DNA from: Ensifer adhaerens
GTDB taxonomy: Bacteria; Pseudomonadota; Alphaproteobacteria; Rhizobiales; Rhizobiaceae
Assembly (NCBI RefSeq): GCF_002007205.1
Contig: NZ_LAZS01000006.1
Span: 434,001-498,000 of the forward strand
Direction of reading: 5' to 3'
Length of the DNA: 64,000 nt
Position numbers and translations under genes: made by a program. The notes beneath the pieces were generated by a model, which saw only the letters and a list, made by a program, of their open reading frames with translations, was not told the DNA's origin and did not search any database. Below are positions 1 through 64,000 of the stretch, piece after piece (the stretch's first letter is position 1; each line of letters begins with the position of its first letter).

Positions 1-95
1 TCGACGCCGATCCGGCTGTTCTCGTTGTCGAGGATCATTTCCAGGCGGCCGAGCACGTTCTGGATCCGGACGTCATTGGATGCCACAGCTTCCAT
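1..95 (-). CDS. 5' end of a gene downstream of flgJ (partial, possible FlgN-like)
   Basis: An open frame starts with ATG at 95 and runs off the left edge, so only about 31 residues are visible (beginning MEAVASNDVRIQNVLGRLEM). A good ribosome-binding site (GGGAG, 7 bases before the ATG) supports the start. It begins 14 bases after the flgJ stop on the same strand, so it looks like the next gene of that operon. The visible part is a polar amphipathic helix. FlgN, the chaperone for the hook-junction proteins FlgK and FlgL, is a small helical protein often encoded near these genes and is otherwise missing from the window. That identity is a guess from position only. Confidence 0.5.
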   Translation of the reverse strand, partial: MEAVASNDVRIQNVLGRLEMILDNENSRIGV

Positions 96-109
96 GATTC
101 AACTCCCAA

Positions 110-664
110 TTAGGCTTGTTTGTTCTTGTCGTCTTCGGTTGAAAAGCCGGTCAGCGTCTTGCGCTCGTATTCCTGCACGAGGCTTGCGGCGAGGTTCAGG
201 CTGTTGCCGTCGAGCGATGCCTGGACCCGTTCGGTGGCATCAGCGCCAGCCAGCTGGTCGGCGATGCCGATACCGCCGCTCTTTGAAATCACGTCGCCGA
301 TCTGTTCGGCCATCATGCTCTTCCAGATGTCACCGGCGTTGCCCTTGCCGAAGACGTTCTCGCTGTCGGTCGGCAGCATCGACTTCACGAAGTTCTGCAG
401 CACCATGGCCTCGAACTTGCGATAGGTTTCCGGAATCTTCTTCTGTTCGACGCGGTTGTTGATATCGCCGAGCCCACTCGATCCCTCAGGCGAGAGATTG
501 AGGACGTTGACGGCCGCGGCAAAGCCGTTGCCGTTTTCCGCGAGACTCGTCGCCTTGAACGCGGCGCGGTTGGCCTTCAGGCGCGCCTGCGCTTCCTGCA
601 CTTCGGCGGGGTCGGCGGCGCGCACGACATCCATCACCAGATCGCTGGGCGGAGAGATGGCCAT
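110..664 (-). CDS. flgJ: Flagellar rod-binding protein FlgJ (N-terminal domain only)
   Basis: The protein (184 aa from the ATG at 664) carries the rod-binding signature near residues 84-135: FEAMVLQNFVKSMLP, then a glycine-bearing stretch and KSGGIGIADQL. FlgJ acts in the periplasm as a scaffold for rod assembly. Gammaproteobacterial FlgJ is about 310 aa with a C-terminal muramidase; this one ends after the scaffold domain, as is usual in alphaproteobacteria, so another enzyme must open the peptidoglycan (see the lytic transglycosylase at 10423-10995). The frame is open to 721, but the ATG at 664 is preceded by AGAGG at a proper distance and starts a FlgJ-like sequence. Confidence 0.85.
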   Translation of the reverse strand: MAISPPSDLVMDVVRAADPAEVQEAQARLKANRAAFKATSLAENGNGFAAAVNVLNLSPEGSSGLGDINNRVEQKKIPETYRKFEAMVLQNFVKSMLPTDSENVFGKGNAGDIWKSMMAEQIGDVISKSGGIGIADQLAGADATERVQASLDGNSLNLAASLVQEYERKTLTGFSTEDDKNKQA

Positions 665-744
665 GACGAATCCTCTCAAAATCGAGCCTGGGCATTGGTC
701 GGACCGGGTTAGCTCCGCCATCGAAGCATCCCGGGAATGACGTA

Positions 745-1158
745 CTATCGCCCGTCAAGCTTACCGGAAGCTGGCGCGTTGCCCGTAACGTGTTGATCGA
801 TCAGGTCATAGATGGAGTTGTCGGCCTCTTCGCGGTCCTCGGACTGGCGCGCCTCCTTCATGTTTTCCTCGAGCCGGTCGGCTTTCGCGCGCTCCCTCAG
901 CATGCGGGCCTCGTGCGTTTGCTGGATGCCGTGCAGCATCTGGTCCTTCTGCACGAGCCGCCCGATCTGCGAGGAATAGTGGCCGGAAAACATGCGGTGC
1001 ATCGGATGTGCCGACCCCATGGCGTCGACGACGACATCGATCGTCTCGGCCAGGGCTTCGCGCTGCCGCACCATCTCGACGTAGTCGGCCTCCGCCATCT
1101 GCTCCAGATGACGCTGGACCGCGACCAGGCGCTTGAGTTTCTGCGAGCGGGTCTTCAT
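745..1158 (-). CDS. Coiled-coil flagellar protein, candidate FliJ
   Basis: A 137 aa highly charged protein, almost entirely helical by eye, with heptad-like stretches (residues 1-55 and 78-115). It starts with a basic segment, MKTRSQKLKRLVAVQRHLEQ, typical of FliJ, the small coiled-coil stalk that links the FliI ATPase to the FlhA export gate. Length fits FliJ (about 145 aa). It starts 4 bases after the fliR stop and lies between fliR and flgJ. No other gene here qualifies as fliJ. Primary sequence gives no diagnostic motif, so the identity is inferred from shape, size and context. Confidence 0.6.
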   Translation of the reverse strand: MKTRSQKLKRLVAVQRHLEQMAEADYVEMVRQREALAETIDVVVDAMGSAHPMHRMFSGHYSSQIGRLVQKDQMLHGIQQTHEARMLRERAKADRLEENMKEARQSEDREEADNSIYDLIDQHVTGNAPASGKLDGR

Positions 1159-1162
1159 GCGG

Positions 1163-1915
1163 CTATCCTCCCTGCATGACCAGGGCGAAACCGTCGCCGA
1201 AGAGACGCAGCATGGCGGCGATGCCGAGATAGAGCAGGAACAAGCCCCCCATGATCAGATAGGGCTGCGAGATGAAGTAGATCGGGATCTGGGGTGCCAG
1301 CTTGTTCACCATGCCGATCGCCACGTTGAAAAGCAGGCCATAGATGACGAAGGGGCTCGCAAGCCTCAGCATGATCATGAAGGTCTGCGCCAGCGAATCC
1401 GTGAGCGTGATCAGCACCCCTTGCGGGTCGAAGGCGGTGCCGATCGGCATGGCGCGGTAGGATTGCACGATCGCCTCGATCATCACGTGATGGAAATCCA
1501 GCATGAAAAGTACCATCAGACCGGCGAAACTGATCAAGCTGGTCACCTGGTTTTCAGGCGTATCTTCGATCACGTCCGACGAGGGCGGCGAGGCAAAGCC
1601 CATCAACATGGTGATCGCCGTGCCGGCGAACTGCAGTCCAAGCACGTAGTAGCGGGCGACAAGGCCCATGACCACGCCGACGGCCGTCTCGGCGGCGATG
1701 AGGTAGATGTAGACGTGCCCCTTGCCCGTCACCTGCGGGTAAATGTCCGTCCACATGACGGGCAGGATCGCCATGGAAACCGCCACGGCGATGAACAGCC
1801 GCACCTGCATCGGAACGCGCGCGCTGGAGAACCCGGGCATGATCATGATGCAGCCGCCGATCCGGCAGAAGGCCGCAAACAGCGCCAGCACCGTGCCCTC
1901 CGGGTCGGTGATCAT
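1163..1915 (-). CDS. fliR: Flagellar export gate protein FliR
   Basis: FliR (250 aa, normal length) is a polytopic inner-membrane subunit that forms the type III export pore with FliP and FliQ. The N-terminus ([20 protein letters not shown]) and the hydrophobic segments around residues 10-30, 36-56, 66-90, 125-145, 170-200 and 212-235 fit the family. Its first codons overlap the flhA stop by 4 bases, implying coupled translation. It belongs to the minus-strand operon that also carries fliQ and flhA, so most of the export gate is co-transcribed; fliP and flhB lie elsewhere in the window. Confidence 0.95.
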
Positions 1916-3999
1916 GAAATGGAGCCGATGATCTTGATCTCGAGGCCCTTGGCAAGCTCGACATGCGAGAGCACGGGCAAGGTGGCAAAGAGGCGCTCGA
2001 TGATCATGCGCACATAAGAACGGGATTCGGGCGAACTTACCAGTACGAAGGGCATGCCGCGATCGAGATGTTCACGGATAACTTTCGTCGCCTGTTCGCT
2101 GAATTCTTCGAGGTGGCGCGGGTCGATGTCGAACTCGACGACCTCGCCCTTGGCGTCGCGCTTCAGCGCCTGATGGAAGACCATGTCCCACTTGTTGCCG
2201 AGCCTCAGCACCCTGAGGACCCCGTTGTCGGCGAGGTCACCGCAAAGCTGCTGCGACATGCGCACACGCACGTGCTCGACGATCTGCTCGGTCTTGCGCA
2301 CATGCGGCGCGAGTTCGGCGACCGCTTCGAGGATCAGATGCAGGTTGCGGATCGAGACGCGCTCGGCCAGCAGCAGCTTCAGCACGGCCTGCAGGCCCGA
2401 ATAGGACATGTGCGAGGTGCAGATCTCGTCGGCAAGCTTGCGGTATTCCGGATCGAGCCGCTCGATCAGCACCTTCACGTCCTTATAGGAGAGCAGGTGC
2501 GGCAGGTTGTTGCGGATCACTTCGCTCAGGTGCGTCAAAACCACCGAAACGTTGTCGATCGGATGGAAGCCCTCGCGCTTCAGATCCTCGGTAAAGGTCT
2601 CGAGGATCGAAACCGCCGGCATGCCGAAGGCGGGTTCGCGGATCTCGTCGCCAGGCACGCTCGGCCGGCGGCCGCCGCCGGTGACCACCAGGACTTCGCC
2701 GACGCGCACGGTGTTGGACGCGATCGTCGTGCCGTGAATGCGGATATGGTAAGCCTTGTCCGGGATGCTGATATCGTCGGACACCTTGATTTCCGGAATG
2801 ACCAGACCGTATTGCCCGGCAAACTTGCGGCGCATCTTGCCGACGCGGAAGGCCAGTTCCTGGTGCGCGCCGAGCAAACGGGTCGAGACCTGCTTGCCGA
2901 GCAGCAATTCGATCTCGGCGGTCTTCAGCACCGACTTGACGGAGTCCTGCTCACCTTCCTTGGTCTGCTGGACTTTCGCCGCTTCCTCCGCGCGGCGGGC
3001 AGCGTTCGCGGCCTCGATCTGGCGCGGCACGAGCCAGCTCAGGAACGCCATGCCGCCGCCGAGAACGGCAAACGGCAGGAACGGAAGGCCCGGAACCACG
3101 GACAGCAGAATGATCAGACCGGAGGCGACCATCAGCGCCTTCGGATAGCCGCCGAGCTGGCCGACGACCGCCTGGTCGGTCGAGCCGGCGGTGCCGCCGC
3201 GCGAAACCAGAAGGCCGGCGGCGAGCGAAACGATCAGTGCCGGGATCTGCGAGACGAGACCGTCGCCGACCGACAGCTTGACGAAGACGTCGGCGGCTTC
3301 GCCGATCGGCATGCCATGGCGCAGATAGCCGATGATGATGCCGCCGAAGATGTTGATCGCGGTGATGATCAGGCCGGCAATCGCGTCGCCGCGCACGAAC
3401 TTGGAAGCACCGTCCATGGCGCCGTAGAAGGAGCTTTCCTCTTCGAGCTCGCGACGACGGCGCTGCGCCTCCTTCTCGTCGATCAGGCCGGCCGACAGGT
3501 CGGCGTCGATCGACATCTGCTTGCCGGGGATCGCATCGAGGGTGAAGCGCGCGCCGACTTCGGCGATGCGCGTCGCACCCTTGGTGATGACGATGAAGTT
3601 CACGGTGATGAGGATGAGGAAGACGATCAGACCGATGACGAAATCGCCGGACATGACGAGGCTGGCAAAACCGGAGATGACGCCACCGGCAGCACCGTGA
3701 CCCTCGTGACCGTGGGACAGGATGACGCGCGTCGTGGCGATGTTCAGCGCCAGGCGCACCATGGTCGAGATCAGCAAGATCGTCGGGAAGGACGAGAATT
3801 CGAGCGGGCGCTGGATCCACAGGGAGACCATCAGGATCAGCACGGAGAAGGCGATCGAGAAGGCCAGACCCATGTCGATGAGGAATGGCGGGATCGGCAG
3901 GAAGAGGATCGACAGGATCGCCACGATCCCGAGCGCGAAGCCGACGTCCCGGCCCTTCGGTGCCACTTTCGGGATGATCAGCGCTGCTTGTTGTGCCAT
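1912..3999 (-). CDS. flhA: Flagellar export gate protein FlhA
   Basis: FlhA (695 aa, full length) forms the nonameric export ring whose cytosolic part receives substrate-chaperone complexes. Hydrophobic segments fill residues 20-330, interrupted by the conserved FHIPEP-family loop near residues 150-175 ([20 protein letters not shown]). The rest is the soluble docking domain, ending with a conserved [20 protein letters not shown]-type region near residues 515-535. It overlaps fliR by 4 bases and is separated from fliQ by 132 bases, enough for an internal promoter, though none is obvious. Confidence 0.97.
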
Positions 4000-4131
4000 G
4001 TCTCTTCCGTCTCATCATGAGATCAAGGCAGCATTCACACGCGCTGCCCCACTATAGAGACGGAGATAGCGATCCAAGCTTGCGCGAGGGTTTCACGCCG
4101 CCGCTTGAGAACAAGCTTCGGCGCTGCGGCA

Positions 4132-4398
4132 TCAGAATCCGGACTGGATGCGCGAGAAGATGATGTCGGTGAAGATCGAGATCTGAGCGCCGATAAAGGG
4201 CGCGGACACGGCAACCGTGATCATCACGGCCAGAATCTTCGGGACGAAGGTCAGCGTCATTTCCTGGACCTGGGTCAGCGCCTGGATGAAGGCGATGACG
4301 ACGCCGACAACCATGGCGGCGAGAACGGCGGGCCCCGAGGCCACGATCACGGTCCAGATCGCGGCCTGCACAATATCGAGGGCATCCGCCTCATTCAT
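4132..4398 (-). CDS. fliQ: Flagellar export gate protein FliQ
   Basis: FliQ (88 aa, usual size) is a two-helix membrane subunit of the export pore. The sequence shows two hydrophobic helices at about residues 10-40 and 48-78, with the family pattern around FIQALTQVQEMTLTFVPKI in the turn between them. It starts 7 bases after flgD and is followed by flhA on the same strand. Confidence 0.95.
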   Translation of the reverse strand: MNEADALDIVQAAIWTVIVASGPAVLAAMVVGVVIAFIQALTQVQEMTLTFVPKILAVMITVAVSAPFIGAQISIFTDIIFSRIQSGF

Positions 4399-4405
4399 GG
4401 AGTTA

Positions 4406-5600
<1,195 letters not shown>

Positions 5601-5634
5601 TCAGACATCCTTCATGTTTGTCCGGCTCCCCACA

Positions 5635-6690
5635 CTAGAGGAAATTGAGCAAGCTCATCTGCTGTAGTCGCGACGTTAGTGTATAGGACGTTTCCAACTG
5701 TACCTTGAGCATATTGATCCGGGTCGCGGTTTCCTCGACGTCGATACCCTCGAGGTCAGCCACATGGCTCTTGACGAGCTTGAGCTGATCTTCGATCGAG
5801 GTGTTCGCCTTCTTCACCCGCGATTCCCCGATGCCGAGCGAGCTGCGCTCGCCGTTGAGCGCGGCGATGCCCTTCTCGGCGTAGTCCAGCGCTGCGGTGC
5901 CGACGGCACCGCGCGCTGCGGGCGTGATGTTCTTGTCCATCAGTTCGGCGGAGATCACGCTTGCGAGCGCGAACATCCGGAATCCCCTGGTATTGGCGTT
6001 GGTCGAGCTTTCGATCACCTCGCTGGCGCTGATCCGGCTCGTCATGTTCTGGCTGGACGCGTTCGACCAGTTGGTGTCCCAGTACCCTCCCGGGGTCGTA
6101 TCCATAAAGCTCGCTTCAAGTCCGGTGATGAACGTCGTCATCTGGGCGGCGGTGATCTGGTCATCGGAGGTGATGCCGTTGGCGGACTTGAACGTCGTAA
6201 ACGCCGTGTCAAAAGCAGTCTTCGCCGCAGAGGTGGCGGTGTAGTCGGCGAAAGGCTTGGCGTCGGTATTGATGCCCGAAAACAGGAACTCGCTGTTGAA
6301 GGAGGTGTTGGCGGCCGCAGTGAAGGTCTGCAGCGCGCCCATGATCTCGGTCTTCTGGATCTTCAGCTGGCTTGCGGCATCGTTGCCCTTGTAGGTGACG
6401 AGCGTGTCGCGCACCTTCTCGGCCGCTTTCGCCATCGTCTCCAGCGCACCCTGCGAGCCGGAGAGGCGCTGGGTCACGACGGAGTTGGTGCTCTTCATCG
6501 AGTTCAGCCGGTCGATCTCGCGCTGAAGATTGAGCGAGCGCGACGCCGACGCGCCGAGCGTGAGGCCGACGTCATAGTGCCGACCGGTTGTCTGCTCCTG
6601 GGTCGCCTTCAGCAGGTCCATCTGATTCTGCGCAATCGTCATGCGCATGGCGGTCTGGATCGCCAGATTAGAAACGTAGGACGTCTTCAT
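5635..6690 (-). CDS. flgL: Hook-filament junction protein FlgL
   Basis: FlgL (351 aa) is the distal junction protein joining hook to filament. It has the flagellin-like helical ends (N-terminal 1-140, C-terminal about 270-351) with a variable middle. The start MKTSYVSNLAIQTAMRMTI and the C-terminus ending SRLQQMSLLNFL fit the family. It is 2 bases downstream of flgK, so the two junction proteins are made together and exported after the hook is complete. Confidence 0.93.
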   Translation of the reverse strand: MKTSYVSNLAIQTAMRMTIAQNQMDLLKATQEQTTGRHYDVGLTLGASASRSLNLQREIDRLNSMKSTNSVVTQRLSGSQGALETMAKAAEKVRDTLVTYKGNDAASQLKIQKTEIMGALQTFTAAANTSFNSEFLFSGINTDAKPFADYTATSAAKTAFDTAFTTFKSANGITSDDQITAAQMTTFITGLEASFMDTTPGGYWDTNWSNASSQNMTSRISASEVIESSTNANTRGFRMFALASVISAELMDKNITPAARGAVGTAALDYAEKGIAALNGERSSLGIGESRVKKANTSIEDQLKLVKSHVADLEGIDVEETATRINMLKVQLETSYTLTSRLQQMSLLNFL

Positions 6691-6692
6691 GA

Positions 6693-8156
6693 TTACCTCA
6701 CAGCTTCCATCAAGGCCGCCATCATGGCGTCCACGGTGCTCACCAGCTTGGCCGATGCTTTGTACGATTGTTCGAGATCGAGCAGCAGCGACAGCTCTTC
6801 ATCGATGCTGACGCCCGTCTGCTTGCTGAGCGCCTCCTGGGTGCGCGACAGCATCGCCTTCTTGTTGTCGTCGGCGGTCGATGCGATCTTGCGGGTCTGC
6901 TCGAGCCAGCCGACCGACCCGGTCGCGAAATTCAGCAGGCTACTGGTGCCGTCGAGGCCGGTCGACGGGTCGAACGACATGTTCTCGCCCATCTTGTTGA
7001 TGAAGCCATCGACAAGGCCCGTGTAGCCGGGGCTGGGATTTCCGGCACCGCCGGGGTTCGACACGACGCCGTTAAAGCCGCCATCGCGCAGCAGAAGCGG
7101 ATTGGCCTTGGCCAACGCATTGACCGTGATCTTCGACGCCAGGCCGGGAACGACTGTTCCCGTCGACGGCATCGCCGCCAAAGCCGGATCCGTCGTAAAC
7201 AGACCGGGCTTGTAGGGTATCGGGGTCGCTGCGCCAGGATCGCCTTCCTTGAAAAGTTCGATCAGGCCGCGCGCGATTTCGTCGAGTTGCGACTGGAATT
7301 TCGGTGCAATGTCATCGCGCAGTTGCACAAGGCTCGCGAGTTTGCCCTTGGCCGTGGTATCGGCGCCATTGCCGGGCGCGATCGGCACGCCGTCAACGAA
7401 AATCTTGTTGCCAACCGTCGCTGCGTCATAGGCCGTGGTCGGAGCGAAGGTAACCTTGCGCGCGCTGTTCTCGAAGAGCACCGTGCCGTCGGTGGTGAAG
7501 ATCACCGTGTCGTTGTTGCCGCGGGTCACGGTGGAGATGCCGATGATCTCCGACACCTGCTTCAGGATCTTGTCGCGCTGGTCGAGCGCGTCGCTGGCGT
7601 CTTCGCCTTGAGCCGTGGCTTCCTTGACGGCGCTGTTCGCCTTCTCGAAATCGGCCAGAAGGCTGTTCAGCTTGTCGACCTCAAGCGCGATTTCCTTGTC
7701 GGCATCCTCGCGCAGATCCTGCACCGACCTGGAGGTCTTGTTGAGCGAGTTGGCGAGATCCTGCGCACTGGTGACGGCGGACGCCGCGATCGTCTTGTTG
7801 CCGGGAGTCGAGGCCAGGGTCTGCAGGCTCGTGCGGAACTCCGACAGCAGCTTCGACGGCGCCGTCTCGTAGTTGTTGCCGCCGAGCGCCGATTTCAAGA
7901 GCTCCAGTCCATCGCGAAGCCGGGCCTGGCCCGAGGCTTCGCCGATGCTGGCGATGCTCTGCTTGAGCAGCGCCTCGTTCTGGGCACGGTAGATGGATAC
8001 GACCTGCGCGCCGTTGCCGGTGCTTCCGAGCAGCGCGAGGCGACGCGAATAATCCGCATTGCCCGCATTCGCGATGTTCTTCGACACGATCGCGGTCTGC
8101 TGCGCCGTGTTGCTGAAGGCCTGCTGTGCGATGGATATTGCGGAGGACAGCGACAT
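6693..8156 (-). CDS. flgK: Hook-associated protein FlgK
   Basis: FlgK (487 aa) is the proximal hook-filament junction protein. Its N-terminal helix contains the rod/hook family signature (SKNIANAGNADYSRRLALLG, residues 25-45) and its C-terminus is the helical, leucine-rich ISIDEELSLLLDLEQSYKAS type. The middle third is the variable surface domain. It lies between flgE and flgL with a 23-base gap to flgE. Confidence 0.95.
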   Translation of the reverse strand: MSLSSAISIAQQAFSNTAQQTAIVSKNIANAGNADYSRRLALLGSTGNGAQVVSIYRAQNEALLKQSIASIGEASGQARLRDGLELLKSALGGNNYETAPSKLLSEFRTSLQTLASTPGNKTIAASAVTSAQDLANSLNKTSRSVQDLREDADKEIALEVDKLNSLLADFEKANSAVKEATAQGEDASDALDQRDKILKQVSEIIGISTVTRGNNDTVIFTTDGTVLFENSARKVTFAPTTAYDAATVGNKIFVDGVPIAPGNGADTTAKGKLASLVQLRDDIAPKFQSQLDEIARGLIELFKEGDPGAATPIPYKPGLFTTDPALAAMPSTGTVVPGLASKITVNALAKANPLLLRDGGFNGVVSNPGGAGNPSPGYTGLVDGFINKMGENMSFDPSTGLDGTSSLLNFATGSVGWLEQTRKIASTADDNKKAMLSRTQEALSKQTGVSIDEELSLLLDLEQSYKASAKLVSTVDAMMAALMEAVR

Positions 8157-8179
8157 GACGCGGACCGTATCTCTTTCAA

Positions 8180-9391
8180 TTACCGTTTCAGGTTGACCAG
8201 CACGTCAAGCAGGTCCGAGGCGGTCTGGAACACCTTGGAGTTTGCCGTGTAGTTGCGCTGCGCCTCGATCATCGAGGTCAGTTCGTTGGCGATATCGACG
8301 TTGGAGTTTTCGAGCGCCTTGGACTTGATGTCGCCGAAGGCGCCGGAGCCCGCAAAGCCGGTGACGATGACACCGGAATCCGCGCCCTGGGTATAGACGT
8401 TGCCCGATTCCGGCTGCAGCTTGTCCGGGCTCTGCACGTTGGCGAGCGCGATGCGGAACTTCGGCACGAGGTTGTCGCCGTACTTGGCGTAGACGATGCC
8501 TTCCTTGTCGATCTCGAAGCCCGTCATTTTCGAAGGCTTGCTACCGTCGATGGTGCCACCATCGGTTTCGAATTTTTCGCCCGCTTGGGTCGTCTTGGAG
8601 AAGTCGATGCTCAGCGGGGCGAGCGTGGCGCCGCTACCGGCAAACGGACCGAGGGCAGCCGTCGACAGCGGTGCCGGGTTCGCCGGCGTCAGCTTGCCCG
8701 CGGCATCAAACGTCAAGGTCTGCGTTGCCAGGTTGGTGTTGGTTTGACGGTCGACGATCGTCAGGGACCACACGCCGTTACCGGCCTGTTTCGTATAGGT
8801 GAAGTCAAGAAGGCGCGAGTTGCCCTGGCTGTCGTATACGGAAAGCGACGATTTATGTTGGTCGCCGGTCGCGGCGTTACCTGGAAGGGTTGCCCCCATC
8901 GAGCCCTTGGTGGAGCCGGAAGCCACCACGCCGTCGTCCGCGAGCTTGACCGGCACCAGGCCGTCGAAACCGTTGACGACAACGGTCGGGTCGACGCCGG
9001 CCTTGTACTCGTAGCCCATCAGCGTGTAGCCGGCGGTGTTGACGAGGTTGCCGTTCTTGTCCGGCACGAAGGAGCCGGCGCGCGTCAGGAAGTTCTGACC
9101 ACCATTGCCCGAGACGATGAAAAAGCCGCCGCCGTTGATCATCAGATCACTTGCCGAGGTCGTGTAGCTGGAGCCGCCCTGCTGGGAGATGCTGTAGCGC
9201 ACCTGGGTCTCGACGCCGCCGGAATTGTAGTTGCCGCCGCCCGAAGGCAGGATCATCGACGAAAACTCAGTGGAGGCGCGCTTGTAGCCGGTCGTGTTGG
9301 AGTTCGCGATGTTTTCGGCGACGGTGCCCAGACGGTTCGACTGGGCGTTCATACCGGACACACCCGTTCTCATGCTGCCATAGAGACTCAT
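8180..9391 (-). CDS. flgE: Flagellar hook protein FlgE
   Basis: FlgE (403 aa) is the hook subunit. The N-terminal rod/hook signature is at residues 12-35 (GMNAQSNRLGTVAENIANSN then TTGYKRA) and the C-terminal signature is at 365-400 (LENSNVDIANELTSMIEAQR). The centre has the beta-rich FlgE D2 region. It is the first gene of the flgE-flgK-flgL-flaF-flbT-flgD-fliQ run and starts 90 bases downstream of the rem stop, so it may be read from the rem promoter, its own, or both. Confidence 0.96.
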   Translation of the reverse strand: MSLYGSMRTGVSGMNAQSNRLGTVAENIANSNTTGYKRASTEFSSMILPSGGGNYNSGGVETQVRYSISQQGGSSYTTSASDLMINGGGFFIVSGNGGQNFLTRAGSFVPDKNGNLVNTAGYTLMGYEYKAGVDPTVVVNGFDGLVPVKLADDGVVASGSTKGSMGATLPGNAATGDQHKSSLSVYDSQGNSRLLDFTYTKQAGNGVWSLTIVDRQTNTNLATQTLTFDAAGKLTPANPAPLSTAALGPFAGSGATLAPLSIDFSKTTQAGEKFETDGGTIDGSKPSKMTGFEIDKEGIVYAKYGDNLVPKFRIALANVQSPDKLQPESGNVYTQGADSGVIVTGFAGSGAFGDIKSKALENSNVDIANELTSMIEAQRNYTANSKVFQTASDLLDVLVNLKR

Positions 9392-9481
9392 ATCGGATCC
9401 TCATTTCCTTGTTACGGCGACACTAGGAAGCGGGCCTTGCGTGAACCTGTCTTGGCTCAGCGCCCGCCCGCTGCGCGGCGC

Positions 9482-10153
9482 TCAGTTCCAGTCGATGCAG
9501 TAGCCAAGGAAACGCTTCGAATCGATCGGGTCGAAGCCGAGCTTCTTGCGCAGCTTCTTGCGCAGCTTGCTGATGTGGCTCTCGACGACGTTTTCTTCGA
9601 CGTCCTCGTCGAAGATCCCGTAGATCGCGTTGAAGATCTGCGACTTGGATACGCGGCGGCCGCGGTTTGCGACCAAATATTCGAGGATGCGGCGCTCGCG
9701 GCGCGGAAGCGCAAAGACTTCGCCGTTGATCTCCGGGTCACGGCCGTCGGCGAAAACGCGGATCGGACCGATGTCGGTAAAGTTGGCGATCGCCTTCAGA
9801 CGGCGGCGGATCGCAGCGACCCGGGCGAGAATTTCGCGGGGGTGGATCGGCTTGCGTACGACGTCGTCGACGCCGCAATCAAAGAGTGCAAGCGTGTTTT
9901 CGAGGGAGGGCGTGTCGCTCATCGCGATGACAGGCGCCATCGAGCGATCGCGGATGGCCCGCGGCAGCGTGAAGGTGGTGTCGCCCTGCCCGATCAGGAA
10001 AGCCTCTACCGCATCGATATCCGAATCAGCCGCCGCATTCACCCACTCTCCGAACTCGCGGGGATCGAACCCCGTCGAGGGAATACCTTCGCGCCCGAAG
10101 AGGGACGCGTACCCGTCCTTCACCAGCTCTCTTTCATCAACCACTACGATCAT
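9482..10153 (-). CDS. rem: Orphan OmpR-type regulator Rem (FtcR family)
   Basis: Rem (223 aa) is the class IB activator of late flagellar genes in Sinorhizobium, itself switched on by VisN/VisR; FtcR is the Brucella counterpart. Residues 1-120 form a receiver-like domain and 130-223 a winged-helix DNA-binding domain ([20 protein letters not shown] is the recognition part). The receiver is degenerate: where the phosphoacceptor Asp should sit after beta-3 the sequence reads [11 protein letters not shown], and no partner kinase is encoded nearby. It therefore probably works without phosphorylation. A TTAA-N7-TTAA box lies about 92 bases upstream of its start. Confidence 0.93.
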
Positions 10154-10422
10154 TCGCCCGCCTCCGAATCAGTATGGCTCCGCACTGATTGAGAGGTACG
10201 AATCGAGGGATTCATGAACAACTAGAGGAAGTTAATGGGTGGAATTAATAATTGATTAACTATGTTTCGCCGATTTGATCTATATCTAGTAGCACCCATC
10301 CCAAACCGACACTAAAATAATGTGGAAAAGTTAACGGACTACGACAAATCGCTTGCGGTCACATTGTCCGCGCATTGTCGCCACAATGCGGCAAACATGA
10401 CGCTAATGCACTCATTGGTTGC
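10154..10422. other. Intergenic region upstream of rem
   Basis: This 269-base AT-rich gap separates rem from the upstream lytic transglycosylase gene on the same strand and must hold the rem promoter. It contains the CtrA-like box at 10245-10260. I saw no ORF and no convincing terminator for the upstream operon. Confidence 0.7.
10245..10260. promoter_or_regulatory. CtrA-like box upstream of rem
   Basis: TTAA, seven bases, TTAAC: an exact match to the CtrA recognition pattern, and nearly symmetric so readable on both strands. It lies about 92 bases upstream of the rem start codon, in a region otherwise free of genes. CtrA is the cell-cycle response regulator that controls flagellar genes in several alphaproteobacteria. 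Binding is inferred. Confidence 0.6.
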
Positions 10423-10995
10423 TTATTGACAAAACTGCGTGGCGTTCGGCGTCCACTTGCCGTAGCCGGTCGCGACGAGATTCGCGATCACCCGGCAGAC
10501 GTATTTTTTCTGCGCCGGGTCGTTGTTCGGGCCTGCGTGATAGCGCGCAACGGCCATCGTCCAGGTCTCGTGCCTGGCGTGGAGATTGGCCAGGAAGCGG
10601 GCGGCATACTCGACGTTCTTGCGCGGGTCAAGCATCTCCTGCGGCGAGCTGAAATGCTCGCCATGGAAGTAATAGTTGATCTGCATGCAGCCGAGATCGA
10701 TGAGCTTGGCGCCCTGCGCACGGGCGTTGCCGAACTGGGCCAGAACGTCCTGCTCGCTGGTGCCGAAATAGGCCTTGCCCTCAATGTTCATCGCGTAGGG
10801 CTGAAGCGATCCCTTGCGGCCGGTTTCGGTCAGCCCGACCGAATAAAGGATCCCGGCCGGGACATCGTACTTCGCCGCCGCGCTGATGATCTCGCGTTCG
10901 CAGACGCCGGCGTCCGCGCTGGCGAAAGCACTACATGTAGACGTGACCAGTACGAGTGCGCTCAGTGCCGGCAGCCGTATCGTCCGTCCCGCCAT
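10423..10995 (-). CDS. Lytic transglycosylase with signal peptide, flagellar-associated
   Basis: A 190 aa secreted enzyme: a signal peptide covers residues 1-26 (LPALSALVLVTSTCSAFASA) and the rest is an Slt-type transglycosylase domain. Visible motifs are the catalytic-Glu region YSVGLTETGR, the GCMQIN motif, RKNVEYAARFLANL and AVARYHAG. It cleaves peptidoglycan glycan strands in the periplasm. It closes the motB-motC-fliK run and overlaps the fliK 3' end by 65 bases. Since FlgJ here has no muramidase domain, this enzyme is the best candidate to open the wall for the rod, as SltF does in Rhodobacter. The ATG at 10995 is chosen because AAGGTGG precedes it and a signal peptide follows; the frame is open to 11067. 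Confidence 0.87.
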   Translation of the reverse strand: MAGRTIRLPALSALVLVTSTCSAFASADAGVCEREIISAAAKYDVPAGILYSVGLTETGRKGSLQPYAMNIEGKAYFGTSEQDVLAQFGNARAQGAKLIDLGCMQINYYFHGEHFSSPQEMLDPRKNVEYAARFLANLHARHETWTMAVARYHAGPNNDPAQKKYVCRVIANLVATGYGKWTPNATQFCQ

Positions 10996-12346
10996 TGCCA
11001 ACCCACCTTTCCGCCGCCGAAGACTGGCTGTCGTCCTGTCGCTGCTGTCGTCCCTGGCCATTGCCATCGGCTCGGTCCCGCCCCTGCTGCCCGGCCTGGG
11101 CCTGGGGCTGCGAGGCGCCGCCCGACGACGTGTCTCCGCCGGAATTGAACACGATGTTCACCTGATCGACGGCAAAGCCCTGAGCACGCAGCGCCTTGAC
11201 CAAGTCGTTCTGGTCGTCGCGCATCTGCCGGAAGGCGTCGCCGGTCTCGACCTTCAGCTCGACCTGCAGTTCGTCATCCTTCAGACGCAGCGTGGCGGTG
11301 ACGAGGCCAAGCTCGATCGGATGGAGCTGGATCTTCAGGGTGTTGAGCGTCTTGCCCGCTTGCGTCCACGAACCCGGCTGGCCAAGTGCGGCGCTCGGCT
11401 GCAGCGACTGGGTGGCCGCCTCGCCCGCGATTGCATCGGCCACCGCAGTGGTATTCGGGTTTACCGAAATGCCGAGATACCGCCGGGCCTCGAGCACCGT
11501 GACATTCTCAGCCTTGGCAGAGGCCTGCGAACGGGCAGCTTCGAACGCCGCGTCACCATCCTTCGAGAGGCTCATGGAAACGGCCTGTCCCTTGCCGTCG
11601 GCCCGGGCGAAACGGAAGAGCCGATCGGGATCGTTCTCGCCCGGCTGCGCCTCGGCTTTCGCGCCATGCTCGCTACCGCCGGCAACCAGTACCGCGCCCT
11701 CGGCCTGAGCGCCGGCTGCCTGTTGGGCTGCCGCCGTCCGGCCCTGAGGCTGCGTCGCCTGAGCGCCGCCGAGCAGCGTCAGTAGGTCGTCCATTGCCGT
11801 CTGGGGCTGTTGGGTTTCCGCACCTTCGCCACCGGCGGTGACGTCGCCTTCGACCGCAGCGCCGTCCGCCGACGCCTTGCCAAGACCCTTTGAAAGCGTG
11901 GCAATACGCTCGGCGAGTTCGTCATCGACCGCCGCTTGCGCCAGATCGTCAGCCCCGGCAGCCATCTGCGCCGGATCGGTCTTGTCGGCGGCACGTTTAC
12001 CGCCAACGCCGCGCTCAGCCATTGTGAAATGGTCGCGCAACGCGTGCTCTTCAAACTGTTCGTTGCGACCAAGGCTGATGCTGCGCGTCGCGACCCTGCC
12101 CGCGGCCTTGGCTATATTGTCCTTGTCGATCAACGCTCCCGCCTCCGCGTCGCCGCCGGCAGCGGCCTCGTTGAAACCTTTGCCCGCGCCTGGCTGATCA
12201 TTCGTCTTTTGCCGTCCGGCATTGCTCACGGCATCTTCAAACGCGCCGGCCGATGCACCACCGACCTGCTCCTTGCCGCCCGTTCGCCCGCTTCCCTTGC
12301 CGGCAGGTGTCGGCGGCATGCGCAGGGTGTCGTCAAGAACCCTCAT
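10931..12346 (-). CDS. fliK: Hook-length control protein FliK (formerly MotD)
   Basis: FliK (471 aa) is a secreted molecular ruler that stops hook growth and switches export to filament proteins. The first 300 residues are low-complexity, rich in Ala, Gly, Gln and Asp, as expected for an exported unfolded ruler. The folded C-terminal Flg_hook domain is at about residues 320-410 (KTLNTLKIQLHPIELGLVTA, then LKDDELQVELKVETGDAFRQ). In Sinorhizobium this gene was first named motD and later shown to act as FliK. Its ATG overlaps the motC stop by 4 bases. Confidence 0.92.
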   Translation of the reverse strand: MRVLDDTLRMPPTPAGKGSGRTGGKEQVGGASAGAFEDAVSNAGRQKTNDQPGAGKGFNEAAAGGDAEAGALIDKDNIAKAAGRVATRSISLGRNEQFEEHALRDHFTMAERGVGGKRAADKTDPAQMAAGADDLAQAAVDDELAERIATLSKGLGKASADGAAVEGDVTAGGEGAETQQPQTAMDDLLTLLGGAQATQPQGRTAAAQQAAGAQAEGAVLVAGGSEHGAKAEAQPGENDPDRLFRFARADGKGQAVSMSLSKDGDAAFEAARSQASAKAENVTVLEARRYLGISVNPNTTAVADAIAGEAATQSLQPSAALGQPGSWTQAGKTLNTLKIQLHPIELGLVTATLRLKDDELQVELKVETGDAFRQMRDDQNDLVKALRAQGFAVDQVNIVFNSGGDTSSGGASQPQAQAGQQGRDRADGNGQGRQQRQDDSQSSAAERWVGNGGTDDTAAGTERTRTGHVYM

Positions 12347-13644
12347 CTGTCTTCTCCCTTCAGGAGCGCGTCGATTTCGTCGATCTTCGAGCGTCCTTTC
12401 GCCACGAAGCCATCGTGCTCCGGGTCCCCCACCTCATCAGTGCTGGAAATTGCCACGGCCGTCGGCGCAACCGCCGGGGTCTGCCCGCTTCCGAAGGGGC
12501 TCATGCCGCTGCCAGTTCCCTCGCGCGCGGCCGATGCATCCGCTTCAACCGGTCTGTCGGGTTTAGACGCAAACGCTTGCGTGAGGCTGTCATCGGCCGG
12601 CGGCCTGACGACGGCATCGGCTACCGCCTTTGCAGCGTCGCGCAAGGCACGGTCGCGCGCCGAAAGCTCCGCATCCGATATTGCCGCCAGGCTTGCCGTC
12701 GCGGCGAAGACGTCATTGGAGGGTACCGCAGCCAGGCCGGCATAGAAGCTGGCAAGCAGTTTCGGCTGCGTCGCGCCGTCCGCGCCCAGCGCCTCTGCGC
12801 GTTCCGAGGCCAGCTTCGCGAGCTCTTGCTTACCGGCGATCGCCGCGCGGCGAGCGACGCGAAGAAAGACCTCGCGCTGTCGCGGCGCATCCATAAAACC
12901 GAGAATCTCGGAGATCCGCTGCTGCGCGTCGCCATCGAAATGGGCAACGGCGAGTTCGACGAAGACGTCCGCGAACTGGCTGGCATAGGGGGATGTCAGG
13001 TAGCGGCGGGCATAGGTCAGCGCATAGCGGAAACCCTTGTCCGCATCGCCCGCCTGCACCGCCAGGAAAACCGAGCGACGCAGCGCCGCCTCTTCGATGA
13101 TCGTGCCCGGAGCCGCAAGCCGGGCCCAGTCGTAATACTTCATCGCACCCACGGGATCCTGCTGCGACGTGGCGTTGCCGAGAATGAGGTAGAGATAGGC
13201 TCCGATGCGGGCGTTGCGGTATTCGGGTGCGGCCTTGGACAGGGTCTCGACGATCAGGCCGCCCTTGCCGCCCAGATATTGCCTCAGCGCGTCGGTGACG
13301 CGGGAATCGAAGTTGCCGGCGACGTCATGATCCGAAAGGTACTTCAGCGTCTCCGGATTGCCGCCGCTCATGGCATAGACCAGCGCCGCATCGACGTTGC
13401 GCGGGTCGCGGAAGACGGTCGCGTCGGCCGCACGCAGGCGCTTGTCGATGGCGCCCAGCATGAAGCGCTGCATTTCGATTGCCGAATGGTCGCCAAGGAC
13501 GACCGAATCCTGCACATATTGCAGCGACCGGATCATCTTGAAGGGAGCGAGTTCCTCGATATCGTCCGCCCTGGCGCCCCCTGTTGCAAACGGGGTCGCC
13601 AGCACGCAGCAGGCCATCAGAGCGGATCGCAGGCGTCTTAGCAT
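12343..13644 (-). CDS. motC: Periplasmic motor protein MotC
   Basis: MotC (433 aa) is a rhizobia-specific periplasmic protein needed for motor function; in S. meliloti it works with MotB and is stabilised by the chaperone MotE. A signal peptide spans about residues 1-26 (ALMACCVLATPFATGGARA) and no other membrane segment follows. The body is Ala-rich and helical, and the last 80 residues are Pro/Ala/Ser-rich. It starts 5 bases after motB and overlaps fliK by 4 bases. Confidence 0.92.
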   Translation of the reverse strand: MLRRLRSALMACCVLATPFATGGARADDIEELAPFKMIRSLQYVQDSVVLGDHSAIEMQRFMLGAIDKRLRAADATVFRDPRNVDAALVYAMSGGNPETLKYLSDHDVAGNFDSRVTDALRQYLGGKGGLIVETLSKAAPEYRNARIGAYLYLILGNATSQQDPVGAMKYYDWARLAAPGTIIEEAALRRSVFLAVQAGDADKGFRYALTYARRYLTSPYASQFADVFVELAVAHFDGDAQQRISEILGFMDAPRQREVFLRVARRAAIAGKQELAKLASERAEALGADGATQPKLLASFYAGLAAVPSNDVFAATASLAAISDAELSARDRALRDAAKAVADAVVRPPADDSLTQAFASKPDRPVEADASAAREGTGSGMSPFGSGQTPAVAPTAVAISSTDEVGDPEHDGFVAKGRSKIDEIDALLKGEDR

Positions 13645-13649
13645 GGCGC

Positions 13650-14918
13650 TTAACCCGGGGCCGATTGCAACAGGATCTCGATGCGCCGGTTGCCCGGCGC
13701 ATAGGGATCGCCGGGGATCTGCAGCCGCCGGTCGGCGAAGCCGCTGATCTGGCTGACGCGGTCTTCCTTCAGGCCGCCGCGGACGAGCATGTAGTAGGCG
13801 CTCTGGGCGCGGGCTGCGGAAAGCCGCCAGTTATCGTAGGTGCCGTCCTTGAAGGGGCGACCGTCGGTATGGCCGCGGATCGCGACCGCACCCGGACGTC
13901 CGGCCAGGAGGTGGCCGATCTTTTCCATCGCCAGCACCAGCTCCTTCTGCGGCACGGCCGAGCCGATGGCAAACATCTGGGCATCGGTCCGCTCGCTGAT
14001 CGTCACCATCAGGCCGCCTTCGGCGGGCGTCACGACAAGTCCCTCGGCGAGCTGACCCGCCTCGCCTGCGAGCTGCTTCTTCAGCTCGGCCTGGAGTTCG
14101 GCCGCCTGCTTCTCGGCGTCGGCCTCGGCGGCCTCCGTCTTCGGCTTTTCGCCGGCTGCAGTCTCGGCGTCCTTGCCGTCACCGTTGTCGACGTCCTTGC
14201 CGTCACCGGCCTGCTTGTCGGCCGCATCGGCCGACTTTTCCGCCTGCTCCGCCTCGGGCTTCTTGACAGCCGGCGTCGCTCCTGCCGGCTCGGTCGTCTT
14301 GTCGGCGAGCGCTGCGACCGTTTCGGCCGTATTGCCGGCATCCTTCACTTCGACCTGCTTGGTCCAGAAGTCCGGATCGAACGGATCACGGTAGGCTTCG
14401 CCGCCGTCCGCGCCCGTCGCCGGACCCGACTGTGCCGCTCCACCCTCACCCTTGACGCTGATGTTTGCCTGCTGGCCAACTTCGCGCGCGATCTCGGAGA
14501 GCACCGAATAGGGATTTTCGAAGAAGTCGGCGTCGGAGTATTTCGTCTCTTCGCCGGATGTCGCTGTCAGCTGGTCGCCGGTCTTGGCCGAGCCGCCGGA
14601 TTTCTCCTGCTCGCCGTCGACCTTCGAACGTTGCTGCGTTTCTTCCCCTTGCGCATCCTTGGCCGGATCCTTCAAGCCGCGTTCCGCAGGCTTCTGATCG
14701 GTCAGTTGCACCGGGTTGAAATAGGAGGCGATCGCCGCCTTCGTCTCTTCGTTGGCGGCATTGATCAGCCACATCACGAGGAAGAAGGCCATCATCGCGG
14801 TCATGAAGTCGGCATAGGCGATCTTCCAGGAGCCGCCGTGATGACCATCGTGGCTGCCGCTGTGGCGCTTGACGATGATGATCTCGTGCTTGCCGTTGTG
14901 GTGATTTTCGTCGCTCAT
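13650..14918 (-). CDS. motB: Flagellar stator protein MotB
   Basis: MotB (422 aa) anchors the MotA/MotB proton channel to peptidoglycan. A single membrane helix lies near residues 30-52 ([19 protein letters not shown]); the Asp in YADF is the proton-carrying residue. The C-terminal OmpA-like domain occupies about residues 290-420 ([15 protein letters not shown], then [19 protein letters not shown]). The linker between them, about 200 residues, is unusually long and rich in Lys, Glu, Ala and Asp; Escherichia MotB is only 308 aa in total. The partner motA lies far away at 31747. Confidence 0.95.
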
Positions 14919-15568
14919 GCGAGAACTTTCCGAACTGTATCGGCCCAGGCGGCCATGCGCGTCACGAGGATGGTGCCATCCATTTCGACGGCGAGATCGA
15001 CATCGTCGGATTCGACGTGACGCAAGGACGGCATATCTTCTGCGAGCCGGCGCTTAAGCGCCTCGAAGAGCGGCGTCGGCCCCCTGACGACGATGGTGCA
15101 GCCTTCACCGGCCACGAGACCCTGCCTGAGCATTTGCGCCATATCGGCGACGGCGCGCTGCATGAGAGCATCCCCCATGACCGGCGCGAGCACGCGGGCG
15201 GCCTGATCGCCGAGCGCCACGGCAAGCCCCTCGGTCATTTCGGCGATACGCTCCGCGAGGCGGCCCGCAGTTTCCTCCTCGAAGCGCCGCGTCAGCGCTT
15301 CAAGCTCGGCCGCGTGCGCCGCCTGGAGATCGGCAATCTGCTTTTCGTGTTCGAAGACGAGCTCGGCGGTCGCCTCGGCCCGCCCCTCGGCAAAGGCTCC
15401 CCGGCGTTCCGCATCGATGTCGATTTCCGGCATGGCTGGTCTCGCGCCGAGGCGAGCGCCATCGGCATAGTCGGCATCCAGATCGGGGAAGTATTTCGGC
15501 GGCATCAACGACAGCTCGACTTTCGGCGCGCTGAAGTCCTTGAGATAGCGGGAGAGCATTGCACTCAT
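14915..15568 (-). CDS. FliH-like flagellar export component
   Basis: A 217 aa protein with the layout of FliH, the partner and brake of the FliI ATPase: a short N-terminal segment, a GxxxG-type helix ([14 protein letters not shown], about residues 56-70), a long charged coiled coil (70-115) and a C-terminal domain with alternating hydrophobic residues. Its stop overlaps the motB start by 4 bases. No other fliH candidate is visible. The frame is open to 15805, but the ATG at 15568 follows an AGGGGG ribosome-binding site at good spacing, whereas the extra 79 residues look random. The assignment is by architecture and not by clear homology. Confidence 0.65.
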
Positions 15569-16020
15569 GGCCGGCCCCCTGCAGCGGACCTGCGGCAATG
15601 CGGCGATCCCCATCTGCTTGAGGGGCGGCGCTTTCCGGCGCGGACTTCCATTGCTCCTGGCACTGCTGACATGTCTCCCTCGGGCCCGGCCGTCGGATAC
15701 GGCGAGCCCAGCATTCTTGACGTACATCGGCATGATCCGGGGTCGGTTTTCCCGGAGCGATCCGATGCAGGCGGCGGCGCAAAGGTCATCTTGGCCGGCA
15801 GTCATCCGACAGAACTGCGAGGGAAGGCTATTCGGTCAAACTTGTGCGAAAATGAATGTGTTGGACCGCGCCAGGGCAATTAGCGCGGTCCAACCGTTTC
15901 CACCGGGTGCCGTGACCGACGACGTGGCAGAACTCAGGATATCGTCACCCGCATGGGGGCGATGGGCTCAGTTTCGGCGGGTTTGCGCGGCCATGCCCGG
16001 CCGACGCGCGCCGCTGCGCC
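15569..16020. other. Intergenic region between flagellin and fliH-motB operon
   Basis: About 450 bases without a credible gene. It should carry the promoter of the fliH-like/motB/motC/fliK operon. It includes the hairpin at 15861-15893 that probably ends the flagellin transcript. Frames crossing it have no ribosome-binding site and no recognisable protein. Confidence 0.6.
15861..15893 (-). terminator. Hairpin downstream of flagellin gene at 16021
   Basis: A perfect 11-base inverted repeat (TTGGACCGCGC / GCGCGGTCCAA) with an 11-base loop, about 130 bases past the flagellin stop. The following T-run on the minus strand is weak, so it may act as an mRNA 3' stabiliser as well as a terminator. 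Confidence 0.55.
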
Positions 16021-16995
16021 TTACTGCTGGAACAGGCGCAGGATGTTTTCGGAATTGGTGTTGGCGATCGAAAGCGCCTGGATGCCCAGTTGCTGCTGCG
16101 TCTGCAGCGCCTTCAGTCGCGTCGATTCCTCGTTCATGTCGGCATCGACGAGACGGCCGACACCCTTGTCGATCGTATCCATCAGGTTGGCGATGAAGCC
16201 CTCCTGCAGCTCGATGCGCTTGGTGATGGCGCCGAGCGTGGAGCCGGCATCCGTCAGCTGGTTGAGGATGCGCTCGACGACGCTGATCATGTCGGCCATT
16301 TCGGCAGGCGTGGTCGATGCGGTCAGCTTGACTTCCGCCGTCGTGCCGATCGGCGTCGTCGCCGGGGCGCCGATCAGGTGGTACAAGCGCGCGCCAGCTG
16401 TGCCGGGCGGAGAGGTGAGCTGGGAGGCGTCGTAGTTCCTGGTCAGGATGCCTCGGCTCGCATTCTGCTTGTCGATCAGCATGGACTGCGAGGTGTCGAA
16501 GTCGAGCGTGGTGACCGACACATTGCCGTTGGCGTCACGGTTGAACGATGCCACGATGGACTTGGTGCCGACCGGGGCTGCGTTCGCATTGTAGAGCCAG
16601 TTTTCACTGGAGAAGGACGCGGATTGGGCGGCCGAGATCAGCTGGTTCTTGAGCTCGGTGATTTCCTTGTCGATCTTCAACTTGTCGACGCCCGGCTCGC
16701 TCGCTGCGACCAGTTTGCGCTTGATCTCACTGACGACCTCGATCGAAGAGTTCATCGCGGCATAGGCCGTGTCGATCTTGGCGGCGCCGAGGCCAAGCGC
16801 GTCCTGAACGGTGGAGAGCGCGGCGTTGTCGGAGCGCATGGTGGTCGCGATCGACCAATAGGCGGCGTTGTCCGCGGCCGTCTGCACACGATAGCCCGAG
16901 GAGATGCGGTCCTGGACTTCCGCCATTTCGGAATTGATCGAACGCAATGTCTGGAGAGCCGCCATGGCGGCGGTGTTGGTCATGATGCTGGTCAT
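16021..16995 (-). CDS. flaC: Flagellin (divergent third copy)
   Basis: A 324 aa flagellin. The conserved N-terminal D0/D1 helices (TNTAAMAALQTLRSINSEMA, residues 6-140) and C-terminal helices (about 240-324, ending ANTNSENILRLFQQ) bracket a short variable region. It diverges from the two flagellins to its right, which are near-identical to each other, across most of its length. It has its own upstream region with a CtrA-like box (17136-17151) and its own hairpin downstream, so it is probably monocistronic. In S. meliloti a principal flagellin (FlaA) combines with secondary ones to make the complex filament; naming here is positional only. Confidence 0.9.
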   Translation of the reverse strand: MTSIMTNTAAMAALQTLRSINSEMAEVQDRISSGYRVQTAADNAAYWSIATTMRSDNAALSTVQDALGLGAAKIDTAYAAMNSSIEVVSEIKRKLVAASEPGVDKLKIDKEITELKNQLISAAQSASFSSENWLYNANAAPVGTKSIVASFNRDANGNVSVTTLDFDTSQSMLIDKQNASRGILTRNYDASQLTSPPGTAGARLYHLIGAPATTPIGTTAEVKLTASTTPAEMADMISVVERILNQLTDAGSTLGAITKRIELQEGFIANLMDTIDKGVGRLVDADMNEESTRLKALQTQQQLGIQALSIANTNSENILRLFQQ

Positions 16996-17135
16996 TGGTC
17001 ACCTGCCCCGAATGAATATCTAAGGACATTCCGGAGTGTGGCACCGGCAGCGATGGGACTGGCATCATGCGAATCGCCCCTGTTTTGCCCTGGAGGCGAC
17101 CCTTCGCTCTTAACCATTATGTAACGATCCCATGG

Positions 17136-17151
17136 TTAACAAATAGTTAAC
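17136..17151. promoter_or_regulatory. CtrA-like box upstream of flagellin gene
   Basis: An exact TTAA-N7-TTAAC match about 140 bases upstream of the flagellin start at 16995 and downstream of the terminator of the next flagellin gene on its own strand. It therefore lies in the promoter region of a single gene. CtrA binding is inferred from the motif. Confidence 0.6.
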
Positions 17152-17283
17152 GCCATTAGGAAGTCAGTAACGAAGGTGAACAAAAATAAGGGAATATGGA
17201 CGAAACGTTAAGCTGCCCGGGTCGCAACAGCCACCGCGGCGCGCGCCGCGCCTGGCCGTCATCCGTTTGGAAGGCAAACGAAA

Positions 17284-17315
17284 AAGCCGCACGATCCCTT
17301 CGGATCGTGCGGCTT
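17284..17315 (-). terminator. Rho-independent terminator of flagellin gene at 17364
   Basis: A 14-base perfect stem (AAGCCGCACGATCC / GGATCGTGCGGCTT) with a CTTC loop, followed on the minus strand by TTTTTCG. It lies 48 bases past the flagellin stop. The plus-strand side also has a T-rich tail, so it could work in both directions. Confidence 0.88.
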
Positions 17316-17363
17316 CTTTTCGAAATGACGGGCGAAGGTCGCCCGTCTTATGCTGCCTGCCGA

Positions 17364-18134
17364 TTAACGGAAGAGCGACAGGATGTTCTGCGAGTTCGAG
17401 TTGGCGATCGTAAGCGCCTGGATCCCGAGCTGCTGCTGCGTCTGTAGAGCCTTCAGGCGGGTCGATTCCTCGTTCATGTCGGCGTCGACGAGACGGCCAA
17501 CGCCCTTCTCGATCGAGTCCGAGAGGTTGTCGACGAAGCCCTTCTGCAGGTCGATACGGCTGTTGAGTGCACCGAGGTCGGCCGCAGCGTCGGTCATCTG
17601 GGTCAGGACGGAGTCGACACCAGACAGAGCCTGCGACAGAGCGCCGGTCGTCATGCTGGTGATGTCGAGCGCGTCGCGGTTGAACGAACCAACAACCGAC
17701 TTCGTGCCGGCAGCGTTGTTCGGGTCGGTGTAAACCCAGTTTTCGCCGGAGAACGAGGCCGACTTGGCAATGCTCAGAAGCTGGTTCTGCAGCTCCTTGA
17801 TTTCCTTCTGGATCTTGCTCTTGTCAACGCCCGGCTCGCTGGCGGTTACCAGCTTCTTCTTGATTTCGTCGACGACGTCCTTGGAGTTTTCCATGGCCGA
17901 AGAAGCAACGTCGGTCTTGGCGGCGCCGAGGCCGAGGGCGTCCTGAACGGCCGAGAGGGCCTTGTTGTCCGAACGCATGGTGGTCGCGATCGACCAGTAA
18001 GCAGCGTTGTCAGCCGCGGTGGCAACGCGCAGACCCGAGGAGATGCGCTCCTGGGTGGTTTCCATCGAGGAGTTGATCGAACGCAGGGTGGCGAGTGCGC
18101 CCATGGCAGAAGAGTTGGTCAGAATGCTCGTCAT
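17364..18134 (-). CDS. flaB: Flagellin, short paralogue lacking central domain segment
   Basis: A 256 aa flagellin that is nearly identical to the 313 aa flagellin at 18423-19364 except that 57 consecutive residues are absent after VVGSFNRDA (about residue 150), in the exposed central region. N- and C-terminal polymerisation helices are intact, so it should still assemble. At nucleotide level the difference is an exact in-frame gap of 171 bases at 17669-17673. The ATG at 18134 matches the start of both neighbours; an in-frame ATG at 18179 would add 15 residues that no paralogue has. A strong terminator follows the stop. Naming is positional. Confidence 0.92.
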   Translation of the reverse strand: MTSILTNSSAMGALATLRSINSSMETTQERISSGLRVATAADNAAYWSIATTMRSDNKALSAVQDALGLGAAKTDVASSAMENSKDVVDEIKKKLVTASEPGVDKSKIQKEIKELQNQLLSIAKSASFSGENWVYTDPNNAAGTKSVVGSFNRDALDITSMTTGALSQALSGVDSVLTQMTDAAADLGALNSRIDLQKGFVDNLSDSIEKGVGRLVDADMNEESTRLKALQTQQQLGIQALTIANSNSQNILSLFR

Positions 18135-18344
18135 TGGCTGAGTGCCCCTTGTTGGCAAAGATGGAATGAAAAGGGACATTCCGGGATTACCGGGAAACGA
18201 CGGTCAGCCTCATGCCTGCTGACGCTTTAATCTGTTCGGGTCAACCCGTCGTTTCGATGGTTACAACAAACACCATCGTGGTTAACGAACCCTAAAACCC
18301 GGAGAAACTTTTCGAAGTTTTATCAGTGCATTGGCGACAAATAA

Positions 18345-18372
18345 AAACCGCGCCTCTTGCGAAGCGCGGTTT
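18345..18372 (-). terminator. Rho-independent terminator of flagellin gene at 18423
   Basis: A 9-base stem (AAACCGCGC / GCGCGGTTT) followed on the minus strand by a T-rich run (TTTTTATTTG). It lies 50 bases past the flagellin stop and isolates this transcript from the next flagellin gene. Confidence 0.82.
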
Positions 18373-18422
18373 CGTATCTTGCATCGGGTGCGGACCGTGG
18401 CCCGCCCCTTTCAGCCTGCCGA

Positions 18423-19364
18423 TTAACGGAAGAGCGACAGGATGTTCTGCGAGTTCGAGTTGGCGATCGACAGTGCCTGGATGCCGAGCTGCTGCTGCGT
18501 CTGCAGAGCCTTCAGGCGGGTCGATTCCTCGTTCATGTCGGCGTCGACGAGACGGCCAACGCCCTTCTCGATCGAGTCCGAGAGGTTTTCGACGAAGCCC
18601 TTCTGCAGATCGATACGGCTGTTGAGCGCACCGAGGTCGGCGGCAGCGTCGGTCATCTGGGTCAGGACCGAGTCAACACCCGACAGAGCCTGCGACAGAG
18701 CGCCGTTCGTCATGCTGGTGATGTCGAGCGACAGAACGCTGAAGGTCAGCGATACGGTCGCGCCGGTCGTGTCGGTGTAGGAGATGTTGCTGGAGAGCAG
18801 GCCCGTGCCGTTGGTGACGTTGGCACCGGAAGCGTTCACTTCGATCAGCGAGCTCTTGTTGGTGTCGTACTGCAGCGTCGTCAGGCTGACATTGCCCTTG
18901 GCGTCGCGGTTGAACGAACCAACGACCGACTTCGTGCCGGCAGCGTTGTTCGGGTCGGTGTAAACCCAGTTTTCGCCGGAGAACGAGGCCGACTTGGCAA
19001 TGCTCACGAGCTGGTTCTGCAGCTCCTTGATTTCCTTCTGGATCTTGCTCTTGTCAACGCCCGGCTCGCTGGCGGTTACCAGCTTCTTCTTGATTTCGTC
19101 GACGACGTCCTTGGAGTTTTCCATGGCCGAAGAAGCAACGTCGGTCTTGGCAGCGCCGAGGCCGAGGGCGTCCTGAACGGCCGAGAGGGCCTTGTTGTCC
19201 GAACGCATGGTGGTCGCGATCGACCAGTAAGCAGCGTTGTCAGCTGCGGTGCCGACGCGCAGACCCGACGAAATACGCTCCTGGGTGGTTTCCATCGAGG
19301 AGTTGATCGAACGCAGGGTGGCGAGTGCGCCCATGGCGGAAGAATTGGTGATGATGCTCGTCAT
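18423..19364 (-). CDS. flaA: Flagellin (probable major subunit)
   Basis: A 313 aa flagellin with conserved N-terminal helices (TNSSAMGALATLRSINSSME, residues 6-140), a central variable region (about 150-215) and conserved C-terminal helices ending ANSNSQNILSLFR. It is exported through the hollow flagellum and polymerises into the filament. It lies first in the flagellin cluster next to fliP, the position of flaA in S. meliloti. It has its own promoter region with a TTAA-N7-TTAA box and its own terminator. The TNSS- and NTT-rich middle offers many Ser/Thr side chains that could be glycosylated by the adjacent enzyme. Confidence 0.93.
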   Translation of the reverse strand: MTSIITNSSAMGALATLRSINSSMETTQERISSGLRVGTAADNAAYWSIATTMRSDNKALSAVQDALGLGAAKTDVASSAMENSKDVVDEIKKKLVTASEPGVDKSKIQKEIKELQNQLVSIAKSASFSGENWVYTDPNNAAGTKSVVGSFNRDAKGNVSLTTLQYDTNKSSLIEVNASGANVTNGTGLLSSNISYTDTTGATVSLTFSVLSLDITSMTNGALSQALSGVDSVLTQMTDAAADLGALNSRIDLQKGFVENLSDSIEKGVGRLVDADMNEESTRLKALQTQQQLGIQALSIANSNSQNILSLFR

Positions 19365-19733
19365 TAGAGTGTCCCTTGATTACTTTAGACGATTTAGGGG
19401 ACATACCGGACTTCCCGGTGATGGCGGATCGGCTTCATGCCACTCGGTTCCAACTATCTCGGAAGAAACCAAACCCGTCATGTGAAAGGGACTATCGCGT
19501 GCAAAGCTTGCGAATTGATTAAATGCCCAAGGCAGCTTGGGCCGAGATAACTTATACTTAACAAGACTTTAATGGCGCCACGAATGCAGAGATCACGGCC
19601 CCGCTGCCGCCAGCATAGATGTGTCGGACGGTGGTTCGCTCCTGCCTGAGGCAAGCTCCCCCGGGTAAACTCGGCTTCGAACAAGGACTAGCAAGCCGGC
19701 GCCGGTCGCCGCGCCTCTTCGACGGAGCTCTTA
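19365..19733. other. Divergent promoter region between flagellin and glycosyltransferase
   Basis: About 370 bases between two divergently read genes. It contains the CtrA-like box at 19558-19572 and AT-rich stretches suitable for promoters in both directions. No ORF with a ribosome-binding site was seen. Confidence 0.65.
19558..19572. promoter_or_regulatory. CtrA-like box between flagellin and glycosyltransferase genes
   Basis: TTAA-N7-TTAA exactly, about 190 bases upstream of the major flagellin start and 160 bases upstream of the glycosyltransferase start. One box could serve both divergent promoters. Inferred from motif match only. Confidence 0.55.
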
Positions 19734-21647
19734 GTGAACGCCCAAGCCATCTTTTCGACCGCCTCCCGGCAATACCAGAAGGGGCAGTACACGGACGCGC
19801 TCAACCAGCTGAATGTGCTGATGGAGATCAACCGCGACACCAAGACCTATGTGCTTCTGGCGAAGGTCCTCGTGAAACTCGGTTTCAAGGCCGAGGCGGC
19901 CCGTGCCTACCAGCTCGCCGGTGAAGCCGGCGGCTCGCGGGCGGAAGATTACCTCACCGACGCCATGAAGCTCTACTTCGCGAACGGGCAGGAGGACGAG
20001 GCGCTGAGCATCGGACTGCCGCTTCTGGAGAAGGCCAAGACAGACGCCGAGATCGCCTTCATCATCGCCTCGATCTTCCTCAAGCGCGGCGAAAAGGAGA
20101 TCCTGGGGCTTTTCAAGGCGCCGCTGACCCTGAGCACCAACCGTCTGCACAATGCGCTTGCCTTCAAGCTGTTGACCGCCGAGATCAACGACCTGCAAGA
20201 TCGTGACGCGCTCGCCAATCTCTTCCGCAACAACCCGAAGAACACCACGCTGCGGTCGGCCCATCTCGTCTATGCGCGTGAGGCCAACGACTATGCCGAG
20301 GTCGAGAAGCACGAACGCGACATCCAGCGGGCACTGAAAGCCGGGCAGACCGAAATTCTTGCAGCTGAAGCGCCCTACTATCACGCGACCTGGTGTGGCG
20401 ACGAAAGCTTCAACCGGGTCGCCGGCGCACAGCTCAACCCGTTCCCGAGCAGCCTGACGGAAGTACGCCGCGCCGCGCCGCACCGCTGGGGCGAGCGCAT
20501 CCGCATCGGTTATGTTTCCGCCGACTTCTGGGACGACCATGCGACGATGAAGCTGCTGAAGGCGGTGTTGATGGCGCACGACAAGACGCGCTTCGACGTC
20601 ACCCTCTTCTGCCATACCAAGAGCGCACTTGCGGCGCGCGACCAGGACATACGGGCAAGATGGGGCAGGATCGTCGAGATCGGCGACCTCACCGACGACG
20701 AGGCTGCGCATGTCATTCGCCAGGAAAACATCGACATTCTCGTCGACCTGAAGGGGCATACGCTCGAAAGCCGGGTCTCCATCTTCAACCGGGCCGCAGC
20801 TCCCGTGCAGGTGGGCTGGCTGGGCTTCCCCGGGACCACCGTCAACGTCGATCTCGACTACATCATCGGCGACCCTTGCGTGCTTCCGGACAGCAGCAAG
20901 GCGCATTACTACGAAAAATACTGCCGCCTGCCGGAGACCTACCAGCCCAACGATCCCTACGAGCGCGCCCGGCCCCGGGCGATTTCGCGCAAGGATGTCG
21001 GCCTTCCCCAGGATGCATTCGTGTTTGCCTCATTCAACGCAAACCGCAAGATTTCGCTTCAGACGGTCAACCTCTGGATCGACATCCTTCACCAGACCCC
21101 CGGAAGCCTGCTGTGGGTGCTGTGCGACAGGGCGGATGCACGCACAAATCTGCTGGCCAAGTTCAAAGGCGCCGGCATCGATACCAAGCGCATCGTCATC
21201 TGCGGCAAGTTCGCCTACCAGAACCACGTCGACCGCGTTCCGCTCGCCGATCTCGGCCTCGACACCTATCCCTATAACGGCCACACGACCACATCCGAAC
21301 AGCTCTGGGCAGGCCTGCCAGTGCTCTCCTTCAAGGGCACCAACTTCGCTTCGCGCGTCAGCGAAAGTCTGTTGAACGCCATCGGCCTGCCGGAACTCGT
21401 GGCTGAGGGACCGGAAGACTACGTCAAGGAAGCTGTCGCGCTCTACAACAACCGTGACAAGATCGCCGATTATCGAAAGAGGCTGGACGAGAACCGGTTC
21501 CGGATGCCGCTATTCGATGCGGAGCGTTTCTGCCAGCACCTGGAAACGGGCTACGAAATGATGGCCGACCGCGCCAAGCGCGGACTGGCCCCCGATCATA
21601 TCGACGTTCCGGCGTTGCCGGCGCGCACCGGGTCGTTCGAGCGCTGA
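19734..21647 (+). CDS. TPR/GT41 glycosyltransferase, FlmG-like; probable flagellin O-glycosyltransferase
   Basis: A 637 aa cytosolic protein. Residues 1-200 are helical TPR-like repeats (YTDALNQLNVLMEINRDTKT, then LLAKVLVKLGFKAEAARAYQ). Residues 245-620 form an OGT/SPINDLY (GT41) catalytic region: RIRIGYVSADFWDDH, VQVGWLGFPGTT, then YIIGDPCVLPD, and the nucleotide-sugar motif YNGHTTTSEQLWAGLPVL with RVSESLLNAIGLPEL. Caulobacter FlmG has the same TPR-GT layout and O-glycosylates flagellin. This gene sits beside three flagellin genes on the opposite strand and ends in its own terminator. It starts with GTG after a GGAG site. The donor sugar cannot be read from sequence; no nonulosonic-acid genes lie in the window. 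Confidence 0.85.
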   Translation: MNAQAIFSTASRQYQKGQYTDALNQLNVLMEINRDTKTYVLLAKVLVKLGFKAEAARAYQLAGEAGGSRAEDYLTDAMKLYFANGQEDEALSIGLPLLEKAKTDAEIAFIIASIFLKRGEKEILGLFKAPLTLSTNRLHNALAFKLLTAEINDLQDRDALANLFRNNPKNTTLRSAHLVYAREANDYAEVEKHERDIQRALKAGQTEILAAEAPYYHATWCGDESFNRVAGAQLNPFPSSLTEVRRAAPHRWGERIRIGYVSADFWDDHATMKLLKAVLMAHDKTRFDVTLFCHTKSALAARDQDIRARWGRIVEIGDLTDDEAAHVIRQENIDILVDLKGHTLESRVSIFNRAAAPVQVGWLGFPGTTVNVDLDYIIGDPCVLPDSSKAHYYEKYCRLPETYQPNDPYERARPRAISRKDVGLPQDAFVFASFNANRKISLQTVNLWIDILHQTPGSLLWVLCDRADARTNLLAKFKGAGIDTKRIVICGKFAYQNHVDRVPLADLGLDTYPYNGHTTTSEQLWAGLPVLSFKGTNFASRVSESLLNAIGLPELVAEGPEDYVKEAVALYNNRDKIADYRKRLDENRFRMPLFDAERFCQHLETGYEMMADRAKRGLAPDHIDVPALPARTGSFER

Positions 21648-21670
21648 ACGGCGATCATCCCTGAAAGACA

Positions 21671-21699
21671 AAAGGCAGCGCCGCGGCGCTGCCTTTTTT
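21671..21699 (+). terminator. Rho-independent terminator of the glycosyltransferase gene
   Basis: A 12-base stem (AAAGGCAGCGCC / GGCGCTGCCTTT) with a tiny GC loop, followed by TTT. It lies 23 bases past the stop codon. This is the clearest plus-strand terminator in the window. Confidence 0.9.
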
Positions 21700-21818
21700 G
21701 TTGTCCCGTTTCGAGGATCGCAAAGCCCGATGGCGGGAATGTTCCGGAGCGCCGCTGGCCGAAGCAACCGCACCGCGGTCGTCGTCGTTATCGTGCTGCG
21801 CGCTCTTGCGCGAGGGGC

Positions 21819-22556
21819 CTAGCTGAAGGAGCGCACCAGACTGCCGACAAGCAGATTCCAGCCGTCGATCAACACGAAGAAGAGAATTTTGAACGGCAGC
21901 GAGATCGCCGTCGGCGGCAGCATCATCATACCCATGGCCATGGTGATGGTGGCGACGATCAGGTCGATCACCAGAAAAGGCAGCATGATCAAGAAGCCGA
22001 TTTCAAAGCCGCGGCGAATTTCCGAGATCATGAAGGCCGGCACGAGCGCGCGCAGGTCGACCTTGTCGTCGACGACCACCGTCTGGCCCTTTTCCTTGGC
22101 GAGATCTATGAAGAGCTGCAGATCCTTGTCGCGGGTGTTGGCGAGCATGAAGTCGCGGAAGGGCTCGGTGATCCGCGGGATCGCCTCCGTCTCGGTGATC
22201 TGATTCTTCATCAGCGGGTCGATGCCATCGCGCCACGCGCGATCGAAAGTCGGCCCCATGACGTAGAAGGTCATGAACAGCGCCAGCGAAACCATGATCA
22301 TGTTGGACGGCGTGGTCGCCAGGCCCATGCCGGTGCGCAGGATGGCAAAGGCGATCACGAAGCGCGGAAAGCTGGTGACCATGATCAGGATGCCGGGGGC
22401 CACCGACAGGACGGTCAGAAGACCGAAGGTGCGGATGATCCACGAGGCGGCAGAGCCGTCGATAGGCGTATTCAGGATATCAGAGGGAAAGCTCTGGGCG
22501 CCGGCAATACCGGACATCGCCATCATAGCAATTATAAAGGCGACTAGCCGGACCAT
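21819..22556 (-). CDS. fliP: Flagellar export gate protein FliP
   Basis: FliP (245 aa) is a core subunit of the export pore. It has a cleavable signal-like N-terminus (residues 1-20), then membrane segments at about 45-75, 85-105, 180-205 and 208-235. Family motifs are MVTSFPRFVIAFAILRTGMG and the C-terminal MMLPPTAISLPFKILFFVLI. It is the last gene of the basal-body operon and lies 8 bases after fliL. Confidence 0.96.
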   Translation of the reverse strand: MVRLVAFIIAMMAMSGIAGAQSFPSDILNTPIDGSAASWIIRTFGLLTVLSVAPGILIMVTSFPRFVIAFAILRTGMGLATTPSNMIMVSLALFMTFYVMGPTFDRAWRDGIDPLMKNQITETEAIPRITEPFRDFMLANTRDKDLQLFIDLAKEKGQTVVVDDKVDLRALVPAFMISEIRRGFEIGFLIMLPFLVIDLIVATITMAMGMMMLPPTAISLPFKILFFVLIDGWNLLVGSLVRSFS

Positions 22557-22564
22557 TTACCGAA

Positions 22565-23062
22565 TCATTGGATGACGAAGGTTCTGAACATCACATTGGT
22601 TACGCGCCCATCGGAGCGCAGGTCAACCCGCTCCTGGATGTCATCCCTGAGATATTGAAAGCCGCGCGGTCCCTGGATCTGCTGCAGGGAAACGGTCTTC
22701 AGATAGGCGGCGATATCCTGGTGGACCTGCTCGGCCAGCTTGGGGTCGGGCACGCCATCGAACTGCAGCGCCACTTCCAGCCGGATCCAGTTTTCCGAGG
22801 GATAGGCGAGGTTGGTGGTGATCGGCTCGAGCTGAATGACGCCATTCGCCTCCGTCGCCACCTTCGGCAGGCCCTCTTCGCCGGTCGCATTGGCGGCCGG
22901 TTCCTTGGCTGCCTCCACCTCTGCCTTCGGCGGAGGCGGGGCGAGCAGGCCGCCGACCAGCCAGCCGCCGCCGCCGGCAAAAAGCGTCAGCACGGCGATG
23001 GCCGCAATGGTCAGCACCTTCGACGGCGGCTTCGGGCCGGTGGCGGAGTCAAGTTCTTCCAT
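22565..23062 (-). CDS. fliL: Flagellar basal body-associated protein FliL
   Basis: FliL (165 aa) is an inner-membrane protein that surrounds the stator and supports motor torque. One membrane helix lies at residues 17-38 (VLTIAAIAVLTLFAGGGGWL), a Pro/Ala-rich linker follows, and the periplasmic FliL domain spans about 70-165 (SENWIRLEVALQFDG, ending RFTNVMFRTFVIQ-like). It sits between flgH and fliP. Confidence 0.93.
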   Translation of the reverse strand: MEELDSATGPKPPSKVLTIAAIAVLTLFAGGGGWLVGGLLAPPPPKAEVEAAKEPAANATGEEGLPKVATEANGVIQLEPITTNLAYPSENWIRLEVALQFDGVPDPKLAEQVHQDIAAYLKTVSLQQIQGPRGFQYLRDDIQERVDLRSDGRVTNVMFRTFVIQ

Positions 23063-23080
23063 CTTGCCGTTCCCTGCCGA

Positions 23081-23794
23081 TCAGATCGGCGAAAATAGAT
23101 CCATGAACTGCTGGCCGTAGGGCGGCTGCTGCACTTCGGTCAGGCGACCACGCCCGCCATAGGAGATGCGCGCCTCGGCGATGCGGTCGTAGGAGATGAC
23201 GTTGTCGGCATCGACGTCTCGCGGCCGGACGATGCCGGCGACATTGAGGATGCGCAGCTCGTGGTTGACGCGAACTTCCTGCGAGCCGCTGATCAGCAGA
23301 TTGCCGTTTTCGAGGACCCCGGTGACAACGGCGGCAACGAGCACCCGCAGCTTTTCCGAACGCTCCGTCGTGCCATCACCCTCGGTCTTGGTGTTCGAGC
23401 CGTATTTCAGCTCGCCGGACCAGTCGAAGTCGCTCGTCTGAGACTTGCCGTTGGCGCCGACGTTGAAGCCACTCGAGTTCTTGCGGCTGCGGTCCGTCTT
23501 GTTGTCGAAGGTTGCGCCTTCGTTGATCTTGATGTCGACCGTCAGGATGTCGCCGACATTGATCGCGCGCGCATCCTTGAACAGCGCCGACTGCTGGTCG
23601 TTCCACAAGGAATAGCCGTTCACCATCTGGCGCGGCTGCTTCGGATACATCGCCAGCTGCGGTGTCTGCGAATATTGCAGGCCGCTGCCGATCGGGCTCA
23701 TCGATGGTGCCCGGCCGATCTCGTTGAACGCCTGGTTCTGACATCCCGCAAGGAGGGCGGCCCCGGTCAGTATGGCCGTTAGACGCGTTTTCAT
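23081..23794 (-). CDS. flgH: Flagellar L-ring lipoprotein FlgH
   Basis: FlgH (237 aa) forms the outer-membrane bushing for the rod. The signal peptide ends in a lipobox (ALLAGC, Cys near residue 18), showing lipid attachment. The FlgH core contains SLWNDQQSALFKDARAINVG and VGDILTVDIKINEGA, and the end reads RLTEVQQPPYGQQFMDLFSP. Its start overlaps the motE stop by 4 bases. Confidence 0.96.
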   Translation of the reverse strand: MKTRLTAILTGAALLAGCQNQAFNEIGRAPSMSPIGSGLQYSQTPQLAMYPKQPRQMVNGYSLWNDQQSALFKDARAINVGDILTVDIKINEGATFDNKTDRSRKNSSGFNVGANGKSQTSDFDWSGELKYGSNTKTEGDGTTERSEKLRVLVAAVVTGVLENGNLLISGSQEVRVNHELRILNVAGIVRPRDVDADNVISYDRIAEARISYGGRGRLTEVQQPPYGQQFMDLFSPI

Positions 23795-24330
23795 GATGGT
23801 TCCTTCGAGGTGTTCGGGTCGCTGGCGCTCGAGATGATGTTGGTGAGGACCGCCGCCTTCTCGTCGGTCATCTCGCTCAGGATCAGCGAGGACTGGCGCG
23901 GCGGCAGCTGCATGACGATGGCGGCGGCAATCTCCGGCCTCACCATTTCAAGCTTGCCGGCGGCGGCGTCCGGTTTCATCGTCTTGTAGATGTCGACGAG
24001 GCCGAGTTCCGCCTGTTTCAGGAAATCGTTGCGACGCTTCAGCCAGTCTTCGTATTCCTCGCGGCGTTTCTCCAGCGTCGCGATGCGCTCGTCGATGCCT
24101 GCCTGCAGCGTCTCGAGGTCCTTGCGCTGCAGCACGTAGCGCTGATCGCGCGCCGCATCGGCGATGTTGGTGCAGAATTGCTGGATCTCGTTCTGAGTCG
24201 CGTCGCCGGCAGGCGGCGCCGTGACGTCCTGGGCAAAGGCGCCGGGCATCGACAGCATCGACGCGACAGCTGCCGCGGCGAGCAGCAGCTTGCGGGTCCG
24301 GCCGAGAGAGTGATTGTCATTTGCCGTCAT
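23791..24330 (-). CDS. motE: MotC chaperone MotE
   Basis: MotE (179 aa) is the periplasmic chaperone that folds and stabilises MotC in S. meliloti. A signal peptide covers roughly residues 1-34 (LLLAAAAVASMLSMPGAFA). The mature part has a coiled coil (residues 60-105) and a C-terminal MgtE-N-like segment (EMVRPEIAAAIVMQLPPRQS). It sits in the flgA-flgI-motE-flgH chain with 4-base overlaps on both sides. Confidence 0.9.
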   Translation of the reverse strand: MTANDNHSLGRTRKLLLAAAAVASMLSMPGAFAQDVTAPPAGDATQNEIQQFCTNIADAARDQRYVLQRKDLETLQAGIDERIATLEKRREEYEDWLKRRNDFLKQAELGLVDIYKTMKPDAAAGKLEMVRPEIAAAIVMQLPPRQSSLILSEMTDEKAAVLTNIISSASDPNTSKEPS

Positions 24331-25442
24331 TGCAGCACAAGCTCCGCCTGGAGGGCACCGGCCGTCTTGATGCTCTGCAGGATGGCGATGATGCCATCCG
24401 GCTTGACGCCGATATTGTTGAGGCCGGCGACGAGCGAACGAAGGCTCGATCCGTTGAGGATCGCCACCGCCCCGCCGTCCGACTGGGCGTTGATCGTCGT
24501 GTTCGGTTCCATCGCCGTCTGTCCGCGCGAGAACGGCAGCGGCTGCACGACCGTCGGGGTCTCACTGACCTCGACGGTGAGCGTGCCGTAACTCACCGCG
24601 ACTTCGTTGACCCGAACATCCTGGCCGATCACGATCGTGCCAGTGCGTTCATTGATGACGACGCGTGCCGGAACATCGGTCTCGATGACAAGATTTTCGA
24701 TGTCGGCCATCAGCCGGGCGAGATCCGCCATCTTCGGCTTCTCGACGAGAACGGCCTGGCTATCGCGCGCTTCGGCAATGCGTCCGCCATATTGCTGGGC
24801 CGCATACTTGTTGATCGCAGCCGCCATGCCGACGGCGGTCGAGAAGTCCGGGTTGCGCAATTGCAGAACGAGGTTGAAGCCGTCCTTGAACTTGGACGGA
24901 AGCTCGCGCTCGATGATGGCGCCGTTCGGCACGCGTCCGGCTGTCGTGACACCCTGGTTGAGGGTCGCGGCGTCGCCTTGAGCGTTGAAGCCGGTCACGA
25001 CGACGGAGCCCTGCGCGACCGCATAGATCTGCCCGTCGGCGCCGGAAAGCGACGTCATCACCAGAGTGCCGCCGCGCAACGAGGTGGAATCACCGAGCGA
25101 GCCGACGGTTACGTCGACGCGGCTGCCGGGGCTCGCGAAGGGTGGCAGCGTCGCCGTCACGAGCACCGCCGCAACGTTGCGCGTGCGGGAATCGCCGCCC
25201 TGCGTGGAAATGCCGAGGTTCTGCAGCATTGCACGGATCGACTGGTCGGTGAACGGTGACGAGCGAAGGTTGTCGCCGGTTCCCTGAAGGCCGACGACGA
25301 GGCCGTAGCCGATGAGCTGATTGTCGCGACCCGCCTGGAGCGAGGCGACATCCTTGATCCTGGACGCGCCGAAGGCAGGCGTCAGCCCCACGGAGAACGC
25401 GACGGCAAGCGTCAGGAACCATTTGCATGCAAGCATTTTCAT
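24327..25442 (-). CDS. flgI: Flagellar P-ring protein FlgI
   Basis: FlgI (371 aa) forms the periplasmic ring around the rod. It has a signal peptide (residues 1-26, ending TPAFGAS) and the family start ASRIKDVASLQAGRDNQLIGYGLVVGLQGTGD. It follows flgA, its assembly chaperone, with a 4-base overlap, and overlaps motE likewise. Confidence 0.97.
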   Translation of the reverse strand: MKMLACKWFLTLAVAFSVGLTPAFGASRIKDVASLQAGRDNQLIGYGLVVGLQGTGDNLRSSPFTDQSIRAMLQNLGISTQGGDSRTRNVAAVLVTATLPPFASPGSRVDVTVGSLGDSTSLRGGTLVMTSLSGADGQIYAVAQGSVVVTGFNAQGDAATLNQGVTTAGRVPNGAIIERELPSKFKDGFNLVLQLRNPDFSTAVGMAAAINKYAAQQYGGRIAEARDSQAVLVEKPKMADLARLMADIENLVIETDVPARVVINERTGTIVIGQDVRVNEVAVSYGTLTVEVSETPTVVQPLPFSRGQTAMEPNTTINAQSDGGAVAILNGSSLRSLVAGLNNIGVKPDGIIAILQSIKTAGALQAELVLQ

Positions 25443-25951
25443 TTCGCCACCACATGGATAGTGCCGTCGGCCATCACCGTCCCGGAAACGATGACGCCGG
25501 TATCGATGTTACGCGCCCGGATGAGCTCGCCGACGGCGGCGTCCTGGAGCGGCGATCCGGCGGCGCTGATGGTCAGGCCGCCATTGCTGAAGACGAGGCG
25601 CACGGTCGAGCCGCGCTCGACGGCGTATTGCTCGCGAAGCGCGCTGACGAGGATCACCCGGCCGGGCAGAAGCGTGCGCTTGGTGACCTTGCCGTCGATT
25701 TCGCTCAGGGTTCTGACGTAGCCGTCTGCAAGGTCGGGATTGGTGACGTCGACCACTTCGACGCGGCTCGCGTCGACGGTCTCGCCCGGATAGATGGTCT
25801 GCGTGGGGATCACCGCCGTCGGCCGCTCCGCATGGCCTGCCGAAGGCAGCAGGAACGTGGCAGCAAGCAGGACGCCTGCCGCCAACCGCCGCGCCTTGGA
25901 TGCGCGGCCGGCCTGCGAAGCCTCGATGTCTGCGGATCGGCGAAACGTCAT
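25439..25951 (-). CDS. flgA: P-ring assembly chaperone FlgA
   Basis: FlgA (170 aa) helps FlgI assemble in the periplasm. After a basic N-terminus the signal sequence lies at about residues 25-43 (AGVLLAATFLLPSAGHAE). The SAF-type domain follows, with the conserved IYPGETVDASRVEVVDVTN and LLPGRVILVSALREQY. It lies between flgG and flgI. Confidence 0.93.
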   Translation of the reverse strand: MTFRRSADIEASQAGRASKARRLAAGVLLAATFLLPSAGHAERPTAVIPTQTIYPGETVDASRVEVVDVTNPDLADGYVRTLSEIDGKVTKRTLLPGRVILVSALREQYAVERGSTVRLVFSNGGLTISAAGSPLQDAAVGELIRARNIDTGVIVSGTVMADGTIHVVAK

Positions 25952-25967
25952 GTTTGCCCCCTTTTCG

Positions 25968-26756
25968 TTACCTGAGGTTCTTGCTCACCGTGGCGGCCAT
26001 CTCGTCGGCAGCCTGAATGATCTTGGAGTTCATCTCGTAGGCGCGCTGCGCCGAGATGAGGTCCGTGATCTCCTTGACCGGATCGACGTTCGACGCTTCG
26101 AGATACTTCTGCTTGATCTGGGCGAAGCCCGGATCCGCCGGGGTGCCGACAATCGGCTCGCCGGAGGCCGGCGTCTGCTTGAAGAGGTTTTCGCCCTGCG
26201 GCTCCAGACCCGCCTCGTTGACGAAATTGGCGACCGTCAACTGGCCGACTTCCTGCAACGCCGGGTCGTTACCGATGCGCACCATCACCTGACCGGACTT
26301 GGTAAAGACGATTTCCGTCGCATCCTGCGGAACGGTCACGCCCGGAACCACGGTGTAGCCGTCGATGGTGACGAGCTGGCCCTGGGCGTTCTTGTTGAAC
26401 GCGCCGGCGCGGGTATAGACCGTTTCGCCATCCGGCGTCTCGACCTGGAACCAGCCGCGGCCGATCAGCGCCAGGTCGTAGTCGTTGCCGGTCGAGACCA
26501 TGCTGCCCTGGATGTGAAGGTTGCGCACGGCGGCGGTCTGTACGCCGAGGCCGATGATCGCGCCTTCAGGAACGATCGCCTGGTTGGAACGGTTCGGCAC
26601 GCCCTGGGCGCGCTCGGTCTGGTAGAGCAGATCGGAGAACTCGGCACGCGCGCGCTTGTAACCCGTCGTGTTGATGTTCGCGATGTTGTTGGCGATGACT
26701 TCGAGGTTCAGCTGCTGGGCGTTCATGCCCGTGGCGGCAATGGAAAGGGCCTTCAT
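25968..26756 (-). CDS. flgG: Distal rod protein FlgG
   Basis: FlgG (262 aa, the standard length) builds the distal rod. The N-terminal rod signature is [20 protein letters not shown] followed by [11 protein letters not shown]; the C-terminal signature is [20 protein letters not shown]. It follows fliE after 11 bases. Confidence 0.97.
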
Positions 26757-26767
26757 GTCTCGTTCCT

Positions 26768-27109
26768 TCAGATCTGCATGCGCGCGATTTCGAGGTAGGC
26801 GGTGACCACCTTGTCGCGGATGGCGATCGCGGTCTGCAGCGACTGTTCGGCGCTCATGACCGCATCGACGACTTCACGGGTGTTGGCCTGGCCGCGGATG
26901 CCGTCGAGCGACGCGCCTTCGGCCTTCTTCATGGCGCCGATGGCGTCGCTCGCCATGTCACCGAGAACAGAGGCGAAGCTCTGCCCCTGCGGGACAGCCG
27001 GCGTTGCGGCCGGCATGCCGAAGACCGACGACGAGGACGACGTGGAGCGGGTGCCGTCGGTCTCCTTGGTGACCGAGAACGCGCCGAGGGATTTAACTGC
27101 ATCGATCAT
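26768..27109 (-). CDS. fliE: Hook-basal body connector FliE
   Basis: FliE (113 aa) joins the MS-ring to the proximal rod. The conserved part is [20 protein letters not shown] and the C-terminal [20 protein letters not shown]. Residues 15-40 are Ser/Pro/Ala-rich and variable. It shares one base with flgC (TGATG-type junction). Confidence 0.93.
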
Positions 27110-27528
27110 TATTGCGAGGCTCTCAACAGGTCGATTGTCTGGGAAATCAGGTCGCGGGACTGCTTGATGGTCTGGAGGTTTGCCTCATAGGCGCGGTTGG
27201 CTTCGCGCATGTCGGCCATCTCGACCAGGATGTTGACGTTCGGCAGCTTGACCATGCCCTTCTCGTCGGCGGCCGGATTGCCCGGGTCGAACTCGATGTT
27301 GTAGTCCGAATCGTCCGTGCCGAGGCGCTCGATCTCGACCAGCGAGGCGCCGCTTGCCCGATCCACTTCGGCGGCAAAACTGATGGTCTTGCGGCGATAG
27401 GGATCAGAACCCGGTATGTCACCGGTCGAGCGGGCGTTGGCGATGTTTTCGGAGACGATGCGAAGGCGGGTCGATTCCGCCTGTAGGCCGGAGGCCGATA
27501 CCTTGAGGGCCGAGGTCAATGGATCCAT
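27109..27528 (-). CDS. flgC: Proximal rod protein FlgC
   Basis: FlgC (139 aa) is a proximal rod subunit. The N-terminal signature is [20 protein letters not shown] followed by NIANARSTG; the C-terminus is the rod helix [20 protein letters not shown]. The ATG at 27528 gives the normal family length; the frame stays open to 27870 but that extension is the shadow of flgB. It starts 5 bases after flgB. Confidence 0.96.
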
Positions 27529-27533
27529 GATTC

Positions 27534-27914
27534 TTACTTCCGTACCGTCATCAGCATCATTCGGTGAAAGGCCTTTACAAGGCCGGCGCTGAGCTCGTAG
27601 TCGCGCTTGATCTCGCCGGTCTTCATCATTTCCTGCTCGATCGCGACGCTGTTGCCGGATTGCTGGATCTGCACGCCGTCGACCATGCCGACTTCTGCCA
27701 CCTGCGAGGCTGCGAGGCCTTCGGTGAAGTGTGCCTTGTGGGTCGCCGCCATCTGGATGCCGGCGTCCTGCAGCACGCTTTCGAACGGCTTGACGTCCTT
27801 CGCCTTGTAGTGCGGCGTGTTCGCATTGGCGATGTTGCCGGCCACCACGTTCTGGCGAACGGTCAGCCACTGGGCCTGCCGGGACGCGAGTTCGAAAAGC
27901 TGAATCGGTTGCAT
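27534..27914 (-). CDS. flgB: Proximal rod protein FlgB
   Basis: FlgB (126 aa) is a proximal rod subunit. The sequence starts [20 protein letters not shown] and carries the rod signature [19 protein letters not shown]. Two close ATGs exist: the one at 27914 has GGAG at six bases, while the one at 27926 has no ribosome-binding site, so 27914 is chosen. It begins the flgB-flgC-fliE-flgG-flgA-flgI-motE-flgH-fliL-fliP chain, 177 bases below the preceding gene. Confidence 0.94.
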
Positions 27915-28091
27915 CAAAAGCTCCATGCTTGATGATGCGAACCTAGGCCGGTAATCTTGCGTGGGACTTTCGTCGGAAAGCGATGCCGGAGAGAACGCCG
28001 CCCTGGCCGCCAACGGTTGCCCAAAAGGCGGAAAGCCGCGTCATCCGACAAAGATGGCACGGCGATCGGCGGCAAGAAAAGCGAGCCGACC

Positions 28092-28640
28092 TCAGTCGGC
28101 CTGGTACATTTCGCCCGAGGAGGTGATCATCACCCAATGGCCGTCACGCTGCTCGAGCGTGGCAAGACGCGTGTTGTCGGGCAGAACCGAGCCGATGCGC
28201 ACGATATACATGCCGCTCGCATCCTCGATCAGCGCCCGGCCGTTGGCGACATGCATCAACTTGAAGCCCGACTTGCCGGGAAAGGGCTGCGACAGCCCCT
28301 CTCGCGCGGCAGCGCCTTCCGGTCCCGGGCCGGCGCCGATGCCCGGTACCGACGCCGTCGTCAGCTGGTCGATGGCGGCCAGGGTTTCGCCGTCCGCATC
28401 GGGCATGGCGAGCGGCGAGACCGAGACGACGTTGCGCGCGGCACGCTCCGGCAGATCACGGGTCGAGCCCTGCCACAAAGGCGGCATGGTGAACTTGTCC
28501 TGGTGGAAGAAGGCGTACCAGGGAAAGAAGGTTGCGAAAGCGGCGAGCGCTACGCCGGTCGCGGCCAGGAACTTGTCGGTCATCGGCATGCGGCTTCGCT
28601 TGCGCTGATGGACCATCTCGTCCGCATCATAGTCGGTCAT
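28092..28640 (-). CDS. Single-pass membrane protein between fliI and flgB, unknown
   Basis: I do not recognise this 182 aa protein. One membrane helix lies at about residues 22-43 (FLAATGVALAAFATFFPWYA), preceded by a charged cytoplasmic tail and followed by a periplasmic domain ending SSGEMYQAD. The periplasmic part contains FKLMHVANGRALIEDASGMY, compatible with a small beta-rich fold. It is translationally coupled to fliI, since TGA and ATG overlap at 28646; the ATG at 28640 has the better ribosome-binding site (GAGGT, 7 bases). Its place in the fliI-flgB operon suggests a basal-body or export accessory role. Confidence 0.75.
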   Translation of the reverse strand: MTDYDADEMVHQRKRSRMPMTDKFLAATGVALAAFATFFPWYAFFHQDKFTMPPLWQGSTRDLPERAARNVVSVSPLAMPDADGETLAAIDQLTTASVPGIGAGPGPEGAAAREGLSQPFPGKSGFKLMHVANGRALIEDASGMYIVRIGSVLPDNTRLATLEQRDGHWVMITSSGEMYQAD

Positions 28641-28645
28641 GGTCA

Positions 28646-30037
28646 TCACCTCGCTCTCGCACCCGGCTGATTGCCCATCGCCGCCGCCTTCAGCGCATTG
28701 GCGAGATCGGCAAAGGCGTCCTGTGCCGGGCGCTCACCGGCGGTTTGCGTCAGTACGTCGTAGATGACCGGCACCTGCTTGATCGCCATATCGAGATCCG
28801 GATCGCCGCCTGGGCGATAGCCGCCGATTAGGCGAAGGTCGCGGGTCTCCTCGAAACGGTGGATCAGAGCCTTCAGGCGCGAGACCAGCTTCTCCTGGTC
28901 GGGGGTCCAGGCCTTGCGCGCAAGGCGCGAAATCGAGGCGAGCGGATTGATGGGCGGATAGCGCCCCTCCTCCGCAAGACTGCGCTCGAGCACGATATGA
29001 CCGTCGAGAATACCGCGCGTCGAGTCGGCAACCGGATCGTTGTGGTTGTCGCCGTCGACAAGGATCGAGATGATCGCCGTGATGGTACCGGCGCCCTCGG
29101 TGCCCGGGCCGGCGCGCTCCAGCAGGCGCGGCAGTTCGGTGAAGACGGAGGCTGGATAGCCGCGCGCGATCGGCGGCTCGCCGGACGCGGTTGCCACCTC
29201 GCGGATCGCATGGGCAAAACGGGTGACGCTGTCGACGATCAGAAGCACGTTGTCGCCGTTGTCGCGATAGTGCTCGGCGATGGTGACGGCGGTCAGCGGC
29301 GCCATCTTGCGCAGCATCGGGCTCTCGTCGCTGGTCGCCACGACAGCGACCGACTTCGCGAGATTGTCGCCCAGCGTATCCTCGATGAATTCGCGCACTT
29401 CACGGCCGCGTTCGCCGACCAGCGCAATCACCACCTTGTCGAAGGCATCGGCCCGCGCCAGCATGGAGAGCAGCGTCGACTTGCCGACGCCGGAACCGGC
29501 GAAGATGCCGAGACGCTGGCCAAGGCAGAGCGGCGAGAAGATGTCGATCGCGCGCACGCCGGTCAGGAAGCCCTTCTCGACCCGCTTGCGCGTCATCGAC
29601 GGCGGCGCGGTGTTGGAGATCGAGCGGCGCACGTCGCCCTGCTGCAATGGACCGAGACCGTCGATCGGCTCGCCGAGCGCATTGATCGCGCGGCCGCACC
29701 ACTGGTCCGTCGGCGCGACGCGGAAGGCGCCCTTGCGAATGACGGTGTCGTGGATGCCGATCGGGTCGCCGGGCTCGATCGGGCAGACGACCACCCGCTC
29801 CGGCTCGACCCGAACCACCTCGCCGAGATGGGTTCCGGTGGCGCTCTTGTGGGCGACGAAGTCGCCGAGCCGCACATGCCGCGACAGGCCCGTTACCGTG
29901 TAGTGGCCGGGCGAGATCGTCTGGACGTGACCGCCAGGCGCTATGGAGAATTCGGGTTTGGCATAGCGTTCGACCAGACCGGCAAGTGCCGCCAGAGATG
30001 TCGATCCCGCGCTTGTTTTCAGGCCTTCGCTTTGCAT
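28646..30037 (-). CDS. fliI: Flagellar export ATPase FliI
   Basis: FliI (463 aa, normal length) energises and unloads export substrates at the base of the flagellum. The Walker A motif is at about residue 180 (GIFAGSGVGKSTLLSMLARA), Walker B near 265 (VLLIVDSVTRFAHAIREVA), and the F-type ATPase signature ILDGHIVLERSLAEEGRYP near 355. It starts 18 bases after flgF. Its usual partners FliH and FliJ are not adjacent (see 14915 and 745). Confidence 0.97.
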   Translation of the reverse strand: MQSEGLKTSAGSTSLAALAGLVERYAKPEFSIAPGGHVQTISPGHYTVTGLSRHVRLGDFVAHKSATGTHLGEVVRVEPERVVVCPIEPGDPIGIHDTVIRKGAFRVAPTDQWCGRAINALGEPIDGLGPLQQGDVRRSISNTAPPSMTRKRVEKGFLTGVRAIDIFSPLCLGQRLGIFAGSGVGKSTLLSMLARADAFDKVVIALVGERGREVREFIEDTLGDNLAKSVAVVATSDESPMLRKMAPLTAVTIAEHYRDNGDNVLLIVDSVTRFAHAIREVATASGEPPIARGYPASVFTELPRLLERAGPGTEGAGTITAIISILVDGDNHNDPVADSTRGILDGHIVLERSLAEEGRYPPINPLASISRLARKAWTPDQEKLVSRLKALIHRFEETRDLRLIGGYRPGGDPDLDMAIKQVPVIYDVLTQTAGERPAQDAFADLANALKAAAMGNQPGARAR

Positions 30038-30055
30038 GCCGATGTCCGTCAGAGA

Positions 30056-30781
30056 TTAGCGGCTGCCGCCAAGCGTCTTGACCGCTTCTTCGAGCGATCC
30101 TTCGCTGTCGCGCAGCAGGGCGGTGATGTTGTCGAAGGCGCGGGTGACCATGATCAGTTGCGACATTTCCTGGATCGCATTGACGTTGGACTCCTCGAGG
30201 AAGCCCTGCATGACGCCGACATCGAAACGGTCGACGACCGGCTCGGCCTGCGCCGCCGGCTGAACGGCGCTGTTGTCGAGGCGCACGAAGCCCTTGCTGA
30301 AATCGGCTTCGTAGAGACCGAGCGAGGCGACGGCGACGCCGTTCTGGTGAAGCGCGCCATCGGCGCCGACGGTGATCTCGCCGCCGTTACCGTTGAGCTG
30401 GATCGGCGCGCCGCCGGCATCGAGCACCGGATAGCCGCGGATGGTGACGAGTTCGCCGGTATCGGTCAGCGTGAACCGCCCGTCGCGCGTCAGCGCCTGG
30501 CCTGCGGGCGTCTCGATCTGGAACCAGGCGTCGCCCTTGATGGCGAAATCGAGCGCCGAGCCGGTGCGCGTCAGCGAACCGTTGCTGGTGTTCAGGAATT
30601 CCTCGCCCTTGCTGACATAGGCAACCTTGGTCGGCTTCGTGTCGCCGAGCATCTCGTTGAACTTCACCTCGGTGCCGCGGAAACCGACAGTGTTGGAGTT
30701 CGCGATGTTGTCGGCAAGCGTGTTGAGGCGCTTTTCAAGCGCCATCTGCGACGAAATCGCGACGTAAAGACCGGTTTGCAC
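30056..30781 (-). CDS. flgF: Proximal rod protein FlgF
   Basis: FlgF (241 aa) is a rod subunit. The N-terminal rod signature reads LNTLADNIANSNTVGFRG and the C-terminal one GFLEESNVNAIQEMSQLIMV. It starts with GTG at 30781, preceded by GGGGGAAA at 8 bases; the upstream gene stops 2 bases earlier, so the two are coupled. Confidence 0.95.
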   Translation of the reverse strand: MQTGLYVAISSQMALEKRLNTLADNIANSNTVGFRGTEVKFNEMLGDTKPTKVAYVSKGEEFLNTSNGSLTRTGSALDFAIKGDAWFQIETPAGQALTRDGRFTLTDTGELVTIRGYPVLDAGGAPIQLNGNGGEITVGADGALHQNGVAVASLGLYEADFSKGFVRLDNSAVQPAAQAEPVVDRFDVGVMQGFLEESNVNAIQEMSQLIMVTRAFDNITALLRDSEGSLEEAVKTLGGSR

Positions 30782-30783
30782 GT

Positions 30784-31563
30784 TCAGTTTCCCCCGAGTT
30801 TCAGGCTGTTGATGGACAGGAGAAGATCGGAAGAAATGCCGTAGCCGCTCGATGAGCCGAAGACCGCGAGCGGATCGTAACCGTCCGTTGAATTTTTGGT
30901 TTCCCAGAGCGCAGTGAACCGGTCGAGAAACGCGGTCACCTTGGTCGGATCCTGGAAGTCCTTGAAGTCGAGCGCCTGTTCGTAGGCCTCGGCCTGACGA
31001 TCGACATTGGTTGCTGCGAATTCGTCGGGCAGCTGCAGGGCCGTGCGCACCACCTGGGCCAGAGCCTCGTCCGCGATGATGGCGTAGCCGCTGTCGATCG
31101 TCGGCGCCATGCGTGAAAAATAAAGTGCGAGCCTGACGCCGGCATTCTCCTCGCCGGCGTCCTGCTCCAGGGTCTGGCGGGTGTATTTATCCGCGACGCC
31201 CTTCTGCGCACGGTCGAAGGACGTGGCGGCACTGCCGTGAGCGGCAAAGTTCAGCGATTCGACCAGTTGCTTGTAGCGGTTGTCGGTCAGCTTGTTGGCA
31301 AAGGCATCCTCGTTGTCGACGCCCTCGGTCAAAACCTTGCGCATGAAAGCCTTGGCATAGCCCATGTCTTCGAGACCATGCGCCTTCATCGCGTAATTGT
31401 AGAGCCTGGCATCAGCGAAGAAATCGTCGATGGTTTTGACGTCGCCGATTTTCGACAGATAGTACTCGGTCTCGCGCGCCACGTCCGGCTGCTCGGCAAC
31501 GCGGGCCAGCGACTTCGTCAAGTCGGCCGTAATCAGCTTGTAGCTCGTATAGGTCGTGGTCAC
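30784..31563 (-). CDS. DUF1217-family flagellar protein
   Basis: A 259 aa protein of the DUF1217 type found in rhizobial flagellar clusters. No signal peptide or membrane segment is visible; it is helical with repeated aromatic and acidic residues (LSKIGDVKTIDDFFADARLY, FAHMRK-like helices, then YFSRMAPTIDSGYAIIADEA). The C-terminus SSDLLLSINSLKLGGN resembles the ends of exported axial proteins, so it may be a secreted rod or hook accessory. It starts with GTG (GGAG six bases before) and is the first gene of the leftward operon with flgF and fliI. Confidence 0.8.
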   Translation of the reverse strand: MTTTYTSYKLITADLTKSLARVAEQPDVARETEYYLSKIGDVKTIDDFFADARLYNYAMKAHGLEDMGYAKAFMRKVLTEGVDNEDAFANKLTDNRYKQLVESLNFAAHGSAATSFDRAQKGVADKYTRQTLEQDAGEENAGVRLALYFSRMAPTIDSGYAIIADEALAQVVRTALQLPDEFAATNVDRQAEAYEQALDFKDFQDPTKVTAFLDRFTALWETKNSTDGYDPLAVFGSSSGYGISSDLLLSINSLKLGGN

Positions 31564-31746
31564 GATCGCTCCGCCCCTGCCGGAATGAGACAGGCAGCCC
31601 CTTGAGCCTGCCTTGACAAATCCTGACCGGACAGCCTTGCGCGAACCTGTTCCGGCAGGCGGCCCTATCGGCCGTGCCGGCCAGCCTCACGCAAGGATGA
31701 AACCGTATCCCGTTAGCGGAAAATAAGATCGCGACAGGTATCGAAA

Positions 31747-32625
31747 ATGAATATCATCATCGGGCTTCTTGTGACGTTCGGCTGTATCCTCGGCGGCTAT
31801 CTGGCGATGGGCGGCCACATGGAAGTCCTCAACCAGCCCTTCGAGCTGTTGATCATCGGTGGCGCCGGCGTCGGCGGTTTCATCATGGCCAACTCCATGA
31901 AGGTGGTGAAGGATACCGGCAAGGCGCTCGGCGAAGCCTTTCGCCACAAGGTGCCGAAGGAGCGCGAGTATCTCGACACGCTCGGCGTTCTCTATTCACT
32001 GATGCGGGACCTGCGCACCAAGTCGCGCAACGAGATCGAAAGCCACATCGACAACCCCGAGGAATCCTCGATCTTCCAGTCGGCCCCGACGGTTCTGAAG
32101 AACAAGGAGCTGACCGCCTTCATCTGCGATTACGTGCGCTTGATCATCATCGGCAACGCCCGTTCGCACGAGATCGAAGCGCTGATGGACGAGGAAATCC
32201 AGACGATCACCCACGACAAAATGAAGTGCTATCACGCGCTGACGACGATGGGCGACGCCTTCCCGGCGATCGGTATCGTCGCGGCCGTTCTCGGCGTCAT
32301 CAAGGCGATGGGCGCGATCAGCGAGGCGCCGGAAGTTCTGGGCGCCAAGATCGCAGCCGCCCTCGTCGGCACCCTGCTCGGCGTGTTCCTGTCCTATTCG
32401 ATCGTCGCGCCGCTCGTCGCCAACGTGAAGTCCGTGCGCGAGAAGCAGAACCGTCTCTATGTCATCGTCAAGCAGACCCTGCTTGCCTACATGAACGGTT
32501 CGGTTCCGCAGGTCGCTCTCGAATATGGCCGCAAGACCATCTCGGCCTACGAGCGTCCGTCGATCGACGCGGTCGAGCAGGAAATGATGAACCCCGGCGG
32601 CGGCGGCGAAAGCAAGGCGGCTTGA
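31747..32625 (+). CDS. motA: Flagellar stator protein MotA
   Basis: MotA (292 aa) is the four-helix stator subunit that couples proton flow to rotor FliG. Helices lie at about residues 2-22, 30-50, 170-190 and 200-222; the conserved proline-glycine part between helices 3 and 4 reads [20 protein letters not shown]. The large cytoplasmic loop (55-165) carries the charged residues that touch FliG. It opens the plus-strand operon motA-fliM-fliN-fliG and is divergent from the flgF operon across 183 bases. Confidence 0.96.
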
Positions 32626-32629
32626 TCCC

Positions 32630-33571
32630 ATGAATTCCGCGACATCCAACGTTCACGCATTCGACCGGAAACTTCTGGCGCGCATGACCGGCGCGCTGGG
32701 CGACGACCGGGTGATCGGCCGGCTGGCCCTCGAACTCGGCCAGGTCTTCAGCGAATTCCTGCCGGATATCTGCCGGGCGGAGACGGGTCAGGACATCACC
32801 ATCGGCTATGCCGGCCACCGGACCGGGATGCGCCGCGAGTTGATCTCGGCGATGGGCACGGGCGTGCTCATCAGCGAGGTTTCGCTGCGCAACTGGTGCA
32901 CGGACTTTCAGATCGGCTGCGACAGCCCGATCATCATCGCTCTGGTGGAAGCGCTTCTTGGTGCCGAGCCCGCCGGCATCGAGGAACCGCAGCCGCGCGC
33001 GCTCTCACAGATCGAAATCGACGTGGCCGTGCCGCTGTTCGAAAAGATCGCCGACGTGCTGCGCACGGCCGTCAATGCCCCCGGCGGCTTCGAGCCGATC
33101 GTCGAACGCCCGCTCAACAGCACCGCCCGGCCCAAGCCCGATCCGATGATCGAGGACGTGCATGCCGGCGCCATCGACATGACCATCGGCTTCGGCCCCG
33201 TGCTTTCCACCTTCTCGGTCATCGTTCCGCAAAGCGTGCTTCTGAAGACCTCGATCGTCTTCCCCAAGGGCGGACAGCAGCGCAAGGCGAAAGCCGAGTG
33301 GACCGAGCAGCTTGAGGAACAGGTTCGCCGTTCGGCGGTGACGATCGAGGCGCGCATCCGGCTCGAAAGCCTGACGCTCGATACGATCAGCCGCCTGCAG
33401 CCGGGCGACGTCATTCCGTTCCTCGACACCCAGGATGTTCGCGTCGACGTCAACGCCAATGGCCGCGACCTTTATGTCTGCGAATTCGGGCGCGCCGGAT
33501 CGAAATACACGGTTCGGGTCAAGGATACGCACGGGTCCGAACAGGACATCCTTCGCCACATCATGAGTTAA
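32630..33571 (+). CDS. fliM: Flagellar motor switch protein FliM
   Basis: FliM (313 aa) forms the C-ring middle and binds phosphorylated CheY. The C-terminal SpoA-like domain is at about residues 220-300 (IRLESLTLDTISRLQPGDVI). The N-terminus is divergent: the classical EIDALL CheY-binding peptide is not seen, and the first 30 residues read instead NVHAFDRKLLARMTGALGDD. This is a known peculiarity of rhizobial FliM. It starts 4 bases after motA. Confidence 0.88.
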   Translation: MNSATSNVHAFDRKLLARMTGALGDDRVIGRLALELGQVFSEFLPDICRAETGQDITIGYAGHRTGMRRELISAMGTGVLISEVSLRNWCTDFQIGCDSPIIIALVEALLGAEPAGIEEPQPRALSQIEIDVAVPLFEKIADVLRTAVNAPGGFEPIVERPLNSTARPKPDPMIEDVHAGAIDMTIGFGPVLSTFSVIVPQSVLLKTSIVFPKGGQQRKAKAEWTEQLEEQVRRSAVTIEARIRLESLTLDTISRLQPGDVIPFLDTQDVRVDVNANGRDLYVCEFGRAGSKYTVRVKDTHGSEQDILRHIMS

Positions 33572-33631
33572 ATCGGCCTGCCGCGCACTCGCAGCATGCC
33601 TGAGGCAAGCTTCAACTGGAATAGTTCTCAC

Positions 33632-34240
33632 ATGGCACCCAAAAAAGCACCCATCAACGAACAGGCCGAAGCCGCTGTCGGAGACATGGAACTCGACCAG
33701 GCGATCAATGACCTGCGCGGTGTCCTGAAGCAGGATTCCGACACGCCTGCCGCATTCGGCTCGGAATTCGGCGGCGACACGCTTGGCGCGGCCGATTTCG
33801 GCAGTGAATTTGGCGCACCGGCAGCGGGCGGTCTCGACGCATTCGGCGGCGATTTCGGCTCCAGCGACTTCGGCGCCGAACTCGGCGGCACCGCCGCGAC
33901 CAGCGATTTCGGCGGCGCGGATTTTGCCGCGACGTCCTTCGACAGCGCCGAGGCTGCCGTCGATACGCCGCCGGGCAGCGGCATGACCGCCAACCTCGAC
34001 CTGATCATGGACATTCCGATCGACGTCCAGATCGTGCTCGGCACGAGCCGGATGCAGGTTTCGGGCCTCATGAACCTCAGCGAGGGCGCGACGATCGCGC
34101 TGGATCGCCGCATCGGAGAGCCGGTGGAAATCATGGTCAACGGCCGGGTGATCGGCCGTGGCGAAATTACCGTTCTCGAAGGCGACGATACCCGCTTCGG
34201 CGTCAAACTCATCGAGATCAAGGGCAATAAGAAGTCGTAG
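33632..34240 (+). CDS. fliN: Flagellar motor switch protein FliN with FG-rich extension
   Basis: FliN (202 aa) forms the bottom of the C-ring. The SpoA domain lies at about residues 120-198 ([20 protein letters not shown], then [20 protein letters not shown]). Residues 40-105 are an unusual low-complexity stretch with repeated FG units ([36 protein letters not shown]), making it longer than the usual 110-140 aa FliN. The ATG at 33632 is preferred; the one at 33596 has no ribosome-binding site and adds 12 atypical residues. Confidence 0.92.
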
Positions 34241-34269
34241 GGCCCAATGATTGGGCGAAGGATAAATCC

Positions 34270-35301
34270 ATGATGGATTTCGAAAGTTTCGAGGCTCAGG
34301 CGCTATCAAGGCCGCTCAGCCAGACGGACAAGGCGGCGGCCGTTCTGCTTGCCATGGGCAAGGGCGTCGCCAGCAAACTCCTGAAATTCTTCACCCAGAG
34401 CGAGCTGCAGTCGATCATCGCGTCGGCGCAGTCGCTGCGCGCCATTCCGCCGCATGAACTCGAAGCGCTCGTCAACGAGTTCGAAGATCTCTTCACCGAG
34501 GGTGCCGGCCTCATGGACAACGCCAAGGCGATCGAGAGCATTCTCGAGGAAGGCCTGACGCCGGACGAAGTCGACGGCCTGCTCGGCCGACGCGCCACGT
34601 TCCAGTCCTATGAAGCCAACATCTGGGATCGTCTGCAGGAATGCGACCCGGTGGCCGTTTCCGTACAGCTTGCCAAGGAACATCCGCAGACGATCGCTTA
34701 CGTTCTGTCGATGATGCCTTCGAGCTTCGGCGCCAAGGTGCTGCTGCAGCTGTCGGAAGACCAGCGGCCGGACATCCTGAAGCGCGCCGTCAACATGAAG
34801 GACGTCAACCCGAAGGCCGCGGCGATCATCGAGAACCGCGTGATGGAAATGATCGGGGAGATGGAAGCGGAACGCAACTCGGCGGGCCCGGCCAAGATCG
34901 CCGAGGTCATGAACGAGCTCGACAAGCCGCAGGTCGATACGCTGCTCGCCTCGCTCGAATCGCTCAGCACCGCTTCCGCCAACAAGGTTCGCCCGAAGAT
35001 CTTCCTCTTCGACGACGTGCTCTACATGCCGCAACGCAGCCGCGTTCAGCTTTTCAACGACGTGTCGACCGACATCATCACGATGGCGCTGCGCGGCTCG
35101 ACGTCGGAACTGCGCGAATCGGTGCTTGCCTCGATCGGCGCGCGCCAGCGCCGCATGATCGAGTCCGATCTCGCCATGGGCGATGCCGGCATCAATCCGC
35201 GCGACATCGCCATCGCACGGCGCTCGATCACGCAGGAAGCCATCAGGCTGGCCGCGAACGGCCAGCTCGAGCTCAAGGAAAAGGACGTGCAGGCGGCCTG
35301 A
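34270..35301 (+). CDS. fliG: Flagellar motor switch protein FliG
   Basis: FliG (343 aa) links MS-ring FliF to FliM and takes torque from MotA. Recognisable parts are the N-terminal KAAAVLLAMGKGVASKLLKF, the middle EHPQTIAYVLSMMPSSFGAK (EHPQ motif) and the C-terminal torque helix with charged residues (LFDDVLYMPQRSRVQLFNDV; ESVLASIGARQRRMIESDLA). A stable hairpin follows at 35368. Confidence 0.97.
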   Translation: MMDFESFEAQALSRPLSQTDKAAAVLLAMGKGVASKLLKFFTQSELQSIIASAQSLRAIPPHELEALVNEFEDLFTEGAGLMDNAKAIESILEEGLTPDEVDGLLGRRATFQSYEANIWDRLQECDPVAVSVQLAKEHPQTIAYVLSMMPSSFGAKVLLQLSEDQRPDILKRAVNMKDVNPKAAAIIENRVMEMIGEMEAERNSAGPAKIAEVMNELDKPQVDTLLASLESLSTASANKVRPKIFLFDDVLYMPQRSRVQLFNDVSTDIITMALRGSTSELRESVLASIGARQRRMIESDLAMGDAGINPRDIAIARRSITQEAIRLAANGQLELKEKDVQAA

Positions 35302-35367
35302 GGCCTGCCTTCGTCCGACGAGCCGCACAAAGCGGCCGACCGATCGCTCCGCAAAGGGTAATTTCTG

Positions 35368-35395
35368 TTGAGCCCCGGCGAATGCCGGGGCTCAA
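35368..35395 (+). terminator. Hairpin between fliG and flhB
   Basis: A 12-base perfect stem (TTGAGCCCCGGC / GCCGGGGCTCAA) with a GAAT loop, 66 bases past the fliG stop. The downstream tail is only moderately T-rich (CTCTT), so it could end the motA-fliG transcript partially and let some transcription into flhB. Confidence 0.65.
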
Positions 35396-35500
35396 CTCTT
35401 GCCTGGCTCCCGCGCTGGGTCCACTACAGGAAGCGCAATTGAGGACGCCTGTCCGCCGGGACGCGCGTCGCTGTAGAGGAACCGGGAGCCGTCCTGTCTC

Positions 35501-36577
35501 ATGTCGGACGATCAGGATAAAGACAGCAAAACAGAGGCCCCGTCAGAGAAGAAGATCTCCGACGCTGCGGAAAAGGGCAACGTGCCTTTTTCACGCGAGG
35601 CCACGATGTTCGCATCGACGCTCGCGATCTACATTTTCTTCGTCTTCTTCCTGACCGACGGCGTCGCCACCCTCACCGAGGCGCTCAAGGACATCTTCGA
35701 GCAACCCGAGGCCTGGCGGTTGGAAAACGCCACCGACGTGGTAGCGCTGATCACCCATCTCGTCTGGAAATCGACGGCCCTGGTTGTCCCGGTTTTCGTC
35801 CTGCTGATCGTGTTCGGCGTCGGCGCCTCAATCTTCCAGAACCTGCCTCGGCCGGTTCTCGACCGTATTGCGCCCAAGCTCAATCGCGTTTCGCCGATGG
35901 CGGGCCTCAAGCGGATCTTCGGCATCCAGGGCCTGGTCGAGTTCGGCAAGTCGCTGTTCAAGATCATCATCGTGTCGGTCGTCGTCGTTCTGGTGCTCTG
36001 GAACGACTATTTCGCGACGCTCGACCTGATGTTCTCCGATCCCGTCACGATGTTTGCGACGATGGCGAGCGACCTCAACGAGATCATGATCGTCATTCTG
36101 CTTGCGACCGCAGTACTCGCGATCGGCGACCTCTTCTGGTCGCGGCACCATTGGTACACCGAGCTGATGATGACCAAGCAGGAAGTGAAGGAGGAAATGA
36201 AACAGGCGCAGGGCGACCCGATCGTCAAGTCGCGCCTACGCTCGATGCAGCGCGACCGGGCGCGCAAGCGCATGATCTCGTCGGTGCCTCGCGCCACGCT
36301 CGTCATCGCCAACCCGACCCACTATGCCGTTGCCTTGCGTTATGTCCGCGAGGAGAGCGACGCGCCTATCGTCGTTGCAATGGGACAGGACCTAGTTGCC
36401 CTCAAAATCCGTGAAATCGCAGAGAAAAACGGTGTTCCCGTCTTCGAGGACCCGCCGCTTGCACGCTCCATGTTTGCACAAGTCTCGGTGGATAGTGTGA
36501 TTCCACCGGTGTTTTACAAGGCTGTCGCCGAACTCATTCACCGGGTGCATGCGTCGCAACCAAAACGGATGACATAA
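35501..36577 (+). CDS. flhB: Flagellar export switch protein FlhB
   Basis: FlhB (358 aa) controls the switch from hook-type to filament-type export. Four membrane segments lie within residues 30-215, and the cytoplasmic domain carries the self-cleavage motif NPTH at residues 271-274 ([14 protein letters not shown]), with cleavage expected between N and P. The N-terminus [20 protein letters not shown] is the usual charged leader. It is separated from fliG by 199 bases including a hairpin. Confidence 0.97.
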
Positions 36578-36582
36578 CTCCG

Positions 36583-37023
36583 ATGAAAAAGTGCGAATTC
36601 TCCGAGAAGCGGGAACAGATCGTAGCTGAAGCAATTCGCCCCGTGGCGACCGAACTGCGTCTGATCGACGCCGCCGATTTCATCGCGCTGTTGCGGTTCG
36701 AGTCCTATGCCAGCCTTGCTGACCTCGTCGAATCGGCAGCGGAGCTCTATTTCCTTCCCGGCACGGTCAATTTCGGCCTCGGCGGCAACTACAATCTGGA
36801 TTGGGACTGCGAGCCGGAAATCGTGCTCGACCTCGAACTGAAACCTCGCGGCGTGACCATCTACGTCCGTCTGTCGCTCGGCAACGAGACGGCGGGAATC
36901 GAAATCAGCCACATCAATTTCCAGAACCCTTCGTCCGATCCGGACGAGAACACGGCCTTCCTGGCGCGCAGCCTGACGGAGGCGAAATTCATCAAGTCCT
37001 ATGAGTTGCCGCTGGCGAGCTGA
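36583..37023 (+). CDS. Conserved-looking protein downstream of flhB, unknown
   Basis: A 146 aa soluble protein I do not recognise. It starts 5 bases after flhB, so it is surely co-transcribed. It has a helical N-terminus (residues 1-55, with ELRLIDAADFIALLRFESYA) and a beta-rich C-terminal half (GLGGNYNLDWDCEPEIVLDL, then KPRGVTIYVRLSLGNETAGI). No signal peptide, membrane segment or catalytic motif is visible. Codon use looks like its neighbours. Placement suggests a rhizobial flagellar accessory or regulator. Confidence 0.8.
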   Translation: MKKCEFSEKREQIVAEAIRPVATELRLIDAADFIALLRFESYASLADLVESAAELYFLPGTVNFGLGGNYNLDWDCEPEIVLDLELKPRGVTIYVRLSLGNETAGIEISHINFQNPSSDPDENTAFLARSLTEAKFIKSYELPLAS

Positions 37024-37130
37024 GAGCACCTGTCGGACGGCTCTCGACCGGACGCGCGATAGACGCTGTCAGGTTAGTTTCCGGCGGCCGCGCGGCTCAA
37101 AAGGCCGGCGCGATCCGTCGTTTGTCCAGA

Positions 37131-37877
37131 TTAGCTGATATAGCCGAGGCGGATCGCCTTGGCGATCGCCTGGATGCGGTTGACCGAATCGAGCTTTGTC
37201 GTCGCAGCGCCGAGATAGGCGTTGACCGTGTGGACCGAAAGCCCCATGCGCTCGGCGATCTCTTCGCTGATGTGACCGTCGCCCGCCATCTGCAGACAGG
37301 CGATCTCGCGGTCGCTCAAGGTTTCCGCCGGCGCGACGCGTTTTTCGTCGGCCGCCAGCAGATCGGTCATGATCATGCAGCTGCGGCCGTGCAGATCGAC
37401 CACCTGCTCGGTGGAGGCGTCGACATAGCTGCCGGCAAAGACGACATAGCCATTGCCCTGGGCGCCGAGCCTGACGGGAAAGGCGATGCCGGAATAGGGA
37501 AGCTTGCGGCCCTTCAGGCGATGCGCAAAAGGCGCAAGGTCTGAGAGCTCGGCCGCCTGGTGCTCGCCGGCACCGTTCCAAAGGATCGGCAGCAACGACT
37601 GGTCGAGATGGGCGACCAGTTCTTCGCCATAGGCAGTGACGAGATCATGGGCGTTCGCCTCGGCCGCGACACCCCAGTTGTCGAGGACGCAGGTCAGCTT
37701 TCGCGCGCTGCCTGTCCCCTTGCCGTTGAGGCGCAGGACTGCGAAGTGCTTGGCGTTGATTTGACGCTGCATGGCCTGCAGGCGCGTGACCAATGTGGCC
37801 GCACGCGCGGCGCGGTTGCCGTTCCTTGCGAGCTTCTGCTCGTCCTCGATCCGACCGCCGCCAAGAAAATGCGTCAT
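37131..37877 (-). CDS. visR: LuxR-type motility regulator VisR
   Basis: VisR (248 aa) pairs with VisN to form the master activator of flagellar genes in Sinorhizobium. The N-terminal two thirds is a ligand-binding-like domain; the C-terminal LuxR helix-turn-helix is at about residues 180-245 (LSDREIACLQMAGDGHISEE, then GLSVHTVNAYLGAATTKLDS). It starts 12 bases after visN. It converges with the flhB operon. Confidence 0.93.
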   Translation of the reverse strand: MTHFLGGGRIEDEQKLARNGNRAARAATLVTRLQAMQRQINAKHFAVLRLNGKGTGSARKLTCVLDNWGVAAEANAHDLVTAYGEELVAHLDQSLLPILWNGAGEHQAAELSDLAPFAHRLKGRKLPYSGIAFPVRLGAQGNGYVVFAGSYVDASTEQVVDLHGRSCMIMTDLLAADEKRVAPAETLSDREIACLQMAGDGHISEEIAERMGLSVHTVNAYLGAATTKLDSVNRIQAIAKAIRLGYIS

Positions 37878-37889
37878 CGCGCCCGCCCC

Positions 37890-38630
37890 TCACACAAGAT
37901 TGTTGCGCACCGCGTAGGCAATCGCTTCCGACCGCGTCCTGGTCGCGGTCTTGCGCATGACGCTGGTGATGTAGTTGTTGATGGTGTTGCGCGAAATGCC
38001 GAGGATCACTGCGATCTCTTCGCTCGTCTTGCCTTCGGCAATCCAGAACAGGCACTCGAGTTCGCGCTCCGTGAGCTCGAAGTCCCGGTCATGGCGAACT
38101 TCGGCGCGCGTGGTGAAGCTTGCCAGGTACCCCGCCAGAAGCGTGACGTCGCGCAGGTTCTCCTGCGACAGGATCACGTCATCCGGGACCAGCAGCATCA
38201 GGGAAAACCGCAGCCGTCCGACATTGAAGGTGATGGCGCAATATTCGCGACTGATGCCGCGCGGCAGTTCGATATCATCAGGCAGCGCATAAAAACAGGG
38301 CTGCAGCACGGCGAGGCACTTTTCCAGCTCGGTGGTCTTGGCATGGAGCGCGGTGATCACGCCGGAAAGCCGTCGGACGACGTCGAAGGGCCAATCGGAG
38401 CAGACGACATGGTCGAGCCCGCTGTCCTGCGAGAGATCGTAGCGTGCCAGGAGATAATGGCTCGCACCGACATATTCCGTCAGCGCCGAAAGACCACTTC
38501 CGAGACCACCCCGCCCGGCGACTTCGCCCAGTCGTCGCAAAAGCTGATCGCGCGAAAACCCGCCGCCGCGTGCGCGTGTCGGTGCCGTCGGCAAAGGCCA
38601 GACAGCAATGTCTGCTTGCGAAATGTCCAT
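37890..38630 (-). CDS. visN: LuxR-type motility regulator VisN
   Basis: VisN (246 aa) is the partner of VisR in the top-level heterodimeric activator, acting on rem and class II genes. The N-terminal domain resembles autoinducer-binding LuxR domains in layout (SHYLLARYDLSQDSGLDHVV); the HTH is at about residues 182-244 (LTERELECLFWIAEGKTSEE and ILGISRNTINNYITSVMRKT). Any signal it senses is unknown. It is the first gene of the pair and follows a long intergenic region. Confidence 0.93.
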   Translation of the reverse strand: MDISQADIAVWPLPTAPTRARGGGFSRDQLLRRLGEVAGRGGLGSGLSALTEYVGASHYLLARYDLSQDSGLDHVVCSDWPFDVVRRLSGVITALHAKTTELEKCLAVLQPCFYALPDDIELPRGISREYCAITFNVGRLRFSLMLLVPDDVILSQENLRDVTLLAGYLASFTTRAEVRHDRDFELTERELECLFWIAEGKTSEEIAVILGISRNTINNYITSVMRKTATRTRSEAIAYAVRNNLV

Positions 38631-39470
38631 GAGTTCAGCCCCTGTACCGGATCCACATCCCGGAACTGCATTTGCGCTGCCGCCGCCAACAGCCGGCCGA
38701 AGCCGATTATTACCACCAGTCGCAGATCAGGACGCGAATCAACTGCTAAAAATGTACATCGGAGCGAGAAAAAAAACATCGCCCTCTTCTGGCTATTTAC
38801 TTCGCATCGCGTGCATGTCGCGAATCGCGATCGAAACATCCCGCGAATGTCCCACCGCTGCCGCAGTATTCGTCACGGATTGGCAACATGTTGAAAGACA
38901 AAGTCTTTTCTCGCAAAGACCTGCTGTTTCCACGGCCAAGACCGGCTTGGATGCAGCGTCACAGACGGCAAAGTGGGCGATTTGATCCCAAAAAAGGACG
39001 TTTTCTCGCCGGCGCAGAATTTCGAATTCGCCAGATATTATACTTTGTTCTCACAGCTGTTGCTCAAATGCACCAGCCGATTTTCAGAGAGCGCTCATTT
39101 TACCAATATATAAATTGTGAAACTCATAGAATAAATTCTGACAGTAACGATGATATATTTTCAATAAACTCTGTATAGCGCGATTCCAGCATAGTAGATG
39201 GCAACGGGGAATGCACGTCATGCGGGCGCGCCGAATCTATAAATTAAGATATCGTTAAAATGTTACCATCCCGACATCCGGCAGGACTCAGCCGAACTCC
39301 CTTCGAAACTTGAAGCAAATTCGAAGCCAGATCAAAACCGGCAGCCAGACTCCCGCAATATTTACCCCGAACATCAAAACGCGTCGCCAGCGCAATGAGG
39401 CGCGCGGCGACAAAGAAAATCCCGCCACGAGGGCGGGATCTGCAAGACATCGCGAAGCCGTTTCCTGTTA
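38631..39470. other. Long AT-rich intergenic region upstream of visN
   Basis: About 840 bases between visN and the fliF stop. The part from about 39,000 to 39,260 is much richer in A/T than the surroundings, with runs such as TATATAAATTG. It must hold the visN promoter and, at its right end, the fliF terminator. The only plus-strand frame of note (38888-39178) has no ribosome-binding site and a composition unlike the real genes. A small RNA or long leader is possible but I have no direct evidence. Confidence 0.6.
39412..39439 (-). terminator. Rho-independent terminator of fliF / che operon
   Basis: An 8-base stem (ATCCCGCC / GGCGGGAT) with an ACGAG loop, followed on the minus strand by TTTTCTTTG. 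It lies 31 bases past the fliF stop and ends the long leftward transcript. Confidence 0.88.
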
Positions 39471-41144
39471 TCAGGCCGCCTTGTCGAGGGCCCACTTGCG
39501 CAGGATCTTGGCCGCGCGCTCTTCGCTGATCTCGACCATACGCGCCAGGCGCCGTTCCGGTCCTTCCTTGACGCGGCGGTTGAAGCCGCCGTCGTCGCCC
39601 ATGTTGAGCAGGTCGTCGGTGCTGTCGAAGCCGAAGTCCGAGCCGAAGCCTTCCATGAGGGCTCCGCCGGCGCCAGCGGTCGCCGGCGAGAAGTCCGGCA
39701 GTTCGAGGCCCGCGGCTTCGCCCTGGAGCTGGCCGGCATTGCCGCCGAGACCGAGCTGGCGAGCGAGCGGCCGCATGCCCATCCAGACGACCAGGAAGGC
39801 GACCACGATGAAGGCAAGGGCGTTGATGATGCCGCCGAGGTTGCGGGTCAGCGTCTCCATCACGCCGGGGCCGGCAACAGCCTGGTCGAGCAATTGCGTC
39901 TCGACGAAGTCCATGGCGGTCAGGGTCACGATATCGCCGCGGCTGGTGTCGAGGCCGGCGGCCGAAGCGACGATCTTCTGCATGTCAGCGAGATAGGCGT
40001 CGATCTTTGCCTGGTCGGCCGGTTCGCCGACCATCGCGGCCAGGCGGCCACGGTTGACGACGACGGCAACGGAGAGGCGCTCGACCGTGTAGCTGTTCTT
40101 GACGGTGGCGATCGTCTTGCTGTTGATCTCGTAGTTGGTCTGCTCTTCTTTTTTCTCGGCTTCGTCGCTCGACCTCGGGCCGGCGCCGCCGGTCGGAGCG
40201 GCCTGCGGAATGTTCTGCTGCACGGTCGCGGCATTGTCCGGCTGCTGCTGGCTGGACTTCTGCTCTTCCTTGGTCACACGGGTCGAGCGCTCGACGCGCG
40301 ATTCCGGATCAAAGACCGTTTCCTGGATCTGCTGCGTATCGGTGTTGAGGCGCGCCGTGACGCTGGAGCGGAAGTTGTCCATCCCCAGGAACGGGGCCAG
40401 GGCATTGTCGATCTTCTTCTCAAGCTCGGTCTGCACGTTCTGGACGACACCGAGCGACTGGTTGAGCGCGCTGTTGGCCGGATCGTCGCCGGAGGCGAGC
40501 AACTGCCCGGTCGAATCGAGCACCGTCACGTCGTCGACGTCGAGCCCCGGTACGGAAGAGGCGACGAGATGCCGGATCGAAGCGGCGGCACTGCGGCCAA
40601 CGGTGGCGCTGGCGCGGATCATGACCGAGGCGGTCGGGTTCTGGTCAGCCTTGCGGAAGCTGCCGCGCTCCGGCATCACGATGTGGACGCGGGCGGCGGC
40701 GATGCCGGAGATCTGCTGGATGGTGCGGCCGATTTCGCCTTCAAGCGCGCGCACGCGGGTCACTTCCTGCATGAAGGAGGTGAGGCCGAGCGAACCGACA
40801 TTGTCGAAGAGTTCGTAACCGGCGTTGGCGCTGCTCGGCAGGCCACGCTCGGCGAGCAGCAGGCGTGCCTTGCTGGTCATGCCAACGGGAACCTGGAGAC
40901 TGGCGCCGTCAGCCCCCACATTGAAGTCGATGTTGGCCTCCGCCAGCGCGATGCTGATCTGGGTGACATCGCTGCGTTCGAGCCCGACATAGAGCGTCTC
41001 GAACGAGGGTCTGTTGACGTAAATTCCGGCCCCGAGCACCATGCCGACCGCGACAATGCCAGCCGCCGCCAACGCGATCAGCTTGCCTTGCCCGAGACTG
41101 CTCAGGTTCTTCGTGAACGTCGAGAGTTGATCCAACAGACTCAT
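39471..41144 (-). CDS. fliF: Flagellar MS-ring protein FliF
   Basis: FliF (557 aa) builds the membrane/supramembrane ring, the foundation of the flagellum. Membrane helices lie near residues 22-45 (LIALAAAGIVAVGMVLGAGI) and 440-460 (GIINALAFIVVAFLVVWMGM). The YscJ-like periplasmic part has RVHIVMPERGSFRKADQNPT. The C-terminal tail binds FliG and ends ERAAKILRKWALDKAA, close to the known FliG-binding pattern. It is the last gene of the che region, 358 bases below cheT. Confidence 0.97.
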   Translation of the reverse strand: MSLLDQLSTFTKNLSSLGQGKLIALAAAGIVAVGMVLGAGIYVNRPSFETLYVGLERSDVTQISIALAEANIDFNVGADGASLQVPVGMTSKARLLLAERGLPSSANAGYELFDNVGSLGLTSFMQEVTRVRALEGEIGRTIQQISGIAAARVHIVMPERGSFRKADQNPTASVMIRASATVGRSAAASIRHLVASSVPGLDVDDVTVLDSTGQLLASGDDPANSALNQSLGVVQNVQTELEKKIDNALAPFLGMDNFRSSVTARLNTDTQQIQETVFDPESRVERSTRVTKEEQKSSQQQPDNAATVQQNIPQAAPTGGAGPRSSDEAEKKEEQTNYEINSKTIATVKNSYTVERLSVAVVVNRGRLAAMVGEPADQAKIDAYLADMQKIVASAAGLDTSRGDIVTLTAMDFVETQLLDQAVAGPGVMETLTRNLGGIINALAFIVVAFLVVWMGMRPLARQLGLGGNAGQLQGEAAGLELPDFSPATAGAGGALMEGFGSDFGFDSTDDLLNMGDDGGFNRRVKEGPERRLARMVEISEERAAKILRKWALDKAA

Positions 41145-41502
41145 TCTGTTTCCGCACCCAGTATCGCAAGGTCAACGGGCCGATCATCGGCCGAGCGCCC
41201 TGCGCAGTTCCAACATTCGGGTTTTCTGGGTATCGACATGCCGAGTATCGACTTCCAATGCGCGCGAATCCACCAGTCCCGATCCGGACCGTAGGAAACG
41301 AAACTTGCGCGAACTTGGCCAGATGAGCCCAACAGGAGCGCCGGAGGCTTCGCCGCAGAACTTATCCACCGGCGCGAAACGGGCTGGGCGGCGCGACCAA
41401 ACCGACGCGCCAAGCCGCGGCCGCATCGAGATGCGGCGTATCAACAAACTGATTTTACAGCGATAATTTCAGACTTGCGGTCGGGAACGCACTTTGCGAG
41501 CG
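41145..41502. other. Intergenic region between cheT and fliF
   Basis: About 360 bases with no credible gene. It may hold a separate fliF promoter. I saw no strong hairpin here, so read-through from the che operon into fliF is likely. Confidence 0.55.
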
Positions 41503-41895
41503 TCAGAACGCTTCGAAATCGCCGGCCGCCTTCGTCAGCGGCTGCGAGTGGCCGTGGCGCAACATGCCGTTGCCAAGTGCCTTTTTCATGTCGGCAAGCT
41601 TCACCAGGTTGACGGCGGTGGTGACGTCGACCATCCAGGCGTCCGGGATCGACGCGGTAATCGTGTCGATGAATTCGGCAAGCCCGCGGGTCTTCTGCAC
41701 GGCCAGGTCGATGCCCTGCAGCACCATCATCTTGTCGGGGTTCGCAAGCGCATCGGCGCCCTCGTCGCCGGCGAGCTGTGGCTCGATCCGCTCGATCAGA
41801 TAGGCGACGTCATGCAGTTCTGTGACAATGCGCATCAGCACTTCGGGGAGCGCTTCTTCCACGTGCGGCATGTGGCCCTTGTAGTCGGTCTGCAT
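41503..41895 (-). CDS. cheT: CheY-P phosphatase CheT
   Basis: CheT (130 aa) is encoded at the end of the S. meliloti che operon and is a CheZ-like phosphatase for response regulators. The key CheZ-type pattern DxxxQ is present at D63 and Q67 (GIDLAVQKTRGLAEF) on a helix. The remainder is helical with a variable, acidic loop at residues 40-55. It lies 73 bases below cheD. Known function comes from the S. meliloti protein; target specificity here is inferred. Confidence 0.88.
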   Translation of the reverse strand: MQTDYKGHMPHVEEALPEVLMRIVTELHDVAYLIERIEPQLAGDEGADALANPDKMMVLQGIDLAVQKTRGLAEFIDTITASIPDAWMVDVTTAVNLVKLADMKKALGNGMLRHGHSQPLTKAAGDFEAF

Positions 41896-41968
41896 CGGTA
41901 TGTCTCACGTGGCTCGGGGCTTCGGTAGAAGTCGTAGTTCAGGCCTGCGAGGCGCCTGCCTCGCAGGG

Positions 41969-42523
41969 TCAGAAGAATTCGATGGAGCTTTCGGCCGGCT
42001 TCGGCGCGACGATCGGGCGTTCCTCCATCTGCACCGTGCGCTGGGTCTCGACGCCGGTCAGGGCATATTGCCGGGCGCGACCGCTGGACGGCCAGTATTC
42101 GAGCTTGCGGCCGTGCTCGCCGCCGGTGCTCTCGCCGACGATGCGGATACCCTCGTCGAGCAGGAACTGGCGCGCGAAGGCGGCGTTCTGCTCGCCGACA
42201 TTGGAGAAGCGCGCGATCGTCTTGGCGCCGCCAAAGATCTTGGCTTCAAGACGGTCTCGCCGAGCACCCTGCTTGAGGAGGCCGTTGATGAGCAACTCCA
42301 TGAGGTGGACCCCGTAGCGGGTCGCATCGCCGCCGGAGATGGGCGACGTCGCGGAACCGGGCAGCAGAAAGTGGTTCATGCCGCCGACGCCGACCACGGG
42401 ATCGCGCATGCAGGCTGCCACGCAGGAACCGAGAATGGTCGACAGCACGATGTTCGGATCGTTGAAGACCTTGTACTCGCCCTGGATGACATGCACGCGC
42501 TTGCCGGCGGATTCCATGTTCAT
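41969..42523 (-). CDS. cheD: Chemoreceptor glutamine deamidase CheD
   Basis: CheD (184 aa) deamidates glutamines in chemoreceptors. The active-site motif is present: the catalytic Cys in [15 protein letters not shown] and the His in [10 protein letters not shown]. Thr in [16 protein letters not shown]-like following helix fits too. It overlaps cheY2 by 4 bases. Confidence 0.95.
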
Positions 42524-42909
42524 TTGAGCGCCCCGAACACGGCTTCGATCGCAGCCTTCATCTTTTCGATGGTGAAGGGCTTGGCGAGAACATTGTTGGC
42601 ACCAAGCGCCGCCGCCTTCTGAACCAGCGCACGATCGCCCTGGGCCGTCAGGATGATGAAGGCCGCCTTCTTCGTCGCCGGGTTGGAGCGGACCGCCTGC
42701 AGCAGGCCAAGGCCGTCCATCTTCGGCATGTTGAAGTCGGAGATCACCAGGTGGTGCGGGTTCTGGGCCATGATCTTCATGCCCTGCTCCCCATCACCGG
42801 CAGCGGTGATCTGCTTGAAGCCGAGCTGCTGCAGGGCATCACCCAGGAGTAGGCGGCTCGTCACCTGATCGTCGACGATCAGAACTTTGATTTTTTCGGC
42901 GATGGACAT
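42520..42909 (-). CDS. cheY2: Response regulator CheY2 (motor)
   Basis: CheY2 (129 aa) is a stand-alone receiver. The acidic pair D13/D14 (IVDD), phosphoacceptor D58 ([11 protein letters not shown]) and K110 (AKPF) are all in place, as is the Thr/Ala pair of beta-4 (ILTAQ). In S. meliloti CheY2-P binds the motor and slows rotation. Position in the operon between cheB and cheD identifies it as CheY2. It overlaps both neighbours. Confidence 0.95.
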
Positions 42910-43967
42910 TATTCGCTTCCTTCCTTGCGGAGCGCCGCTGCTTTCAGGACCTCCTCCCCGATGGAGCCGAGGGGGAGCTGGGTTTCAACGGCGCCCAATT
43001 CATAGGCGACTCTCGGCATGCCGTAGACGACACATGTCTTTTCGTTCTGGCCGAAGGTCTTTGCTCCGGCATGCCGCATTTTCAGAAGACCGGAGGCGCC
43101 GTCGCGCCCCATGCCGGTCAGAATGACACCGATCGCATTGCGGCCGGCGAGCTCAGCGACGGAATCGAACAGCACATCCACCGAAGGGCGATGGCCGTTG
43201 ACCGGATCGCGGTCGACCAGGCGGCAGCAGGGTGCCGTCGCGTTGGCGACCTGCAGGTGACGCTCGCCGCCGGGCGCCAGGTAGACCTTGCCGATTTCGA
43301 GCCGCGCACCGTCCGTCGCCTCCTGCACCGTCGGCGCGCAGAGGCGGTTCAGCCGCTCCGCGAAGCTCTTGGTGAAGGTGTGCGGCATGTGCTGCGTGAT
43401 GACCGTCGGCGGGCAATTGGCCGGGAACTTCTGCAGCACCGTGATCAGGGCTTCGACGCCGCCGGTCGAGGCGCCGATGGCGATGATCTTGCGGCCGGCC
43501 CGGTACTCGGACGCCGTATTCGCATTGGCCGGAGCCGGCGCCGCGACCTTATTGCCGGTGATGATGAACTTGCGCTGCGAGCGAGCGGCCGCCTTTACCT
43601 TGTCGACGAGGCCGGCAAAGGGATGCGGGTCGCCCGGATGCGGCTTGCCGACGCAATCGAAGGCGCCGATCTCGAGTGCTGCGATCGTCGCTTCAGCGCC
43701 CTTGTGGGTCAGCGTCGAGACCATGATGACCGGCATGGGCCTGAGCCGCATGATCTTGTCGAGGAATTCGAGGCCGTTCATGTTCGGCATTTCGATGTCG
43801 AGGGTGATGACGTCAGGGTCGAGCTGCTTGATCGCCTGGCGCGCTTCCATGGCGTCGGCCGCCTGGCCGACGACGGTCACATCGGGATCGGCGTTCAGGA
43901 CAGCGGTAATCAGGCCACGCATGGTGGCGGAGTCGTCAACGACGAGAACACGAGCGGGAGCGGTCAT
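42909..43967 (-). CDS. cheB: Chemoreceptor methylesterase CheB
   Basis: CheB (352 aa) removes methyl groups from receptors when phosphorylated. The receiver domain is at residues 1-120 ([20 protein letters not shown]; phosphoacceptor Asp in [13 protein letters not shown]) and the esterase at 165-345. Catalytic Ser lies in [12 protein letters not shown], His in ITQHMPHTF, and Asp in [10 protein letters not shown]. The ATG at 43967 overlaps the cheR stop by 4 bases; an open frame continues upstream to 44195 but is the shadow of cheR. Confidence 0.96.
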
Positions 43968-44872
43968 GCCCGTCCTCCATGAAACTTGCCGGTATGGCGG
44001 TAGGTGGTGATGCCGATATTGTCGAAGTGCGACTTGGCGTCGCCAGACACGCGCTCGGAATGGCCGATATAAAGATGACCGTCGGTGTTGAGCATGCCGG
44101 CGAAGCGCGACCAGATCTTCATCTGCGTCGGCTCGTCGAAATAGATCACGACGTTGCGGCAGAAGATGACGTCGAACGGCCCCTTGAACGGCCATTGCGC
44201 CATCAGGTTCAGCTCGTTGAAGGTGATCAGCCGCTTGACGCGATCATCGACCTGCCACTTGAAGCGGCCGCCGGCATTGACCTCCGAGAAGTATTGCTTG
44301 CGCATTGCCGGGTTGACGGTTTCGAGCGCGGTCGCGTCGTAGGCCCCGGCGCGGGCGAGCGCCAGGATCTTCGGGTCGATATCGGTCGCCAGGATGCGGA
44401 AGTCGTAGTCGGCCGCATTCGGCAGCAGCGACAGAACCGTCAGCGCGATCGAATAGGGTTCCTGGCCATCGGAACAGGCGGCCGACCAGATGCGCACCCG
44501 GCCACCGGCCTTGGCACGCGCGATCAGTTCCGGCAGCACATCGGTCTTCAGATGCTCAAAATGATGGTTCTCGCGGAAGAACCGCGTGAAGTTGGTCGTC
44601 AGGTGTGAAAGCATGTCACGCCGCGCGGCAGCACCGGCGGGCGAAGAGACCAGCTGGCAATACTCGCGGAAGCCCTTGAGCCCGAGATTGCGGATATGCT
44701 TCGACAGGCGCGAATAGACGAGCGATGCCTTGGTCTCGTTGAGATAGATGCCGGCATCCGCATAGATCATCGCGGCGATCTCGGTGAGATCACGACGGGT
44801 TAGCGGATACTCGCCGCTCGCCAGGCATTCGTCCGGCGACAGTTTCTGTTCGAAGGCGACCTGGTTCCTCAT
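43964..44872 (-). CDS. cheR: Chemoreceptor methyltransferase CheR
   Basis: CheR (302 aa) methylates receptor glutamates using S-adenosylmethionine. The N-terminal helical domain (residues 1-95) precedes the SAM fold, where [20 protein letters not shown] is the nucleotide-binding loop and [20 protein letters not shown] the later motif. The ATG at 44872 overlaps the cheW stop by 4 bases and gives the normal length. Confidence 0.96.
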
Positions 44873-45345
44873 GCGGCTTCCCTTTCTTCCTGCGGGAAGA
44901 TCGCTTCCAGCTCGATGAGGCAGATCATCCGGCCTTCGATCGCGAGCACGCCACGGGCAAAGCTCTTTTCGAACTCGGACGAGATGACGTCGGGCGTCGG
45001 CTGGATCTTGTCGTCGGTGATCGTCAGGATGTCGGAGACGGCATCCACCAGAAGGCCGACGACCTGGCTTTTCACCTGGGCGACGATGATGACGTGGCGC
45101 ACGGTCGGTTCGGCCGGCTTCATGCCGAGCCGGGCCGAAAGATCGACGATCGGCAGCACGGCACCGCGCAGATTGATCACGCCGAGCACGTAAGGTGGCG
45201 CATGCGGCATCGATGTCGCAGGCGTCCAGCCACGGATCTCGCGCACCTGCATGATGTTTACGCAGAATTCCTGATCCCCGACGCGGAAAGCGATCAGCTC
45301 CCGTCCGTCCGTCGTCAGATTTTTTGCGGCATAGGTCATTGTCAT
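44869..45345 (-). CDS. cheW: Chemotaxis coupling protein CheW
   Basis: CheW (158 aa) couples receptors to CheA. It is a single SH3-like CheW domain ([20 protein letters not shown], then [20 protein letters not shown]). It shares one base with the cheA stop and overlaps cheR by 4, in a tightly coupled operon. Confidence 0.97.
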
Positions 45346-47636
45346 TATCCGGCAGCAGCAAGTGACATTTCAGGCTTCAGCGAATGCCCGCGCGAGGCGG
45401 CGACGATCGCATCGACGTCGAGGATGAGCGCGACGCGCCCGTCGCCGAGAATGGTCGCGGCGGCGATGCCCGGCACGTGCGTGTAGTTGGCCTCGAGGCT
45501 CTTGATCACCACCTGGCGCTGCCCCTGGATCGCATCGACCATCAGCGCACGCTGGCCGCCACCTTCCGATTCGACGAGCAGGGCGACGCCTTCGACCGGG
45601 TTCGCCTGGATGGCACGGAAGTTGAGGATCCGGCCGACGTCGACGAGCGGGCAGAAGGAGTTGCGGATCGAGATCAGCCGCTGGTTGGAGCCGAAGGAAT
45701 GGATCGCTGCGGCTTCCGGCTGCAAGGTCTCGACGATTGCCGTCAGCGGCACCACCAGTGTCTGGTTGGCGACGGTGACGACCATGCCGTCGAGCACGGC
45801 GAGCGTCAGCGGCAGGCTCATGGTGAAGACCGAGCCGTGGCCCGGCTTCGAGGAGATGTTGATGCGACCGCCGAGCGCCTGGATCGAACGCTTGACCACG
45901 TCCATGCCAACGCCGCGGCCGGAAATGTCGGAGATCTTGTCCGCCGTCGAGAAGCCGGCGTGGAAGATCAGGTTGTCGATCTCTTCGTCCGAAAGATTGG
46001 CGTCGGCGGTGATCAGATCGTTGTCGATCGCCTTCTGGCGCACCTTCTCGCGGTTGATGCCGGCGCCGTCGTCGGCAAGCTCGATGACGATGCGACCGGA
46101 ACGGTGCTTGGCCGTCAGGCGCACCGTGCCTTCGGCGCTCTTGCCGGCGGCAAGGCGCTTCTCCGGCGTTTCGAGACCGTGGTCGACGGCGTTGCGGATC
46201 ATGTGGGTCAGCGGCTCGGCAAGCTTGTCGATGACCGTCTTGTCGACTTCGGTGTTCTCGCCTTCAGTGATCAGGCGAACCGACTTGCCGGTCATGTCGG
46301 CGATTTCGCGGACGATACGCGACATGCGCTGGAACACCGGCTTCACCGGCTGCGCACGGATCGCCATCACCGAATCCTGGATCTCGCGGGTGAGCTGCTG
46401 CAGCTCTTCGAGGCCCATATTGATCGAGGACGTGCCGTTGTTGTCGTTTTCGACGACGCTCTGCGAGAGCATCGCCTGGTTGATGACCAGTTCGCCGACA
46501 AGGTTGATCAGGCGATCGACACGATCGAGATCGACGCGGATGGTCGGCGTTGCAGCCGATGCGGCAGCCTGTTGCGCGGCAGCGCTCTGGGCGGCGGCAC
46601 TGGCTGCCGCCGGCGCCGGCTTCTCGGCCGGTGTGCGAGCGGCGGACTGCGCCATCTGCAGCACGTTGCTGGCCGTCCCCGCGGCGGAAACCGCAGCGTC
46701 GCGATCCTGCCGCCGGGAGGCGAGCTGTTCTTCTTCCTCGACGACACCGACCAATACCGCCGGCTCATCATCCAGGATCGACAGATCAAAGGGCACCGGC
46801 TGCATCGGCAGCTCTTCGCCCGACTGCGTAGCCTCGTCCTCGACCAGGGAAATCTCCAGGTCGCAATCCCACTCGGCAAATTCGAAGACGGTGCGGATCG
46901 CGTCCTCGCCCTTGTCGGTCTTGAGCGAGATCTTCCAGAAGAAGTAGGCACTCTCCGGGCTCAAGCGATCGAGCGTCGGCAATGCGCCCATGTCGCAATG
47001 GATGCTCATCTCGCCAAGGCGGGAGAGGTCGCGCAGAAGCAGCGTTGCCTCGTTGCCCTTGGCATAGAGATCGGACTTCGGCTTGAAGACGATCTCGTAG
47101 ACGGGCATGTCCATCAGCGGCTCTTCGGCCGCATCGAAGTCGTCGAAGGAAAAGGCGACCGGCTGGAAGCCTTCGTCGTTGACCGGCGGCGGGGCCACGA
47201 CCGCGACGGGCTTGGCGACCGGCTCAACCGCTGCTGCGGAAGCCTGCGGCACTTCGCCGTTTGCGAGCGCCTCGAGCTCCTTGATGAGCTGGCGGCTGCG
47301 GGCCTCGTCGACGCTGCCGCCGTCGCGGGCGGCATTGGTGAGGTCAGCCAAGACGTCGGCCGACTTCAGCATCACCTTCAGCACTTCCGGTCCGGGATCG
47401 AGCCGGTTGGAACGAACGCAATCAAGGGTCGTCTCGAACACATGCGCGAACGAGACGAGGTCGTCGAGCCCGAAGGCGCCGGCGCCACCCTTGATGGAGT
47501 GCACCGCACGGAAAACGGCATTGACCGTTTCCGGGTCGCGGTCGCCATCATTGAGCTTCAGCAGACCCGATTCCAGTTCGGCGAGCTGCTCCTCGCATTC
47601 CTGGAAGAAGATCTCTTTGATTTCGTTCATATCCAT
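45345..47636 (-). CDS. cheA: Chemotaxis histidine kinase CheA
   Basis: CheA (763 aa) is the central chemotaxis kinase. Domains in order: HPt P1 with phosphorylated His46 ([15 protein letters not shown]), response-regulator-binding P2 (about 180-280), an Ala/Gln-rich linker (315-360), dimerisation P3 (365-430), ATPase P4 ([42 protein letters not shown]) and CheW-like P5 (610-750). It passes phosphate to CheY1, CheY2 and CheB. In S. meliloti CheS binds the P2 region. It starts 19 bases after cheY1. Confidence 0.97.
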
Positions 47637-47655
47637 TGGAGGCTATCCCCGGACT

Positions 47656-48021
47656 TCAGGCCGTTACGCGCTCGATTGCATCGATGAGTTTGGTGGGGTC
47701 GAACGGCTTGACGATCCAGCCCGTTGCTCCCGCCTGGCGTGCGCGGTTCTTCTTTTCCGCGTCGCTTTCGGTGGTCAGCACCAGGATCGGAATGGCGCGG
47801 TAGCGATCGTTCTTGCGCACGCCTTCGATGAAGCCGAAACCGTCGAGACGCGGCATGTTGATGTCGGTGACGATCACGTCGGGATTGGCTTCCTCAAGGA
47901 CCTCAAGGCCCTCGACGCCGTCCTCGGCCTGGATCGTTTCGAAACCGGCATTGTTCAACGTGACCAGCAGCATGTTTCGGATCGTCCGAGAGTCGTCGAC
48001 CGTCAGAACTCGCTTCTTCAT
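47656..48021 (-). CDS. cheY1: Response regulator CheY1 (phosphate sink)
   Basis: CheY1 (121 aa) is a receiver-only protein. Residues D9, D10, phosphoacceptor D53 (VTDINMPRLDG) and K105 (VKPF) are present. In S. meliloti it does not drive the motor but drains phosphate from CheY2-P back through CheA, replacing CheZ. Its place between cheS and cheA identifies it. Confidence 0.95.
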   Translation of the reverse strand: MKKRVLTVDDSRTIRNMLLVTLNNAGFETIQAEDGVEGLEVLEEANPDVIVTDINMPRLDGFGFIEGVRKNDRYRAIPILVLTTESDAEKKNRARQAGATGWIVKPFDPTKLIDAIERVTA

Positions 48022-48024
48022 TTC

Positions 48025-48318
48025 TCAAATCTCCTTTGCCACCAGGTGGTCGATCTCGACCCCGATGAGCTGTGTCGTTTTCTCGAAAGCGTCCGACACC
48101 TTGCTGAAGGTGAAAGACAAATGATCCTCTTCCCAGGTCTTGGCGCCGGCCATCAGCACCTGAACACAAAGCGTGCCGACCCGCTCGACCGCGGAAGCGT
48201 CGATCACGATGTCGCTGCCCTTGAGCGCGAGCAGCTTCTCGTGCAGTGCCGTCGCCTCGTTCAGGTCCAAAACCGGAGCGAGGCTGAGCGTCTTCTGAGC
48301 GGTCTTCTTGCTGGCCAT
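48025..48318 (-). CDS. cheS: CheA-binding sink accessory CheS (STAS-like)
   Basis: CheS is a 97-residue protein in S. meliloti that binds CheA and speeds dephosphorylation of CheY1-P; this one is also 97 aa and in the same place. The fold looks like a STAS domain (LALKGSDIVIDASAVERVGT, followed by a helix with LCVQVLMAGAKTW). The serine that anti-sigma antagonists use for phosphorylation is not apparent: the loop reads ERVGTLCVQ. It starts 41 bases after the icpA stop. Confidence 0.9.
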   Translation of the reverse strand: MASKKTAQKTLSLAPVLDLNEATALHEKLLALKGSDIVIDASAVERVGTLCVQVLMAGAKTWEEDHLSFTFSKVSDAFEKTTQLIGVEIDHLVAKEI

Positions 48319-48359
48319 TCCTGTCTTCCTCGACTGCTAACTCTCTACTGCCCTTGAAA

Positions 48360-49973
48360 TCAGCGCTGCCAGCCGGCGAGCCGGCGCTGCAGCCCATCGT
48401 CAAACAGCGGCGGTACCGGCTCGTCGGCAACGGCCGACGCCTGACGGAAGGGCTCGCTGCCGGCGCGTGTCGGCGAAACCGGACGACGGCGCTCCAGGCG
48501 GAACTGGCGGATCGTCTCGCCGAGCTCGACGATGACCGTATGAAGATCGTCGGTCGAGCGGACCGTCTCGCCGGCAAGGGCGGCACTTGCCTCGACACCC
48601 CGGGAAATCGTGCCGATCTCGGTCGCAACGCCCCTGAGGTCGCCGACCTGCTGCTCCGCCTCGCGGGCGATGCCGGAAACGGCGGAATTGATCGACGTGA
48701 CCTGCTCGACGATGCTGCTGATCGCATCCTGGGTGCGGCCGACGATCTCGACGCCGGTCTCGACCTGCGCCTTCGTGCCGGAAACAAGCTGCTTGATTTC
48801 GCGCGCCGCTTCTCCGGAACGCTGCGCCAGCGCGCGCACTTCCTGGGCGACGACGGCAAAACCGCGACCGCTGTCGCCGGCGCGTGCCGCTTCGATGCCG
48901 GCATTGAGCGCCAGCAGATTGGTCTGGAAGGCGATCTCGTCGATGACACCGATGATCTGGCCGATCTTTTCGGCCGATGCTTCGATGTCGGCCATGGCGG
49001 AAATCGCCTGGCCGGCGATCTCGCCGCTGCGTTCGACGGCGATGCGTGTCTCGTTGGTCTTCGTTTCCGTGGCGCTGATCCGTCCCGAGCCGGTCGCCAT
49101 GCGTCCGGCCATGTCGGCGAGCGCTGCAAGCTGCCCGGAAAGCGCTTCGGCTTCGGCGCTTGCCTTGTCGGAGAACGATGCTGCGCCGCCGCGCATGCGG
49201 TCGACCAGCGTTTCGGCAGCACGGCTGCGCTGATCCGATGTCTGGAGGCTTTGCTGGATCTGCTCGAGCGCTGCGTTCAGGCTCGCGACGATCGGCTGAT
49301 AGGCTTCAACCGCCGTTTCCGGCAGCCGAGCGCCGAGATCGCCCTGGCTCACGCCTTCGGCAAAGTCGCCGAAGAGCGCCTTGACCTCCAGTTCGTCGGC
49401 GCTGCGCTGTTCGGCGAGTTGCCGCTGATGCTGCTGTCGAAGCGCATTGAAACGGAGCGAAACGCCGATCTCGGTATCGACAAAAGTGGTGCGCACCAGC
49501 GCGGCAACCAGCTCGCAGAGTTCGCGGCGGCGCGCCTTGCCCATCGGCAGGAAGGACTTTGGCCAGGCATCCTCGATCAGTCCGACGATCAGATGTTCTA
49601 GCACGACGGCGTGGCTTGCCATCTGCCAGCGCGGGTCGAGGCCCATGCGGCTTGCGGTGTCTGCGAGCACCTTGATGCGCTCGGCATAGAGCCCGTCGAA
49701 GCGCGCGTCGGTCAACACGCTCCAGTGCGACGACTGAAGGTCCTGAAGGCGATCGATCTGGCGGTCGCTGTCGAAATGGCGCGCGGCGTCGGGATAGGTC
49801 TGGAGGCGCTGGAAAAGATCGCGAAGCGCCTGATCAATGCGGGGAGAAAGCTTCTGTCGGTTATCCCGGACGCGGTTGCAGGTCTCGTCGTCGAGCCCGG
49901 CAAAACGCAGGCGCTCCAGCAGGCTGCCTGCCTGGCCCTTTTTTGCCTGTTCTGACGATGATTCCTGCCTCAA
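48360..49973 (-). CDS. icpA: Soluble globin-like chemoreceptor IcpA/McpE
   Basis: A 537 aa methyl-accepting chemotaxis protein without membrane helices. Residues 20-170 form a globin-sensor (HemAT-like) domain ([20 protein letters not shown], then [11 protein letters not shown]); about 210-500 is the signalling coiled coil with the conserved tip [20 protein letters not shown]. The expected proximal heme His, five residues before the L of the IGL/MGL motif, is Ala107, so heme binding is doubtful. No C-terminal CheR/CheB tether peptide is visible. It heads the che operon. The start is TTG at 49973 (GGGGA six bases before); no ATG exists before residue 110. In S. meliloti the first che-operon gene is named icpA, earlier mcpE. 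Confidence 0.88.
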
Positions 49974-50486
49974 CGCTGATCCCCGGGTAATACGCGTTTT
50001 CGAATTTCCTGGGGAGGTTCAAGGGAGCCACAGTCCACCGGACGTGCACGCCACATCGATGAGATCAGCCCCCGCCGTTAGCGTCTGCTGTCGTTCATCC
50101 CGCAAGTAAATTCGGTGAAGAATGGATACCGGACCGGAACCGGTACGGCGGGGCGGCATCATGCCTTGAGGAGACTTGTGAATTATCCCATTCCGACGTG
50201 TGGGACCATGTTTATGGTTAATTCCTTGCTTGAAGGTTAACGGTCCCTCGCCTCTAATCGGATTCACTAAAATTCACAGGGTGTTTTCGCGCGCTATTTT
50301 TGCGCTGCAACAAAAATGTAATAAACAGCCGCGAAACCAACAGGTTCTCAATCACAAGAGTTTAGAATTGTGCTTTGACTTGCGCTCGCGTATCGAAGCG
50401 AAAGTGAAGTGGGCGCTCAAATGCGCGAAGAAACCTTCGCACCGGGCAAAGCGACATCATGACGATGCGCTTACAGGAAACGAACA
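49974..50486. other. Upstream region of the che operon
   Basis: About 510 bases between icpA and a small plus-strand ORF. It should hold the che operon promoter; it has TTAA-rich half-sites (GGTTAAT, GGTTAAC near 50208-50243) but no exact N7-spaced CtrA box. A 96-codon plus-strand frame (50200-50490) overlaps this area but lacks a ribosome-binding site. Confidence 0.55.
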
Positions 50487-50600
50487 ATGATTGTTCTTGG
50501 CATTGGCGCCGCACTCACAGCAATCCTGACGATGATGGCAGTATCGATCGTGCTCAACATCGAACATAACCGGTCGGCAAAGCGCAGCTCTGTGTTTTGA
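50487..50600 (+). CDS. Small single-pass membrane protein, unknown
   Basis: A 37-codon frame starting at ATG 50487, with an AGGAAA ribosome-binding site 8 bases upstream. It encodes a hydrophobic helix (residues 2-24, GIGAALTAILTMMAVSIVLN) followed by a short basic tail (HNRSAKRSSVF), the plan of a small inner-membrane protein with a cytoplasmic basic end. A short hairpin (CGGGC / GCCCG, 50602-50615) follows directly. It stands alone between the che and rha operons. I do not recognise a family. Confidence 0.55.
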   Translation: MIVLGIGAALTAILTMMAVSIVLNIEHNRSAKRSSVF

Positions 50601-50662
50601 TCGGGCTTTAGCCCGTCTCTTACTGACACAAGCAGGTATCTCTGCGGCCGGAAGCAGATGCG

Positions 50663-52051
50663 CTACGGCTGCTTTTCTTTGTCCGCGTGGTCCCGCGTCG
50701 CTTTCTGCCATGCCTGTGCATAGGCGACGAGGTTTTCCGTCGCCTCCCCCGAAAGCCGCTCTACGCCGGTCCGGACCCTGGAGCCCTTAACCAGGCATGC
50801 GGCTCCGAGGCTCGTACCCGTGATATTGTGGGGATCGGCAAAGACCGGCCGGCCGGTCGCGGCCGCGAGCATGCGCAGGTAGGTGCCGTTGGCGGCAAAG
50901 GGCCCTTCGACGACGATGTCTCCCCGCGCTCCGATCAGATCGAGGCAGGTCGCCGTCATCAGCGCCAGATAGAACGAGACGACCACGAAACGCTCATCGG
51001 GCTTAAGCATCCGTTGCTGCGTCGTCCACGTCGCCTTCAGGCCCGGAAAGGGCCCTGACCCCTCGGGGATCGACGGCAGCAGCATGTGCCGAGCCGAGGC
51101 AACGGCCTCCTCCGTCTCAGGCGGCACGGGGATCGCCCCCTCCCCGAACAAGAGCTGGAAGGCACGGCCGCCCATGAAGCGGGCCGAGGGCACGGGGTCG
51201 CCTGATGCGTTGACGTTGACAAGCGTATCGCGACGTTCGTCGAGCGGCCTCGGCTCCGCGCCCACCGCCAGCATGACGACCCAGGTGCCGGTGGAAACCA
51301 CCGAGAAGGGCGATGCCCGCGTCAGCAGATGCGGCAGCAGCGACGCGTTGGAATCGTGAATGCCACAATAGACGGGCGTGCCTTCGGCAAGGCCGGTTGC
51401 GGCGCAGAGTTCCGGCAGCAAGGCACCGGCGATATCACTCGCCTTCAGCACCGGCGCAAAGAGCGGACGCCAGCCCTGACGTTCAACCAGGGACGAGTAG
51501 GTAGCGGCTCTCGGGTTCCAGAGATCCGTGTGGCAGCCGAGCGAGGTCAGCTCGTTTGAGAGCGTGCCAGTCAGCCGGTAGGTCCAGTACTGCGCATAGG
51601 TGAGGATCGAGGCGACCCTGGCAAAATCGTCCGGAAAGGTCTTCTGCTGCCAATAGAGCTGCGCACCAACATTGAGGCCCATCGGCAGGCGCGCCGAACC
51701 GGTTTCGGCAAAGGGCGGCCTTATGTCATCATATTCCGCAGCCAGGCTGTCCGGACCCGAATGTTCATAGTCGAGGACCGGAAGCGCCAGATTGCCTGAT
51801 GCATCGAGCACGACCGCCGTCGCACCATGGGTGGTGATCGAGATTGCCTCGAAGGCGTGTTCGGCGTTCAGCGCCGCGAGGCTTTCCAACACGAATGTCC
51901 AGAGACGCTCGATATCGAAATGAGGATAAAGACCGTCGGTCAGCACCGCGTTCGCCGTCTTGCGGACGGCGATCTCCTCGAAACGATCGAGATCAACGGC
52001 CGCGACCTTGGCATTCGTCTTGCCGATATCAATGACACCAACGACCCGCAT
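50663..52051 (-). CDS. rhaK: L-rhamnulose kinase-type FGGY kinase RhaK
   Basis: RhaK (462 aa) is an FGGY-family sugar kinase. The phosphate-1 motif is at the N-terminus (GVIDIGKTNAKVAAVDL) and the FGGY C-terminal region includes GARGDIVVEGPFAANGTYLR. It phosphorylates rhamnulose (or rhamnose; in R. leguminosarum RhaK is also required for transport activity of the ABC importer). It is the last gene of the rhaRSTPQUK operon, 4 bases after the mutarotase gene. The ATG at 52051 is chosen because it starts at the kinase motif; a longer frame to 52111 overlaps the upstream gene. Confidence 0.9.
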   Translation of the reverse strand: MRVVGVIDIGKTNAKVAAVDLDRFEEIAVRKTANAVLTDGLYPHFDIERLWTFVLESLAALNAEHAFEAISITTHGATAVVLDASGNLALPVLDYEHSGPDSLAAEYDDIRPPFAETGSARLPMGLNVGAQLYWQQKTFPDDFARVASILTYAQYWTYRLTGTLSNELTSLGCHTDLWNPRAATYSSLVERQGWRPLFAPVLKASDIAGALLPELCAATGLAEGTPVYCGIHDSNASLLPHLLTRASPFSVVSTGTWVVMLAVGAEPRPLDERRDTLVNVNASGDPVPSARFMGGRAFQLLFGEGAIPVPPETEEAVASARHMLLPSIPEGSGPFPGLKATWTTQQRMLKPDERFVVVSFYLALMTATCLDLIGARGDIVVEGPFAANGTYLRMLAAATGRPVFADPHNITGTSLGAACLVKGSRVRTGVERLSGEATENLVAYAQAWQKATRDHADKEKQP

Positions 52052-52055
52052 CAGA

Positions 52056-52370
52056 TCAGTCCATATGAAAGACGGTCGTGAGCGGCACAGCCACCGGCTC
52101 GTTGTCGCCATGGGTTTCCATGATGTCGGCCATATAGGCCCACCATTTCCGCATGATCGGATGGGACGGCAGGTCGGCCATATGGTGGTCGTCGGTGCGC
52201 CAGAGCACGCCGAACAGCAGATTGGTTTCCTCGTCCAGATGGATGGAGTAGTCGGAGACGCCGGCTTCCTTCAGAAGTGCTGCCAGTTCCGGCCAGATCG
52301 CATCATGGCGGGCCTTGTATTCGGCGGCCATGCCCGGGTTCAAACGCATGCGGAACGCATATTTTTCCAT
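52056..52370 (-). CDS. rhaM: L-rhamnose mutarotase RhaM (RhaU)
   Basis: A 104 aa enzyme that interconverts the alpha and beta anomers of L-rhamnose, called RhaM in enterics and RhaU in Rhizobium. The family start [20 protein letters not shown] is clear, His22 ([10 protein letters not shown]) is the likely catalytic residue, and the WW-containing end [15 protein letters not shown] is present. It starts 7 bases after rhaQ. Confidence 0.94.
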
Positions 52371-52377
52371 CAGACCC

Positions 52378-53382
52378 TCAATGCGCCAGACGACGGCGGG
52401 CGCGCCGCCAGAGGATGGGGAGCGCGATCACCGAGATCAGCAGCAGCCCGATGAAGATCGACATGACGATGCCGGGCACGTTGAGCAGACCGAAGCCGAA
52501 GGTCACCATGCCCATGATCAGCGCGGCGAGCACGACGCCGGGGATGGTGCCGGAGCCGCCGAGAATGTTGACGCCGCCGAGCACCACCATCGTCACCACC
52601 TCAAGCTCCCAGCCGAGCGCGATCGACGGGCGTGTCGAACCGAGCCGCGAGGTCAGGCAGATCGAGGCGAGCCCCGCCATCAGGCCGGTCAGGAGAAACA
52701 GGATGAACTTCACGCGCGCGACACGGATGCCGGAAAATAGCGCCGCCGTCTGGTTGTTGCCGATGGCATAGACGGCGCGGCCGAAATTGGTCTTGTGCAG
52801 GACGACGCCGTAGACGATCGCAAGCACGACGAAGAGCGTGAACTCGAAGGAAAATACCCACCAGACATAACCCTGGCCGAACCAGGCAAAGCTGTCGGGA
52901 TAGCTGGTAAAGGCCTGGTCGCCGAGGACAATGAAGGAGAGCCCGCGGAAAAGGCTCATGGTGCCGATCGTCACCACGATCGAGGGCAGCCCGAGGCCAG
53001 TGATCAGAAGGCCGTTGATCGCGCCACAGGCAAGCCCGACCGCAAGGCCGATCACCACCAGCGCCGGCGTGTCGAAGCCGAGCTGGACGGCATAACCCAT
53101 GGCGGTCGACGCGAGCGCGATAATCGAGGCAACTGAAAGGTCGATCTCGCCGGAGATGATCACCAGCGCCATGGCAAAGGCGATGATCGCCTTTTCGGTA
53201 AAGTTGAAGGTGGCGTCCGAGAGGTTCCATGGATCAAGGAAATAGGGCGACGCCAGCGAGTTGCCGAGGAAGATGAGGCAGGCGACGACCAGCAGCAGGC
53301 TCTCCCAGCTCTTCAAAAGCCGAGCGCCGCGTCCTTCCAGCCGGTCGGGAATGTTACGCGGGGTCAGGTGGGTTTCCGCCAT
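52378..53382 (-). CDS. rhaQ: Rhamnose ABC transporter permease RhaQ
   Basis: RhaQ (334 aa) is a sugar-type ABC permease of the RbsC class with about nine or ten hydrophobic segments between residues 25 and 320. The conserved permease loop near residue 245 onward ([20 protein letters not shown]) and [20 protein letters not shown] mark the class. It shares one base with rhaP, so the two permeases are translated together. Confidence 0.92.
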
Positions 53383-54358
53383 CAGACAGCCTCCGCTTTT
53401 CTCAAGATGACACGTCCCTTGCGCCGCTCGGCGCGGGCGTTGACGGCAACGGCAATGATGATGACCATGCCCGAAATCGCCATCTGCGCGAAAGGCGAGA
53501 TGTTGATGACCGGCAGCGCGTTCTTGATGACGCCGAGAAACAGCGCGCCGAGCACGGCGCCGGCCACGGTACCGATACCGCCGGCGATCGAGATGCCGCC
53601 GATGACGCAGGCGGCGATGATGTCGAGTTCGAAACCAAGCGCGATGTCGACATAGGCGACGGCATAGCGCGACACCCAGAGATAGCCGGACAGCCCGGCA
53701 AGCGCGCCCGAAAGACAATAGGCGAAGAAGCGAGTACGGCCGACATCGATGCCGGTATAGACGGCCGCATGCGGATTGCCGCCGACCGCATAGAAGGCGC
53801 GCCCGAGTGCCGTGCGGCTCATCACCAGGAAGACGAGCCCGATCATGACAAGCGACAGCCAGGAGAGGACCGGGAATCCGGCGAGTTCATCGCGCGGCAA
53901 TGCCTTGAACGCATCGCTCATCTGATGGGCGTTGATCCACTTGCCGTCGCTCAAGAGAAAGATCAGGCCACGATAGATGGTGAGCGTGCCGAGCGTGACG
54001 ACGATCGGCGGGATATCGAGCTTCCAGACAAGCGCGCCGTTGATCATGCCGAGCAAAGTACCGAGCATGACGGCAGCAAGAATGATCAGCGGGATCGGCA
54101 AGCCGGGATAGGCGGCGTTCAGCATCGCCGCCATCATGCCGGACAGCGCCAGGTTGGCGGCCATCGAGAGGTCGATGCAGCGCGTCAGGATCACCGCCAT
54201 CTGGCCAAGCGCCAGGATGATCAGGATCGAGGTGTCATTGTAGACGCGCGCGAGGTTCGAAGGCGCGACAAAAGCCGGAAAACGCCAGGTGATGAGCACA
54301 AGCAACACGGCGATCGCGGCGACGAGCAACAGTTCGCGGTTCTTGAGGATGTTTGCCA

Positions 54359-54359
<1 letters not shown>
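53382..54359 (-). CDS. rhaP: Rhamnose ABC transporter permease RhaP
   Basis: RhaP (325 aa) is the second RbsC-type permease. Membrane segments fill residues 10-315, and the class motif GFELDIIAACVIGGISIAGG is near residue 245. It overlaps rhaT and rhaQ by single bases (TGATG junctions). Two different permeases with one ATPase imply a heterodimeric channel. Confidence 0.92.
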
Positions 54360-55855
<1,496 letters not shown>

Positions 55856-55977
55856 CCGCGATGTGAGCGTATCCTGCAGCAAGAGACAGTCCACCTATTC
55901 AGTCGTTTCGATAACGTCTTGCAAGCGCGTCGGTCGCGCAGTTCGGATAGTCCCCACTGCCTTGGCAGTTCGGGGTT

Positions 55978-56127
55978 GCCCCTCACCCTAACCCTCTCCC
56001 CGCACGCGGGGAGAGGGAACGAGGATGCCGCGCTCGTCCCGCCTCGTCGAGAAGATGGGCAAACCGTTGCCGCAGGTTCCCTTCTCCCCGCAAGCGGGGA
56101 GAAGGTGCCGGCAGGCGGATGAGGGGC
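55978..56127. repeat. RIME-like intergenic repeat with two palindromes
   Basis: A 150-base element bounded by inverted GCCCCTCA / TGAGGGGC. It holds two strong hairpins: CCCTCTCCCCGC / GCGGGGAGAGGG (55992-56017) and CCTTCTCCCCGC / GCGGGGAGAAGG (56080-56105), each 12 base pairs with a two-base loop. This layout fits the Rhizobium-specific intergenic mosaic elements. It lies between rhaS and rhaT, so the hairpins would be in the mRNA. Confidence 0.75.
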
Positions 56128-56177
56128 GCTCCCCTCACCGCGCGGATGAGGGCAATGCCGGTCCGGAGTTCGCAAGA

Positions 56178-57173
56178 TCAGAAGATCTTGGCGAATTCCT
56201 CGACGTTCTTGGCGTCGTAGACGAACGGGTCGGCCATCGCGCCTTCGTTGTTGTCGTCGAGCTTGACAGCACCCATACGGCCCATCTTCAGTTCAGCGCC
56301 CGGCTTGGCTTCGGCACCACCGATCAGGTCATAAGCGATCATCGTTGCGGAATAGCCGAGGTCGATCGGGTTCCAGATCGCGAAGGACTTGGAAGCGCCC
56401 GACTTCACGTGGCCGGCCATTTCCGAGGGGAGGCCGAGGCCGGTGACATTGATCTGCCCGATCTTGCCGGCGTCGGTGACGGCCTGGGCGGCCGCGACGA
56501 TGCCGACCGAGGTGGGCGCGATGATCGCCTTCAGGTTCGGATGGGACTGAATGAGGCCTTGCGTTTCGCGATAGGATTTGTCGGCAAGGTCGTCGCCATA
56601 GACGGTCGCAACGACATTGATGCCCTTGTAGTTGCCCTGAACCTTCTTCATCTCGGCGATCCAGGTGTTCTGGTTGGTCGCGGTCGCGGACGCCGAAAGC
56701 ACGGCGACGTCGCCGCCCTCAGGCAGGTTGTCGGCGGCAAGCTTGATGATCATGTTACCGATCAAGGGGTTCGACGACGGATTGAGGTGCATCATCCGGC
56801 CGTCCTTGGCGACGCCCGAGTCCCAGGAGATGACCTTGATACCACGGTCCATCGCCTTCTTCAGCGCCGGAACGAGGGCGTCGGTGTCATTGGCCGAAAC
56901 GGCGATCGCATCGACCTTCTGGGCGATCAGCGAATTGATCACCTCGATCTGGCCTTCGGCCGTCGTCGAGGTCGGGCCGGTATAGATCACCTCGACGTCA
57001 CCCAGTTCCTTGGCGGCTTCCTGGGCGCCCTTGTTGGCGGCCTCGAAGAAGCCGATGCCGAGCGCCTTGACGACGAGCGCGATCTTCTTGTTTTCCGCAT
57101 GCGCGGCATTGGCCATCAGCGCCAGCGAAACGGCGGCCGTGACCATCAGTGATTTCAGGATCTTCATGCTCAT
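56178..57173 (-). CDS. rhaS: Rhamnose ABC transporter substrate-binding protein RhaS
   Basis: RhaS (331 aa) is the periplasmic sugar-binding protein. The signal peptide covers residues 1-26 (SLMVTAAVSLALMANAAHAE). The mature protein is a ribose-binding-type fold with IDAIAVSANDTDALVPALKK and VISWDSGVAKDGRMMHLNPS. It heads the transporter genes, 114 bases after rhaR. In this organisation it is made in excess of the other subunits, and the downstream RIME-like hairpins could help by protecting its mRNA. Confidence 0.94.
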   Translation of the reverse strand: MSMKILKSLMVTAAVSLALMANAAHAENKKIALVVKALGIGFFEAANKGAQEAAKELGDVEVIYTGPTSTTAEGQIEVINSLIAQKVDAIAVSANDTDALVPALKKAMDRGIKVISWDSGVAKDGRMMHLNPSSNPLIGNMIIKLAADNLPEGGDVAVLSASATATNQNTWIAEMKKVQGNYKGINVVATVYGDDLADKSYRETQGLIQSHPNLKAIIAPTSVGIVAAAQAVTDAGKIGQINVTGLGLPSEMAGHVKSGASKSFAIWNPIDLGYSATMIAYDLIGGAEAKPGAELKMGRMGAVKLDDNNEGAMADPFVYDAKNVEEFAKIF

Positions 57174-57287
57174 TTCCTCCCAATGACCGGCGCGCGACAG
57201 GCGTCGCCGGCGCGGCTTCCTCCGTTCGGCAACGAACCGGCCCCTTTTTTGGCCGTGAGCGTCACCTTCCCCTCTCCTCGCCCTCCC

Positions 57288-58100
57288 TCAGGCGGACGAG
57301 GACATGTTCTCCGCATCTGCGCCGGCCCTGCTGCTGGCAACGACCAGCCTCACGCCGGCGTTTTCAAGCATCGCGGCATGCCTGTCCTCGATGCCCGAAT
57401 CCGTAATCACCGTGGCGATCCGCTTCAGCCCGCACAGGATGAGGCTCGAGCGCTTGTGAAATTTCGACGAGTCGACCAGCACGACCAACTCGTCCGCCTG
57501 GTCGATGAGTTTCTGCTCGGCCTGGATCAGAAGCGGATCCGCCTCCATCAGGCCGAGCGGGCCCAGCCCCTGCGCGCCCATGAACATGCGGCGCGCATAG
57601 AAATTGCGCGTCACGTCGTTGTCGAAGGGGCTCAGGATGATGTTCTGCTCGCGGTAGATCGTGCCGCCCGACAGCATCACCGTGTTCTTGGAGTGCTTCA
57701 AAAGGTGCTCGGCGATCGGGAAGGAGTTGGTGAAAACCTGCATCCGGCGATTGCTTAAGAAATGCACCATCTGGAAAGTGGTGGTTCCGCCGTTGATGAT
57801 GATCGGCTCGCCATCCTCGCAGAGCGCCACCGCCTCCTTGGCGATCGCCTGCTTCTCGCGGGCATGCAGCCCCTCGTTGACCTTGAACGGCCGGCCGGCA
57901 AGCCCGACGAATTGCGGCGGGTTGATCGCCTCGGCACCGCCGCGCACGCGGCGCAGCTTCTTCTGCACATGGAGAGCCGCAATATCGCGCCGGATCGTCG
58001 CCTCGGAACTGTCGGTCAGATCGACCAGTTCCTGGACGGTGACGACGGGTTTTTCCTGAACCGCCGACTGAATGATCCGGTGTCTTTCTTTCTCGTGCAT
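57288..58100 (-). CDS. rhaR: DeoR-family rhamnose repressor RhaR
   Basis: RhaR (270 aa) is a DeoR-type regulator. The N-terminal helix-turn-helix is at residues 1-58 (VTVQELVDLTDSSEATIRRD) and the DeoR C-terminal sugar-phosphate-binding domain follows (IINGGTTTFQMVHFLSNRRM). In R. leguminosarum RhaR represses the rhamnose operon. It is the first gene of the leftward rha operon and diverges from rhaD; the 202-base gap contains a paired inverted repeat that is the likely operator. Confidence 0.94.
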   Translation of the reverse strand: MHEKERHRIIQSAVQEKPVVTVQELVDLTDSSEATIRRDIAALHVQKKLRRVRGGAEAINPPQFVGLAGRPFKVNEGLHAREKQAIAKEAVALCEDGEPIIINGGTTTFQMVHFLSNRRMQVFTNSFPIAEHLLKHSKNTVMLSGGTIYREQNIILSPFDNDVTRNFYARRMFMGAQGLGPLGLMEADPLLIQAEQKLIDQADELVVLVDSSKFHKRSSLILCGLKRIATVITDSGIEDRHAAMLENAGVRLVVASSRAGADAENMSSSA

Positions 58101-58145
58101 CCGCTCCTCCGATGACGTTCATGCTTCCATCACGATCGACCATTG

Positions 58146-58214
58146 TCAATCACAAACAATCATATTTTTTCATTGTGCAGCGCAGTATGCGCGAACTTGA
58201 TCGTTTTTGATTGA
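58146..58214. promoter_or_regulatory. Candidate RhaR operator (paired inverted repeat)
   Basis: Two 17-base arms face each other at 58146-58162 and 58198-58214. Read on opposite strands they agree at 15 of 17 positions (TCAATCAcAAACaATCA and TCAATCAaAAACgATCA). They lie in the rhaR-rhaD gap, where one repressor could bridge both promoters. DeoR-family sites usually come in such multiples. Confidence 0.72.
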
Positions 58215-58302
58215 CTTTAACGCTCAAGTCCTGTGATCTGATGCCAACCATATCTTTGCGCGGCCGCCAAGCCGCGCGGCATCAGACCGGGAGGAATTCG
58301 AG

Positions 58303-60402
58303 ATGCTCGACAAGCAGCAGGGCGCGCGACTTGCAAACCTTTGGGACGAGGCAAAGGCTGCCGGCATGAGCGAATCCGAGCGCCTGCTCTATCGCTCGAA
58401 CCTGCTCGGCTCCGACAAGCGCATCACCAATTACGGCGGCGGCAACACCTCGGCCAAGGTGATGGAGAAGGACCCGCTTGGCGGCGGCACGGTCGAGGTT
58501 CTCTGGGTCAAGGGGTCCGGCGGCGACGTCGGCACGATCAAGCTCGACGGCTTCGCCACCCTCTATATGGACAAGCTCAACGCGCTGAAGTCGATCTATC
58601 GCGGCGTCGCGTTCGAAGACGAGATGGTCGGCTACCTGCCGCATTGCACCTTCAACCTCAACCCGCGTGCAGCCTCGATCGACACGCCGCTGCATGCCTA
58701 TGTGCCGAAGAAGCATGTCGACCACATGCACCCCGACGCGATCATCGCGATTGCCGCGGCCAAGAACAGCCGCGAGCTGACGGCGAAGATCTTCGGCGAC
58801 GATATCGGCTGGCTGCCGTGGAAGCGCCCGGGCTACGAACTCGGGCTGTGGCTCGAAAAATTCTGCCTAGAAAACCCTGATGCCCGAGGCGTCGTGCTCG
58901 AAAGCCACGGTCTCTTCACCTGGGGCGACACGGCGAAAGTGGCTTACGAGACGACCGTCGAGATCATCAACAAGGCCATCGCCTGGTTCGAGGCCGAGAA
59001 CACCAAACCCGCCTTCGGCGGCGCGGTGAAGCCGACGCTCGACGCTGCCGCCCGCGCCGACGTCGCTCGCAAGCTGATGCCGGTCATCCGCGGTCTGATC
59101 AGCGCTGACGAGAAGAAGGTCGGGCATTTCGACGACAGCCAGGCGGTGCTCGATTTTGTCACATCGCGTGACCTTAAGCCGCTCGCAGCCCTTGGGACGA
59201 GCTGCCCCGACCACTTTCTGCGCACCAAGATTCGGCCTCTGGTGATCGATTTCGACCCGGCCAATCCCGATGTCGACAGGACGCTCGCTGCCCTTCCCGA
59301 AGCAATCGCCGCCTATCGTGCCGACTACGCGGCCTATTACGAGCGCTGCAAGCACGCCGACAGCCCTGCCATGCGCGACCCGAACGCGGTCGTCTATCTG
59401 GTGCCCGGCGTCGGTATGATCACCTTTGCCAAGGACAAGGCGACCGCCCGCATCTCCGGCGAGTTCTATGTCAACGCCATCAACGTCATGCGTGGCGCCT
59501 CGGGCGTGTCGACCTATGTCGGGCTGCCGGAACAGGAAGCCTTCGACATCGAATACTGGCTGCTTGAGGAAGCAAAGCTGCAGCGCATGCCGAAACCGAA
59601 GAGCCTGGCCGGCCGCATCGCGCTCGTCACCGGCGGCGCCGGCGGTATCGGCAAGGCGACGGCCAACCGGTTGATGCAGGAAGGTGCCTGCGTGGTGCTT
59701 GCCGATATCGACGAGACCGCGCTTGCGGCTGCCGAAGCTGAACTTTCGGCCCGCTACGGCAAGGACTTCGTGCGCTCGATCAGCATGAACGTCACCAGCG
59801 AAGCAGCGGTCGAAAACGGTTTCGCCGATGCGCTGCTCGCCTTCGGCGGCCTCGACATTCTCGTGTCGAATGCCGGCCTTGCCTCGTCGGCCGCGATCGA
59901 GGACACAACGCTCGCGCTCTGGACCAAGAACATCGACATCCTGACGACCGGCTATTTCCTCGTCTCGCGCGAGGCCTTCCGCATCTTCCGGCAACAGAAG
60001 GCCGGCGGCAACGTCGTCTTCGTCGCCTCCAAGAACGGTCTGGCCGCCTCTCCCGGCGCATCTGCCTATTGCACCGCCAAGGCGGCCGAGATCCACCTCG
60101 CCCGCTGCCTGGCGCTCGAAGGGGCTGGCGCGCAGATCCGCGTCAACGTCGTGAACCCCGACGCGGTGTTGCGCGGCTCGAAGATCTGGACTGGCGAGTG
60201 GAAGGAACAGCGCGCCGCCGCCTACAAGATGGATGTGGACGATCTGGAAGCGCATTATCGCGAGCGTTCGATGCTGAAGCTCAGCGTCTTCCCCGAGGAT
60301 ATCGCCGAGGCGATCTACTTCCTTGCCTCCGACATGTCGGCGAAATCGACCGGCAACATCATCAATGTCGACGCGGGCAACGCCCAGTCCTTCACCCGCT
60401 GA
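58303..60402 (+). CDS. rhaD: Fused rhamnulose-1-phosphate aldolase / lactaldehyde dehydrogenase RhaD
   Basis: RhaD (699 aa) is a two-domain enzyme. Residues 1-430 are a class II aldolase (YGGGNTSAKVMEKDPLGGGT; metal-binding His in HVDHMHPDAIIAIAA) that splits rhamnulose-1-phosphate to DHAP and L-lactaldehyde. Residues 440-699 are a short-chain dehydrogenase with the NAD loop RIALVTGGAGGIGKATANRL and the YxxxK site SAYCTAKAAEIHLARC, which oxidises lactaldehyde. A strong GGGAGGA site precedes the ATG. It is followed by rhaI after 14 bases. Confidence 0.95.
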   Translation: MLDKQQGARLANLWDEAKAAGMSESERLLYRSNLLGSDKRITNYGGGNTSAKVMEKDPLGGGTVEVLWVKGSGGDVGTIKLDGFATLYMDKLNALKSIYRGVAFEDEMVGYLPHCTFNLNPRAASIDTPLHAYVPKKHVDHMHPDAIIAIAAAKNSRELTAKIFGDDIGWLPWKRPGYELGLWLEKFCLENPDARGVVLESHGLFTWGDTAKVAYETTVEIINKAIAWFEAENTKPAFGGAVKPTLDAAARADVARKLMPVIRGLISADEKKVGHFDDSQAVLDFVTSRDLKPLAALGTSCPDHFLRTKIRPLVIDFDPANPDVDRTLAALPEAIAAYRADYAAYYERCKHADSPAMRDPNAVVYLVPGVGMITFAKDKATARISGEFYVNAINVMRGASGVSTYVGLPEQEAFDIEYWLLEEAKLQRMPKPKSLAGRIALVTGGAGGIGKATANRLMQEGACVVLADIDETALAAAEAELSARYGKDFVRSISMNVTSEAAVENGFADALLAFGGLDILVSNAGLASSAAIEDTTLALWTKNIDILTTGYFLVSREAFRIFRQQKAGGNVVFVASKNGLAASPGASAYCTAKAAEIHLARCLALEGAGAQIRVNVVNPDAVLRGSKIWTGEWKEQRAAAYKMDVDDLEAHYRERSMLKLSVFPEDIAEAIYFLASDMSAKSTGNIINVDAGNAQSFTR

Positions 60403-60416
60403 TCGAGGAGATTTTC

Positions 60417-61712
60417 ATGACGACGACCATGATCAGTCAGGCGACCGTCGAGGCCGAGAACGAAAGCCGGCTCACCGCACTTCGCCGGGATTATGAGAGC
60501 CTCGGCGAAAGGCTCAGCCGGCGCGGCATCGCGATCGACGAGATCAAGCGGAAGGTCGCCGCCTACGGTGTTGCCGTCCCTTCCTGGGGTGTCGGCACCG
60601 GCGGCACGCGCTTTGCCCGCTTCCCCGGCAAGGGCGAACCACGCAACATCTTCGACAAGCTCGAAGATTGCGCAATCATCCAGCAATTGACCCGGGCGAC
60701 GCCGACCGTCTCGCTGCATATCCCCTGGGACAAGGTGAGCGACATTTCCGAACTAAAAGAGAAGGGCACGTCGCTCGGCCTCGGTTTCGATGCGATGAAC
60801 TCCAACACCTTCTCAGACGCGCCGGGCCAGGAACATTCCTACAAGTTCGGTTCGCTATCGCATGTCGATGCCGCCACCCGCGCTCAAGCGGTCGAACACA
60901 ATCTCGAATGCATCGAGATCGGCCGGCAGCTCGGATCGAAAGCGCTGACGGTGTGGGTCGGCGACGGTTCCAACTTCCCCGGCCAGAGCAATTTCACCCG
61001 CGCCTTCGAGCGTTATCTCGACGCGATGAAATCGGTCTATGCGGCGCTGCCGGAGGATTGGCGAGTCTTTACCGAACACAAGATGTTCGAGCCGGCCTTC
61101 TATTCGACCGTTGTCCAGGACTGGGGCACCAACTACCTGATCGCGCAGGAGCTCGGGCCCAAGGCCTTCTGCCTCGTCGACCTCGGCCACCATGCGCCGA
61201 ACGTCAATATCGAGATGATCGTTGCCCGCCTCATCCAGTTCGGCAAGCTCGGCGGCTTCCACTTCAACGATTCGAAATATGGTGACGACGATCTCGATAC
61301 CGGCTCGATCGATCCCTACCGGCTGTTCCTTGTCTTCAACGAACTGGTGGATGCGGAAACCCGCAGGGCCAAAGGATTCCAGCCGGCGCATATGCTCGAC
61401 CAGAGCCACAATGTCACCGACCCGATCGAGAGCCTGATGACGAGCGCAACCGAGGTCTGCCGCGCCTATGCCCAGGCGCTGATTGTCGACCGCCAGGCGC
61501 TCGCAGGCTACCAGGACGACAACGACGCGCTGATGGCGACCGAGACGCTGAAGGTAGCCTTCCGCACCGACGTCGAGCCTATTCTCGCGATGGCGCGGCT
61601 GGAAAGCGGTGGCGCGGTAGCGCCGGTCGCGACCTACCGCAAGAGTGGCTACCGCGCCAAGGTGGCAACCGAGCGTCCGGCCGTTGCCGGCGGCGGCGGC
61701 GGGATCGTCTGA
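60417..61712 (+). CDS. rhaI: L-rhamnose isomerase RhaI
   Basis: RhaI (431 aa) interconverts L-rhamnose and L-rhamnulose. It is a xylose-isomerase-like TIM barrel with metal ligands expected around FTEHKMFEPAFYSTVVQDWG, FCLVDLGHHAPNVNIEMIV and GGFHFNDSKYGDDDLDTGSI. The ATG at 60417 (GAGGAG nearby) is chosen although the frame is open to 60069, because the extra part is inside rhaD. This is the rhizobial isomerase type, unlike the enteric RhaA. Confidence 0.93.
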   Translation: MTTTMISQATVEAENESRLTALRRDYESLGERLSRRGIAIDEIKRKVAAYGVAVPSWGVGTGGTRFARFPGKGEPRNIFDKLEDCAIIQQLTRATPTVSLHIPWDKVSDISELKEKGTSLGLGFDAMNSNTFSDAPGQEHSYKFGSLSHVDAATRAQAVEHNLECIEIGRQLGSKALTVWVGDGSNFPGQSNFTRAFERYLDAMKSVYAALPEDWRVFTEHKMFEPAFYSTVVQDWGTNYLIAQELGPKAFCLVDLGHHAPNVNIEMIVARLIQFGKLGGFHFNDSKYGDDDLDTGSIDPYRLFLVFNELVDAETRRAKGFQPAHMLDQSHNVTDPIESLMTSATEVCRAYAQALIVDRQALAGYQDDNDALMATETLKVAFRTDVEPILAMARLESGGAVAPVATYRKSGYRAKVATERPAVAGGGGGIV

Positions 61713-61869
61713 AACCTGGTCCGCCGCGCCGCACTCCCATCCCGGGATTCGGCGCTGCAGCTGGCATCTAACGGCTCAAAAAAATCGCTGTGCGATGAAA
61801 TTGCCCCCTATCTGATTTCAATTCCTGATCTATCTTTCCCTTGGAGATTCAACGGAAAGGGACCCGTTC

Positions 61870-62124
61870 ATGGGCATTGAAAGCATTCTCGTCTTCCTCA
61901 TCGTCGGCGCGGTCGCCGGCTGGCTCGCCGGCCTCATCGTCAAGGGTGGCGGATTCGGCCTCGTCGGCAACATGGTCGTCGGCATCATCGGCGCCTTCAT
62001 CGCCGGCTTCCTGTTCCCGGCGATCGGTATCAGCCTTGGAACCGGCATTCTCTCGGCGATCCTGCACGCTACGATCGGCGCCGTCATTCTGCTGGTGCTC
62101 ATCCGCATCGTCAAACAGGCCTGA
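61870..62124 (+). CDS. GlsB/YeaQ/YmgE-family small membrane protein
   Basis: An 84 aa protein with three hydrophobic helices (residues 5-24, 30-52 and 58-80) and the Gly-rich family pattern GAVAGWLAGLIVKGGGFGLV. Family members are linked to general stress in enterics; the role here is unknown. It starts at ATG 61870, which follows GGAAAGG. It stands alone downstream of rhaI. Confidence 0.9.
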   Translation: MGIESILVFLIVGAVAGWLAGLIVKGGGFGLVGNMVVGIIGAFIAGFLFPAIGISLGTGILSAILHATIGAVILLVLIRIVKQA

Positions 62125-62266
62125 CCCATACCGTCAGCGGCAGCATCCTTCGCGCTTGGGACATCCCCGGGCCGTTCCATCTGGACGCGCGAAGGGGGCT
62201 GTAGCACTGTGATCTGCTGGACGGGTCACCGGGACCGGAAACGCACATTGCCAGACGGAGGCGAGC

Positions 62267-62455
62267 ATGGACGCGCTTTACACCGACAAGATCGAAACGG
62301 CGCTCAAGTCTTTCATCGCGGATCATCCGGGTATGCAGACACGGGACCAGGCGATCGTCGCAATCCTCGAGAACTGGTTCACCAGCCACGGCTACCTGCC
62401 GCCGCAGCAAGAGGGCCTGCGTCCGGAAGACCTTGACGCCTCCAATGACGACTGA
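62267..62455 (+). CDS. Small hypothetical protein
   Basis: A 62 aa acidic protein preceded by a strong GGAGG site. The middle (FIADHPGMQTRDQAIVAILE) is helical with a turn and resembles a short DNA-binding or adaptor helix pair, but I recognise no family. It ends in a polar tail (ASNDD). No membrane segment. Confidence 0.65.
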   Translation: MDALYTDKIETALKSFIADHPGMQTRDQAIVAILENWFTSHGYLPPQQEGLRPEDLDASNDD

Positions 62456-62543
62456 GAGATTTGCGCGCCGGCGCCGCGTGCCATCCCGGTCTGCGCGCCG
62501 GGGTTGATCACCATCGCCTTTCAAATAACGTGAACTGTTCGCC

Positions 62544-63005
62544 ATGAGCCTGACCTCCGTCAAAGACTTTTTCTCCCAGAACGCCCCCGACATCGACGTC
62601 ATCGAGCTTCAGCAGAGCACCGCCACGGTTGCGCTTGCGGCCGAGGGCCATGGCGTCGAGCCGGCGCAGATCGCCAAGACGCTGGCACTTCGGGTCGGAG
62701 ACGACGTGATCCTGATCGTCACGCGCGGCGACGCTCGCCTCGACAACAAGAAGTACAAGGCCCGCTTCGGCACCAAGGCCCGTATGCTCGGTTTCGACGA
62801 GGTGGAAGCGGAGACCGGGCATCCGGTTGGCGGCGTCTGCCCCTTTGGGCTTGCCAAGCCGCACAGCATCTATTGCGACCTGTCGCTGAAGGCCTACGAC
62901 ATCGTCGTGCCGGCCGCCGGCGCTACCAATGCGGCCGTGCACATCAGCCCCGCCCGCATCGCCGAGCTGACCGGCGCCGAGTGGATCGACGTATCGGAAG
63001 CGTAG
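62544..63005 (+). CDS. YbaK/ProX-type aminoacyl-tRNA deacylase domain protein
   Basis: A 153 aa protein of the YbaK/prolyl-tRNA editing family. Members hydrolyse mischarged tRNAs. The start is conserved in style (SLTSVKDFFSQNAPDIDVIE), the fold region has AKTLALRVGDDVILIVTRGD, and the family motif HPVGGVCPFG is present near residue 93. Stand-alone members vary in tRNA specificity; this cannot be told from the sequence. Confidence 0.92.
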   Translation: MSLTSVKDFFSQNAPDIDVIELQQSTATVALAAEGHGVEPAQIAKTLALRVGDDVILIVTRGDARLDNKKYKARFGTKARMLGFDEVEAETGHPVGGVCPFGLAKPHSIYCDLSLKAYDIVVPAAGATNAAVHISPARIAELTGAEWIDVSEA

Positions 63006-63125
63006 TTTGCCGTTGCGGATACGGGGCATGCCTTGGAATGGCCACAAAGCTTAACTGAAACCGCAAGCGCGCGCCGGCAGTGATTTGCCGGGTTGGTCCT
63101 TTCCGTTCCCAGGAGTCCGTCAAGC

Positions 63126-63512
63126 ATGAAGCTACTCGCGTACCCGCTCGTCTTCGCCGCCACATTTTCCCCGGCGCTGGCGATGGATCAGTCCCTGGTG
63201 CGCCAGTTCGAGAAGCTTGATCCCCAGACCCGCCTGGAGCAGCGCTGCGACACCGAAGCGATGGAGCGCATCAACGCCGACAAGTCGTCCTTCAAGCCGG
63301 ACAAGGTGATCGCCTATACCTTCGCCGAACCGGTCGTGAAGGAAGACAAGATGAAGGCGCCGGGCGCGGTGTTCCGCAGCAAGGGGGAATGGTACAAGCT
63401 GAAGTTCAAGTGCCGCACCGATGCGGAACACCTGGATGTCCTGTCTTTCGAGTACAAGATCGGCGAGCTCGTGCCGCACGAGAGCTGGGACGAGTTCTAC
63501 CTCTACCCCTGA
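63126..63512 (+). CDS. Secreted DUF930-like protein
   Basis: A 128 aa exported protein. The signal peptide covers residues 1-19 (KLLAYPLVFAATFSPALA). The mature part (FEKLDPQTRLEQRCDTEAME, then AEHLDVLSFEYKIGELVPHE) matches the DUF930-type rhizobial proteins with two cysteines. The ATG at 63126 has AGGAG upstream; the alternative start at 63093 would bury the signal peptide. Confidence 0.82.
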   Translation: MKLLAYPLVFAATFSPALAMDQSLVRQFEKLDPQTRLEQRCDTEAMERINADKSSFKPDKVIAYTFAEPVVKEDKMKAPGAVFRSKGEWYKLKFKCRTDAEHLDVLSFEYKIGELVPHESWDEFYLYP

Positions 63513-63552
63513 CGAGCGTCGAAGGACGCGGTGGCCTTGAGGGCGAAGAGCC

Positions 63553-63639
63553 CTAGAGGATGGCGACGAGAAAGAGCAGCGAGCAGAACGACAGCGCGGC
63601 CATGATGCTCATCAGCATCTTCATCATGTGCTCTGCCAT
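63553..63639 (-). CDS. Small membrane protein, 28 codons, unknown
   Basis: A 28 aa frame, AEHMMKMLMSIMAALSFCSL followed by LFLVAIL, almost wholly a hydrophobic helix, with an AAGGGTG ribosome-binding site 6 bases before the ATG. It is convergent with the DUF930 gene. A CtrA-like box lies 122 bases upstream. No family is recognised. Being short, it could be chance, but the hydrophobic pattern, start signal and isolation speak for it. Confidence 0.5.
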   Translation of the reverse strand: MAEHMMKMLMSIMAALSFCSLLFLVAIL

Positions 63640-64000
63640 ATCGTACACCCTTACATCAGCTCTATCGGAATGGACGAACGCGACGGCGTATCCCGTCCGG
63701 CAGCTCCAATCCGTCGGACAAGGAGCGGCGTGAGCCTGATCCGAGATTGCGCCCGCATGGTTAACAAAGCGTTAACCGCGTTCGACCGGCGCCGAGAGGG
63801 GCCGACATCACCTATCCAAGACAAGGCTCACACAAGATCGACGCGGAATAACGAATGTGCAGGGATAGGTTCCCTGCATGCGCGGTATCCCTGCGCCTTG
63901 CATGCAGCGCCAGGGCCTGGTGGTGCGGGCAACGGCAACGTCCGAAGAGACGGGAAACCGCACGAGAAAAGCACCATGGAGAGGCGCGTGAGCCAGGTTA
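63640..64000. other. Intergenic tail of the window
   Basis: The last 360 bases hold no long ORF. They include the CtrA-like box at 63761-63776 and a perfect hairpin TGCAGGGA / TCCCTGCA (63858-63878). An ATG at 63976 after a purine-rich run may start a gene beyond the edge, but too little is visible to call it. Confidence 0.5.
63761..63776. promoter_or_regulatory. CtrA-like box near the right end
   Basis: TTAA-N7-TTAAC, nearly the same sequence as the box at 17136 (both read GGTTAACAAA at the left). It could serve the 28-codon ORF to the left or a gene beyond the edge. Inferred from motif only. Confidence 0.5.

Follow-up and report, generated by a model that had tools for sequence, protein, structure and literature searches.

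The GT41 gene located between flaA and fliP in Ensifer adhaerens probably encodes a cytoplasmic, flagellin-dedicated O-glycosyltransferase that would use a UDP-sugar as the donor. The gene lies in a window of 64,000 nucleotides, the whole stretch of DNA analyzed here, to which all coordinates refer (Table 1). From its domain composition, active site residues and genomic context, we infer the activity, acceptor, donor sugar and timing of the proposed enzyme as follows: the TPR-like N-terminus would bind flagellin in its unfolded state (FlaA, FlaB and perhaps also FlaC), and the OGT-type domain would transfer a single sugar from a UDP-sugar onto serine or threonine of the outer flagellin domain before export, with UDP-GlcNAc, which is made anyway for the cell wall, as the donor candidate. 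That no sugar-nucleotide genes adjoin the GT41 gene would be explained if the donor is produced elsewhere for a different purpose. The initial annotation proposed an FlmG-like flagellin glycosyltransferase; of this proposal, a TPR/GT41 protein that is tied to the flagellin locus and probably acts on flagellin is retained, and the identification with FlmG is abandoned. Judging from the comparisons described below, the Ensifer enzyme would resemble FlmG in its working outline yet is not FlmG.

Table 1. Features of the flagellin-GT41-fliP region (window coordinates)
Feature	Coordinates	Strand	Basis and remarks
Third flagellin, FlaC-like	16021..16995	-	Pfam; outside the co-diverging block
Second flagellin	17364..18179	-	256 aa if translated from the MTS start at 18134; 57 outer-domain residues missing
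flaA-like flagellin, presumed acceptor	18423..19364	-	PF00669 and PF00700; back to back with the GT41 gene
Divergent flaA/GT41 intergenic region	19365..19733		15-locus alignment
Putative RBS (GGAG) ahead of the GTG start	19724..19727	+	Sequence; GGAGC kept in 15/15 aligned relatives
GT41 glycosyltransferase gene	19734..21647	+	GTG start, 637 aa; ORF and translation, PF13844
TPR-like helical N-terminal part, residues 1-247	19734..20474	+	Model helices; profile alignment with FlmG and OGT TPRs
GT41 catalytic region, residues 255-624	20496..21605	+	OGT structure match; H269, K439, H498, R501, H517-T519, E522
Terminator-like hairpin separating the GT41 gene from the convergent fliP	21670..21697		12-pair stem, T run
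fliP, other border of the insertion	21819..22556	-	PF00813

As initially annotated, the GT41 gene is a real gene that is divergent from the three flagellin genes. The dN/dS values range from 0.07 to 0.19 in all 15 pairs among six Ensifer copies, so the protein evolves under purifying selection; given these low values and the conserved neighborhood, the open reading frame is not a chance one. It is also the only PF13844 gene found in the 6.87 Mb source genome, where it was matched as two pieces in one frame. In the alignment of the flaA/GT41 intergenic region from 15 Ensifer and Sinorhizobium-type loci, a block in the flaA leader (19397-19483) is conserved nearly base for base, above the rest of the region, and is possibly a regulatory leader; the scan for sigma-70 promoters found none. 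The terminator of its own that had been assigned to the GT41 gene is the hairpin that precedes the convergent fliP. Because the terminator scan yielded 2 sites versus 2.4 expected from shuffled sequences, i.e., no excess, this assignment is based on the stem and on the place of the hairpin between converging genes; given the A run on one side and the T run on the other, the hairpin is probably a two-way terminator.

The catalytic domain was recognized by the Glyco_transf_41 model (PF13844; E = 2.1e-68, 231 bits against a cut-off of 25), and the TPR models matched the single sequence weakly, below their own cut-offs (ANAPC3, 1.2e-4; TPR_19, 0.018). No methyltransferase domain was matched by Pfam in this protein. 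In the AlphaFold2 model, built with 24 sequences (pLDDT 85, pTM 0.80), helices span residues 3-247, and the best matches of the model in the PDB are Drosophila OGT, Xanthomonas XcOGT, human OGT and SPINDLY. The top Foldseek matches (5a01, 2jlb and 8fe6) have E-values of about 1e-29, with TM-scores by query length of only 0.58-0.67, and the structure alignments to the OGTs show about 20-27% identity. According to the model, the protein is an OGT-type GT41 that consists of a TPR superhelix and the two GT-B halves. A relationship to the HMW1C/NGT N-glucosyltransferases was considered and rejected given the score of 28.8 bits with NCBIfam NF049992, the cut-off of which is 1000.

The comparison with FlmG (CCNA_01524) has to be considered separately for the two parts of the protein. 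FlmG consists of 596 residues, with an N-terminal TPR part that binds flagellin and a C-terminal GT-B part, and requires pseudaminic acid; the term GT41 does not occur in the main text of the respective paper (PMC7591256). We located FlmG by synteny in two genomes, G924 and G900, in which the best flagellin shares 88% and 81% identity with FljK, respectively. The former encodes a homologue with a longer start (L147) and the latter a 597-residue FlmG (L149), each near three flagellin genes; the L149 gene is flanked on one side by a GNAT acetyltransferase gene, consistent with flmH, and on the other by flbT, flaF and the flagellins. Neither of these FlmG proteins contains PF13844; the 597-residue FlmG has TPRs and matches no Pfam glycosyltransferase model. 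BLASTP of FlmG against the GT41 protein gave nothing significant (E = 1.1), and profile comparison with hhalign aligned residues 7-190 to the TPRs of FlmG, leaving the catalytic parts entirely unaligned. The search of 16 Ensifer genomes likewise yielded no match to the catalytic half of FlmG: only FlmG residues 80-290 matched weakly, with 30 matches in all. Conversely, no GT41 match was found in four Caulobacteraceae flagellin regions (L147, L149, L151, L152). Thus, the layout that was initially likened to FlmG comprises a TPR-like part and a GT41 domain, as claimed, but does not match FlmG, which lacks PF13844 and has a catalytic part that cannot be aligned.

The donor that FlmG requires was addressed through NeuB (PF03102), the sole enzyme of the nonulosonic acid pathway searched. 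A search for genes of pseudaminic or legionaminic acid synthesis, as initially suggested, was run for this enzyme only and came back empty for the source genome, which therefore lacks the type of sugar that FlmG uses; on the absence of NeuB, a nonulosonic acid donor was rejected for this genome. NeuB is present in two of the 16 Ensifer genomes, in 3 of 15 further Rhizobiaceae that carry a GT41 relative and not in the single such genome from outside the family, i.e., it is missing from 27 of the 32 genomes that carry a GT41 gene of this kind, versus its presence in both Caulobacter-like genomes. All 16 Ensifer genomes retain the GT41 gene, including the 14 without NeuB. Orthology with Caulobacter FlmG, under which the Ensifer protein would put pseudaminic or legionaminic acid on flagellin, is contradicted by the lack of PF13844 in FlmG, the alignment confined to the TPRs and the missing catalytic half in the 16 Ensifer genomes, and we consider it hardly credible when the distribution of NeuB is added. 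In favor of orthology, the order of TPRs and glycosyltransferase, the location beside flagellins and the presumed flagellin acceptor are shared with FlmG, and the TPR parts align by profile; furthermore, the control genome of Caulobacter vibrioides has a PF13844 match, the place of which was not given, and one of the two NeuB-positive Ensifer genomes (G409) has a 99% identical GT41 copy.

The active site was examined in 59 aligned relatives (35 flagellin-linked Rhizobiaceae, 15 unlinked Rhizobiaceae and 9 distant rows), which include close relatives and so do not represent independent events. We take the corresponding OGT residues to be numbered H498, K842, H901, H920-T922 and D925. The catalytic lysine (K842 in OGT, K439 here) is present in all 59 relatives, and the donor pocket residues H498, H517, T518 and T519 are retained in the Ensifer protein. 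Position 501 (OGT R904) is arginine in all 59 rows, and position 463 (OGT L866; leucine here) is Leu, Met, Ile or Phe, with the lysine typical of SPY in none of the 59. Position 514 (OGT C917) varies between Tyr, Cys and Val across the relatives, also within the flagellin-linked clade, and is Tyr in the Ensifer protein. Position 522, which corresponds to OGT D925 and to E752, the ribose contact of SPY, is Glu in each of the 35 rows of flagellin-linked Rhizobiaceae genes; the unlinked ones have Asp in 14 of 15 rows (the exception with Glu is L037), and all 9 distant rows have Asp. Because three of the distant rows (L006, L008 and L070) are flagellin-linked genes from other families, Glu522 is a marker of the Rhizobiaceae clade rather than of flagellin linkage in general. 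In three GT41 genes located beside flagellins in another alphaproteobacterial family (L070, L073 and L080), the histidine of the OGT-type NGHTT motif is replaced by leucine (NALTT), so the donor pocket may differ there.

Donor choice in this family is described as set by three positions, SPY K689/OGT L866, A731/R904 and Y744/C917, with mixed residue patterns reported for an intermediate group (PMC10027727). Given that position 501 is always Arg and position 463 never Lys, the residues speak for uridine, that is, for a UDP-sugar as the donor, and leave the sugar open. The same source states that Tyr in the place of C917 would clash with the N-acetyl group (PMC10027727), and XcOGT, which also has Tyr in this place, is reported to have shown no O-GlcNAc activity (PMC9715652); Tyr514 thus counts against plain GlcNAc as the donor sugar. 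UDP-GlcNAc appears to be the best single guess, with roughly equal chances of being right or wrong. Under a different scenario, the protein would be an O-fucosyltransferase of the SPINDLY type that uses GDP-fucose, given the common GT41 family and the identity of Tyr514 and Glu522 with SPY Y744 and E752, respectively (PMC10027727). However, the base-selecting residues are those of an OGT, with Leu463 and Arg501 in place of the guanosine-reading Lys689 and Ala731 of SPINDLY, and position 514 varies inside the flagellin-linked clade, which makes fucosyl transfer very improbable. The shared features with the OGTs themselves (XcOGT, 2jlb; Drosophila; human) are the succession of TPR and GT41 parts, the fold, the catalytic Lys and the uridine-contacting Arg and His; the Ensifer protein differs from them in the low identity, the replacement of Asp925 by Glu, the variable residue in the place of C917 in its clade and the linkage to flagellin.

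Among 297 Rhizobiaceae genomes, 76 have a GT41 match at an E-value of 1e-10 or better and 221 have none; given that the FliP search matched 237 of the 297, rhizobial flagella do not need the GT41 gene. Among the best 30 of these 237 fliP matches, GT41 is located beside fliP in 8, flaA follows fliP directly without GT41 in 21, and one has neither, so the GT41 gene is a patchy insertion between fliP and flaA. All 16 Ensifer genomes carry a single copy between flaA and fliP (flaA is cut by the end of the contig or locus in L034 and L168); the names Ensifer and Sinorhizobium overlap in the database records. The neighborhoods of 30 fetched full-length Rhizobiaceae loci (L003-L005, L033-L059) were then surveyed: a flaA-like gene adjoins GT41 in 19, invariably in divergent orientation, and 13 of these 19 also have fliP on the opposite side within 1.5 kb, the remaining 11 loci having neither flaA nor fliP. 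A search for named loci with exact short peptides, in which absence means little because of this design, returned 23 loci, with E. adhaerens and E. sesbaniae among the sources; flaA adjoins GT41 in 19 of these, and no flagellin is nearby in 4. The flaA-GT41-fliP arrangement is kept in L105-L121 (17 loci, of which 16 bear the name Ensifer or Sinorhizobium and one is labeled as a Rhizobiales bacterium) and in Rhizobium sp. Root1220 (L123), and the locus from a MAG (L122) keeps flaA only. The four loci without a flagellin (L124-L127; Agrobacterium vitis, Allorhizobium sonneratiae, an uncultured Rhizobium and R. halophytocola) contain none of the twelve tested flagellar genes within the fetched flanks of up to 10 kb per side, and the GT41 genes form tandem pairs in L124 and L125. 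Given the unlinked genes in 11 of 30 and 4 of 23 loci, the family has other jobs too. Three unlinked Rhizobiaceae GT41 genes (L127, L200 and L205) were seen by eye to lie near a similar small gene resembling a zinc uptake regulator. Plasmid-borne GT41 genes were represented by 86 records, in each of which the best place showed less than 60% identity.

In the tree of 121 GT41 domain rows, for which only SH-aLRT support was computed, the flagellin-linked Rhizobiaceae sequences cluster in a single group (51 rows, support 96), which is adjacent to the unlinked GT41s of this family. Forty-nine of these rows were labeled as linked, including L159-L169, which were so labeled in advance and in all 11 of which flaA and fliP were later found on either side, and L190, labeled by fliP alone because the flaA side is outside the fetched piece. 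The remaining two rows are L037, which branches early and has no flagellin neighbors, and L076, a refetch of the linked L004 with less flanking sequence. Flagellin-adjacent GT41s of three other families (L006-L010; L070, L073 and L080; L012) branch elsewhere; the match to the flagellin C-terminal domain in L006-L010 is only weak (E-values of 8e-6 to 4e-4). The linkage label needs five changes on the tree, and the starred branches force at least three. The location of L012 in another part of the tree, despite the same place and orientation with respect to fliP and flaA, suggests a separate arrival.

The divergence of the GT41 gene follows that of flaA and departs from that of the other flagellar genes. 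Three sets of loci were compared, namely Ensifer (the source window, L106 and L108), seven of the Sinorhizobium type (L109-L115) and five of the E. adhaerens type (L116-L118, L120 and L121); the loci cut by contig ends (L105, L107, L119 and L122) were left out of the divergence and tree comparisons. In 11 other flagellar genes, the Ensifer loci are closer to the E. adhaerens type; the bootstrap range is entirely negative for 8 of these genes and reaches zero for FlaC, FlgH and MotE. FlaA and GT41 show the opposite direction in the same grouping, with +9.1 points (5.2 to 12.9) and +11.1 points (8.2 to 14.1), respectively. At the DNA level, L106 was compared with two loci of each type, and the order of the identities is inverted at about 7.5-12 kb, which corresponds to flaB, flaA and GT41, by only one point in places. 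With groups chosen after the tblastn identities were known, the GT41 tree rejects a common group of the Ensifer set and the E. adhaerens type (p-AU 0.024), the FlaA tree lacks the resolution to show an exchange of flaA and GT41, and the trees of the flanking genes favor the other order without proving it (p = 0.129 and 0.125), so that tree topology was dropped as proof of such an exchange. Two scenarios are nevertheless compatible with the divergence pattern: (i) the flagellin-GT41 block was jointly exchanged or jointly underwent fast change, which appears to be the simplest reading of the sequence comparisons, or (ii) physical linkage alone could be the source of the divergence in step. A broader scenario, possible in our judgment and on balance doubtful, is that the flaC-fliP interval in Rhizobiaceae is a small cassette of flagellins and a dedicated GT41 that is exchanged or diversified as a unit, such that filament protein and glycoform would change together; under this scenario, the clade marker Glu522 and the variable residue 514 (Tyr, Cys or Val) would reflect donors tuned away from plain GlcNAc, and such pairings would have arisen several times in Alphaproteobacteria, separately from FlmG.

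The flagellins themselves carry no signal of the acceptor role. The content of Ser and Thr in the outer region is 27% in 52 flagellins from 29 carrier loci versus 26% in 14 flagellins from 19 non-carrier loci (collected with a simple start pattern, near-copies included), which is no difference and argues neither for nor against this role, so Ser/Thr enrichment was discarded as an indicator of the acceptor. The second flagellin lacks its outer-domain residues in frame compared to the full 313-residue copy in the sister genome G409 (L210), and may be a filament subunit without most of the region that is likely to bear the glycan. The lack of an acceptor signal, along with the unlinked Rhizobiaceae relatives that occur singly or in tandem without tested flagellar genes within 10 kb, would fit an active GT41 with another target, such as a regulator, an export component or a surface protein, located beside flaA by chance or owing to co-expression. 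Given the flagellin linkage of the entire clade, the linked GT41s in three other families and the divergence in step with flaA, we consider such a target unlikely. The TPR-like half and the position divergent to flaA can also be viewed as pointing to a protein with two roles, similar to GmaR of Listeria, that would be mainly a TPR chaperone or regulator of flagellin expression, with glycosylation as a secondary function: a bifunctional O-GlcNAc transferase governing motility is on record in Listeria, with GmaR described as a thermosensor that binds MogR. To our knowledge, however, GmaR is not a GT41, and the catalytic residues of the Ensifer protein are retained under purifying selection, which renders a mainly regulatory role decidedly improbable. 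The reading preferred here remains that of a glycosyltransferase that would act on flagellin.

There is a published precedent for such a linkage. GT41 genes at flagellin loci have been described in 14 types of enterobacterial flagellin glycosylation islands from 198 strains and are predicted to glycosylate flagellin by adding GlcNAc derivatives (PMC4875605). As described there, the enterobacterial genes belong to islands with sugar-modifying genes and most have methyltransferase domains (PMC4875605), whereas the Ensifer GT41, compared with them by description only, is a single gene between flaA and fliP, with no methyltransferase match in the protein itself and no sugar-nucleotide genes among the scanned ORFs of the window. 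In rhizobia, the flagellins of R. leguminosarum stain as glycoproteins, with sites not identified (PMC2936354), and those of Agrobacterium sp. H13-3 were called possibly glycosylated on data not shown (PMC8310070); the text excerpts of both reports name no enzyme. In our literature search on rhizobial flagellin glycosylation, O-GlcNAc transferase and GT41, which covered few subscription journals, no title or beginning of an abstract naming this gene was found, and no paper was found under the presumed locus tag SMc03036. A single-gene candidate makes the claim of rhizobial flagellin glycosylation testable, at least in Ensifer, and, if the proposed activity is real, it would represent a second alphaproteobacterial route to flagellin glycosylation, with a catalytic domain unrelated to that of FlmG. 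Maf was considered as an alternative enzyme: PF01973 matched none of the 16 Ensifer genomes, and because it matched only four archaea among 14 control genomes, it is a poor probe for bacterial Maf and an unsuitable model for judging this candidate.

The Pfam scan of 61 of the 63 ORFs of the window identified flagellar and chemotaxis genes, regulators and, at about 50.6-61.7 kb, genes for sugar uptake and catabolism. None of the 61 belongs to a sugar-nucleotide synthesis family, in agreement with the initial remark that no sugar-synthesis genes are linked. The region at 50663-61712, which follows the flagellar and chemotaxis genes, encodes a rhamnose mutarotase, an FGGY kinase, components of a sugar ABC transporter, a DeoR regulator, an aldolase/dehydrogenase fusion and an isomerase-like protein; judging from these predicted families, it is a region of sugar catabolism and not of sugar-nucleotide synthesis. 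A chemoreceptor with a protoglobin sensor domain is encoded at 48360-49973 on the minus strand.
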